NCBI RefSeq assembly: GCF_026151205.1
Contig: NC_087076.1
Span: forward strand, 19,215,919-19,275,918
DNA from: Bolinopsis microptera
Lineage: Eukaryota; Ctenophora; Tentaculata; Lobata; Bolinopsidae
Length of the DNA: 60,000 nt
Direction: 5' to 3'
Positions 1-60,000 of the stretch are shown here, in pieces (the stretch's first letter is position 1; every line of letters starts with the position of its first letter). The position numbers and the translations under genes were made by a program. Below the pieces are notes generated by a model, which did not search any database, had not been told where the DNA came from, and was given only the letters and a program-made list of their open reading frames with translations.

Positions 1-1888
1 TGAACTAACACCTTTTTTACTTCATGTATTGAACTCATCCTTGAAGACTGGAGTCTTTCCCTCAGATATGAAGAAAGCAGTCATCAAACCGACTTTGAAG
101 AAGGAAAATGCTGATGTTGATATTCTCAGTAACTATCGACCAGTGTCTAACCTTTCTGCCTTCTCTAAGATCCTAGAGAGAATTGTACTAAACCAGCTTA
201 ATGTCCATCTAACGAACCATAGCCTTTACTCAAAAGTCCAATCTGGATATCGCCCTAATCATAGCTGTGAAACATTACTTGTTAGAATGTGTGATGATCT
301 AAACAAAGAAATTGAAGCTGGGAATGTTGTTATAGTTGTACTTCTCGACTTAAGTGCAGCATTTGATACCATTGACCACACAGTCTTATTGGAAAAGCTT
401 ATGAAGGACTATGGAATTACTGGAAGTGCACTGCAATGGATAAAGTCCTACCTTGAGAAAAGACACTTCTGTGTTAAGATTGATGATACTCTTTCATCTT
501 TCTTGGAGCTGCTGTTTGGAGTTCCCCAGGGATCACTCTTGGGGCCTATTCTTTTCATCCTTTATATCAAAGCTCTCCAGAAAATTGCGGCCAAATATGG
601 TCTTGATATACAGCTCTATGCAGATGATTCTCAACTGTACATCTCATTTAAACCAAACCGTGTGGTACAGTTCATTTATGTCCAAGACAGAACAAACAAA
701 TGTCTTGCAGAGATAAAAGCATGGATGGTGAACAACTACATGAAACTGAACGAAACAAAGACAGAACTACTGGTGTTAGGAAAGAGCCATGTTCTAAAAA
801 AGTGTGAACTCAGTGTCAGACTGCAATTTGGAAGCACTGAAATTCTGCCTACGGAGTGTAAAGGAGACAGCTGGAAGAGTCTGGGTGTCAAATTTGATGA
901 AACTCTAAATATGGAAAGACAGATCAATAATGTCAAAAGGAAATGCAGCTGGACAATGATGAATCTAAGAACCATTGGTCGTTACCTTGATGAAGGCATT
1001 AAATTGATGCTGGTGAAACAACTGGTCATATCTAAATTAGACTACTGTAATTCTCTTTACATGAATCTACCCAAGACCAGATTGAACAAACTTAGATCAA
1101 CCCTTAATGGGGCAGTTCGTTTCATCTATAACATAGAAGAGAGGACCACGGACTTGGTTCCCTTCTATAAGAAGGCCCACATACTCCCTATAGACCAACG
1201 AATCTTCTTTAAAGTTTGTCTTTTAACCCACAAATCAGTTCACGGTACTGCACCTGATTACCTCAAAGCACTACTGGATGTGGATGTAGTGGATAAAGAA
1301 CTCTCAAACACCATGACCATGACCAGGTCGAAGAGACCTGATGACCATCTCATGCTCAAGGTACCAAAGAATAAAAGATCCAAAGTTGATGACAGACGTT
1401 ACTCAAGCCATGCACCGATTGCATGGAACTCTCTTCCCCTGATGTTGAGATGTATCACTGATACCAACTGTTTCAAGCGAATGTTAAAGAATCATTTATA
1501 TAATCAGTTCTGATGTTTTTCTTTCCATTATCTTCACTTTGCAAGACACATTGGCTTTTATTTTTATTTTTTTACCGCACTCCATTTTATGCCTTGATCT
1601 CTTACTTACTTGGATCTGATTCTTTCTTGATTGATTATGTCACTGTACTAACCTTTATTATACCTACATGTACTGTATGGTTTCTGCTTCTATTTAGTTT
1701 AGTGTGGTTTACAATAAAAGATGTTTTAATTTTGTCTTTGCCTTATGATGAGTTATACTTTAGTTCACTTTTACACATTTGCTCACATCACTCACAGTCA
1801 GCCGCTCTGACATGGTTAACCACCTTCCTTGTGTTGTTGGTTAATCATATGAGCGGGATATAAATACCTCATTTCATTTTATTTCATT
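1..1888 (+). mobile_element. L2/CR1-like LINE copy, 3' part
   Basis: The RT frame is followed by a 3' UTR of about 370 bases that ends in GAGCGGGATATAAATACC and then short CATTT/TTTCA repeats, without a poly(A) tail. An A/T-rich ATATAAAT stretch followed by a microsatellite tail is typical of L2/CR1-group 3' ends. The junction with the Penelope-like fragment is at about 1885. Confidence 0.75.
2..1513 (+). CDS. LINE reverse transcriptase (L2/CR1-like), 5'-truncated by window edge
   Basis: The frame is open from base 2 to the stop at 1513, so the protein enters from outside the window. It is the RT part of a non-LTR retrotransposon ORF2: a YRPVSNL block, an S..FDTIDH block, a VPQGSLLGPILF block and the LYADDSQLY catalytic box, followed by a thumb and C-terminal region. 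These motifs and their order are those of CR1/L2/Jockey-type LINEs, which copy themselves by target-primed reverse transcription. The endonuclease part would lie upstream, outside the window. No in-frame stop occurs in about 500 codons, so this copy is fairly young. Clade assignment (L2-like) rests on motif style and on the 3' tail and is less certain than the RT call. Confidence 0.93.
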   Translation, partial: ELTPFLLHVLNSSLKTGVFPSDMKKAVIKPTLKKENADVDILSNYRPVSNLSAFSKILERIVLNQLNVHLTNHSLYSKVQSGYRPNHSCETLLVRMCDDLNKEIEAGNVVIVVLLDLSAAFDTIDHTVLLEKLMKDYGITGSALQWIKSYLEKRHFCVKIDDTLSSFLELLFGVPQGSLLGPILFILYIKALQKIAAKYGLDIQLYADDSQLYISFKPNRVVQFIYVQDRTNKCLAEIKAWMVNNYMKLNETKTELLVLGKSHVLKKCELSVRLQFGSTEILPTECKGDSWKSLGVKFDETLNMERQINNVKRKCSWTMMNLRTIGRYLDEGIKLMLVKQLVISKLDYCNSLYMNLPKTRLNKLRSTLNGAVRFIYNIEERTTDLVPFYKKAHILPIDQRIFFKVCLLTHKSVHGTAPDYLKALLDVDVVDKELSNTMTMTRSKRPDDHLMLKVPKNKRSKVDDRRYSSHAPIAWNSLPLMLRCITDTNCFKRMLKNHLYNQF

Positions 1889-2215
1889 CTCTGCTGTCCA
1901 TTAATTTCTTTTATCTCTTTTAATCTTTTATCTCATGTACACGTCACGCTATTCGTTAATTTTCAGATGAGCCCTATTTGATAAAATGTTGTCAGTTTTA
2001 TGTTCATATAACTCTGATTTCGTTAAATACTATTTTACTTTGTTTGAAATAAATTTCGTCGTACATATTGATCGTTATAATTGAATTAATACTATTTTAG
2101 AATATGAGTAAGACGTAGAAATGTCGATACGTTATTCAGCTATTTATTTCCATTAGAATCTGTCTTCACTGAGTCTATTCAGAAACAATCAAAAATTTGA
2201 ATAAAAGAACTATCA
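1886..2215 (+). mobile_element. Penelope-like element 3'-end fragment
   Basis: This stretch is a near-exact reverse complement of 15,292-15,660 and shares its first part with 17,465-17,612. Those regions are the 3' untranslated end of a Penelope-like element. Only the non-coding end is present here, in plus orientation, abutting the LINE tail. Confidence 0.75.
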
Positions 2216-2980
2216 AATCATGAGACTCAATAACACTACACGAATCTACCAGTTTGTATAGTATGGATGCGGATGTTTTATATTATTTTATATGAAATAT
2301 GTTTATAACTTCCTTGATATTTCGTCCACACAAAAAAAACGGCGACTTTAAAATACTCCGTATGCACTATGCACTATGCATGAACAATGAACATTGTTAA
2401 CGTCATAGTGGAATAAAGCTTCCTGGGTTCAAGCTGCCTCAATAGTATGGGGCATGATTTAGACAGTAAACACTTGCACTAGTCTAAGGCGGCCTCTCTC
2501 TCACTACCTCACTACGCGAAGGCTAAATCATTATCCACAGTTATGGTACGTTATACACTAACAAATCATTATCCTTCACTTCACACAATAATCACACACA
2601 ACAGTTCACACGCCTAAACTTACCATCCTAAGGATTCAGTAAACATGTTACAAATAACAGGTTACAAGTAAGATGAATTATATACCACCCGAGCAAGGAC
2701 ACCAACGTTACTATTTTGCTTAGTTATACTGGGCACCGTGAAGTACCCTGGAGCACCTTGGAGCACCCTCTAGGTGCGATCTTTACTCGGGCGTGGGCGC
2801 CATTGTTAAACAAATGGGGCCCACATTTTTCGTCTGCTACCGGCATCTCACCCTCGTATTATTCAACAGCCTAGGTTCACATAAACGAGTCTAACAAAAC
2901 CTGTCCGTTCTCTTATCCTTCGAGTCCAGCCTCGCAGCTAGTGGCCTACTTTTACATTTTTAAGCACCCGTGTTTACTTT
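2216..2980. other. No gene seen
   Basis: AT-rich sequence with a few short GC-richer patches around 2,440-2,840. I see no open frame, hairpin or repeat of note. Confidence 0.6.
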
Positions 2981-3090
2981 TACCAGGCTAGATAAGTATA
3001 TAATTTTTACCAGGCTAGATAAGAATATTATTTTTACCAGGCTAGATAAGAATATTATTTTTACCAGGCTAGATAAGAATATTATGATCG
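2981..3090 (+). repeat. 27-bp tandem repeat, four copies
   Basis: The unit begins TACCAGGCTAGATAAGAATA and is repeated four times almost exactly. The next 300 bases (3,091-3,390) show nothing. Confidence 0.9.
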
Positions 3091-3397
3091 TTGTTAACTT
3101 CATTTTTCCAATATGTGTGTACATTCAGCATATCAGCCTGTATCATAAACTGAAGCTATGGGAAAGTTTTAACAATACTTTTAGTGAATAATCTACTTTA
3201 TTCCACCATGAGCACAGTACTTGTGGTAAGTATGAACTGCAGTACCTCAAAGGTCACCGTGATTATAATATGACTTACATAATACATAAGCTATTCATAT
3301 TAAAAATTGTCCTCCCTGGACTCTGCCAGAATATCATAATGCAGAACAAAGGCATGAACAACATTCTAAGGATACCAGGCATTATAAGGTTACTATA

Positions 3398-3791
3398 ATA
3401 CTGCACCTTACAAATGTTACTATACTGCACCTTACTGCACCTTACTGCACCTTACTGCACCTTACTGCACCTTACAAATGTTACTATACTGCACCTTACA
3501 AATGTTACTATACTGCACCTCACTGCACCTTACTGCACCTTACTGCACCTTACTGCACCTTACTGCACCTTACAAATGTTACTATACTGCACCTTACAAA
3601 TGTTACTATACTGCACCTTACTGCACCTTACTGCACCTCACTGCACCTTACTGCACCTTACTGCACCTTACTGCACCTTACTGCACCTTACTGCACCTTA
3701 CTGCACCTTACTGCACCTTACTGCACCTTACTGCACCTTACTGCACCTTACTGCACCTTACTGCACCTTACTGCACCTTACTGCACCTTAC
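3398..3791 (+). repeat. 10-bp minisatellite (TTACTGCACC)n with interspersed variant
   Basis: About 39 units of TTACTGCACC. Some are interrupted by the variant TTACAAATGTTACTATACTG, giving a two-level repeat in which the longer period occurs only in the first half. Both long open frames here are by-products of the periodicity. Confidence 0.95.
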
Positions 3792-4668
3792 ATAGTGCTA
3801 AGTCTGATTGGCAAGCAGCTACACTCTTGTTAAGCCTATTTAGTGGTTTACACACTTCATCGGACGATGGTGTCGTAGATCTTTCCTTGTTTGCGTGTGA
3901 GCTTTTGTTCTGTAGGGTGATATCTCTCCGACCATCAGAACTGAGATCTTTGCCACCTGAGGAGAATTAGGATCTATCTTTGTGTAGGAAGAAGGGACAC
4001 AGGTCGTTAATGTGGCCACAGGTCAGACAACAAGTATTGGCACTAAGCCATCGTTATGGTTATAGGTGTATACTATACATTTGTACATACGGTTTGTGAG
4101 TCTACCGTTTTTTCTCGATACGAGCAACTTATCTTTGTTTTAGTAGAATAGTGATCTTTGTTTTAATGCCTAAGCCCTGCTAAGATCGAAGAAGTACAGG
4201 TTATGGGTAGTTCAAGCAAACAACATTTTGTTGTTTACAGAGTTGTTTCATGTGTTTTCTCCAGAGTTCTGCCTAGATAGTGGCCCCAATCTACATATTT
4301 GTTCAATCTTCTCCTTATCCGTCCAATCTCCATACGTTTTCATTATGTTGATATTGACTACATCTTCATTGACTGAGGGCGATAATAACCCAGACTATTA
4401 ATTTTTGCTTTATTACATTGTGTAAGTCACACATTTCCACGAAAGCAAATCTACTAATAACAGTAGATCGTTTCCAAATTCATATTTTCAACAATATTTG
4501 GGGCGTGTTATTTATTTCAACATAATCCTACGAGAAAAAACTGTGCAATTCTTGTTACGAGGGTTAATGTTTGCGAGTTTTCATTTGCATTTGTGTGTTT
4601 TCCAGATAGCAATACAATATAATTTGTCTGAACCAAAGCTGTATGTAGGATATTGGAATCATGTAACT
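3792..4668 (+). other. Probable 5' flank/5' UTR of the adhesion GPCR gene
   Basis: No open frame is supported. A pyrimidine tract and AG at about 4,595-4,605 could be the acceptor of an exon that runs into the ATG at 4,669. No promoter element can be assigned. Confidence 0.35.
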
Positions 4669-4735
4669 ATGAAGGTGATAATCCCGTTCGTTGTTTGCTT
4701 GCTGTTATGGAGAACTGCTGAGGGGTCCGACCAAG
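4669..4735 (+). CDS. Exon 1: signal peptide of adhesion GPCR
   Basis: ATG opens a 22-codon exon with a Lys, a hydrophobic core ([11 protein letters not shown]) and a small-residue cleavage region, then donor G|GTAACT in phase 1. That phase matches the acceptor of the first module exon at 7614, which would give Gly-Trp-Leu-Pro at the junction. Confidence 0.75.
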
Positions 4736-7700
4736 GTAACTATACATGCCTACCAACAGTTGCACTCATTTCCCACACCTTAACAGGCCATTAATAGGCT
4801 CCCAATCAGTGACGTGTTCTGATTCGTCATGTCAGATTGTCAACACGACAGTTGCACCCAAAGACTGGAGATGCTCACAGAACTGGAGTCTGAAGTGCCT
4901 TTGCTCTCGCGCGACAAGACCCTCTCCACTGGACATGAGGAGCACAATCATTCCTCTTCGAAGAGGAAGGCGGCGGATCGAGCTGTCCTCTAGGATCAGC
5001 TGTCCTTTACTCAGAATATATTGACGGAAACCCAATCATCGTCTACTCCGGAGCTGAACGTCCCTCTCCAAAGGCTAAAATCCCTAGCCAGAGTCGTAGA
5101 ACGAGCAGGAGCCCAATTCTCTGGATCAATTCACCACTCCGAAGCTACCACCTCGAAGGATTGTCACTGATAGGGAGGGATGGATTGATCAATCCACCTC
5201 TAATGGGAGAGGGAGAGGGAGAGGGAGAGGGAGAGGGAGAGGGAGAGGGAGAGGGAGAGGGAGAGGGAGAGGGAGAGGGAGAGGGAGAGGGAGAGGGAGA
5301 GGGAGAGGGAGAGGGAGAGGGAGAGGGAGAGGGAGAGGGAGAGGGAGAGGGAGAGGGAGAGGGAGAGGGAGAGGGAGAGGGAGAGGGAGAGGGAGAGGGA
5401 GAGGGAGAGGGAGAGGGAGAGGGAGAGGGAGAGGGAGAGGGAGAGGGAGAGGGAGAGGGAGAGGGAGAGGGAGAGGGAGAGGGAGAGGGAGAGGGAGAGG
5501 GAGAGGGAGAGGGAGAGGGAGAGGGAGAGGGAGAGGGAGAGGGAGAGGGAGAGGGAGAGGGAGAGGGAGAGGGAGAGGGAGAGGGAGAGGGAGAGGGAGA
5601 GGGAGAGGGAGAGGGAGAGGGAGAGGGAGAGGGAGAGGGAGAGGGAGAGGGAGAGGGAGAGGGAGAGGGAGAGGGAGAGGGAGAGGGAGAGGGAGAGGGA
5701 GAGGGAGAGGGAGAGGGAGAGGGAGAGGGAGAGGGAGAGGGAGAGGGAGAGGGAGAGGGAGAGGGAGAGGGAGAGGGAGAGGGAGAGGGAGAGGGAGAGG
5801 GAGAGGGAGAGGGAGAGGGAGAGGGAGAGGGAGAGGGAGAGGGAGAGGGAGAGGGAGAGGGAGAGGGAGAGGGAGAGTTACGTTTTTATTACAACGTTTT
5901 CGTATAGTTTTTTCTGATAACGTGGATACAACGTTGTACCAAATACGTTACATTAACCTTTAAAAGCTAACTCATTTCCAACGTTGGTGATGCAACGTTT
6001 AATCAACCCAATCATCGTCTACTCCGGAGCTGAACGTCCCTCTCCAAAGGCTAAAATCCCTAGCCAGAGTCGTAGAACGAGCAGGAGCCCAATTCTCTGG
6101 ATCAATTCACCACTCCGAAGCTACCATTGAAGGATTGTCATGAGTTACGTTTTCATTACAACGTTTTCGTATAGTTTTTTCTGATAACGTGGATACAACG
6201 TTGTACCAAATACGTTACATTAACCTTTAAAAGCTAACTCATTTCCAACGTTGGTGATGCAACGTTTAATCAACTTGTACACGACGTTTCAAACCCAATG
6301 TTGCAAAGTGTAAATTACAACGTTTATCCAACGAACTTTTTAAGTACGTTATTAACACGTTTCAATTACAACGTTGTCTTATAGTTTTTCTGATAACGTA
6401 CATACAACGTTGTACCAAATACGTTACATTAACCTTTAAAAGCTAACTCATTTCCAACGTTGGTGATGCAACGTTTAATCAACTTGTACACAACGTTTCA
6501 AACCCAATCTTGCAAAGTGTAAACTACAACCTTCAAACAACGTTAATCCAACGAACTTTGCCGGTTGGGTATACATCTATTTAATATTTATGCTCTACAT
6601 TAACTTTAAGCAATAATATTACGAGTACAGGCACGGCCTCTTAACACACATGATTTTAGGCTCGACCTCTAAACATACTATGACAATCGGAATAAAAATA
6701 GTAAAAAGTAAGTGCTGTCACGTCGGCCGGGTGGTTTAGTGGTTTTAATACATTTGCTTCCCACACGGACGACTGCATTAGAGCTTCGAAAAAATTTTTG
6801 GCGAAAAAAAATTTAAAATGTTCGAAATTTTCTCAAGTCTCAAAAAATGTCCATAAGAACAATTTTCGAAGTTTTCCTAAAACCTACCTTTCCCCGTGTT
6901 TCAAAAAATTCAGATTATTTTGAGCCAATAAACATTTTTATTATTTTTGGTCATCAGCTAGTTAGTAAGTTAGTAATTATCCAATTATCTGATTGTCTGA
7001 CATGAACATTTTTCTGACAAAAGTGTTTCTCGTCGATATGATAATCACCCTTTATTAATTCGTAACCTTCTACGATGTTTACAGCTGAAGATATTTGACA
7101 AACAAGAAAGGAGGTAAAAAATGGCAAAATGTGGCCTTAAGACACGTGGAAAATTCTGGAAAAATTGGTCAGCCGAATGAAACCTAAAAATGTAACCAAA
7201 AAACGTCATAAATTCTTTGGAAGCTTCTTGTGTCAGTAGATCGATTTTTTCAGACGGATCTGTCTCTACTATCTTTGCCAGTAGATCGATTTTTTCAGAC
7301 GGATCTGTCTGTACTATCTTTGCACTCTGCACTGCAAATGTCCATATCATGCAAAATATTGACCTTATTAGGTAATCGTGACGTCACGTTATCCATGACA
7401 GTTGGCACGAGTACTGAATAGACTGTAGACGACGAGTTGTCACGTATCATTGGCACGCCCTCTAAACACACTACGTGCCTCTGGTCATGACTGTCGTGCC
7501 AGCTGGCATTACATCTGACCGCACTATGACAACAGTCACGGTGACAACAGTCATAGTATGGTCAGGCCCTTAAATTCTGAGAATAAACTATGAATTAAAA
7601 ATACAATTAACAGGTTGGTTACCAGTGAAACGTGAGGTGAAAATAGAGTGGGATCTTGAGTCGACACCTTTAGAAATTAGAACTAATAGTGTGCTGGGGA

Positions 7701-10700
7701 GTGACAATAGGGTGTATGTGGACTTCTACTCTGCTGGGGGAGAGTATGCAGGAGGAGTCTTGCTCTACTTCACCTCTACTCCACAATACAACCTCAACGG
7801 GTGCGGCTCATCCTTCACTAACTTCCCTGTTAATCTCCCCTCTACTGCTGACAAGGTGTGGCGTATAACCAGAACTGCAGATGTCAGAGTAGTGATACAC
7901 TGTAACGAGGTAGAGGTGCTCAGCATACTGCTCTCTGATTCAACGTGTGATGAAACAAGGTGGAGCGTGTTCTGGAACAGGGACGTGGCAAAGATAGAGT
8001 TCTCTAACTCCGACACAGCATCTGATTACTACGGACCACAACCAGGTGACTAATAACAACAAGCATTGGTTTAACAAAGTAACAATAACTTGGTGACAAC
8101 AGTCATAGTATGGTCGGGCCCTTAAATTCTGAGAATAAACTATGGGCGACATTCATACAATTCCTTTACAATTTTGCTAGAACACCTCTTCTTTAAATTC
8201 ATGATATTCATTAATCGTTGCTCAGTAGTCATGAGTTAAACATACAATTAACAGGTTGGTTACCAATACCAGTGAAACGTGAGGTGGAAATAGAGTGGGA
8301 TCTTGAGTCGACACCTTTAGAAATTAAAACTAATAGTGTGCTGGGGAGTGACGATGAGGTGAAGGTGTACTTCTACTCTGCTGAGGGATGGACTGCAGGA
8401 GGAGTCTACATCTACTTCACCTCTACTCCAGAATACCACCTCAGCTTCTGCTCATTTAAGACTAACTTCCCTGTTAATCTCCCCTCTGCTGCTGACAAGG
8501 TGTGGCGTATCACTCTAACCAGGACTGCAGGTGTTAGAGTAGTGATACACTGTAACGAGGTAGAGGTGCTCAACATACTGCTCTCTGATTCAACGTGTAC
8601 TGATGTGTACAGTGACTGGAGCCATTACTGGAACATGGAGGTAGCAAAGATAAAGTTCTGGTCCACTGACACAGCATCTGATTACTACAGACCACAACCA
8701 GGTGACTAATAACAACAAGCTTTGGTTTAACAAACAATAACTTTAATTTACAAATAAGCCAACTTGCTGATTCTCTCGTAAGATCGTGATTACGTGTTTT
8801 CTGTAAGTATGCCATTTAGTTATTTAACATAAACACATATATTATAGGATATGGGATATAGGATAGTTAGTACATATTGTTATTTATAACTTAAAAAAGT
8901 GATCATAAGAAACCGTCAAAATAACCCTTATTAATCAGTTTAACGTGATTTAATATGACATATCGACAGTGAGCTGTACGGGACTGAAGGCTGAGTGGAG
9001 AACTGCGATCAGAACAACAACACAGTTCCCAGTAGTCCCAGGAACCGTGGTGGAAGTGAATTGTATTGAATCCAGAGCTCTCAATAAAGGGAGCAGTGAG
9101 GTGACCTGCATCTCAGGAACGGAATTTCGTTTCGAATCCGATGAACCCGAGTGTATACATCCAGGTATTGAAACAGTAAACATGCTAAATAACCATAGCA
9201 TTACCATAAAAGGATAACTTAAAGGATAACTTAACAAAAAAGCGAGATGACTCGGACCGAACATTTTCGAAGTCAAAAAATTTTCAAATTTATCTTGGAA
9301 ACAACTTTTGTTTACATTTCAGGTTAACTTGATCATTATGAGCCATAAATATTTTTTCGAAGCCGACCATTTGATACACAATTTTTCGAATGTAGGTACG
9401 TACTATTTTCGGCTCATGATTATCAGGGTAGGATGAAACATGAACAAAAGTGGTTTCCAGAAAACTTCTGAAAGATTTCGACTGAGAAAATTTACTGTTG
9501 AGTCATTCTCGATACGTACCTCTGAAGGCATGGTAGAAGGGGACTTCGAAACCGAAAAAACATTTTAGGCTCATATTAATCAGTGTAGCATAAAACATGG
9601 ACTGAAGTACCTTAATTCGTTTAATTCCAGAGCCGTGTGGAGAAGAACCTCTGAAGTCAATTGAATGTTTCAATCTTATCGTTCCTTTTTTACATAAAAC
9701 AAGCGTCATGTATTGGCCTTAATTTATTCCGACTGAGGTGGTTTTATTCGAAAAAATTCAATACTTTGGTTGTAATGGTCGGGATGATGATTACCTTAGT
9801 CAGAAACGGGCTCCGTGAGACACCACTTTGCTACTTTCTGTTCGCTCAGACCACTCGCCCCGTACTTTAACTGCTCATTAGAGATATCGTCAATCCCAAG
9901 GCTTTTGTAGTTCTTCAATTTTGGAAAAATTGGTCAGCCGAATGAAACCTAAACATTTAACCTAAAAACGTCATAAATTCTTTGGAAGCTTCTTGTGTCA
10001 GTAGATCGATTTTTTCAGACGGATCTGTACTATCTTTGCACTCTGTACGGTGTACCGCCAATGTCCATATCACGTAAAATATTGACCTTATAAGGTAATC
10101 GTGACGTCACGTTATCCATGACAGTTGGCACGAGTACTGAACAGACTGTGCCTGCAGTCAGGCACGGCTTTTTAGCTAGGCACGGCTTTTGAAAAGACGT
10201 GCCCGACGAGTTGTCACGTATCATTGGCACGCCCTCTAAACACACTACGTGCCTCTGGTCATGACTGTCGTACCAGCTGGCATTACATCTGACCGCACTA
10301 TGACAACAGTCACGGTGACAACAGTCATAGTATGGTCGGGCCCTTAAATTCTGAGAATAAACTATTTGCGACATTCATACAATTCCTTTACAATTTTGCT
10401 AGAACACCTCTTCTTTAAATTCATGATATTCATAAATCGTTGCTCAGTAGTCATGAATTAAAAATACAATTAACAGGTTGGTTACCAGTGAAACGTGAGG
10501 TGAAAATAGAGTGGGATCTTGAGTCGACACCTTTAGAAATTAGAACTAATAGTGTGCTGGGGAGTGACAATAGGGTGTATGTGGACTTCTACTCTGCTGG
10601 GGGAGAGTATGCAGGAGGAGTCCTGCTCTACTTCACCTCTACTCCACAATACAACCTCAACGGGTGCGGCTCATCCTTCACTAACTTCCCTGTTAATCTC

Positions 10701-13700
10701 CCCTCTACTGCTGACAAGGTGTGGCGTATAGCCAGAACTGCAGGTGTCAGAGTAGTGATACACTGTAACGAGGTAGAGGTGCTCAGCATACTGCTCTCTG
10801 ATTCAACGTGTGATGAAACAAGGTGGAGCGTGTTCTGGAACAGGGACGTGGCAAAGATAGAGTTCTCTAACTCCGACACAGCATCTGATTACCACGGACC
10901 ACAACCAGGTGACTAATAACAACAAGCATTGGTTTAACAAAGTAACAATAACTTGGTAATTATTGTCGTAATTATCACACAACCAAATTAATCAGGTCAA
11001 CGTGATTCAATATGATATATCTGCAGTGAGCTGCACGGGACTGAAGGCTGAGTGGAGGACTACGATCAGGACAACGACACAGTTCCCAGTAGTTCCAGAA
11101 ACTGTGGTGGAAGTGAATTGTGTTGAATCCAGAGCTCTCAATAAAGGGAGCAGTGAGGTGACCTGCATCTCAGGAACGGAATTTCGTTTCGAATCCGATG
11201 AACCCGAGTGTATACATCCAGGTATTGAAACAGTAAACATGCTAAATAACCATAGCATTACCATAAAAGGATAACTTAAAGGATAACTTAACAAAAAAGC
11301 GAGATGACTCGGACCGAACATTTTCGAAGTCAAAAAATTTACAAAGTTATCTTGGAAACAACTTTTGTTTAAATTTCAGGTTAGCTTGATCATTATGAGC
11401 CATAAATATTTTTTCGAAGCCGACCATTTGATACACATTTTTTCGAATGTAGGTACGGACTATTTTCGGCTCATAATTATCAGGGTAGCATGAAACATGA
11501 ACAAAAGTGGTTTCCAGAAAAATTCTGAAAGATTTCGACTGAGAAAATTTTCTGTTGAGTCATTCTCGATACGTACCTCTGAAGGCAGGGTAGAAGGGGA
11601 CTTCGAAACCGAAAAAACATTTTAGGCTCATATTAATCAGTGTAGCATAAAACATGGACTGAAGTACCTTAATTCGTTTAATTCCAGAGCCGTGTGGAGA
11701 AGGACCTCTGAAGTCAATTAAATGTTTCAATCTTATCGTTCCTTTTTTACATAAAACAAGCGTCATGTATTGGCCTTAATTTATTTCGACCGAGGTGGTT
11801 TTATTCGAAAAAAATTAAATACTTTGGTTGTAATGGACGGGATGATGATTACCTTAGTCAGAAACGGACTCATAGATCTTTGAAGAACAGATCCGTGAGA
11901 CACCACTTTGCTACTTTCTGTTCGCTCAACCACTTGCCCCGTACTTTAACTGCTCATTAGAGATATCGTCAATCCCAAGACTTTTGTAGTTCTTCAATTG
12001 TTTGAGAGTAGGAGAATTTATGCTCAGAAAAGACCAATGGAATAGCTGGTCCAGTATGACGAAATAAAAAATTGGTCAAGGAATAATAACTTTAGGTCCT
12101 GCAATTTGGACCCCCGAGTGATGTCAAAATCATAAAATTGATAACTACTTAGACTCACATTCAAAATAAATAAAAAATAATGAATATTATGAGATGTAAT
12201 AATACAATCGTTTCAGAAACATGCCCAGCTGGGCAGTATAAAACTTGCAGCATGATAACATGTGAACTGTGCCCTCCGGGAACGTTTAGAGCAGCTGAAA
12301 TGGATGCAACCAAGTGTGTCTCTTGTACGGGAAACATGATTAGTCCTATAGAGGGAACTATTTCCTGTAGACAATGTGATGATAACATATTGGCAAACTC
12401 AGATAAAACTCAATGTGGTATGTAAGGAATAATATAGAAAGTGTTTATCACGGTTTAAGTCGTCAAAATAGTAGTTTCGTCTTAGATTTAGATTTTCAGA
12501 TTAGTATTAAACGTATGTTCTAAGTTTTTGTTATCAGTACTAAAGCAATTTGGCAACTGAACTTTATTGAAATAGTTAATTCAACTGACGGATGGGCTTT
12601 TGAATAACTATGATGTGTAAAAAGTGCAAAGCTTATAAGCTATGCAACTAAAATAAAAAGTCAATAATTTCAGATATCTGTGCACCTGGGTGGTATTCTC
12701 GCAATGGAGGAAAAGAACCTAGCTGCCTGAGATGTGATCCCTCTGAATACCAACCATATCCTCAACAAACCCGATGTTTAATCTGCGCTGGATCTGTGAA
12801 TAGGGAAAAGACAGCTTGCTTGCCTGTAAGTGCCAATGTCAAGTGTGGGCCTACTTCCATCACACTACCGTGGTTGAATAAGGGATCACCTATAGAATTT
12901 GCAGAAACCTGGGCAGGAAACAGAAACTCAGTTAACTGCCCTGGAGATCCATACAAGAAACTTTACAAAGAGTGCACTGTAGAAGGATATTGGGATGATC
13001 ACACTGACACCGGTGAATGTGATTCCCCACTGTCATCTTGCTTGCAATCAGTACTTGAAGTTGAAAGTGACTTGAATGCAGACAAAGTACACGATCTCAA
13101 CAATAAACTGAACTGTGTTGCTGACGCGGGAGCAGAACTTATACTGTCCCCCAGAGACACTCATGAAATTGTTGATCTTCTTTCGAAATTAACCAAACAT
13201 CCTACTTCTGAGGTGAACGAGCTAAGTTTGGTCATGATAAGGTCAATGGAAAATTTGAGGAGGGGAGAATCTGAATTTTTGAAGGAATCGGAGAAATCAG
13301 AGATAATAAAGATTTTGGAAACTGTGTCCAAGTCCAATACAGAAGATAACATAATAACAACGGACTCGATTGTATTGCAATCAGTCACTCCGACCATGTC
13401 TAAAGAAAAACCTGCCATTAACCTGACAGCTCCTGAAACTGTCCCAGCAGACGATCTTCCCATCATGCTAGATTTCGGAAACCAACGAGGACTAAAAATA
13501 AATGTGGCGGTCATGGATGAATCCTATAAAAAAATGCTGCCGAAACCAACAACTCCAAATAGCACTTTGGGCTCTCCAATAGTCTCAATCAACTTTTTAG
13601 ACAGTGAAATAATGGACGGCTACAACTTTTCACTGGTCTTCCAGCAAAAGAAGGATTCGACTATCTCTGGGGATAACATCAAAAGAACATGTGTATATCT

Positions 13701-14937
13701 TGACGTAGTAACGGATGAATGGCTGACTGAGGGTTGCACAACTATTCTAAATGAAGACAAAACCTGCATGTGCACCTGTACTCATACAACAAGCTTTGCA
13801 GTGTTGCTAAGTCCAACAGAAGTGACAGATCCAGCCCAGGATATCTTCAGCTACTTTATGTCTGCAGTAAACCTTATCTTCCTGTTCCTGACTCTTGGCC
13901 TGATTCTTCCGTTCAAGAAGCTGCGACAGAAGCAGGCCACTCTGATCCAACTCAATCTTATACTGGCTCTGATATTGGCTAACCTGTCCTTTACCTCCCT
14001 TTCTGCCTCTACCAAAATAACTGTGGACCAATCTGGGAACCCTCTATTGTCATTAAACAAAGGATGTGTTGCAGGTGTGATCATTACCCAATACTTCTTT
14101 CTGTCTGCTCTTTGTTGGATGGGATGCTGTGCTTGGAACTTCTTTGGAAAGATAGTTAATGCTATAAAGACCTTCGGAAATAAAGACAAGTTTTTCTTCC
14201 ACAAGTGTGTAGCTGTAAGTTGGTTACTACCACTGATATTTCCAGTTGCAGCCTTCTTGACGTCACTCACACTGAATAAGGATGACTACTCTACACCTTA
14301 TGTTGGGGCAACAAGAAAGAATGACACCAGCTGCTGGGTTGAAGATCCTTGGAGGTATGTTGGGTTCATGGTGCCTGCATACACAATTCTTCTCTTCAAC
14401 TGTGTCTGCTTTGGAATGATAGCTAGAGTAATTATCCGAGCAGCAAAGTCTGGAAGTGGAATTTCTAGTATAGAAAAAACAGCTAAAGCATTGATGATGG
14501 TTGCAGTCTCAATTGGGTGTCCTTGGATTGTGATTGCCCTTGCAGTTGGTCCTGGAGCTGTGTTCATGCAGTACTTGTTCATTCTTCTAACAGGACTACA
14601 AGGACCTCTCCTTTTTACTGCTTTGGTCGTGTTCCAAGAAGATGTCAAAGACAACACACTTGCTTTATTGGGAATAAAACAGTCTAAGAAAGAGGAGGGG
14701 AAAAAGAATGTCAGCATTACTCAGGCTTCTGTTGTCAATTCTAATGCTTATGCAAATTCTTCTCAAGGAGCTGAAGCAGCTGTTGCCGAGAAAAAAGATG
14801 GAAGAAAAGAGGAAGATATAATATATGAAGATGTCGAAGAATGTGAGATAGCAAGGATAGAGAAAGGATCTGACGAGATTGAATCGGAGGAGAAAGAAAA
14901 CCAGGATGATGGAAAAAACTCCCCAAATCTAGTATAA
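4669..14937 (+). CDS. Adhesion G-protein-coupled receptor gene, 8 coding exons
   Basis: Coding exons, all joined in phase 1: 4669-4735, 7614-8045, 8255-8701, 8970-9164, 10477-10908, 11027-11221, 12217-12417 and 12674-14937 (about 1,410 residues if all are used). Each has a consensus acceptor and donor, and each internal exon is 3n long, so any can be skipped without frameshift. Order: signal peptide, unnamed module A, module B, sushi-like domain, module C, second sushi-like domain, GCC2/GCC3 (ephrin-receptor-like) cysteine repeats, a long stalk with GAIN features, GPS, seven membrane helices, and a cytoplasmic tail rich in Glu/Asp. Family knowledge: such receptors sit at the plasma membrane, self-cleave at the GPS and signal by a tethered peptide. 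The ligand is unknown. Whether modules A, B and C occur in one transcript is inferred, not shown. Confidence 0.85.
5021..6140 (+). repeat. Direct repeats of about 135 bp flanking a hexamer array
   Basis: The segment 5,026-5,160 (starting AACCCAATCATCGTCTACTC) recurs almost unchanged at 6,003-6,140, on the far side of the (GGGAGA)n array. The segment before it (4,790-5,025) has a weakly protein-like frame with stops that I cannot identify. Confidence 0.85.
5204..5877 (+). repeat. (GGGAGA)n microsatellite, about 670 bp
   Basis: An uninterrupted perfect purine hexamer array of about 112 units. The plus strand is all purine and the minus strand all pyrimidine, so it could form triplex or other non-B DNA. 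Perfect arrays of this length are often mis-sized in assemblies. Confidence 0.98.
5878..6560 (+). repeat. AACGTT-rich repeat, about 200-270 bp period, three copies
   Basis: Copies begin at about 5,878, 6,143 and 6,345. Each contains CGTTGTACCAAATACGTTAC and the phrase TTTCCAACGTTGGTGATGC, and is studded with the palindrome AACGTT. 6,561-7,157 holds no gene that I can see. Confidence 0.85.
7228..7322 (+). repeat. 45-bp tandem duplication
   Basis: Two copies of a unit beginning CAGTAGATCGATTTTTTCAG. The second large duplication copy, at about 9,999, has only one. Confidence 0.9.
7614..8045 (+). CDS. Exon 2: unnamed extracellular module, copy A
   Basis: An in-phase 1-1 exon of 144 codons. Landmarks: [52 protein letters not shown], and a DTASDYYG ending, with conserved Cys in the GC, HCN and STC positions. 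It reads as a beta-rich secreted domain. I cannot attach a family name. I considered farnesoic-acid methyltransferase-like (Methyltransf_FA) and found no convincing match. Confidence 0.8.
8255..8701 (+). CDS. Exon 3: unnamed extracellular module, copy B
   Basis: Same module and same 1-1 phase, 149 codons. It keeps the [32 protein letters not shown] and DTASDYYR blocks but has diverged elsewhere, with a longer [12 protein letters not shown] stretch. It is missing from the second segmental copy. A repeated intron block, ACAACAGTCATAGTATGGTC, precedes modules A, B and C. Confidence 0.8.
8970..9164 (+). CDS. Exon 4: sushi/CCP-like domain, copy 1
   Basis: A 65-codon 1-1 exon with the CCP pattern: SC near the start, [14 protein letters not shown], then GSSEVTC, then a final PEC. 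The tryptophan usual near the end of a sushi domain is replaced by Phe ([12 protein letters not shown]). 9,165-10,476 is intron with no coding signal beyond the duplication. Confidence 0.7.
10477..10908 (+). CDS. Exon 5: unnamed extracellular module, copy C
   Basis: Almost identical to copy A at DNA and protein level, with only a handful of residue changes (for example RIART for RITRT, DYHG for DYYG). This places it in the recent segmental duplication. Phase 1-1, so its inclusion extends the ectodomain without frameshift. Confidence 0.8.
11027..11221 (+). CDS. Exon 6: sushi/CCP-like domain, copy 2
   Basis: Near-identical to the exon at 8,970-9,164 (for example GTVVEVNC becomes ETVVEVNC). Same phase. 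11,222-12,216 is intron; nothing else is seen in it. Confidence 0.7.
12217..12417 (+). CDS. Exon 7: GCC2/GCC3 (ephrin-receptor-like) cysteine repeat
   Basis: A 67-codon 1-1 exon with the [29 protein letters not shown] spacing of the GCC2/GCC3 or TNFR-like cysteine-rich family. The following exon starts with another such unit ([10 protein letters not shown]). Confidence 0.85.
12674..14937 (+). CDS. Exon 8: GAIN/GPS and 7TM region of adhesion GPCR
   Basis: A single 754-codon exon. It begins with the end of the cysteine repeat, then a hormone-receptor-like cysteine segment ([10 protein letters not shown] to GEC), a GAIN-like helical and beta stalk, and a GPS at about 13,690-13,812 with the W...GC...C.CTHTTSF pattern. 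The HTT tripeptide fits the His-X-Thr/Ser autoproteolysis site. Seven hydrophobic segments run from about 13,850 to 14,660, followed by a tail with acidic clusters ([11 protein letters not shown]). Intron-less GPS-7TM exons are common in invertebrate adhesion GPCRs. The stop is TAA at 14,935-14,937. Confidence 0.92.
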
Positions 14938-15291
14938 CTATGAACTAAGAAACCAGTAATAATCTAAAAGGAAATGGTTTGCTGGTAGGACAGTAAACTT
15001 CATAGCTTAAGTGTGGTGAGTGAATCAGACAATTTTCGTCTACAGCAGATTCTTAGAACTTATTATAAGTATTTATAATTATAGTTGGAGTAGCCCAAAA
15101 TCTGCCTCTGTTTTTAAGCCACTTGTAAAATGTAAAAGCAGTCTGTAGAGTGTAGACAATTATAGACATTGTGAAACATTTTTGGATTATTTAGTGCACA
15201 TATTAGCACATATTTTTGAACCCTGATATTGAACATGAAAATCAATTTATATTAAGAAAACATTAATATTAATGCATTACAGTTTGTATAG
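14938..15291. other. 3' flank of adhesion GPCR; no gene
   Basis: AT-rich sequence, presumably 3' UTR. No clear polyadenylation signal in a convincing context. Confidence 0.5.
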
Positions 15292-15698
15292 TTCTTTTAT
15301 TCAAATGTTTAATTGTTTCTGAATAGACTCAGTGAAGACAGATTCTAATGGAAATAAATAGCTGAATAACGCATCGACATTTCTACGTCATACTCATATT
15401 CTAAAATAGTATTAATTCAATTATAACGATCAATATGTACATACAAAATTTGACGACGGAATTTATTTCAAACAAAATATATAACTGTAAAATAGTTATC
15501 CACTGTAAAATAGTTTTTAACGAAATCAGAGCAAATATGAACATAAAAATGACAAAATTTTATCAAATAGGGCTCATCTGAAAATTAACGAATAGCGTGA
15601 CGTCAGACGTGTACAGGAGATAAAAGATTAAAAGAGATAAAAGAAATTAAGCGACAGCAGAGAAGTGAAATTTAAACGAAAATATTACTATTTACACG

Positions 15699-16080
15699 TC
15701 ACTCAACTAAAAACTGTGTTAGATTGTTCAACTCTGTTTTGTTGTTGAGTGTTGGTTTCTTTTCAACTAAAAATCGGGCTTCTTCAATCTTTCTGTTGAT
15801 GAGTGATGTTCCTCTGTCTACGATTTGAAGTTTTAGCTTTGGGGGGCCTTTGTGCTGAGGGTGACTTTCCCTGTAGTGCTTTGATAGTGGCTTATCTTCG
15901 TAAGATTTTGCTGTTGGGTTTGCTGCACTACGGTAATGCTCGTCGAACCTGCACTTGAGTGGTCTGTATGTTTCCCCACCATAGTTCTCGGTGCAATTGT
16001 CTACTTCGAAAGTGATGTGATAGACGGTGTTTGTTGTGGTGCATTCTCCATCGGTTAAATCTGCGCATGTTCTGCAGTGT
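15699..16080 (-). pseudogene. GIY-YIG endonuclease domain of Penelope-like element
   Basis: The frame reads a C-x2-C region (LHCRTC), then VYHITFEVDNC, YGGETYRPLKCRFDEHY and a KHYRESHP block. Allowing for the Penelope version, YHI and YGGET are the GIY-YIG core and R..EH the following catalytic region. It ends at TGA (15,699-15,701). Confidence 0.75.
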
Positions 16081-16449
16081 AGCCGTTGTTAATGAGAAGT
16101 TGATCTATCATCTTTTCGGAGTACTTCTCTTTTTCTCTGTTGTTAGAGACTGCCTCTGCGGTGTTGTACATACTCTCAACAGTAGCAGTTGCATTCTTTG
16201 TACGTGTTGTATGATGAGAGTTTCAGTTGTAGTGGAGGGTGAGTGGCTTTTTCTGTGGTTTTCTAATTCTATAGAGTCTAGAATGTATTATTCCATCTGA
16301 GTCGATCTTTATTTCCGTGTTGAGGAAGGGAACAAAGTTGTGCTGATTGTCAGGGTAGTCTACAGTTAGTTTGATAAGTTTGTCAGGGTCTTGTTGTTCG
16401 ATGAGATTGCAAAGTTGCTGAGCTTTTCGTCTGTTGGTGGTGGCTCCGT

Positions 16450-17215
16450 TTAGATCGTCGTAAACCTGCTGTAGGTGGGCAGTGTTATCCTCAGGTCAAC
16501 GCAGATGGAAAGTTTTTCCAGTTTCCACATCTTGACAGTAGCTAGTATAGGTGCAGGGTTGGTTCCCATGAACAATCCAAGAAGCTGTAGATAGACTTGA
16601 TTGTTGTAGACAAAATATGACTTTCCTAGGGTAGTACTAGTAGGGTTGTCTCTAGTAGTTCTTGTAAATCAGAGAGATGGAGACCGTATGTACTGATTGA
16701 CTGTCTATTTTCTTTAGCAAATTCCATGACATCTTCTATTGCTTGATGTTGGTGTATAAAGCTTCGACGTCTGCTGTGAAGAAAGTAAGACTCTTCAGAT
16801 CATTTGGTGTGTTTCTTTTAATCCTTTGAAGAAAATCGTGAATGTTTTTCAAATGTGAAGGTACTAGATTCATCAGAGGAGATAGAATGTGACAGACAAA
16901 GCAAAAGATTTTGTGAAAAGGGGAGTTGCAGCCTGAAACAATAGGTATAGTTTTCATTGTGTCAGGGTTAAGGGTCTTGATCTGCTCACTTGTGTACTTG
17001 TGGGTTTTAAGCATCACTCTTGCAGTAGCGAGGGTGGTGTGATAACTCATTAACAGGTTAGTGACATCTTGAGGAAGATTACGACTCTTGGCAATGTTCT
17101 TGAATGTTGACTTAACATCGTCTTCTAGAGTTTTAGTTAACTTGTGTATGTACTTTTGTTTGCCCAGTTTATCCTGTAGGTGTTGAAGACCTTCAAATTT
17201 CCGTCGCTGACAAAA
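16450..17215 (-). pseudogene. Penelope-like reverse transcriptase, broken
   Basis: The best open part is 16,736-17,050: MLKTHK, IPIVSGCNSP and a TADVEALYTNI catalytic box, the hallmark blocks of Penelope-like RTs. After a stop the frame resumes with GLFMGTNPAPILA, another Penelope block. The downstream YxDD region is not recognisable and further stops follow, so the copy is inactive. Confidence 0.85.
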
Positions 17216-17612
17216 CAGCAGAGTTTTACAAGAAAACGTCTACAAGAAGATCGACATAGGAAAGTCACCCTCAGCACACTGGCCCCCCTAAGCTAAAACT
17301 TCAAATCGTAGACAGAGGAACATCACTCATCAACAGAAAGATTAAAGAAGCCCGATTTTTAGTTGAAATGAAACCAACACTCAACGACAAAACAGAGTTG
17401 AACAATCTAACACAGTTTTTAGTTAAGTGACGTGTAAATAGTAAATATTTTCGTTTAAATTTCACTTCTCTGCTGTCCATTAATTTCTTTTGTCTGATAT
17501 CTCTTTTAATCTTTTATCTCCTGTACACGTCACGCTATTCGTTAATTTTCAGATAAGCCCTATTTGATAAAATTTTGTCAGTTTTATGTTCATATTTGCT
17601 CTGATTTCTAGG
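17216..17612 (+). mobile_element. Penelope-like 3'-end fragment, inverted relative to its neighbour
   Basis: A plus-strand copy of the last endonuclease codons and the 3' UTR. The two copies face each other, so 15,550-15,900 and 17,260-17,610 form an inverted repeat of about 340 bases with a 1.4 kb loop. Confidence 0.8.
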
Positions 17613-18205
17613 CCCTGTCGTGATGTCATGGATCGCTTAGGTTCCACCAGTCCTCATAATTTTGCGGCCTCTATGTATCGTCATCTCGCACAACTCTTTA
17701 AGAATCTTGTGAATTTGGCATGTGAAAATTTGCAGCCTTCCAGACATTGATTGGGTTAACGAGGTGTCGTACGTCACCTCAAGATCGGATGACAGGGGGC
17801 TGACCAGGCCCCAGAACCCAATCGATTGGGTCTGAGGTCACGTGATTATGAGCCTGAAGTCACGTGACTATAACCTTGAACGTGAGTAATTATAGAAAGT
17901 GTTTTATTTACATTGTAGATAATGATCAAAAATCAAAATTGGTTAAACAACTTTGCATGTAGTTAAAATGTAATTTTCAGCGTTCACAAGCTTAAAAATT
18001 ATTGTGTTCGATTAACCGTTTAAAGGTTGATTAGTGCGATTAAATTTGATAAAATTCCTATATTCTTCGGCGTTTAAAAAAATTCCGAATCTTATGGAAG
18101 TAAGAATTTCCAATGTGTCTTATCGAAAGTGAATGAGAGAAACACTTGTGGCAATTTTATTTACTGATGTTCTTATTTGTGAAGCTATCCTCGATACATA
18201 TGCTG
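17613..18205. other. No gene seen
   Basis: Intergenic sequence. It contains two GTCACGTGA-type E-box palindromes at about 17,837-17,868. Confidence 0.5.
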
Positions 18206-19392
18206 TTACAACCCAGGAAACCCTACCGGCTGGGGTATATCTCCAAAAATAAAATAGATAGAACCTTCCGGTTTTCAACAAAATTTCCGTCTCGTAAATT
18301 TAAAGTTAGCTCCCCAGGAGCCAAATTTGGGACAACTTAGATTTTGAATTAAACCGAAAAGTTTGATTTTGGGCTGTATAAAATATCAAAGATTTTAAAC
18401 TTTGCAAAGTAATGTCGTTGTCATGACTACTAGGCTAAATGCAGCGTGCGAAAGGTGAACTTGACTTGACGCGCGACGACAAACGTGCTGTTGAAAATCT
18501 ATCACCTCTAGCGAGCCCAGCAGGCGGTAAGGTTTTCTGGGTAGGCAAGAGAGCTGAGAGTTCATAGTTCAGCTGCAAAAGAAAGCAGAAGGAAGGGGAG
18601 AAGTTGAAGGGGGGGGGGGGAGTTGCAGGGAGGTAGGGGGATGTTTTGCGATATAAGACTTATAATTTCGGCGGAAAATGTATGAAGTTTTAAAAGTCAA
18701 TTTTGAGGGCAAAGATCGCGTTTTTATCTACCCATCCAAAGGCCCCCTTTCTTGTTGGCAAAATTCTTTACTTTCTTTTGATATTTTAAAATTGAAATCT
18801 GACTTGATTGGTGGAGAGTTATGGTTTGTCAAAATGAACGTTTTAAAATAAAATGTAAAAGCGCAAATTCTTTTAAACGCGCGTAGGTTCGGCCCAGGAA
18901 ACCCTTGTCATACGTTGTATGACCCGCCGCGCACGAAGTGCGCGGCTCCCCCTGTAGCGTCGTCACTGTAGCGTCGTCACTATAGTGAAGCGACCGTGGG
19001 GGTCACCACGTGATACAAGGAAACCCTACAATACCGGCCCAGGAAACCCTACTATACCGGCTGGGGTATATCTCCAAAAGTAAAATAGATAGAACCTTCC
19101 GGTTTTCAACAAAATTTCCGTCTTTTAAATTTAAAGTTAGCTCCCCAGGAGCCAAATTTGGGACAACTTAAATTTTGAATTAAACCGAAAAGTTTGATTT
19201 TGGGCTAAATAAAAGATCACAGATTTTAAACTTTGCAAAGTAATGTCGTTGTCACTTGTCATGACTACTAGGCTAAATCGTAAATGCAGCGTGCGAAAGG
19301 TAAACTTGACTTGACGCGCGACGACAAACGTGCTGTTGAAAATCTATCACCTCTAGCGAGCCCAGCAGGCGGTAAGGTTTTTTGGGAAAGTG
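18206..19392 (+). repeat. Pair of about 340-bp direct repeats
   Basis: 18,206-18,545 and 19,036-19,392 are near-identical (both contain CCGGCTGGGGTATATCTCC and end in AGCAGGCGGTAAGG). About 490 bases lie between them, and a third partial start CCCAGGAAACCCT is at about 18,890. The arrangement could be LTR-like but no coding sequence, PBS or PPT is visible. Confidence 0.85.
18926..18946. other. Perfect GC-rich hairpin
   Basis: GCCGCGCA, loop CGAAG, TGCGCGGC. It lies beside a second palindrome, TCATACGTTGTATGA, and a repeated TGTAGCGTCGTCACT. Confidence 0.8.
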
Positions 19393-20593
19393 TGATAACT
19401 GTTTCAACAGCTGTTGATTGAAGAAGTCAACCCGTTAATTTGCTTTACGAATTAACAAAGCAACGATCTCGTTGCAAAGTAAGAATGATAGTTTGCGCGG
19501 CGCGTCGAAACCCTCAAATTTTGCAGCACAAATGACCATCATCAATTATTTTTAACGTAGAAGAACAAAGAATATTTCAAAATTTGCTAGCTTTAAACAT
19601 GCAGCAAACATTTATTTTGTATTTTGTAAATCGGTGGTCTGGAAGTGGAGTTATGGTTTAATTTGATTCACGATGTCAATCCTTCGCATCTCGCCGATCT
19701 GCACATGCGAGAAGATGCGCGGCGCGGCCCAGTAGTGCATCGCGCTACAATGGTTTAATGAAAACTTTTGGTTTAACAGTAAACACTGTTTGTATTATCA
19801 TGATATCATTATCAGAAATAACGAAAAGATGTGACAGTTGGCACTCAAGTGTACCTCTTATTACAGAAAAGAATAAACGGGAAAACTTTTTCCGGCCTGC
19901 TGTCGGCGCGCGCACGATAAAAGGCATTTTATACAACGCAAGGACATATTCAATATTCGAATTTCAGCTACTGGTGGGACATATTCAAAATTTTCATTGC
20001 ATCAATATTTTTCCGGATATACTGATTCCAGTACTTTGCATGATGGTGACTCGTGTCACTCTCACCGACCTCACTGATTGATCACTGGTAAAAATATACT
20101 GGTTCCAAGAGGTTATTTATTAACTTGCATCTCCTGCTGCAGTAGTCATGGTGGGGGTTGTTCTTAATCAACTTTGAGTGTTTGAGGATGAGTAGTTGTC
20201 ATTGGGATAAGAGTTGCTTGGTTTCAGTAGTAGACATTGATGTTTGTAAGGCTAGTGGGTGGTTTTTGGGTAATTGTTAAATATTAGGACAAGAGTAATT
20301 GGTTGATTTTGTGATTGCAGATGTTATTGATAACCAACCATAAACTATTTATAGTTTCCTTACAAGGAACCCCTTGATTAATATGTGGACCATGGGTGGG
20401 CAATTAGTCAAGAAAAGATGTATATTTACTGACATCCAATTTTGTTCATTGTTTTTAATTGATTAATTATTGCTGATCTGCTGCGTGCTGTTGACCAGTT
20501 GGAACAGTGGCGTAACAAAGGGCCCTGCTGAGTCGCTGACCCTGCTGTGTGGGGGAGTGGGGTCATCTTGGGGGGCAAAATCGTCGTTTGAAT

Positions 20594-20631
<38 letters not shown>

Positions 20632-20861
20632 ACAAAACTGCAGGTAGAACTATTGGACACATAGAATGAAGAGTTGAAATAACTTCAAACACACCAAATC
20701 AAACCGTGTCATTTGGGTACAAGATGGGTGTTTTGGGGGTTGTGGATGTTTTCAGGGCTGTGGTAGATTTTATTCATAAAAAAATATTTCAAAAGCGAAG
20801 CTAATTGTGGGTGCTTCACTTGTTACTAATTATTTTCTTATTGTCTTCCTCTTTCATTTAG
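19393..20861. other. Upstream region of the ABC transporter gene
   Basis: No supported exon. A promoter or 5' non-coding exon probably lies here, because the first coding exon begins with a splice acceptor (TTTCATTTAG at 20,852-20,861). Confidence 0.4.
20594..20639 (+). repeat. Run of 46 G
   Basis: A 46-base G homopolymer, G-quadruplex-prone and likely inexact in length. The poly-Pro and poly-Gly frames across it are artefacts. Confidence 0.97.
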
Positions 20862-20869
20862 GTGTTACA

Positions 20870-23788
20870 ATGGCATCGGAAAGTGTGCTATCAAACGGTT
20901 TGAATGAAACTGAAACGATGGATGTCAGTGTTAAGGTTGATGAACCTTCAAAAAAGTATGTACTTGATTGTTTATTATTTGGAGATTAATTGGTAGATAT
21001 GGCCTATATAAGGCCACTATGCGGCCTCTTTACAGCCACTATACGGCTACTATACAGCCTCTATTATACGGCCACGATACAGTCACGATACGGCCACTGT
21101 ACAGTTACATTGAAAACAATCAACTCGTTTTATTGACTACTGAAATTTTAGGAAAAGACACAAGCATTATAGTTGCACACATGTACATTCAACTATCATA
21201 TCTGGAAAATCCTATCGAAATAACCACATTCATTCAGGGGGAAGGAGAAGTCTGGCAAGAAAAAGAAGGAAAAAAAGGAAGAAGAACCTCTTATTGGAAT
21301 CCTTGAATATGTAAGTAACTATAACTAATTATTCGTTAATGTTAGGGCCTTACCTTCCTTACCTGTGATTTCATATTTAAGGGGGCCGGGAGAAGGGTCT
21401 TCGTCAAAATTCACTCTGAAATTCACTTTGAAGTTGTTGCTGATAGAGGGGAGTGATAGCTGTTTTTGGTCCCATGGAAAAAATATTGTTCCTAGCATAG
21501 CCGAAATTATCGCTGGTCTAATGTCAGCGCTAATGTGTAATTGAATTGTGTGTCCTGGAAATCGAGTCTTAAAATCTATCTTCTCCTACATTTTTTTAGC
21601 AATCACCCTCAAACTTTCAGGATATGTTCTAGGCACCATTTAGAAGAGACCGCTCAGACAAAATTTTGAGATAGGCCCTTTTTTATTTAAATTTTTTGTT
21701 TAATTTGAAAATCTTGGACCTTAAAAAATCGTAAGAAAACGACGTCCAAGATTTTCAAAATTGAATACAAAAGGCCTAACTTAATCATGTAGAGGTTGCT
21801 GTTCAGCAAATTCCCGAATATTGAAAATTCACATCATGTATATTTCAGTATCGATATGCAACAGCAGTTGACTGGCTTTTGATTTTAACTGGATTCCTGT
21901 TTGCGATGTTCAAAGGCTTTTCCTGGCCTGGAATCATGATTATTTTTGGTAAGAATGTAATTTATTATTATTAATTAAATTATCTTTAAATAAATTAGGG
22001 TGTACCAGAAAATTCCCCAAATTGATTTATTGCTAACATCCCTCTAATTTTTATCTAAGTGAGCAACTTCCCTAAAAAAGCAGCTGTCTGTGGCCCCAAG
22101 TGTGCCTCAAGTAACCTTTTGCCCCAAGTGGTATACCCCAAGTGTGCCCCAAGTGTGCCTTGCTAGATTACCAAAGTTTAAAAATGTTTTTTTGATGAGT
22201 TACCACTCACATAATCTCGAAGTTTCATTTTCTAAACGTATATTGACCCACTTACGTTTCTCCAGGTGAAATGATTGAAAACTTAGGATCGAATTCTGAA
22301 GCTATGGAGAATGATCCAAATATTAATATACAAAAAGAAATGTTAACGTTCGCATTATGGTACATTGGCCTGGGCCTGTTCCAGGTATTGGCTGGATATG
22401 TCGCCACAGCATTTTTAAACATTTCTGCGGAGAGGCAAGCGTCCAGAGTGCGTAAAGCGTATTTCAGAGCAATGCTGAGACAAGAGGTGGGATGGTATGA
22501 TACGGTATCAAGTGGTGAACTTACTACAAGACTCCAGGGGTTGGCATGTTTTTATTATCTTTTAATCAGTTGTCATGGTAACTATCGTAGTTGTCATGGT
22601 AATCAGTGCAGTAGTTGTCGTTTTAACCAGTGTAGTTTTCATGGTAACCAGTCTAGTTTTCATGGTAACCAGTAATAAACGTTAATTCAGGGATATAGAG
22701 ATGATAAGAGACGGTCTGTCAGACAAATCAGGCCTATTTGTCACTTGGACCTTCTGTTTTTTAAGTGGTATTGCGATTGCTTTCTCCTACTCCTGGCGAC
22801 TATCCCTGGTTATAATGTCTGTCGCACCTATCATGGGTGTTCTTAGTGCTATTTTTGCTAAGGTACCATATTATTTTGCTACTGTTTATAATAATATTTA
22901 AATGTACGACAAAAGCTGAAAAGATGTTGAAAAATCTAACAAATATAAAAATGCACTTGCACTTTCTGTGAAATAGGATTTAAAAAAAGACAAAGATTTC
23001 AGTTTTAAAATTTCAAAACCTTGCAGTCTTAAATTAAAGTTGTTCCTCGACGTCTAGTCGCACCTGTTTTCATAACCAGCCATATTCTGAATTGTAAAAT
23101 CAATTATTTCTTATAATCGTTTAAATTTTCTTTATCATGATATTCTGTACTATTGGGGTTATTACTACCAGGTCCTGGCGGGTTTCACAGCAAAAGAGCA
23201 GACTGCTTACGCTGCAGCTGGGGCTGTTGCAGAGGAAGTTATCGGGGGTATTAGGACTGTGGTTGCTTTTGGGGGCGAGAAAACAGAGGTTCAGAGGTAA
23301 TTAGTGTAGTTGTCATGGTGACCTGTGTAGTTGTCATGGTAACCAGTGTAGTTGTCATGGTAACCTGTGTAGTTGTCATGGTAACCAGTGTAGTTATCAT
23401 GGTAACCTGTAACCTGTGTAGTTGTCATGTTATCAGAGGTAAGTAGAGGTTTCTTAACTCCAGATCTGAGAGCTAAAAATACATCATATAAATTGTAGAT
23501 TAGAGACCATAGCTATAGAATATATTGTGTCTTCGGTGGTAAACGATCATCTTAGGCATCACTAACTTGTTAAATCTAATCGTAGTTTGAACCTGAGAAA
23601 ATTGTATAAATATTCAATGACTGTCATACTATTTTAAAGTATTCAATCATAATATAATTGTAATGTTTCAGGTATAAGGGAAAGTTAGACACAACAGTGG
23701 AAACTGGAAAGAAAAACACACTAGTTTATGCCTTATCTCTTGCCTCAGTTAATGGTCTCATGTTTTTGATGTACGCACTGGCATTTTG
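20870..23788 (+). CDS. ABCB exons 1-7: N-terminus and most of TMD1
   Basis: Exon 1 starts with ATG at 20,870 after a spliced 5' UTR. Exon 2 is a Lys/Glu-rich stretch ending PLIGILEY. Exon 3 is TM1 ([15 protein letters not shown]). Exon 4 has the extracellular loop and TM2, then the RQEVGWYD and GELTTRL coupling-helix blocks typical of MDR proteins. Exon 5 has TM3-4, exon 6 the [19 protein letters not shown] helix, and exon 7 TM5 ([14 protein letters not shown]). Intron 3 contains a CCCCAAGTGTGC repeat at about 22,090-22,165. Confidence 0.9.
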
Positions 23789-26700
23789 GTGAGTAATCCG
23801 ATGTAGTAATCATCTCTACATTGAAATATAGGTGATTTTCAAAATATTTTGAAATTACAATCTTCAACCAATTAGACTATTTGAGTACGATTTTACTTTT
23901 AATTCTCAGAAAGACCATCTTACACTCAATAATGCCGACCTTGATGTTAACTCTAGGGTTCTTAAATTGCGATAGTGAAAACGCGACAACTAGCGCTGGA
24001 TAGCGACAACTAGCGCTGGATGGCGTCAACTAGCGTTATCCAGCACTCGTTGCTATCGCAAAAGAACCAACTCTAGCATGGCACTCAGTGAAGTATATGC
24101 TCTAATCTGTATAGCATGATAACTGTGACCTACAACAGCATGTAACCACAGTTACCACAGTAACCACAGTAACCACAGTACCCACAGTAAACACAATAAC
24201 CACAATAACCACAATAACCACAGTAACCACAATAACCACAGTAACCACAATAACCACAGTTACCACAGTAACCACAGTAACCACAGTAACCACAGTAACC
24301 ACAGTAACCACAGTAACCACAGTAACTACAGTAACCACAGTAACCACAATAACCATAATAACCACAGTAACCATAGTAGGGGGGGGGGGGTCAACCTCAT
24401 TTTACCTCATGAGGCCAGCCAAAAAAGGCAAAATTGGGATGAGGTAAAATGAGGTAAAATGAGGTAAATAAATCTAGTTTTCTAAGCCTTTTTTAGAGAC
24501 AAAAAAGGTTTATTCGAAGTCATTATACTATAATTCGAAGCTGTGCATGGTCTCCCATGATATTTAATGGTTTATTAGGGGTGATGTGGTCCCTGGGAAG
24601 GGGCATTCCCAGTTTAACCTACTTACTCTCCAAACTTGGGGTAAATAAAACTTCGCATTATAATTATCATTTATGAAAAGAAAATTGAACATTTCAATTT
24701 CCATGATCTATTAGGATATTGTTAATAGCACGTGCTAAGTTTTGTAAAGGAATTAGCAATAACTTTAGTGTCACTTTGGCAGTTGCCAATTTATGGGGAT
24801 ATTTCCGCATTGCATGACATGGACCATTTAAATAATGTCTTAATTTGATATTGCGATTATCGAGTCACTCTGAAACAAATTGTGTCTAACTAGACCAAAT
24901 GTAAACAACAACTGGATTGGATATCTCCATGAATTTAGTCGAAATTGCATAGTGAAAGGTCATTTCATAATAAATTACTCATATAAACTCATACTTCATA
25001 CAATTCTAAGTTCTTATGTACATGTTCAATGTTCATGATTCGCTGTAGAATAAAGGGCGTTTTACAGAACCACTTTTCGTTCAAATAATTAGACATCACC
25101 TCTAATTAGTTGCTCTATAGGATCAGGAATAACCAAACAATTTTTTGTGTATACGGTTTCGTATAATACTGACTTGGGCCACGCCCATATTTTTCACCAA
25201 TTTTTAACAGGTAAAATTATCTAAATCGTCAATTTAGTCACGAAGGAGTTTGGGAGGAGTTCTAAATGTGTGCTCCTCTAATATAAACAGTAGGAAATGG
25301 TTAACTTTAGTCGAGGTTTCAGGTCTCTACAATGTCGGGAAGTTCCTGCAGGAATTTGCGCATTGCGCTGAAGCGCAAGATTCACTGCGCCAAAAGCGAA
25401 GGTCGTAGAGACATGAGACCTTGACTAAAGTTAACCATTTCATACCATTGCTATCAGAGTATGCCACTTTCAGAGTCCTGAACACACTCCTACAGCTCTT
25501 AATCGTCAATTATATGAATTTTACCTGTTAAAATATATCATCTTTAAGGCCACAGGGGGGGGGTCGAGGCTTTAAAAAATGCAAAAAAACATTATGCTTT
25601 GAATCAATATATATTTTTGTGGTGGATACTTTGCCACCACTCATTTGTCTGTAGCTATTTTACTTTTTTTTATAAATGAGGTTAACCAATTCTCATTTAA
25701 CCTCATTTTTTTGATAAATCGATAATGGAGGGCAGAAATATTGATGCCATTACAACTGAAAACTACGATAAGCTTTGTTTTTATTGTTTTTGTGTTATTT
25801 CAGCAGTTAAACTTTGAAAAATATACAAATAAAAGCAAAATACTCAAAAATCACATAACATAAAAAACAGTTTTTTGCCTCTCCTGAAAACCTCGAATTT
25901 TTGACTTCAAAATCTATCTTCTTCTAGAGTTTTTATCCATTTCACCTCAAATTTGGAACTTATGTTCCTGACATAAATTTAAAAGTTTGTTATGTAACGA
26001 TTGTTGTAATTTTGCTCCTAACTCTTATTATGAGGTTAACCATTTTAAATTTTGTAACCCGCACTCATGGTTAACCTCATATCTCAGCTTTGGAGCAAGA
26101 TATCATAAATCGTTACATAACAAAAACTCAAAATACCTTGAAGAACATTGTTGCCAAGTTACAAGGTTCTAAGTCATAAACTGAAAAAGAAGATAGATTT
26201 TGAACACGATTTCATTTAAAGTTTTCATTTACAATAGAATTACAGGTAAACCTCAAAATTCAACGCGCGATATCTTCAAATAGGAAACTTTGTTTTCGGT
26301 AAGGACAAAAGCATTTGAAAATTTAGATCGAGCTCTACAACATATCTCAAAATCTCAAAATTGACTTCGGACCCCCCCCTGTGGCCTTAACTGATATCAA
26401 TTTAGTTTAAAACACTGTTAGTTTTTAAAAAGAACATATTACTTCACACCAAACTAACGCACAATATGATAATATAAAAAAGGAAGGTTTTCCTTGGATT
26501 CCGAATTCAACTTTGATTATATCCTGGCACTGATTATCATTTCTCGATTGTTCTCCATTTTCCAATGCAGTCAGCAAGTTCAAATTTAGGTAGACTAGGT
26601 TTTCGAATCTTCATATTATGTTCAGAAGCAGGCCAGAAGGGGTTGTTACCAGAGGAATATCTTCTTGGAACAAGGAATTAATGAGGTCTTCATTTATTTC

Positions 26701-29700
26701 TTCATAACTCGTCACTGACAGTCCGGACAGGATGAGCATTGACGAGATCCACTGATTACTTCATAGCTCGTCATTAATAGGATCAGTATTAAATGAGATC
26801 GAATAATTACTTCATAGCTCGTCACTAACTGGATCAGCATAACATTGATTGAAATAAATTTTCGTGCACATACAGAATGAATGGTTAATAATTTAATATA
26901 TATGTAGACCAAGCTCTGTGCACGGGATGCTTCCTTGAAGAATCCAGTTCTTTTAGCGGGGCACCCTACCTAAAGCCAAATTGAGATATAATAATCATAT
27001 TCCTAGGGAAATAATCAGAAATCGAATACCAATCAAATAATATGATATATAGGAGTAGTAACCATATTTACTATGCAAAATGCCCCAACCACATAGTGTA
27101 AATTCATATAAAATTAAAATTCCATATCATCATTAAACCTCAGTAGTCAATATAATAGCCCAAGCAAAATTAAATAACTTCTTATATACATTACTGTCAT
27201 ACTACAAATTAATTAAACATTTGAAATCTGTTAACCAGAGAATAAATTTCTAAACCTAATGCAAGTGAAATAATTTAGATGCAATAATGAATGCCTAATG
27301 TGAGTATCATCTGTCAATGTCCTTGTAAAACAGTCTGTACAAGAGATATGAGTAACTAATATAGAAGAAAAAAACAGGAAGTTGTCGTCTGTTGAAAAAT
27401 AAATAAAATATCTAGAATATAGATTAGAATATAAAATAACTCAGTCAATGTGTCGTCAATAAACTGTACAATTATCAAATGTTAAAACTGGGTGATACAG
27501 TCACCAAAAATAAATACTAAGTATAATAAGTTAATAAATTAAATGTGGTCTATAAAACTACCACTAGGTATAATAGGTCAATAAATTAAAAAACATGACT
27601 AACAACTAACGAGGTCCAGTGATCTCTTGCTGATACGTCAAGACAAGATCAGTAAATAGCTATAAATATCGAAAAAAATTAGCTTAGAAATTACAGAGTA
27701 CAAATTCCTTCTTCACAACTAACTCTTTGGCCTCATCTTTTTAAATCACTCATTCCCTCTGAAACAAGATAATGCTTAGGACTAGGAGGAACTTAGTTAA
27801 CTTCTTGTATAATTCGGTAAGAGGAAAATTCCTTAGTAAGCTAACATTCTTTTGTAGGATGTTACCACTTATCATATCTGTTATCCAGCATAATCCCACA
27901 ACTAGACCCTCTTATTCTGGAGTCTTGACAATGACAGCAGCATTAATGTACACTATTTTGATGGTCCAGGTCTCCAAGAAAACCTCCCTCTTTATATTCT
28001 CATATTGTGTGTTAGTTTGGTGTGAAGTATTATTTTCTTTTTTAAAACAAACAGTGTTAAACTAAATTGATATCAGTAAAAGATGATATATTTTAACAGG
28101 TAAAATTCATACAATTGACGATTAAGAGAATGGGAGCGTGTTTAGGACTCTGAAAGTGGCATACTCTTATAGCAATGGTATGAAATGGTTAACTTTAGTC
28201 AAGGTCTCATGTCTCTACGACCTTCGCTTTTGGCGCTGTGAATCTTGCGCTTCAAGCGCAATGCGCAAATTCCTGCAGGAACTTTCTGACATTGTAGAGA
28301 CCTGAGACCTCGACTAAAGTTAACCATTTCCTACTGTTTATATTAGAGGAGCACACATTTAGAACTCCTTCCATACTCCTTCGTGACTAAATTGACGATT
28401 TAGAGAATTTTACCTGTTAAAAATTTTTGCCGAGATTTACCTCATTTTACCTCATGAGGCCAGCCAAAAAAGGCAAAATTGGGATGAGGTAAAATGAGGT
28501 AAAATGAGGTTGACCCCCCCCCCATAGTAATCACAGTAACCATAGTAACCACAGTAACCATAGTAACCACAGTAACCACAATAACCACAGTAACCACAAT
28601 AACCACAGTAACCACAATAACCACAGTAACCACAGTAACCACAGTAACCACAGTAACCACAGTAACTACAGTAACCATAATAACCACAGTAACCACAATA
28701 ACCACAGTAACCACAGAAACTACAGTAACCACAATAACCACAGTAACCACAGTAACTACAATAACCATAGTAACCATTATAGTAACCACAGTAACCACAG
28801 TAACTACAGTAACCATAGTAACCACAGTAACCAAAATAACCACAGTAACCATAGTAACCACAGTAACCACAATAACCACAGTAACCACAGTAACCACAGT
28901 AACCACAATAACCACAGTAAACACAGTAACTACAGTAACCACAATAACCACAGTAACCACAATAACCACAGTTACCACAGTAACTACAGTAACCACAGTA
29001 ACCACAGTAACTACAGTAACCAGAGTAACCACAGTAACTACAGTAACCACAATAACCACTGTACCCACAGTAAACACAATAACCACAGTAACCACAGTAA
29101 CCATAGATACCACAGTAACCACAATGTAACCCCTCTAGGTACGGAGCTAAGCTAACAGGGGAGGGGACCACTAAACCAGCTGATGTTCTAGTTGCTTTCT
29201 TTAACGTCCTGATTGGAGCATGGGGGATGGGCTTCGCTGCTCCGCAGTGGAAGATAATGACTGTAGGGCGTGGGGCTGCTTGTAAAGTATTCGCTACTAT
29301 TGATAGGGTGTGTAGGGCGTGGGGCTGCTTGTAAAGTATTCGCTACTATTGATAGGGTCTGTAGGGCGTGGGGCTGCTTGTAAAGTATTCGCTACTATTG
29401 ATAGGGTCTGTGAGATTTACGTGTTTTGTTTTATGAAGAAGGTGAATAATCAGAATAGATTCATCGTCTCCTCAAGTTATTTTTGATTGATTTTACAAGA
29501 TTTTGCAAGTATTGTACCGCTGTCAAACTTCAGGAATCAAAGATAGACCACGAGGAGGAGGGAGGGGAGACGATACCAGGATTGGAGGGGAGAATAGAGT
29601 TTAAAAACTGTAATTTTAGCTATCCTTCCCGATCTGATATTACGGTAAATACCATTTTACTTTATTTTGTTTAATCAAATGGAATAAAAGTTAGAACTTG

Positions 29701-32700
29701 TACATAACGAATATTTAATAGTAGTGTTATTTAATTAATAGCTTAATCAGATTAATATTTTCAACGATTGAGACGTTTGGGTTATTAATTGGTCGTGCTA
29801 CATGATATGTTCAGATTCCAGATGTACCAATCTTCTTGTCACCCCTGTAAATCTCAGAAAAATCACTCATAGTTAATAACCAGCTAACTCTCTGATCTCT
29901 CAACCTCAGATAATGAAGGATTTCAACTTAGTACTAGAGCCTGGCAAAACACACGCTCTCGTTGGTCAAAGCGGGTGTGGTAAAAGTACTGCTGTGGCTA
30001 TTCTGGAGAGATTCTACGATGTTACTGAGGGATCGGTTAGTTGTTACCAGTGTAGTTGTCATGGTATCCAGTGTAGTTGTCATGGTTATCAGTGTAGTTG
30101 TCATGGTAACCGATGTAGTTGTCATGGTAACCAGGGCCAGTTTAGTTGTCATGCTTCATGGTAACCAGTGTAGTTGTCATGGTAACTAGTGTAGTTGTCA
30201 TGGTAACCGGTGTAGTTGTCATGGTAACCAGTGTAGTTGTCATGGTAACCGGTGTAGTTGTCATGGTAACCAGTGTAGTTGTCATGGTAACCGGTGTAGT
30301 TGTCATGGTAACCAGTGTAGTTGTCATGGTAACCAGTGTAGTTGTCATGGTAACCATTAATTTAGTTGTCACAGTAAATACTCGTGTTGTCTGTTTCGAA
30401 CAATCTAACGAATACCTATGGCTATAATGGAATATACCAGCACACATATTTTAGGTTTTACTTGATGGAGTGGATATAAAAAAGCTGAATTTACATTGGT
30501 TAAGAGAACAGATCGGTTTAGTTGGACAGGAACCTGTGCTTTTCTCCACCTCTGTTGAGGTTAGGATATTTAATCACTAATTTCACTATTTAAACCTATA
30601 TTTAATCATTAATCTCGATACTTAAATATCATTGATCGATATAATTTGATGATTCTGTTTCGGTATAATTTTATTATTTACCGTTTTGAATTAAGTCATT
30701 GCTTTTACATTACATACTAACTTAAATTCAGTAAATTCAGTGAAAACTTTAATAATTTTAAAGTATAATATTCATTAATCAGGAAAATATCCGTTACGGA
30801 AGGGAAGGTGTTAGTAAGGAGGAGATAGTTGAAGCAGCTAAGAAAGCGTTCGCTCACGACTTTATAACCCAGCTTCCAGATGTGAGTTGTTGGATTATAG
30901 AGTTAATTAATGAGTCAATTAATGAGTTAATTAATGAGTTAATTAATGAGTTGATTAATGAGTTAATTAATGAGTTAATCAATGAGTTAATTAATTGAAG
31001 TGAGTTAATTAATGAGCTAATTAATTGCACGATGGGACCACTGGAAGCGCATTGCACTAGAGATTTTTCGCGCGCTGAGTGTTGCCAGGCAAATATTTCA
31101 TCATGATTCCCATTGGCTTCCAGCTCTATTTTTACTTGGCATATCATTAGTTCATGTTTCAGTTTTAAAGAGAATCCTTTGTTCTGCATCCCAGTATAAA
31201 TTTTATCAGTTAACTTTTTGATGAAGTTGACTATCAAATGTGCGTAAAGTAATCAGTTTTCGACAGACCACTGCAAGAGAACTTCATTTTTATCCTTCCC
31301 AGAAAACTGAGAATATATTGGAAATCATCTCAACTTTATGTGTGCAAATTTTCAGAATGGCTCGACAAGATGGTTTCGAGATAGAGATGATCAAACACGA
31401 TGTTTCTGTGTTATTTTAATACATTCGCGTGCAATTTTTAACGCCAATTGTAAGATGTAAGCATTGAACGCCAATTGTAAGCATTGAAAATATTAGAGAT
31501 TTGATAGAATAGTGCATTGTAACAGAATATAATAACACATAGTATTGGATAAAGTAGTTACCACAATAGCTCGATCATGAGATCAGTGGACTGTTTGGAT
31601 GCATTCAATGTCAGTAGTAAGCTGGGTGTGGGTTCGAAGCTCACCGGGGGTTGAAATCTTCGATTTCAAATCCCGGTGAGCTTCGAACCCACACCCAGCT
31701 TAATGTTTTTGCTTCATCCATTAAGTTTATAAATATAAGATATCATTGAGATAAACAAATTAGGTTATTAGTTAGATTAAAACACTACCACAAATATAAT
31801 ACTCCATCATTCACTTTATTACTGAGTACTGACACGTAATAAAGTTTACTATCAAATGTGCGTAAAGTAATCAGTTTTCGACAGACCACTGCAAAAGACC
31901 CTCATTATTAGCCCTCCCAGAAAAATGAGAATATATTGGAAATCATCTTAACTTTATGTGTGCAAATTTCCAGAATGGTATGACATGATGGTTTTGAGAT
32001 AGAGATGATCAAAGACGATGTTTCTGTGTTATTGTAATACATTCGCGTGCAATTTTGAACGCCAATCTTAACAATATAACAATTGAAAATGTTATCAGTT
32101 TGATCGAATAGTGCATTGTAGCACAATATAATAACACATAGTATCAAAATGACCAGTTACCACAATGGCTCGGTCATGACAGCAAAAGACTAATTCTACA
32201 TATTGAAACAAGCAATGAGTAAACTCAGTGTAGGTTCGAGTCTGGCCAGAGGTTGCATTCTGCGATTCCGAAAATTTCGTAGATATCAACCCCTGGCTAG
32301 ACTCGAACCCACATCCGTTCGAATGCTTTTGCTTTATCTATATTATTTATAAATATAAGGTAAATACAATATCTTATTGAGATAAACAAATAAAGTCAGT
32401 AGTTAGATTAATACACGAACACAGATATAATCATTGACATTATTACTAACACGTAATTTGCCATAACTCCGGATTGGAAATATGTTCCCAAGGCCCAATT
32501 ATTATCAAACCCCATCGATATTGAAAGACTGAAAATAATTCAAAACTACCACTACTTACTCTCATTCTGTTGAACAATCAGTAAAAAGAGTTTTGATGAT
32601 TAAATGTGAATCCTAATTCAGAAAATGGATTTCATGATGCGTTTGATATTGGGTACGCACTATGCGAACTAGGATTTGCTCCTTGATGAGCATTGTAGCG

Positions 32701-35700
32701 TTTCCCTTCAAAAAGCATCACTGGCCAGTGCGAAAAGCCTGATGGCTTTGGACCAATTCATTATATTATATTCGACCGACCATATTATATTCAAATTTAA
32801 CTCTGATCTAAACTGACAGTTCTTGCTTTTTCCACAATTCATAGATGTGGCACTCGCGCCTTCCGTGAAGTTGAGCAAAATTCTGAAATTTTACCAGGCA
32901 AACTGGACTTTTCCAACATTGTTGGAAGAGTTTCTAAAGATGATCAAGAAAGTTACTGAAACGATTCAGTCTATCCTACAGTATTTTAGGCCTCGTTTGC
33001 AAAATTTGAGCGCACAGAATTAAACCAAGTTCTGCTGTGTTGCGAGCAGCGATAGAAGGAAGTTTTCTCCAACAGTTGAAGAGCGAGGGGTAGTGTGAAC
33101 GAGTTCATCAGTTCATTCTTTTCTTTTGTGGCAGAATTAACTCCCTGTCAAAGATTAATAATGTGAAACGACTTTAAACATAACCTCAGTAAGTAGTGAG
33201 TTGCGATGTGTCAAAATTGTATGATATATATAATAACTTTCCGAATCACAATAAAACATTTTTCATCAGCAGGGGCAAATAATTTGGGATAGTAATTTCA
33301 ACTTACATCTGTTCTCGGAGAGATAATGTTATAGTCACACTCCTTATCAATGAACTCTTTTCTTGTGTAGCTGACTTGTTTTCCTAAAATTGCATGCTTG
33401 TTTTTTGACGGACAATAAAACCTTTAAAGTTTTTCTATAGAGTTTTAAGTCAGCAGCGAAGACTGCTATGGAAAGTATGGATAAGATGAATGAAATTTCG
33501 ATCAATTCATATCTTATTCATTAAGATTTTTCCGCTGTGTAAGTACAAGGCTTCAACGCCCTAGCATTTTTTAATATCATAGCCTCGTTAAAAATGAAGT
33601 ATTTATCACAAGGATTTCTTACTTGACTGAGTCTTTGTCTATAATTTTTGCATAAGAGCGGTGAGATTCATCGATATGACGTTTCTTCTGAAATTTATAT
33701 ATAATATTAAAGTCAAGTCGACGATAATCATTGGTGTTATTGATTGTTCCTAAATCAGCATATTTGGCCGTAGACAAAAACTAAAGTATAAAAGATCACA
33801 CGCATTAAATAAGATTCCATCCTTAAATCCTCCTATATGTAAATATTTCTTACATTTTTTGTCGTTGCAAAGAACGGTTTATTGATGGTGATGTCGCCCT
33901 GCAACCACATATGTTGAATACATTGCGTCAGGTTCTTTTCTAGGTTTCCTTGGAAACAACTGTGGTTGCGAAGGTTCCTTGCTTTCCCCTGTTTTGACTC
34001 CAGCGGTTCCTCACTATAGTTAGTGATTCCATAACCACCGTTGCGCTCAATCCACTCCCATGAATGAGCGAGAACCTGTGATGTTAAACTATTAGACAAA
34101 TGCAAAAGATGCAATAATGGAAAAAACTATTTCAATAACGATATCTCTGTTAAAATACAATACGATACGATATGCACAGGTACGGCATATTTCATTCATG
34201 TGGCATTTGACAATTCAGTGCCTACCAACACCCAAATCCCGATCATATAGATACAAAAATGTAACTAGTACTTATTACTCATTAACAGCTAGTGAAGTGT
34301 GAGTCAATAGCAAGTCGTTAGTTAGCTGATGACGAGTATATAATAAAACTAAAATATGTTAATCTTCTTCAATTGCCAAAGATTCGTGCTTTTCATAGGT
34401 TACCTGATTCTTCTATGATAACAGGTGGAGGAGTTGCTACACAATGGCGGGGGGTATCCTTACTGTTATCAGACATATCTGATCCTGGAAAATAATAAGT
34501 CAATAAATATGTTCGTCAAACCCTAAAGTGAGAATGAATGTAAAATTATGTCAACGCCTCGAACTGTAACTCACATAATATAAAATCCATTTTAAATGCT
34601 ATCTTTGAAACTATACGATAATTCGAATTCTAAAACTAATAGTGGCTGTAACATATGGGTTTATAACAAAATACTACACATTTGTTATCAACTATTTTAT
34701 GTGGTCGGATCTCAGTCAATATTATTAAGGTTCTTAAAACACACGAAACATGAAAAAAATAAAGAGCAATCGCAGTTTGCAAAATAACAAATAAATGTTC
34801 GTCACTATAATATTTTCTTTTCACTGTCGCTAAAAGTGCAAAGGAATTTCACTGCCAAATTACTTTGATATCCATGCCATACATTTGCAGTAAGTGTTAT
34901 GTATCAATTAATGGTATTAACTAATTCAGCAGCAGTCATATTTCGTAACCAATATCTCACAGTCAAACTAGATAGTATAGTTGAGCACTCACTTACCCAA
35001 AGGTGTGCTGATGTTGGATGGAGTTGTAGAGGATATCAGAGACATATCGGCTCCTGGAAAATAATAAGTTTTAAATAGATATATTCATCAAACCCCAAAG
35101 TGAGGAATGAATGTAACATTATGTCAACGTCTTGACTGTAATTTACATAATGTAAAATCCATTTAAAATACTATCTTTGAAATTATACGATAGTCGATAC
35201 GTTCGACTTCTAAAAATTTGACACATCTGAATAATATTAAAGATAACAGGACCTAGATTTTTCAAGTTTCAAATGAAATACCTTATACAGCCAGAGAACA
35301 ACAACAAATGAAACTCACAAATAATTAAAAGATAAAGGAGATATGTCAAATTTTCAAACAGAAGAATAATCTGTTTTAATGTACCAACCAGATGCAGATA
35401 TAAAGGGATCGAAATCCCTCTGTCCAATGCTTTCTATGCCATCGAAATCATCGTTACCCTCATCTGAATGTTAACTATTTCAATTTGTATTAGAATAGCC
35501 AGAATAATTACTCTATATATAGAACAAGAATTGCCCCGTTGTTTCGTTGTGGCGGACGCAAGATTTCCATTCATTTCAACCACAAGCTCTAACCACAAAT
35601 CAGCTCACTTCATGATATGAAAATTATGTTTTAAATAGGGAAACACTTTTAACTGATTCATTTCAATTGCAATGGAACTTAATTTTTATCTGTAATTTAA

Positions 35701-38700
35701 GAAATTGTAATCAAAAAGTGAACTATACTCATGTTTTATAATTGTATAAAACATGAGTATTGATTGCTATCATACATTTAATATAAATTGATGTTACCTT
35801 CACTTTCTGAGCTATCCTCAGGATCTTCTTGATCCATATAAGCTTGTAAAACAGCCCAATGAACTTTGTTAGCCCCATCAATACGAAGTCCCTGAAAGAG
35901 AATTCATTAAGCTTGGGAGGAAAAGTGTTAACTGACTCAAACTAAATTGTGCGAGACAGTTAAATTATGGATTATTTATGATTCATTTTTCTTTTAAAGC
36001 AATCAATAAATCATTTGCAGCACAATCAGCAAGAATTATCAGTCCAATGGTGCACACAGCAACTTAGTCAACAAGGCTAGGTTTGATGCTTTATCAAAGA
36101 TTTCGGAAATTGTACACCTCGAATCACTGAGCTGTTTCGCCAATAAACAATAGATGCTAAATTAAAGTACCAGTAAATCATGGTTTCCCTTTCTAATAGA
36201 ATGCTTATAGAAAATATGCCACCAAAAGATGATATAATGGAATGGCTCAAAACCATCCGGTCCTTTCAATCAGTTTTAGGTATAGTCAAGATTTAACAAC
36301 CTAGCGGCACAAAAATCGATAACAGCACATAGCTCATTAACTTTGATAAAATGCATGCACTCGCCACTCATGTGAATAGATTACTTCCTTGGTACTAAGT
36401 GGCTGTGAGTCTTTAATTCGGTACTTATAGGGTGTCCTTAACCCATATAATACCAACAACTCTAAACGTTCGAATTTTTTGGTGAAATTTTGTTTCCTAA
36501 GCACTGAGGTACCAACTCCGACGGTGCATTAATTATTTTGAAAAAATTTATATTTTTTATAGCTTTTTCGACCCGTACTTTTAAAAGTTCATTGTTGGAG
36601 CTTGCTTTTTTGGAACATTGCATCGTACTTTTAAAAGTACATCATATTTGAATGATGTACTTTTAAAAGTACGGGTTTAATAAATAATGTACTTTTAAAA
36701 GTACGGGTTTAATGAATAGTGTACTTCTTGAGATACGTTAGTTAATTAAACAGAAACTCAGGGTCAGATAATAAAACTAAAAGCCCTTGTCAGAATGGCT
36801 GAATAAAATTTAAACAATAAATACAAAATTTAAGTGGTACACTAAACAAATCATGATGGTGGGAACAGCTACATACTTATAAACTACTATCATAATTCCA
36901 TTTACCAATTTACTAGAATTTTACGAAAATTTTCAGGTTTTGTGCGTTTTACTCTAACTGATGATAAGGCTAAGGATAAACAAAGCACACAAAGTGCAAC
37001 GTCACACACTTCACACTTAGCCAGACGCTTTTCACAACTTAAAGAATACCGAAAATGGTGAGAATGAGAAGAGAGTAGCAGAAGCTGAGGGAGTTCTAGA
37101 GGAGCAGAAGAGAGTAGCAGAAGCTGAGCGAGTTCTAGAGGAGCAGGAGAAGGTAGCAGAAGCTGAGAGAGTTCTAGAGGAGCAGAAGAGAGTAGCAGAA
37201 GCTGAGAGAGTTCTAGAGGAGCAGAAGAAGGTAGCAGAAGCTGAGCGTATTCTAGAGGAACAGAAGAGAGTAGCAGAGGTGGAGGGAGTTCTAGAGGAAC
37301 AGACGAGAGTAGCAGAAGCTGAGAGAGTTCTAAAGGAACAGAAGAGAGTAGCAGAAGCTGAGAGAGTTCTAGAGGAGCAGGAGAAGGTAGCAGAAGCTGA
37401 GCTTATTCTAGAGGAACAGAAGAGAGTAGCAGAAGCTGAGAGAGTTCTAGAGGAACAGACGAGAGTAGCAGAAGCTGAGAGAGTTCTAGAGGAACAGAAG
37501 AGAGTAGCAGAAGCTGAGCGTATTCTAGAGGAGCAGAACTGCAGAAGAGAGTAGCAGAAGCTGAGCGTATTCTAGAGGAACAGAAGAGAGTAGCAGAAGC
37601 TGAGCGTATTCTAGAGGAGCAGAAGAGACTAGCAGAAGCTGAGATAGTTCTAGTGGAAAAGAAGAGAGTAGCAGAGGTGGAGAGAATTCTAGAGAAACAG
37701 ACGAGAGTATCAGAAGCTGAGAGAGTTCTAGAGGAGCAGAAGAGAGTAGCAGAAGCTGAGCGTATTCTAGAGGAACAGAAGAGAGTAGCAGAAGCTGAGA
37801 GAGTTCTAGAGGAACAGAAGAGAGTAGCAGAAGCTGAGCGTATTCTAGAGGAACAGAAGAGAGTAGCAGAAGCTGAGCGTATTCTAGAGGAACAGAAGAG
37901 AGTAGCAGAGGGGGAGAGAATTCTAGAGGAACAGACGAGAGTAGCAGAAGCTGAGAGAGTTCTAGAGGAGCAGAAGAGAGTAGCAGAAGCTGAGGGAGTT
38001 CTAGAGGAGCAGACGAGAGTAGCAGAAGCTGAGAGAGTTCTAGAGGAGCAGAAGAGAGTAGCAGAAGCTGAGCGTATTCTAGAGGAACAGAAGAGAGTAG
38101 CAGAGGTGGAGAGAATTCTAGAGGAACAGACGAGAGTAGCAGAAGCTGAGAGAGTTCTAGAGGAACAGAAGAGAGTAGCAGAAGCTGAGATAGTTCTAGA
38201 GGAACAGAAGAGAGTAGTAGAGGTGGAGAGAATTCTAGAGGAGCATAAGAGAGTAGCAGAAGCCGAGAGAGTTCTAGAGGAGCAGAAGAAGGTAGCAGAA
38301 GGTGAGCGTATTCTAGAGGAGCAGAAGAGAGTAGCAGAGGTGGAGAGAGTTCTAGAGGAGCAGAAGAGAGTAGCAGAAGCTGAGAGAGTTCTAGAAGAGC
38401 AGGAGAAGGTAGCAGAAGCTGAGGGGGGGGGGGGGGGGGGGGATCAGGTACCAAGTGCTGTACGTGACGTCGACTAAGTGCAACTTTGGAATTTACAAAA
38501 AAGACCCACCCACCCCCTTCGCGGTACTAACCGTTTTTTTCGGATAATATTTAGGACACCCACCCCTTTTGCGGTACTAACTGTTGAGAAATCACGGTAC
38601 TAACTGTGTTTTGGTATATAAAATAAGATACCCACCCATAAATTGCTTTAAACAGCTCATTAGACATTGGGAAATGGACAAAGTATACCTACTATTTAAT

Positions 38701-41700
38701 AGGGATTTTGTTTTCAATGCAGTCGAATTAAATAAAAAGTTGCAAAAAAAAGGAAACAAAATAAAAAAACCCAAAAAAAAGGAAAAAAACCTCAAAACTC
38801 AAATAAAATATAACCCACCCCCCGCATTAAGTAAGAGTATATTGAAGGCCGCTCTGGAAGACGTGGAATAACCGGGTGAAAACGTGGATCCTTCAAGATC
38901 GACTAAATCCCAGAAGTCACAACAGAAAGTTTCTGTTGTGACTTCCGTTCTGATTCAGAACAATTTACCTGCCATTACAGTCTTACCGACATTAATCAAT
39001 AATCATGCCAGCACACATTGTGTAGTCTATATAAACCTGTACTTTTAAAAGTACATTTTTCGTGAAACCTGTCCTTTTAAAAGTACATCATTCGAAGATA
39101 ATGCACTTTTAAAAGTACGTACTTTTAAAAGTACATCATTGTCTAGAATGATGTACTTTTAAAAGTACACCCAATTAACATCTCAATTAGAGGCAATTTA
39201 TGATTTTTATGTCGCCCCACATTATTGCCTATTTATTGCACAATCGTTTAGGCAATATTAAAAAACCAAATTTGGGATCCATCAAAGTTGGAGAATTGGC
39301 TGGTGGTACCGAGAATTTACCATTTTTCAAAGTACCATTTTTGACCACCTTTGCCAACATCCTATAAATTTCTTGCTTTTTTTAACCATCTGGCCAGGGT
39401 GTTAAAATCATCAGCATACCTTTTCTAACCTAATGCAAAAAACTGTATCAAAAAATATTTGTCATGAGACAAGTTAGGGCACTGTTTATGAACCGTACTT
39501 TTAAAAGTACCGTGGAAGAATATGTGAAAATCACTGCATTGAGAGAAATTATGTTATATGCAGTATGAAATATGCTTTGACTGATGGAATAGCGTGAGTT
39601 ATATCAGCAGTAATATACAAATACAAAGCAAGAATATTGGAGTGTTCTGACTTTTTTCTTTTATATACCGACCCTGCAGCTGGAAATAAAGTACGTTATA
39701 TATAATATATTCCTTAAAATTTGTATTCCTTATATATAGAATAATGTGACTGACATAAAATTAAATGTCAAATTTGGATAACAACAGAAATAAGAAATAA
39801 AATTGAACATTGCAATAGTTAGACATTTTCATTTTTTTGCAATTCTTGTAGTGAACAAGACCAATCCAAGTTTTAAAAATATAACAGATTGTTGTTTGAA
39901 AAGTATTAGGCATACCTTATTAAGTTCCAATAAAGATTTGTTTATGTCCATCTTCTCTATTTGATAGAATTAAGGCGCAGTTGACTTGTGACTCGTTGGA
40001 TAAAATGTATCAAAACGTATTGTTTATTGACGTAGAACCTTTAAAGCAAATAACTATAACCATATAATTATGTAAAAGAACAATTTCTAAATAAGAACTA
40101 GCGCTCGATTTCTAAGATTATATTTCAATGTATAATATTAAATTGTTATTGTGAGTTTTTGATCAAATATTCAATATTTTGTATTCAGATACTAATACAT
40201 TTTTGATCTTTCACTAATTCGCTTAAAAATGTGCCGCGCGCGCAAAATGATAATCTTGCAATAATAAATACATTATCAATGAAAGAACGTAAACGTAGCG
40301 CGCAAACGCAAGCGCGACTAGCAACGCCAAATGCAAAAGAAAATAGCGCGGCGCTATTCAACTCGGTCCCATCGTGAATTGAAGTGAGTTAATTAATTGA
40401 GTTAAACTAGGGTTTAACATTACGGGTATCGGCCTTACAAAATGACACGAAAAAGGAGATGGCTCTGAAATGCACAAAAAATGAGTTTTGTTCATGTTTT
40501 ATTATCCAGATAGGTAGTTCAACAGGTATATTTTTCTTCCCGGGGGTTGATTTGATTGAAAAACCGTAAATTTTGCGATAAAAATTGTCATCTTTGAAAT
40601 CTTCCAAAAAAACATGCCTTACAAAATGACAATTTCGTCACGGCTGTCATTTTTTAACAGCAGCCTATAGAAATTTGATTTCACCTAGGACAGTTAGATA
40701 AATATAATAGATTGAAGATTAGAATAGCTTTTACAGGAAAAAGGATGATTAAAAAAAGTTGGGCAATTTCGCGTGAGATAGTGCCTTACAAAATGACAAC
40801 CCAAAACGGCATCACTTCAAATCCGATTTGGGAAAAAGTTTCATTATTCTTTCACGTGTCTTACTGTTAGATATATATGTTGTTCATATTATACCAGTTC
40901 TGTTTTTACCAAAATATATTTAAAAAGGAACATTTTTTATACTTTGAAAAAATTTAAAAAATGTCATTTTGTGAGGCGTAAAAATAATTTTTCGTTTTCA
41001 TACTTGAACACAGTATTTGGTTATATTTGATATTTTCTATGACTGGATAGATCACTTTTCAGTGTTTAGTTAACGTTTGACATGTTTTAGGAGTTGTTAT
41101 TACTCTCTGCTTTCACAAAATAGAAGCTTTATTTCGTTGAGTTTTGAAATCAGAGTTTGAAATCAAAGAGTTTGAAATCAAAGTTTTGATATCAGAACTG
41201 CACTTTTTTAATGCTACTTGATTGTAAACTGTCAGATTATGATTATTTTTAACTCCTTCTTGTACTGACTGTCTCTGATCCATTTTAGATGATGAAAATA
41301 ATTCAATCTGAAACATTGTCATTTTGTAAGGCTTTTCGGTGTCATTTTGTGAGGCATTTTGATCAAAATTGATGATCAAACAAACACATTTAGGCTCATC
41401 ATCAGCTTACTGGGTTTAAGAATATCAATAATTAGGCAAGGGGCATCCAATATAAATATGCCATCTTTGTATCATAAAATAAAACTGTCATTTTGTGAGG
41501 CATAACACTGTCATTTTGTGAGGCTAGGTCATTTTTTTGTCATTTCTTCTACCAAAGTCACTAAATCAGTTTTTTTTATTTGACCAGAGTAGTCTTTGAT
41601 TGACATAAGTCATGGTAGTACCTGGTTTTCTGGGGTTAAATTCAAAACTTTGGTCTCCATTCTGGGTAACAGTTAGGCGGGGCAATGACTGAACAGCAAA

Positions 41701-44700
41701 AACGTCCATATTTATGTAAGAAATATAGATTCTATGTCATTATCATTCCTTGGGAAGTGTTAATTAATGCTTTTTCTTTCATACAGTAAAAGGAATAGGG
41801 TTCAATGTATAGAGAACCTAAGCTACAGCATGGTCTATGTGGGCTGTCATTTTGTGAGGCCTGTCATTTTGTAAGGCCGATACCCGTAGTTAGTATCAGG
41901 CAAATCTGTAAGATGTCAGTTAGCGTTATAACTCTTACATCCGAATGTGAGAGCTCAGAATATAATAGATTATTTTCGGTTAGAGACAAGAACTGGAGAA
42001 TACATGTCTTCGCTTGTTGTTAATTGTAGTACATATTTAAATTTCAACTCTATTTAAAAATCAGACGAAAGATCTGGTAACTTATCTAGTAACTGAGATC
42101 TGGTGACTGGTAACTGGTGTCTTGGTTAGCGGAAGCAGGTACCTAGTCAAGATTAATTGCCATGAACTTACAACTTGCATCTTAATTCTTGTAGATTTTG
42201 CATCTTTTGGACTTTCTGATCTGCCACACCAACAGATCTTTTGTACAATGTACTTTCATTACACTGTGATTCAAACTGTAAAGAATGAATTAGGTTGTAA
42301 GTTGCGTCCCCGCTGTTTTATCTGGCGTTCAAGAAAAAAATGGCTAAAAAAGATCAGTCGGAGAGAAAAATCAAATTTTCGCTGTGTGGACTTAATATTT
42401 TGAAAAAATCACTCTGCTTTAGACGGTATAGAGAGTGTTAGGTAACCAGCAGTTCCCCTACAATCCCCTACTATAGTCTATACCTAATTCCCCTACTATA
42501 CGTAATACCCTATAATTCTTGTCTAGAACATCAGCTGTAATCAATTACGTAATACAGTGTCTGCTCTAACTAATTAACCCTGCCTCAGAGAGGTGGTACC
42601 TTTAGTGTGTACTTAAGTTATGGGTTATATACACACTGTTTTACTGTGTAAAGACAACATAACGATCCTTATTCCGGTCTAGAGCTGCTGAGGATTGCAG
42701 TTCACATACACCTTATAATTTCTATTGAAGTTCATTATCATACCTTATCAATTAATTAGAGTGTATAGAAACAGGTGCCAGTAAAATGACATAGTTTACA
42801 CACTGTCAGTATACTGATTACTGCCATTTCGGGTATAATTCGTGGCACCTTCCCTAGTCCCTACCTCTTACTGCGGCGGTGTTTCTGTTAGGATCATACT
42901 CAGTGAAGTATATTATGCATTATTATAGCCTGTACATTTCAATCAAGGTTTTTATTTTAGTATAGTATGATACGTTCATTTTAGTGTGATAAGAATTTTA
43001 GTATTTTTAGTAGGGTAAGTTGAGCGTATAATTTAGTAGGGTAAGTTGAGCGTATAACTTAGTAGGGTAAGTTGAGCGTATAATTTACTTAATAACTTTG
43101 TTGTGTGGAAACCCTGCACTCTGGGAACGTCTATAATTCATGAATAAATTGCTAGTAAATTACAGGTTAATAATCATTATATTATTATTTAAATAAGCTT
43201 CACATGGCACTGACTCGCAGATTATACTCGCTTATATACGGAGTATAATTGACAGTTCTAAACCAGAGATTAATGACGAGCTGCACACCGCATAACTCTC
43301 TGATCTTCAGTATAAAATGCAGTGTAATAACTACTGTCTAGTGTGTACGCGTGCGGCACGTACACGGCACGTACGGCACGTACACGCCACGTACACGCCA
43401 CGTACAAGACACGTTCACGGAACGTACAAGACATGTACGGCACGTACCGTTTACACACTATCATGTGTATAACTGTGTACTGTGTAGCTGTGAGCTTGTT
43501 ACCATGATTATTTCAATCCGTACAAACCACTTTAACTCTTTAACGACTGTATTCAGCTCGTGTGGTCTCTACTCTCTCTCTCTCTCTCTCTCTCTTGTCA
43601 AAACTATTTGAAAATTAGCTCAAGTAAGTTAAGATCCGGATATATGCACTATTTACACTGCTCATTGTACAATGTACAATGTACAGTGTACACACACTAA
43701 GATTGCTTCCAGGAGAGAGCCGCGCTTTACTGAGAGATCCATATCCTTGTTTTGCCATGATATTTGGAGGAATAATCGTCCGTTAACCATTTTATTCGGA
43801 AATGTGGCAAAATCTTTATAAAAATTTGCGTCCATTGAAGTGCAGACAAAAGTTGTCATGAAAAGTCAGAACCTTGCCAAAGGTCTACAGACTCCATCCA
43901 GTGTTTTACAGGGAGACAGATGCTCTTGAACAATTTAAATTACTGTACGTGACCGTAATTGTGTACGTGACCATAATTGTGGACCAAATATATTATCACA
44001 GTGGACCACTTATAGTTAAATCCAGTCTGGGTAAGTTCCATAATGTACATTAACTTCAAGTATTTATACCATAATTATGCTTGTGTAATGTGAAATTGCA
44101 CCGGTATAGAAATGAGGCAGTTTTATTGTTCGTAAGTTAATTTAGGTTACAACTGAGTAACAGAGTTGTACCAGCTTACCAGGAATCAGGGAAGATGTAG
44201 GTGACAAAGAGAAAGAGAGAGAGAGAGTAATGATTATTGTCTTACTTCCCTATAATATCATGTATAGTGTAAATGTGTTTTAACTTTATATAGGCCCCTG
44301 TACTGAAATGAGAGTTGTTAATAACAGAATAGTGAATCAAAATATTAAAGAATTGGTGTAATTAGCGGTAATTTGTAGTGCCCATTTTACCTGACAACAC
44401 TAAAATATACCTGTAACTAATTCTTAACAGGGCTACGATACGTTATGTGGCGAGAGAGGGAGTCAGATGTCAGGAGGGCAAAAGCAGCGCATAGCCATTG
44501 CACGTGCACTAGTGCGCGACCCTAAGATTCTCCTTCTTGATGAGGCGACCAGTGCTCTCGATAACAAATCGGAGAAAATAGTGCAACAGGCACTAGATAA
44601 GGTGGGGAAAGTTTATAACACTGCAAAAAAAATGGGTTAAGATTTAACTTATATATTGTCGTGAAATTAATTTGGATTCAAGATTTAATGCAACAGAAAT

Positions 44701-47700
44701 CGTACTTAAATCTCCATGAAAGTATGTAACTGTAAGACTATTATAAAGGAGTATTTAGTATTGTAAAAGTTGAACACTCCAGGCTAGAGAAGGACGTACG
44801 ACTCTGATAATAGCACATCGTCTCTCAACAATACGGGATGTAGATAAGATATACGCTTTATCAGACGGAGCTGTATTGGAGGAGGGGACACACGAGGAGC
44901 TGATGAAGGTTACTGACGGACTATACCGGGGTCTGGTTAACTACCAACAAGCTGTTCAGGTAATTACTAGTGTAGGTTACTGACGGACTTTACCGGGGCC
45001 TGGTTAACTACCAACAAGCTGTTCAGGTAATAACTAGTGTAGGTCACTGACGGACTTTACCGGGGTCTGGTTAACTACCAACAAGCTGTTCAGGTAATTA
45101 CTAGTGTAGGTTACTGACGGACTTTACCGGGGTCTGGTTAACTGCCAACAAGCTGTTCAGGTAATTACTAGTATAGGATCAATTAACTCATTAATTAGTC
45201 ATAATTAATTAGCATTGAACAGTTAATTCCGTTATGGAGTACCTACATAGCGGGTTGTAGTCTGTAATAATGTTTCTGATAGGAAAAATTAGTGCAACTA
45301 ATTGACTTATTAATCAAAAAAATAATTAGTTATTATTTAATTAATATAATTATCAGGATGAAGATGAGAAGGCTATGACAGTTTCAGACAAGGTTGTAAG
45401 TATAATGACGGCGGATGGAGTTGAGCTCCCCTCAACTCTACAGGAAATAAAGGTTCTTATACTTCTTTCAGACGCATTCTTTTATTATATGATTAAAGAA
45501 ATTTACATTTCTTGAATGATAATTTCTTGAAACGTTCGCAATTCTAAACATTCCCGAAATTTTCTTTATTTATCATAAAAATATCCTTATTACTTTATTA
45601 CTTGCTATACCTTAAACTCTTCAACGTGTTTTACCTATGTTAAAATTCCGTAAATTCAATGTCGATTTATATGTTTTCTCAAGAATAAATTTTATAAAGG
45701 TTGCACTTTGATTGATTTATCATTACATCAAAACTATTAATGTAAATTGTCGATATGTTTTTCATTTATTTTCATCAAAATTATGAACAGCATACGATTC
45801 AACAGGTCGAACTTGAACAAATATTGGATGTAGGTTTAGTGTGTTGTTTTGATGTTGAGCCAATCGCTTATCTTACAAAAATCTTACAAAAATCTTACAA
45901 ATATCTTACAAATATCTTACACAGATCTTACACAGATCTTACACAGATCTTACAAAGATTTTACAAAAATCTTACAAATATCTTACAAAGATCTTACACA
46001 GATCTTACACAGATCTTACAAATATATTACAAATATCTTACAAATATCTTACACAGATCTTACACAGATCTTACAAAGATCTTACAAAAATCTTACAAAT
46101 ATCTTACAAAGATCTTACACAGATCTTACACAGATCTTACACAGATCACTACCGTTAAATGTGAACACTCTTTTTAGTCTTTGTGAACAGTAACTCATTA
46201 CATATACTATTTAAATGGCAATTGTCAATGTTAAGTGTTTACATGCTCATTACTCATTGTGTCTATGTGTGAGATTTGAGAGTCCAATAATTTGTTATTA
46301 TCAATTTATCAACGAACTGAAAAGTTGTTGTTTTAAATTAACTCGCTTGATTACTTAATTGTTGCATGCTCAGGATACATTTAATGGAAAAGTTGGAAGT
46401 CCTGTAAAAGAGTCCCGGTATGTTTTGGACATGCTTTCTGACGCTGAAGAAGAGGTTAAAATCTTAACATTTTATATTTTCATTCGATTATTTCATGTAG
46501 AACCTTTCATAGAACCTTTCAGACTCATAGATCCTCTCAAATGTCGGATTTTACAGTTTGAAAAAAAGAAAGAAAAAAGATCTGTTCAAAACACATCCCA
46601 GGGATCAAATCATCATCTTATGAGATTAAACAGATTGTAACAGCAGGTAAAAGTAGTGACTGACGAGAAAGTGGAAGAGATCCCTGAGGAAGAAATCAAA
46701 CCAGCTACGTTTTTGGAGATATTAAACGAATGTAATCATGCCGAGTACACTCTGATGGGTAAATACTACAACTCATAATATAATATTACCATTAATGGTA
46801 GAAAGAAAGCAGAAGTTAACCCGAATATCTTTATATCTTTAGACTAAAATATTATTAGCTATAATTGTTCCTCATCAACTATTTAAGGTAACAAAAATTA
46901 GTGAAATATCTTACTTATCTCTGAAACTCTTAACTTGCTGAGCTTCTATAACGTGCTCCTATAAGTATTATAAATTATAACGTCTCCTATTTTCACGTGG
47001 TGTGACGTCATGTCACGTGGTGTGACGTCACACTATAAGTTTGAAGTATAAGTAAAACTCTTTGTTCATTTAGACTTAATCACACTGAGGTTAAAACATT
47101 CTGAAACATTATAAACATTAGTATTAAAATAACTGAAACAAATAAACAAGAAATATAACAATCTCCCCGAATAAATAAACACAACTACAAAATCAAGATC
47201 GAAAAGTGATCCCGTGCGCGTGCGCGCGCAAAGTTTAAAACAGAAGTGCTTACAAAAACTTTGACCTAAGATGGCGTCCTAGAGTAGACCCTTTCAAAGT
47301 GCCAATTTAAAATGTGCACGGCACAAAATATAAATTACCTTCCTAACACAGGTTCTAAGAATAATGCCGATTTCCCTACTCGGGTAAAAATTCAATTAAA
47401 CCTCCGACAGGCTAAATATAATAAATACGTCAGTCACGCTCTATTGAACGGAATACAAAACAATCAGAATTCAATTCTAATAAAGAGAAAAACATCTACT
47501 TCGGAAATACCCAATTCAGGTGAATATGAAACATGAATGTGAAACATAAGTATGAAACGTAAATATGAAAACCGTGAATATGAAATGTTTACTGATAGCC
47601 AGAGTTACTAGACGTGCTATCAGGTGCTGGATACAACACTGTGGGAGTTCTGTCTCTACCAGATCTACGCAGTCTTATAGGATTGTCAATAGTTTTGGTT

Positions 47701-50700
47701 ACAGCCTCATTATTACTTTCGTTTTCATTAATCACATTATCTGAAGGCACAATACTGTCATGAACATCGGAAGTCACAATATTGTCAAAAGCATTAGGCC
47801 GGGAATCATCACCAATAGGAGCTAGGTGTTTATTGGAGACCGTCAGCTCTACCCCTTCTCCAGTTCTGACATGACTGGTGTTAGGATTGACGTCCAGAAG
47901 CTCCACTTCTTCTACGAGAGGATCGTACTTTGATCGATTGGTGTGACGTTTCATTAGTGCTTTAGAGTTATCTGTTAGCCACCAAGGAAGAGAGCTACCA
48001 GTTGTTGATTTACGAGGAAAATTAAACACACGTTCGTGAGGGGTATCGTTAGTTGCAGTGCAGAGGAGGGACCGTATAGAATGTAAAGCATCAATAATCA
48101 CCTGCTCCCAAAGTTTTAGTGGAAGTTTTCTCGTCCTTAAGGCTAATTGTACAGCCTTCCACACTGTTCCATTGTATTTCTCCACTTGACCGTTTCCTTG
48201 GGGATTAAAACGTTAAGAACGGCTTGTAGCAATGCCTTTTTCTAGTAGCCATTTCTTGAGTTCTGCAGACATGAACCCACTACCCTGATCGGAGTGAATG
48301 AAGGACGGCATGCCAAATACTCCAAAGATTGACGTTAGACAGCTTTTGACAGAATCGGTGGAAGTGTCGGTACAGGGAAAAGCAAAGGGGTAGCGAGAAT
48401 ATTCATCTACGATAGTGAGGATGAATTTGTTTTTCGTGTTTGTTGGGAGTGGTCCCTTGAAATCCAGGTTCAAACGCTCAAATGGGGCCGTAGCTTTTAT
48501 AAGATGCTGGGGCTGTTGAGGTTTAAAATAGCGTGGCTTAACCTCGGCACAATCCCTGCAGGATCTTGTCATTTTCTTAATATCTTCCACAGAGACAGGA
48601 AGATTCCGAGAGCGAACAAAGTGAGACATACGCGTTACTCCTGGATGGCAAAGCTGATCATGTAAGGCTTTTAGACTAGTGATCGCTGAGCAATGAGGAT
48701 ACACTAATCGAGATAAAGCATCGGCTGGAAGGTTATCTTTTCCAGGCCTGTGCATAATGTCAAATGCATAAGGCGAAAGCTCAATCCTCCAACGGGTTAT
48801 TTTATCGTTCTTAATTTTATCATGGTTTAAGAGACCGAACATGAAGGAAACTGACTGTTGATCCGTGATGACAGTGAATTGGGACCCTAGGAGGTAGTGT
48901 TTCCATTTACGAATTGCCTCCACGATAGCGTAAGCTTCTTTCTCTACTGAGTGATGATTGCGCTCTGATGAGTTAAGAGTTCTGGAAAAGAATGCAATCG
49001 GTCGAGTGGATTGACAGAGAGTAGCGCCAATTGCATAGTCTGATGCATCCGTTTCTAGAGTAAAAGGAAGATTAGGATCAGGCGTGGCCAGGACAGCTTT
49101 GGCAATTTCAGATTTTAACAGTTGAAATGCTTTTATCTGTTTGTCATTGAGAGGAAATGAAGTGACATGAGACAGGGGGTGAATCTTGTCTGAAAAGTTC
49201 TTGACCCACCTAGAGTAATGAGCGAACAAGCCAAGTACACTCTTTAGGGATTTGTCATTGTTGGGTGCAGGCATACCCAGGAGAGGTTGTATTCTGTCAG
49301 GATCGGGCTTTATGGAATTATGACTAACAAGATATCCAAGAAGCTTAATCGAAGTGACCCCGGACACTGTTTTACTATCATTAAATTCAAGATTGTACTT
49401 AGCAGCAGCTGTAAGGAATTCTGCTAGGTTATTATCATGCTCCTCCTTAGTCATGCCTACGATGGTGATATTATCAACATATACGTATACACCAGATAGG
49501 TGTTCTGCAGCTATGATATCGTTGACAGTTCTTTGAAAGGCAGACACTCCGTTAGTCACCCCGAAAGGGATAAACATGAAACAGTAGAGCTTACCATCAG
49601 CTTCGAAAGCGGTATATTCTTGCTCGTCTTCGGCAATAGGGACCTGGTGGTAAGCAGATGAGAGATCAAGTGTACTGTAGTACTTGCGCTTTAAGATATC
49701 TTCTACCATCTCGTCGATTCGAGGGACTGGATAAGCATCCAATTTAGTAAATCTGTTTATCGTTTGGGAGTAATCGATGACAAGGCGTTTCTTGTGATTC
49801 TCATTCCCTTGGTGGACCAGGACCTGGGCTCTCCATGGAGACTCGCACTCTTTAATGATTCCTGCTTCTAGCAGCTTTTTAACCTCGACTCTGATAAATG
49901 TTTTATCAATGTTAGAATATCTCCTTGATTTGATACTTATAGGGTGGCTGTCTCCCTCTAATTGTCCAAAGAGCTTCGGTGTTTTGATGAGACAAGCAGC
50001 TGCAGATACAATAGTAGGAGGTTTGTGGCCTCCAAACTCCAATGTCACGGATTTGTAATCAGAAAGGATATCTAGTCCTATGATCATATCAGCACATAAG
50101 TCCTTCATTACCACAATCGTTTGATTTGGTAATAATTCACCATTGAAATGTACATCTACTGTACAGTGACCGACAGGATGAGAGATGTGGGATGAAGAGG
50201 CCATACTGACAGGTGCATGGTCTCCGCGATTAATGTCCCATTGATGCTTCCGGACACTGGCATTACTGAGAAAAGTTGCTGAACTTCCAGAATCTACCAA
50301 GGCATCAAGCTCTCTTCCATTGACAAGGACTCTGGTAATACTCTTGGACAAGCATGGAGGCGAAGCTGCAAGATAATGGTTGTGAAGAGCCGATGATGTC
50401 CCGTTTTGGGATTGAGAGCTACTGTGAGGGACTGCTGATGATGTCATATTCTGAGAGCTACGATATTGATTGTTACGTCGATTCTTGCCGCGGGCACTGC
50501 CGCCCCGAACTTGAGATTGGCGACCGGCTTTGCAGACTTTCTGGAAATGTCCCTGAATTCCACAACCGTTGCAGTTAGAGTTAAAAGCAGGACAGGCCTG
50601 TCTGTTTGTGTGCGGTTTGGGCCCACCGCAGAAATAACAGGAGAATTGAAATGGAGCAGCTGCTACGAAGTTGTCATCATGGTTAGCACACCCTTCTGAA

Positions 50701-51730
50701 TCTGACACTGATTCATTGTTATTAACAATTGCGTTGAGAGATGAACTTTGGTTGACATAAGATTGGGCCTGAACCTTTGCTGCCTCTAGCCCTCTAGCTA
50801 AGGAATAGATGTCTGACAATGCAGTCTTCTCGCTTTCCAATACCCGTTGACGTATACCAGGAGACTGTAGGCCAGCTATAAATGCCTCTCTTATGGCTTC
50901 ATTTTGGTGTGTAGCCTCATTTACTGCACCGAAAACGCAGTCTTTGGCTAAAAATTTGAGTTTTTGGTAATAGGCGTCCACTGTATTGGAGTCTTGCTTG
51001 CAAGTGTTAAGCAGGTGTCGTGCAAAAATGACGTTCCTCTTAGGATTGAAGACACTCTCCAATGCTGCAATTGAGGCTGTGTAATCAGCTGTCTCCGAAA
51101 TATGAGCATAGATCTCCGTGCTTACATAGTTTACGAGTAGGTCCTGTTTGTTAGCCTCCGTAATGCTAGTGATTGATCCAATGAACTTCACGAACCTAGC
51201 TTTCCAGTGCTCCCACTCCTTGGAACTGTTGGCGGCAGAGGGGTCGGCGCTAAAAGTCTCAGGACGCAGTAGTTTGTCCATAGTTGTTACCTCAGTGTGA
51301 TTAAATGAAGTATAAGTAAAACTCTTTGTTCATTTAGACTTAATCACACTGAGGTTAAAACATTCTGAAACATTATAAACATTAGTATTAAAATAACTGA
51401 AACAAATAAACAAGAAATATAACAAAGTTGTATTTAAACGTTCCCTATTTTCACGTGGTGTGACGTCACACTATAAGTATTATAACGTTCCATATTTTCA
51501 CGTAGTGTGACGTCACACTATAAGTTTTGTAATGTTCCATATTTTCACGTGGTGTGACGTCATGTCACGTGGTGTGACGTCACACTATAAGTATTATAAC
51601 GTTCCATATTTTCACCACCAGGATAACACTCTCTCCCTCAGGTTTGGGAAGTCTGGGTGCGGCAGCTAATGGTGTTACTATGCCTGTCTTCGCGGTCCTC
51701 TTTGCTGGTGTTATTAATGTGAGTCTACTG

Positions 51731-51761
<31 letters not shown>

Positions 51762-52559
51762 TTAGTAGTTATTAATGTGAGTCTACTTTTTCTCTTTCTC
51801 TTTCTCTTTCTTTTCTCTTTCTCTTTCTCTTTTTAGTAGTTATTAATGTGAGTCTACTTTTTCTCTCTTTAAGTCTTTAGTATTTTGAGTAGCCAGCATG
51901 ATTTGATGATTTCTTTTATTGTGCAGAAAAGATGACTCCACTTCGTGAACCATGTTAATGTAGAAGTAGATGATCTTATGATGAACATTTTATATCCAAA
52001 CTTAATTTTCAAAAGATGTACAAACACTATGTAACCTGCAGGATCTAGTAGAACTAGCCGTTGCTCATCAAGCAGGAGAGGATCCGGATTTCAGTAAAAC
52101 TGACAAATGGGCCATGTACTTTGCCTTCCTGGGAATTGGGACTGCACTTGCTTTCTTCACCCAGGTACTACGGTTTTAAAGTTACTAAATCAAATAGCTA
52201 GTACAATAACTAAAATAATTTAAAAACAGATGCTAAATTCAGTTGTCATCATCGTCTCCTCTGCTGTTATTATATTTCGGAATGTATTTATGTTGATAAG
52301 ATTGATAAAGTACTGCGTCACAATTAGTCTTTATCTACTGAAAATTCGTATAACATTTCATTTTGTTTGCTTTATTTGCTTTTAATACACTCATCAAGTA
52401 TTTATCCCTCCAAAAATTTAACGCGATTTCAAAATTTTACCACGTGTCAAAATTCACGTGTCAAAATGATAGATTATAACATTACTGACTATTTCTACAT
52501 GACTCTACTTCAGACATGTCTGAAGTATGTATACTGTATTGGACTTATGAGCGAGAGTT

Positions 52560-52638
<79 letters not shown>

Positions 52639-54420
52639 CAATTCTACATGACTCTACTTCAGACATACTGTATTGGACTTATGAGCGAGAGTTTCACTCG
52701 AAGATTAAGAGTCAGATCTTTTAAAGCTATTCTACGACAGGTAACTTCATAAATGACAGTTTTTCAATTGCCATCCAACATTTTTTATTATATAGTGCTC
52801 ATGTTTTATACCGCAGAAATAAACTAAGCACTGACAGCGAAAGATTTTCAAAGTTTCAACTTTAGATCCACTTTAATTTCAGAATTTAGCGTTTTTCGAC
52901 GACCCCGCCAACTCAATCGGAGCCCTTACCACCAGACTATCCACTGAAGCAAACGCTGTCAAGGATGCCACAGGTGAAAATGATTAAGATTAATAAACTA
53001 GATCAGAACCTGCTCGAATGTTTTATAAAATTTCCGTTGCAGCAGGTAAAATTATCTAATTACCAAGAAATAATCAGAGATTATGTCTACAGTAATCACT
53101 ATGATCACCACATGTTACACCGTGTCAGTTATCAGGTTAATCTACTGAATCACACCACTTGACCACAATATTACCATGGAAACCTGTAGCTGCAGGTACA
53201 CATGTCACACCACGTGACCACAATATTACCATGGTAACCTGCAGGTACATTTGTCACACCACGTGACCACAATATAACCATGGTAACCTGCAGGTTTACT
53301 TGTCACACCACGTGACCACAATATAACCATGGTAACCTGCAGGTTCACGTGTTGCTACCGTGATCCAGGTTGTGGTTGGAATGTCTGCCGCGCTTGTTAT
53401 AGCTTTTATGACAGAGTGGAGATTGGCTCTGGTATGCCTGGGTTGTATTCCCTTCATCGTAATTGGAGGTTTGTGGAGTTATGTAGCCAAGTTCATTCCT
53501 GTTTAGTGTTACTGAAAAAGATATTATTAAAGGCTGATTATTTGAGTTTAATGATTAAAGACTTTAAAGTTAACCACAGGAAAAGTTATAATATTATCTT
53601 AATTTTTGGACTTGTTCGGTGGTTTATCTGAAGAATATGGATAATCGAGGCATCTTTGTAGGTATAGGTTTAAAACTATCGAATAAACTCCCACTTTTCA
53701 GGTATAATTCAGATGTGGCAGGTAACTGGAACTACCAAGGGAGTAGCTAAACTTTACGAAGCTTCAGGTACTAATTGCCTAATTAGCTAAACTTTACGAA
53801 GCTTCAGGTACTAACTGTCTAAATAGAGATATATCTCTAAGTGACTAAATCTGCCGATAGAAGTTTACAGCACGTTGTGTAATATTTCCTTATTTCTTTT
53901 CATTTTCAATTTAGAGGGTTATTGGAATTTCTGAATGGTTATTTGACGGTTAGTTACGTTTCTATACAGTATGCATGCACAATGCACATGTTAGTATTGA
54001 GTTACTGAAACTGCGTTTTATCAGGTAAAACAGCAGCTGAGTCAATAGAGAACATAAGGACAGTAGCCTCACTTGGTATAGAGAACCTCTTCTATAAACA
54101 CTACTGTCAAGCGCTCAGAGCACCCAGGAGGTACAATTTTATTTAATTCCGGTTATTTGCCACACCCTTTTCCTTTTCTCATAGTCCGCGATGAATCGAC
54201 GTTTCAGTGTAAGTGTTTGATATCACTTGAAATTACTGTTACCCCACCAAAATTAAGGTCTAAAATATTAAAATTCCAGAGAAACGACCCGGAAAGCTCA
54301 CGTAGTGGGTCTATGTATGGGTCTGAGTGAAGCGGCTACTTATTTCACCTTCGCTGCTGTGTTTGGGTACGGTAGTGTTCTCATTGCAGACGGGCTAACT
54401 AGCTTTGAGGATGTTGTTAA
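20870..54420 (+). CDS. ABCB-type (P-glycoprotein/MDR-like) full ABC transporter, 26 exons, 3' end beyond window
   Basis: Coding exons: 20870-20955, 21238-21310, 21849-21948, 22266-22539, 22691-22862, 23172-23296, 23672-23788, 29139-29307, 29534-29644, 29910-30035, 30455-30559, 30783-30881, 44431-44601, 44783-44959, 45357-45452, 45806-45829, 46374-46454, 46647-46758, 51642-51718, 52042-52164, 52663-52740, 52883-52973, 53343-53468, 53702-53767, 54025-54130 and 54280-54420. Every junction keeps the reading frame, giving about 1,008 residues without a gap. Order: cytosolic Lys/Glu-rich N-terminus, TMD1, NBD1, linker, and TMD2 up to its fifth helix. The rest of TMD2 and NBD2 are not found before 60,000. 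Family role: ATP-driven export of hydrophobic compounds at the plasma membrane. It resembles ABCB1/4/11; orthology within ABCB is not resolved. Confidence 0.93.
22560..22677 (+). repeat. 21-bp minisatellite in ABCB intron 4
   Basis: About five diverged copies of a unit like GGTAACCAGTGTAGTTGTCAT, starting about 20 bases after the donor of exon 4. Confidence 0.85.
23297..23440 (+). repeat. 21-bp minisatellite in ABCB intron 6
   Basis: Same family as in introns 4 and 10, about seven units starting at the exon 6 donor itself (AG|GTAATTAGTGTAGTTGTCAT). Confidence 0.9.
23965..24064. repeat. Imperfect hairpin with a tandem unit inside
   Basis: The ends TTGCGATAG and CTATCGCAA pair. Inside, GCGACAACTAGCGCTGGAT is repeated two to three times. 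Confidence 0.7.
24379..28523. mobile_element. 4.1 kb transposon with poly-G tips and long inverted arms
   Basis: The left end is twelve G then TCAACCTCATTTTACCTCAT. The right end is its reverse complement ending in ten C. Both sides are flanked by ATAGTA. Further in, 25,203-25,544 plus 26,387-26,515 is the inverse of about 27,955-28,432. The loop (about 26.5-27.9 kb) has no transposase that I recognise, so this is a foldback-like or non-autonomous element. An unrelated stretch at 24,475-25,195 in the left arm has no counterpart on the right. At 26,700-26,840 there is a roughly 60-bp tandem repeat containing CTTCATAGCTCGTCA. Confidence 0.8.
25548..26386. mobile_element. TTAA-flanked non-autonomous element (piggyBac-type target)
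   Basis: Inverted ends GGCCACAGGGGGGGG and CCCCCCCTGTGGCC, each flanked by TTAA (25,544-25,547 and 26,387-26,390). There is no coding capacity. TTAA duplication is characteristic of piggyBac-superfamily transposases acting in trans. The insertion lies in the left arm of the surrounding 4.1 kb element. Confidence 0.85.
29139..44959 (+). CDS. ABCB exons 8-14: end of TMD1 and complete NBD1
   Basis: Exon 8 has TM6. Exon 10 has Walker [10 protein letters not shown]. Exon 11 has the Q-loop [10 protein letters not shown]. Exon 12 has NIRYGR. Exon 13 has the signature SGGQKQ and Walker [13 protein letters not shown]. Exon 14 has the H-loop IIAHRLST. All catalytic elements are intact, so NBD1 should bind and hydrolyse ATP. 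Exons 12 and 13 are 13.5 kb apart because intron 12 carries the 9.35 kb and 1.46 kb transposons, yet the phases match exactly. Confidence 0.93.
29262..29409 (+). repeat. 49-bp tandem copies of exon 8 end plus splice donor
   Basis: The last 46 bases of exon 8 with the following GTGTG are repeated so that three copies of TGTAGGGCGTGGGGCTGCTT start at 29,262, 29,311 and 29,360. Reading through the first donor meets a stop (TTG TAA), so only the first copy is productive. Confidence 0.93.
30036..30372 (+). repeat. 21-bp minisatellite in ABCB intron 10
   Basis: About 15 copies of GTGTAGTTGTCATGGTAACC-type units beginning at the donor of exon 10. Same family as in introns 4 and 6. Confidence 0.93.
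30895..31027 (+). repeat. 12-bp repeat (GAGTTAATTAAT)n just after exon 12, target of a transposon
   Basis: About ten units follow the exon 12 donor. The array is interrupted at 31,028 and resumes at 40,377 (AATTGAAGTGAGTTAATT), which marks the insertion of the 9.35 kb element. Confidence 0.85.
31228..32360 (+). repeat. Two diverged about 620-bp units, each with a tRNA-like inverted repeat
   Basis: Units start at 31,228 and 31,848 (ATCAAATGTGCGTAAAGTAA). Each ends in an inverted repeat containing a tRNA B-box-like GGTTCGA. In unit 1 the arms 31,618-31,648 and 31,672-31,702 are perfect over 31 bases; in unit 2 the arms around 32,229-32,312 are imperfect. A D-arm-like GATCAGTGGAC lies about 50 bases before the first B box. 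They could be tRNA-derived SINE copies or folded tRNA pseudogenes. No intact tRNA is seen. Confidence 0.6.
32361..33832. other. No gene supported
   Basis: AT-rich interior of the 9.35 kb element. A 67-codon plus-strand frame at 32,823-33,023 is amphipathic but has no recognisable family and no splice support. Confidence 0.5.
33833..34091 (-). pseudogene. RAG1-like C-terminal exon (transposase catalytic-Glu region)
   Basis: Read on the minus strand after the acceptor [35 protein letters not shown], and later [10 protein letters not shown], ending in TAG. In vertebrate RAG1 the matching stretch has LAH, then IERDG, then SEGNES containing the third catalytic acid, then HHWL, in the same order and at nearly the same spacing. 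LAH would hold the zinc-binding His and SEE the catalytic Glu. The exon begins in phase 0, but the nearest upstream exon ends in phase 1, and no exon for the two catalytic Asp regions is found. It is therefore a remnant or the last exon of an internally deleted gene. A more distant DDE family with an SEE..E motif is the main alternative. Confidence 0.55.
34393..39951 (-). CDS. Small five-exon gene inside the 9.35 kb element, unknown function
   Basis: Exons in transcript order: 39951-39916 ([15 protein letters not shown]), 35891-35798, 35463-35389, 35053-34997 and 34484-34404. All have GT donors and AG acceptors, and the phases match at every junction (0, 1, 1, 1). The product is about 115 residues and acidic ([20 protein letters not shown]), then Ser/Thr/Pro-rich. 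Exons 4 and 5 look like an old duplicate pair: both follow TTATTATTTTCCAG and start G-(A/S)-DMS. If the last donor is not used the frame stops at 34,393. If it is spliced to the acceptor at 34,092 the RAG1-like frame is not read. The start lies 425 bases inside the right inverted end, as expected for a transposon-borne gene. I do not recognise the family. Confidence 0.5.
36570..36730. repeat. Cluster of the 16-bp palindrome GTACTTTTAAAAGTAC (left)
   Basis: Three perfect and two imperfect copies within about 160 bases. Two of them form a larger hairpin with ATCAT and ATGAT inside. The rest of 35,892-37,050 has no supported exon. Confidence 0.9.
37057..38423 (+). repeat. 39-bp minisatellite encoding a 13-residue coiled-coil-like unit
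   Basis: About 35 copies of a unit that translates as [13 protein letters not shown] with conservative variants. On the plus strand the frame is open from 37,026, just after a possible acceptor CACACTTAG, but an extra 8 bases near 37,545 (AACTGCAG) shift it. It then stays open to 38,477. The array ends in a run of 18 G. Protein-level variation is mostly conservative, which hints at past coding, but no start codon or flanking exon is evident. The minus-strand frame is also open because the unit has no stop in it. Confidence 0.85.
39035..39512. repeat. Cluster of the 16-bp palindrome GTACTTTTAAAAGTAC (right)
   Basis: At least five perfect or near-perfect copies, including two in tandem (AAAGTACGTACTTTT), plus one at 39,493-39,509. 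Together with the left cluster they bracket the 39-bp array. 38,478-39,034 has no gene; a repeat CACCCACCCC...GCGGTACTAACTGT occurs at 38,500-38,600, and an inverted repeat CACAACAGAAA/TTTCTGTTGTG at about 38,910-38,945. Confidence 0.9.
40423..41886. mobile_element. 1.46 kb non-autonomous DNA transposon with subterminal repeats
   Basis: Perfect 26-bp inverted ends (40,421-40,446 and 41,863-41,888) beginning TACGGGTATCGGCC; the outer TA may be a duplicated target. Copies of CCTTACAAAATGAC face right near 40,433, 40,617 and 40,783. Copies of GTCATTTTGTRAGGC face left near 40,965, 41,318, 41,341, 41,489, 41,510, 41,847 and 41,863. This oriented array resembles transposase-binding subterminal repeats. 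No transposase frame is present. Confidence 0.85.
41889..44430. other. Rest of ABCB intron 12; simple repeats only
   Basis: Contains a 24-27-bp repeat TAGTAGGGTAAGTTGAGCGT (three copies, 43,011-43,085), a CACGTACGGCACGTACACG repeat (43,355-43,450), a (TC)n tract (43,570-43,595), a palindromic TGTACAATGTACA stretch (43,668-43,695) and a (GA)n tract near 44,210. No exon supported. Confidence 0.6.
44910..45176 (+). repeat. 67-bp tandem copies of exon 14 end plus splice donor
   Basis: The last 51 bases of exon 14 and the first 16 of intron 14 are repeated. Copies of the exon end finish at 44,959, 45,026, 45,093 and 45,160, and each is followed by GTAATNACTAGT. Use of any donor but the first brings in a TGA (GGT TAC TGA). 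Confidence 0.95.
45357..46758 (+). CDS. ABCB exons 15-18: linker between NBD1 and TMD2
   Basis: Four short in-frame exons: 45357-45452, a 24-base micro-exon 45806-45829 (VELEQILD), 46374-46454 and 46647-46758. They are rich in Glu and Ser, as in the phosphorylated linker of MDR proteins, and end in [21 protein letters not shown], the elbow helix before TMD2. The micro-exon has AACAG acceptor and GTAGGT donor but is the least certain exon. Exon 15 has an alternative donor, GTAAGT, at about 45,395. Confidence 0.7.
45870..46146 (+). repeat. 11-bp minisatellite (CTTACACAGAT/CTTACAAATAT)n
   Basis: About 25 units in ABCB intron 16. They occur in blocks of variants that themselves recur (ACACAGAT, ACAAAGAT, ACAAAAAT, ACAAATAT), giving a higher-order period. 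Confidence 0.9.
47042..47160 (-). repeat. 3' LTR of the gypsy element
   Basis: Same 119 bases as the 5' LTR, TG...CA ends, directly preceded in element sense by the purine-rich tract CGGGGAGAT. Confidence 0.95.
47589..48212 (-). pseudogene. Integrase C-terminal part, in the same frame after the stop
   Basis: The frame continues directly after the TAA at 48,213-48,215 with the conserved [11 protein letters not shown] block that carries the third catalytic acid, then about 195 further residues ending in SNSGYQ. One base change would account for the stop, so the copy is either recently inactivated or relies on readthrough. No joined protein is given here. Confidence 0.88.
48213..51281 (-). CDS. 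Gypsy gag-pol polyprotein, to an internal stop
   Basis: The start ATG is at 51,281, 24 bases inside the LTR. Approximate residues: 1-200 capsid-like gag; 215-255 two zinc knuckles (CYFCGG... and [14 protein letters not shown]); 325-335 protease [11 protein letters not shown]; 470-660 reverse transcriptase, with [31 protein letters not shown] and [10 protein letters not shown]; 735-850 RNase H ([14 protein letters not shown]); 870-1022 integrase with the zinc-binding H..H..C..C and the first two acidic residues ([14 protein letters not shown]). The frame ends at TAA 48,213-48,215, before the third integrase acid. Gag and pol are in one frame without a shift. The RT box reads YVDN where YVDD is usual. 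Confidence 0.95.
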   Translation of the reverse strand: MDKLLRPETFSADPSAANSSKEWEHWKARFVKFIGSITSITEANKQDLLVNYVSTEIYAHISETADYTASIAALESVFNPKRNVIFARHLLNTCKQDSNTVDAYYQKLKFLAKDCVFGAVNEATHQNEAIREAFIAGLQSPGIRQRVLESEKTALSDIYSLARGLEAAKVQAQSYVNQSSSLNAIVNNNESVSDSEGCANHDDNFVAAAPFQFSCYFCGGPKPHTNRQACPAFNSNCNGCGIQGHFQKVCKAGRQSQVRGGSARGKNRRNNQYRSSQNMTSSAVPHSSSQSQNGTSSALHNHYLAASPPCLSKSITRVLVNGRELDALVDSGSSATFLSNASVRKHQWDINRGDHAPVSMASSSHISHPVGHCTVDVHFNGELLPNQTIVVMKDLCADMIIGLDILSDYKSVTLEFGGHKPPTIVSAAACLIKTPKLFGQLEGDSHPISIKSRRYSNIDKTFIRVEVKKLLEAGIIKECESPWRAQVLVHQGNENHKKRLVIDYSQTINRFTKLDAYPVPRIDEMVEDILKRKYYSTLDLSSAYHQVPIAEDEQEYTAFEADGKLYCFMFIPFGVTNGVSAFQRTVNDIIAAEHLSGVYVYVDNITIVGMTKEEHDNNLAEFLTAAAKYNLEFNDSKTVSGVTSIKLLGYLVSHNSIKPDPDRIQPLLGMPAPNNDKSLKSVLGLFAHYSRWVKNFSDKIHPLSHVTSFPLNDKQIKAFQLLKSEIAKAVLATPDPNLPFTLETDASDYAIGATLCQSTRPIAFFSRTLNSSERNHHSVEKEAYAIVEAIRKWKHYLLGSQFTVITDQQSVSFMFGLLNHDKIKNDKITRWRIELSPYAFDIMHRPGKDNLPADALSRLVYPHCSAITSLKALHDQLCHPGVTRMSHFVRSRNLPVSVEDIKKMTRSCRDCAEVKPRYFKPQQPQHLIKATAPFERLNLDFKGPLPTNTKNKFILTIVDEYSRYPFAFPCTDTSTDSVKSCLTSIFGVFGMPSFIHSDQGSGFMSAELKKWLLEKGIATSRS
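51289..51304 (-). promoter_or_regulatory. Primer-binding site, complementary to the element's own LTR
   Basis: One base inside the 5' LTR, in element sense, is TTAATCACACTGAGGT. It is exactly complementary over 16 nt to ACCTCAGTGTGATTAA within the LTR (51,340-51,355). It does not start with the TGG expected if a tRNA 3' CCA were the primer. Confidence 0.75.
51306..51424 (-). repeat. 5' LTR of the gypsy element
   Basis: In element sense the LTR is 119 nt. A TATA-like TTTATAAT is at nt 46-53 and the sequence ACCTCAGTGTGATTAA at nt 70-85, about 22 nt downstream. This spacing suits transcription starting near nt 70. Confidence 0.9.
51642..54420 (+). CDS. ABCB exons 19-26: first part of TMD2
   Basis: Exon 19 is TM7 ([20 protein letters not shown]). 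Exon 20 is a loop and TM8. Exon 21 has [15 protein letters not shown] and exon 22 has [19 protein letters not shown], the second coupling-helix block. Exon 23 has TM9-10. Exon 25 has [15 protein letters not shown]. Exon 26 has TM11. The next donor is AA|GTGAGT at 54,421 in phase 2, so at least one more exon must follow. Confidence 0.92.
51708..51862 (+). repeat. Repeated exon 19 donor with CTTTCT microsatellite
   Basis: GTTATTAATGTGAGTCTACT, which spans the exon 19 end and its donor, occurs three times (51,710, about 51,767, about 51,838), each followed by (TCTTTC)n pyrimidine tracts. Confidence 0.9.
52503..52692 (+). repeat. Duplicated exon 21 acceptor with (CTTTCA)n expansion
   Basis: The acceptor and first exon bases (CTACATGACTCTACTTCAGA... 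to GAGAGTTTCACT) occur at about 52,494-52,565 and again at 52,643-52,698. Between them TTTCACT has expanded into about 12 hexamers. The first copy also has a short inserted palindrome (ATGTCTGAAGTATGT). Confidence 0.9.
53148..53342 (+). repeat. 49-bp tandem repeat ending in the exon 23 acceptor
   Basis: Four units containing ACCATGGTAACCTGCAG. The potential acceptors CTGCAG end at 53,195, 53,244, 53,293 and 53,342; the last is the real one. Only the last copy leads into the TM9 exon. Confidence 0.93.
53748..53812 (+). repeat. 40-bp duplication of exon 24 end plus donor
   Basis: TAGCTAAACTTTACGAAGCT followed by TCAG|GTACTAA occurs twice, with the donors 40 bases apart (53,768 and 53,808). Confidence 0.93.
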
Positions 54421-54884
54421 GTGAGTTACATACATATTACATGTCTGTTTCATTTTGTTAAGTGAGTTGTTTTGTTTATGTGGTTTATTTATTTTTCGGC
54501 ACATATTCAGTGAGTGAAGAAAGTTTCTAAAATGAAAATTTACAGCAATTATTTTGTTTCCCCAATTTTACTCCCAACATAAAATATCAAGAAAAATATG
54601 GTATTTTTAAATTATTGGCAGTGGTTATAATTAAAAAGCAATTCATTGAACAAAAATAGATATTTAAACACAATTTTAATATAACCTCAATACAAGATCT
54701 TTTAAAAAAAACAGGAATGAAATAAATATAACTAAATTCCTGGAGCTGGAGTCTGAACATTAATGATATAAAATCGTTTACAATTTACCTAATTACCTGA
54801 ATCAAATTTCAGTCATTTTAGACCCTTCCCCTCGACCCGGAAAGCCAATTTACAAATAGCTATTGTAGTTATTGCGGGTATTGC

Positions 54885-57800
54885 CTATTGTATAGAATCC
54901 GTGATCTCAGTAGTTACAGGATCATTTGTGGGGCCAATGTTTCTCATTTCAATTATTTCTCCTGCTGCATGCTCTGCCACTATCACTGTAGACATTACAA
55001 TGTCTCTCTCAGTCTCATTCCTCCAGAGGTTCCTCGCTGACAACACTGTGTAACTCGTTACCATGGTGATCATTGATGTTGCATAAACAAACAAGGATCT
55101 CACTGCTCGGAGGTTGAGGTGCTTAGAGATGCTGTCATCATAAAGGATAGGGTTAATCATTGAGTTTATAGGTAAAATACCAATAGAGAAGATTGAGTAC
55201 AAAAATGTTGCATCCAGCACCTCACACGAATGTAGGACACAGATCACAATGAATGGTACCCAGCAGATAAAGTCCGTACAGATGATAAATGCGATCTTTC
55301 TATTAGTTCTCCTCCTCCTTTTGGATGCTGCATCATTTTTTTGGACGTTAACAGCATGGGATGAACGTGTTGTTATGACTCCTATGGAGATGTAGCAGAC
55401 TGCTATTATTAAGAAGCACAGCAGGTCTATTCCTAGAATTGTCCAGACAAAATGTCTCTGAGGGTCCGTGTTTTTGACGAAGTATTTGAAGAGACACACT
55501 CCATCGTTTCCATAAAAAGTGACTTTCCTTCTGGTTTCAGTGATGTTTGTGTAGTCATAGTCATGTGAAAATATACCATCCACCATTTTATTGATCATAT
55601 GCCAAGACAGTGTCCGGTTTTTCATTCTCCCATAGAAGCCTTGTAAGCCCGCAAAGTGAGTCTCCTTGTTGACTCGTCCTATGAATATTCTCATCGCAGC
55701 GTCGTACGTCAACCCATTGACGAAGTAGTCCTCAAATCTATTAATCAGTGGAAATACCGATATGAAGGTAGCTACTGAGCAAAGAAGGAAACCTGTCAAT
55801 AACATCTTAAGTTTCAGTTTGGAGGTAACATCACCTTGGGGCTTCATGACAGAGTAAACTCCTTTAATTCGAGTCATGCTCAGCCCCGTCATGGCAAATA
55901 AGGAGATCTGTGATCCCATGGAGCTTATCACCCCTAGTACCTGGCAAAAAGTACTAGTGAGCCACATGTTCTGTTGGGAGCAGTAATCGTGTCCGTATAT
56001 TATAGTGTCAAGAGTAGCGATGAAAAGTAGATATACACCTATTAGTAAGTCCGCATATGATATCATTACGATGAGGCATTTGTTTACAAATACCATTGAT
56101 TTGTCACAAGTTTTGAGAAACACAATGCTCTTTATGATGACCCAGAAGTTTGCAGAAACGGCCGTCACCCCCATAGTCCAAGACATCAAAACCAAGAACC
56201 AGTTCTTGAGGATTCTAACTGAGCAATCTTCATTACACTCATCTGATAGATTAGAGCAGTTGATAGTGCCATCACATTTGTTTGTAATCGGAATATAGAA
56301 GCCTGTGTCAGTGCACTGGAAATGGTTTGTACACATGTTTTCGTCAGAACCGTCACCACAGTCGTCCACTAGGTCGCATACCTGTTTAAATTCTAAACAT
56401 TTGTAATTGTTCTTACAAGCAAAGTAATCCATTATATAAGCAGCTTGACGTTTTCTTAGGAAGGTTAGATGTTTGTTGTCGGCAATGGTAAAGACTTTGG
56501 AATATAATTGTTGAGAGCACTGTTCTGGACTTCCAAGGCTTTGGATGGGGCATGAAGAGTTGATACATTTTTTACTACAACTTGTCAGAACGTAATTCTC
56601 CCCAAACAGGCTGTCACACTCTATGGCTTTGGATGGAATGTGGATTTGAATGTTAGTCTGTCCGAAAACACCAAGAGTTTCATTACCAAGAAAGTACTGG
56701 TTCACGCATTCATCTTTGAGGTGTTCAATGTTGCCAAGTCCTCGAACACAGTATGAAAGATGTCTACTCAGACCATCTGATGAACTTAGTGAAATTGAGG
56801 AGGGTATCTCGATTGATAAACGAGCAAGTTTGCAGACTTGGAGTTCATTACCACATGTCTCTATACCATCGCACAGCTGTTCGAATTCAATGTAGTCCGC
56901 ACGTCCGGATGAACAGAGGTATACATTTCCACAGGATGCAGCATCTCTAACATATCGAAATGTTTTTCCTTGTCCACAACTTGGCCAATCTTTTTCTTCG
57001 TCCTTTCCATCTGTGCAATCTCTTTCACCGTCTTTTAACCAAGCTAACCGGATCGGAAGATTTCCCGCTGTTGTTAGAAGTCTACGTGTGCACGTTTCCA
57101 CAGTGAGACTAGAATTTCTGCAACGAAAAGTTTTTTCGTCGCTTTTGTCTGTGCAATCGTCCTTGAAGTCACACAGGCTGTGTTTATGCACGAAACATGC
57201 TGACGAAGTTTGAACGCAATGCGTATCAAAATGGTCATCACACAAAGGGTTCCCTATGCATATTTTCTGTGAGGATATGCTCGAATTATACCCTTCAATC
57301 TCACAGAAAATTCCGACTTTTAAGGGATCGGAGCAGTTTGTCTGGTCTAAAAATTTGTCACAGTAAGGCTCGAAGTGCATCATAGTTGCACATCTGAAGT
57401 GGTCTGGAAGTGGTACCTTGACCTGCATTATATTGTAGACCGAAAAAAATGTTGACAGTGTGCAGGAAGATTGCGTATCATTCGAGACTAAACATGTGCT
57501 GTCATACGTTTCTGGACAATTCCTGATGGTGTTGCAGCTTCTCATGGGGCTCAAGTAATCCTTCTTCACATTTGAGTATTTGATGTCACAGTAGCTTCCG
57601 TATTTATATCCGTTACAATTAGCCTCATCCTCACATGTTTGCATGTCACATCTATCATTGCACAAGTCACTGGCATAGGTCTGTTTCCCGCTTGGAAGTT
57701 CCGCCATTTCACTACCTTCTTTTTGACACCCAATTTCTTCAGCAAGATTATTGTTGAAACAATCCTGGATATCCTCACACAAATAGCCGGACTGATATAT

Positions 57801-58141
57801 GCTGTCCTTGTGAGTCACGAGTGAACCAATAAACGAGGGTACAACCTCAGAGCAAATGAAGACTCCGCAAAGCGTCTTCCCGTCTCCCTTCATAACCGCG
57901 GCGGTGATCGCATCCAATTTGCAGGCCTGGTAGAAGTATGGGTCGTTTGAGCAAGTGATGGTATACTCATTGACAAGAACAAGTTCGGTAAGCTGCACTA
58001 GACCCAGTCCATACACTTCATCAGAATGCGTGCATTTGTAGATAAGTTCTTGGTTTGCACATTTCACGTTTCGCAGAAACCCGTTCACTTCGGTTAACTG
58101 CCAAGAGGCGTCTTCGTTAGAATTTGGAAGTGTTTGACAAT
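54885..58141 (-). CDS. LDLa-repeat rhodopsin-type 7TM receptor, large 3' exon
   Basis: The frame is open from an acceptor CATTTCAG (58,142-58,149) to the stop at 54,885, about 1,085 codons. There is no ATG near the start, so a signal-peptide exon lies further right. Ectodomain of about 600 residues, cysteine-rich, with LDL-receptor class A units (LCDFKDDCTDKSDE, CDLVDDCGDGSDENMC, NKCDGTINC and a partial RDCTDGKDEE). Then seven membrane segments from about residue 628 to 985 (counted from 58,088), with YADLLIGVYLL in TM2, MTR in place of DRY after TM3, and NPILYD for NPxxY in TM7. This suits the GRL101/relaxin-receptor-like group, but I find no leucine-rich repeats. Extracellular loop 2 is unusually long, about 90 residues. 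It lies antisense within the unfinished ABCB gene. Confidence 0.88.
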
Positions 58142-60000
58142 CTGAAATGTTTAATGCTAGTGTTGGACAATTCCACGTTAAGCTGTTAAGGTCGCGTTTG
58201 GTGAAAATGCGAAATTTTTAGACAGGCACATAATTTTAGTGAAAATAAGTTCTCTAGACTTTCAACGTTATTAAGCTAGGTAACCAATGTTTTTTGTTTG
58301 ATATTGAAAGGCAGTAAAACTATCAGACCGCGATGAATGGGGACTTGCCATATTAATATCCATGAAATTCCATTTACTGAAGTACGGTTCCAAAAATTAG
58401 ACCTCTGCAAAGTGTCAAAACTGTTCAGATCAAACAATTTTTCTCAAAAATATCCGTAAGGACGGTGTCGCGTTATAATGCTAAAAAACCACTGTAACCT
58501 TTCTCTTCTGTCAAAGGCAAAGGAGTACCATAGTGGTGTCGCGTTATGCTAAAAAACCACTGTAACCTTTCTCTTCTGTCAAAGGCAAAGGAGTACCATA
58601 GTGGTGTCGCGTTATGCTAAAAAACCACTGTAACCTTTCTCTTCTGTCAAAGGCAAAGGAGTACCATAGTGGTGTCGCGTTATGCTAAAAAACCACTGTA
58701 ACCTTTCTCTTCTGTCAAAGGCAAAGGAGTACCATAGTGGTGTCGCGTTATGCTAAAAAACCACAGTAACCTTTCTCTTCTGTCAAATGCAAAGGAGTAC
58801 CATAGAATTTGTCAGGATCTTATCTTTCACGATAAACATTTTGGAAGGACGGTCCGAACTTGCCACGTCCGTTACATTTTTACATTTTTTTGAAACTTTT
58901 CTAAAAATCTAAAGATTTATTCTAAGCTGAGACCGTCTTAGACAAAAAGATGTGATGTTTTCATATTTTCAGATCCAAAATTGAACAGAAAATGACTGAG
59001 TTATGGACACGTTTTTTTTTAAGTGTGGTGAAAATGACTTTGAGTGCCATGACACTTTTGACAATTAAAGTAAAATGACTAGTAACTAGAAAGTGTTGCA
59101 CAGAAATGCCTTTAATCTTAACTGCCCCTGTAAGGAAAATCCATTAGTTAGTTAATATGTCATAATATAGTACCAAGGTAGTGCCAGTTTTCAGCATTTT
59201 GGACTATAATGTTTAAAACGCCCGTAAAAAACTGAATTTTGCGACTTTTCTGTTCAAAATTCAGATTATGTCTCAGAAGTATTCAAAGAATATTTGGATT
59301 GGGGTAGGAATACTTGAACTGTGCTCAAAATAAGCAAAAAGTCATTTGTTTGGTAAAATTTCTAGTTTGGTTGAAGGGGTTGTACAAGGCCCATACTTTC
59401 GATCAGCTTGTGAATGAACTGTAACAACTTTGAAGAAACGTTGGTCTGTAATAATGTAACCTAGGAAAAACCTATTGTGTGCCTGTATTCAGTAAAAATT
59501 CACTCACAAAATTACAATTGAGTTTTTTTACATTGCAGTAGCTAGACAGCAACAAATTAGAACTTTTTTCAATCGTACTGTCGAGATTAAGTCTGCTCAA
59601 CAGCATTCTGTTCGAAAATCAACTTAAGAGTGTGTCAGTTTTCAGTAAAAAGTCATTTTTAGGTCAAATTCATCACGATTCAAAATTCGAAAGAAATGAC
59701 TCTTTGCTGAATATTGGCACTATACAATTGATGTCTGACAGCATAAGCAGGTTCATCAAGATGATTCTTTACAAAATCTAACGATATTGTGTGTTCTAAT
59801 TCAGCAAAAAGTCATTTTATAAATAATATTTTTAGCTTAAAATCTTCATAGAAATGACTTTTTGCTGATTATTGGCACGATAAAGTAGATTTCTGACAAC
59901 AATATCATGTTCATCATGGAAATTTGGGACATACTATTGATGTTTGAAGTTCATTGTGCCAGTTTTAAGTTAGTTATAGCAGGTTATCACAACACTGCTT
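58142..60000. other. Upstream region of the LDLa receptor; no exon recognised
   Basis: AT-rich. From 58,980 to the edge AAAGTCATTT and its inverse AAATGACT recur (for example GAAATGACTTTTTGCTGA near 59,855 and a variant near 59,693), suggesting an unclassified repeat family. A signal-peptide exon for the receptor is expected here or beyond 60,000 but I could not pick one. Confidence 0.5.
58465..58806 (+). repeat. 68-bp tandem repeat, five copies
   Basis: The unit contains GTGGTGTCGCGTTATGCTAA and GGCAAAGGAGTACCATA. The copies differ by only a few bases. Confidence 0.95.

Follow-up and report, generated by a model that had tools for sequence, protein, structure and literature searches.

A probable RAG1/Transib-superfamily transposon with a predicted multi-exon transposase gene in the ctenophore Bolinopsis microptera

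An exon of 80 residues (e8) in the window, the 60,000-nucleotide stretch of Bolinopsis microptera DNA analyzed here, very probably codes for the catalytic C-terminus of a RAG1/Transib-superfamily DDE transposase, within a cut-and-paste transposon with CAC-type ends and 5-bp duplications. This assignment is based on profile matches, on the ends of the element, and on the exact 5-bp duplications that flank it. The copy in the window is a deletion derivative. The RAG1/Transib family is already known; the branch described here is unusually divergent within it. The features are listed in Table 1.

Table 1. Positions in the window of the transposon, its parts, and the neighboring host exons.
Feature	Position	Strand	Remarks
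Whole transposon, 9,349 bp	31028..40376	(-)	Minus-strand gene; 3' end at 31028; ends matched
Left target site duplication AATTG	31023..31027	(.)	Inside GAGTTAATTAAT minisatellite; similar sequence resumes beyond the other end
Right target site duplication AATTG	40377..40381	(.)	Same five bases as left; minisatellite-like surroundings
3' terminal region	31028..31127	(+)	Starts CACGATGGGACCACTGGAAGC
5' terminal region	40277..40376	(-)	Starts CACGATGGGACCGAGTTG; 12 bp in common with the 3' end, then different
e8, catalytic C-terminal exon	33833..34075	(-)	Carries the H of LAH and the E of PLES
Candidate exon after e8	33623..33687	(-)	Needs a GTAAGA donor within the e8 end (33853 down); no CCHC motif; low confidence
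Deletion junction	34262..34344	(.)	About 6.4 kb of the C3 copy (exons e1-e7) absent here
Candidate upstream exon	34404..34484	(-)	In-phase join to C3 e1; splice sites by eye; low confidence
Candidate upstream exon	34998..35053	(-)	Low confidence
Candidate upstream exon	35389..35463	(-)	Low confidence
Candidate upstream exon	35798..35891	(-)	Low confidence
ABC transporter exon, Walker A part of first nucleotide-binding domain	29880..30161	(+)	Pfam ABC_tran profile 2-45, E 1.5e-9
ABC transporter exon, same domain (signature and Walker B part), beyond the transposon	44428..44637	(+)	ABC_tran profile 99-137, E 1.4e-12

On the minus strand, a frame of 97 aa stays open across 33833-34126, and LAH, IERNG, SEEPLES, and HMWL are all read there in the order given by the original prediction, which had been made from this DNA alone. 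The exon starts with GTTCTCGCTCAT at 34075, directly after the acceptor TTAACATCACAG. A splice acceptor had also been noted, and it is supported by another copy of the element, on C3, in which the upstream exon ends in ...IIPTLHT and is joined in frame to VLAHSWEW. The joined sequence reproduces the LHxxLxH spacing seen in relatives. The predicted extent, 33833..34091, is therefore right for the exon but wrong at its end, since the exon stops at 34075 and the bases up to 34091 take in intron. When e8 is aligned to the zebrafish RAG1 segment, the local score is 51, a value reached by none of 300 shuffles (maximum 45). The scores against the HzTransib and BbRAG1L segments are 45 and 47, values reached by two and by one of 300 shuffles, respectively. 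Five relatives chosen from the 41 found (P0001, P0010, P0018, P0025, and P0039) give scores of 90-125, with 0/300 shuffles in each case and z values of 13.9-22.9. Alone, e8 has a sole Pfam match at E<=10, to PF12940 RAG1 (profile 562-625, E 0.1, below the cut-off), and no match to solved structures; its nearly identical C3 copy has no Pfam match.

Profiles built with the neighboring exons place the protein in the superfamily. Joined exons e6-e8 of C3 (210 aa) have one match among solved structures at E<=10, HzTransib (PDB 6pqn; E 1.6e-9), which we take to be the Transib transposase of Helicoverpa zea. With a two-sequence profile that includes the C13 relative, all 12 structure matches are to Transib, RAG1L, or RAG1 (E 4.2e-9 for HzTransib, 0.022 for BbRAG1L, and 0.4-1.4 for vertebrate RAG1), and an unrelated DDE family, named in the original prediction as the alternative, gives no such match in Pfam or among the structures. 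The predicted homology to the RAG1 C-terminus thus holds at the level of the superfamily, but Transib rather than RAG1 is the nearest match. By hhalign, the C-terminal part matches 12 relatives at 99.5% (E 3.9e-23), its catalytic Glu falling opposite theirs, and the N-terminal part containing the first Asp gives 88% profile against profile (E 2.9e-6). On these comparisons, e8 and the catalytic end of RAG1/Transib transposases are homologous.

The remainder of the gene can be predicted from the forward C3 copy, where exons e1 to e8 have plausible splice sites and where e4-e5 and e6-e7-e8 join in frame. Among the catalytic exons, only e8 is retained in the window. By alignment, the first catalytic Asp (DGMDGAGNQ) lies in e5, while LHxxLAH and the catalytic Glu lie in e7-e8. 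The second Asp (TMLDGKM) and the CxxC (YCNSC) are in exon TMLDGKMRSIVSGRGGAYCNSC, which the C3 element carries on its minus strand, opposite to e1-e5. In alignment with the relatives this middle exon falls where it should, and a genome search with it returns its own C3 place as a close match and two distant ones at 39% and 34%; alone, it matches no RAG1 or Transib among the structures. The three acidic residues, the CxxC, and the two His are all present by alignment, spread over two strands in C3. The predicted gene comprises at least eight exons. When joined to e1-e3, the candidate upstream exons match only DUF7829 in Pfam, at a sub-threshold E of 0.035.

The original prediction had put the exon inside a transposon, and both ends of this transposon can be read. 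At 31028 the left end starts with CACGATGGG, just where the homology of three copies stops; in Blast, the homology of the window to two C3 loci runs from 31026 inwards. The window and the two C3 copies all start with CACGATGGGACCACTGGAAGCGC, and the bases outside differ. The second end, CACGATGGGACC on the minus strand (40376-40365), has the same first twelve bases in inverted orientation, and past the first 12-14 bp the two ends are asymmetric. By count CACGATGGGACC is not rare, with two occurrences at up to two mismatches in the window against 1.69 expected, and these two are taken as ends because both are exact, inverted, and flanked by an identical AATTG. Inside the element, window positions 34261 and 34345 align to c3 17134 and 10742, so that the stretch c3 10742-17134 is missing and with it e1-e7. 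Consequently the window copy cannot make a transposase. The transposon also contains a 39-bp minisatellite of about 35 copies (37067-38423), long stretches of which are open.

A search of the 264.65-Mb B. microptera assembly yields six matches to e8. The window and C3 versions are 97.5% identical, with three silent and three replacement changes. Their immediate surroundings are 95-99% identical, falling to 88-92% further out, although this neighborhood is not certainly noncoding since two candidate exons lie inside it. As the flanks are equally similar, there is no sign of selection on e8. Purifying selection had seemed plausible from protein identity and was dropped because the neighboring sequence is just as similar.

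The C3 element spans 21050391-21067768 (L008 2392 to L007 9769), or 17,378 bp, with GGCTG on both flanks, and joining these flanks at the duplication gives an open frame across the junction. That target frame (L008 2280-2391 and L007 9770-9998) was taken by eye for immunoglobulin-like, but nothing significant was found in Pfam or among the structures. The left arm of the C3 element is an inverted repeat of its right end, with 2,392 bases at 99.96% and the outer 0.9 kb at 92.6%. With these palindromic arms the element has a 3' end at either side and catalytic exons in both orientations, which means that it is rearranged. Its 5' exon region (L008 8112-10000 and L007 1-742) is tandemly duplicated, the longer pairs being about 91-92% identical. 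Further elements with both ends are found on C11 (7,818 bp, AAACG), C10 (7,791 bp, AGGGG), and C13 (7,723 bp, GATCA). The duplication on C13 is offset by two extra bases at the left end, and exact 5-bp duplications thus flank four of the five elements for which both ends are available (window, C3, C11, and C10).

At the scale of the genome, a query with the 3' end (window 31026-31225) has 26 matches and one with two hundred bases of the 5' end has 19. Nine of the 26 loci hold the 3' end forward, and the outside bases differ in all nine. For pairing, 18 of the 26 three-prime matches were used (eight short or split ones being excluded) along with 15 of the 19 five-prime matches (four at 78-79% being excluded). 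Fourteen of each pair up in the right orientation, 6.8 to 32.7 kb apart; two of the four unpaired three-prime ends are the C3 element's own two ends, and one five-prime end is left over. In their main aligned blocks the C10, C11, and C13 copies (7.7-7.8 kb) share 97.5-98.8% identity, comparisons with C13 including one end block at 92% that is mostly gaps. This high identity points to fairly recent movement.

The coding part has a low copy number. In ten loci and the window, e2-e8 were searched for, and no match was found in the stretches searched of the 7.7-7.8-kb copies on C10, C11, and C13. The C12 copy has fragments of e4-e5 only within the 5 kb examined, and coding pieces are scattered on C12, C13, C11, and other C3 sites. 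The original prediction had proposed a hunt for full-length relatives in the same genome; relatives are there, as the e8 matches show, and the assembly yielded no copy with an intact single gene. Ends are tied to transposase sequence at only two elements, those of the window and C3, and CACGATGGG is absent from the 10 kb examined at the coding relatives on C13 and C10.

While the ends, the duplications, and the frame across the empty site can be read directly, we infer the mechanism of transposition (paired ends, DDE cleavage, and a 5-bp stagger) from the superfamily. A transposase dimer would bind the CACGATGGGACC ends. These would then be cut by a DDE active site of the RNase H type, presumably via the nick-hairpin cleavage known for RAG and its kin. 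Insertion would take place with a 5-bp stagger, as read from the duplications. Like the 7.7-7.8-kb copies, the window copy could move only if the enzyme were supplied in trans.

The transposon sits in an intron, between exons encoding a single ABC-transporter nucleotide-binding domain. Since ABC_tran matches are found on both sides, the predicted location in an ABC transporter intron is confirmed. Two smaller putative exons of the transporter, at 30455 and 30762, were placed by eye and Pfam gave no confirmation of them. Beside the transporter's coding exons there is a 21-bp repeat, ACCAGTGTAGTTGTCATGGTA, at window 30046-30356, 22568-22676, and 23296-23432.

When the joined 455-aa sequence was searched against 5.8 billion proteins, 7,950 candidates were scored, only one of which, P0018, reaches E<=10 (1.2e-6). 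Because this search requires shared five-letter words and a similar length, the absence of window-family proteins from it is weak evidence. P0018 is in PF26100, the Pfam family that also holds relatives of a 571-aa ORF on C2 (L011 4884-6599, minus strand). That ORF matches Pfam RAG1 (2.7e-13), HzTransib (1.3e-18), BbRAG1L (1.9e-16), and RAG1 (from 6.5e-10), and 43 pieces of the genome, its own locus among them, match it. No convincing ends surround it within the 10 kb examined, its best CAC-pair score being 13 where 20 mononucleotide shuffles span 11-15. It was rejected as the source of the ends, as there is no CACGATGGG there within 10 kb; CACGATGGG is absent in all nine loci checked (L009-L014, L016, L017, and L022). 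Its neighbor is an oxidoreductase-like frame (quinone reductase type, by eye; L006 201-1220, minus strand). The C10 relative is a distant multi-exon RAG1/Transib-like gene (L010 3097-6866, minus strand) with GFDGASSH, MVDGKSRKAMMGRGGAYCYHC, and SEEGIEYMQ. Near the C13 relative, a pogo/CENP-B-like transposase frame was seen by eye (L009 1235-1690, minus strand).

Two trees bear on the position of the window family in the superfamily, both built from short alignments (221 and 248 columns) with RAG1 represented by two sequences, and in which long branches may mislead. The window family and the C10 relative form a clade at 99%. In the first tree, which used 13 of the 18 database proteins then known, this clade joins RAG1/RAG1L at 84%. 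In the second, from which P0003, P0005, P0006, and P0007 were left out and to which seven of 23 new proteins were added, the clade falls weakly among a Subgroup-I-like set, and the grouping with RAG1/RAG1L is gone. The AU test rejects none of the placements, whether with RAG1 (p 0.546), Subgroup I (0.509), or Transib II (0.26).

A fast-evolving branch of the ctenophore “Subgroup I” Transibs is a reading to which we give not quite an even chance. Six Transib-like proteins have been found in ctenophores, with Mnemiopsis and Pleurobrachia in the figure, and in Subgroup I Transibs, which lie closer to RAG1L, the ends are asymmetric (Tao et al., 2022, PMC9435367). Since such proteins have already been published, the window element alone does not change the known host range of the family. 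The window element shares the asymmetry of the ends, and the larger tree, though weakly, places its family among the Subgroup-I-like set. The profile match to the relatives (E 3.9e-23) agrees with this, as do the close e8 relatives P0010, P0018, and P0025, which have the PF26100 domain and a CCHC tail and are provisionally taken for Subgroup I. The C2 ORF and P0001, a Bolinopsis microptera protein by its NCBI name, also look like Subgroup I. However, a CCHC-type tail ends most of the aligned relatives that reach the C-terminus, and this tail, taken here for the type I C-terminal tail of Subgroup I, is absent from e8 and from two candidate following exons. The recovered exons do not reach the alpha11-alpha12 region of the zinc-binding domain, another trait by which Subgroup I is defined. 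The gene is predicted to be multi-exon, and the AU test shows no preference for this placement. Moreover, the residue three positions after the catalytic Glu is Gln in all three members of the clade but Asn in Transib, RAG1, and most relatives, though P0013 (His) and P0039 (Met) also deviate.

These same traits would be the marks of a separate third lineage retained in ctenophores, outside RAG1L and the known Transib subgroups and made up of the window family and the C10 relative: Glu-x-x-Gln in place of Glu-x-x-Asn, a multi-exon gene, and the loss of the C-terminal zinc tail. We regard this reading as possible but rather doubtful. Wherever the branch belongs, what appears to be new here is a lineage in which the gene is predicted to be multi-exon, Gln stands at Glu+3, and a CCHC tail has yet to be detected.

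The original prediction went further and pointed to a RAG-like transposon, which in the present case would have lost its RAG2L gene or had it missed. Martin et al. (2020, PMC7204232) describe RAGL transposons as carrying RAG1L and RAG2L, in bilaterians and some cnidarians. Such an origin would fit the first tree, the AU value of 0.546, and the sea urchin, whose RAG1L and RAG2L genes are multi-exon (PMC8355894). Yet the grouping with RAG1 vanished when taxa were added, Transib is the better structure match, and a RAG2/kelch match is found in none of 10 ORFs, out of 25 overlapping the window element, which is a weak test. This reading is thus improbable, and the window element does not demonstrate a RAG1-RAG2 pair in ctenophores.

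Still less probable is that domestication of such a transposase gave rise to a host gene, of which e8 would be an exon. The predicted introns, the low copy number of the coding part, and the C13 and C10 relatives, which have no such ends within the 10 kb examined, would all suit a host gene. Against this, at two loci the coding part lies within elements that have ends and target duplications, e8 has no excess of conservation, and the window copy lacks e1-e7; nothing in the sequence suggests that the e8 of the window serves the host. Finally, chance or an unrelated DDE family, which the weak Pfam signal of e8 alone and its want of a structure match could suggest, is refuted by the profile comparison with neighboring exons and contradicted by the shuffle scores, the middle exon, and the transposon's anatomy, so that hardly any weight is left for it.

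Ctenophores are possibly sister to all other animals, and for this reason the diversity of their RAG1/Transib transposons bears on the early diversification of RAG1's ancestors. To this diversity, the RAG1/Transib-superfamily transposon of the window adds a divergent and apparently multi-exon lineage that, from the similarity of its copies, was fairly recently mobile. With defined ends and target duplications, it could be tested in a transposition assay. Judged by titles and abstract openings in a library that lacks most subscription papers, the literature on ctenophores or Mnemiopsis with RAG1 or Transib does not describe the window family, nor does that on B. microptera transposable elements.

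Among known systems, HzTransib is the best structure match and has a C-terminal core with LHxxLxH-like and SEExxE motifs, CAC ends, and 5-bp duplications. It differs in having Asn at Glu+3 (Gln here) and SRK after the Glu (CFQG here), and, in contrast to it, the window family has a gene of eight or more predicted exons. The Subgroup I ctenophore Transibs (MleTransib_3931 and PbaTransib_8175), compared by description and not by sequence, have the phylum, a RAG1-like core, and asymmetric ends in common with the window family, in which no CCHC tail is seen. ProtoRAG RAG1L of amphioxus (PDB 6b40) shares the core region, the CAC ends, and the 5-bp duplications, the latter two being common to Transib and RAGL elements (Martin et al., 2020, PMC7204232), but it is a weaker match (E 0.022), and its RAG2L partner has no counterpart seen here. 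Vertebrate RAG1 has the same motif order and spacing, with a sub-threshold match to the Pfam RAG1 profile (554-625) and E values of only 0.4-1.4 among the structures; it is a domesticated single-exon gene, whereas the window family is carried by a transposon.
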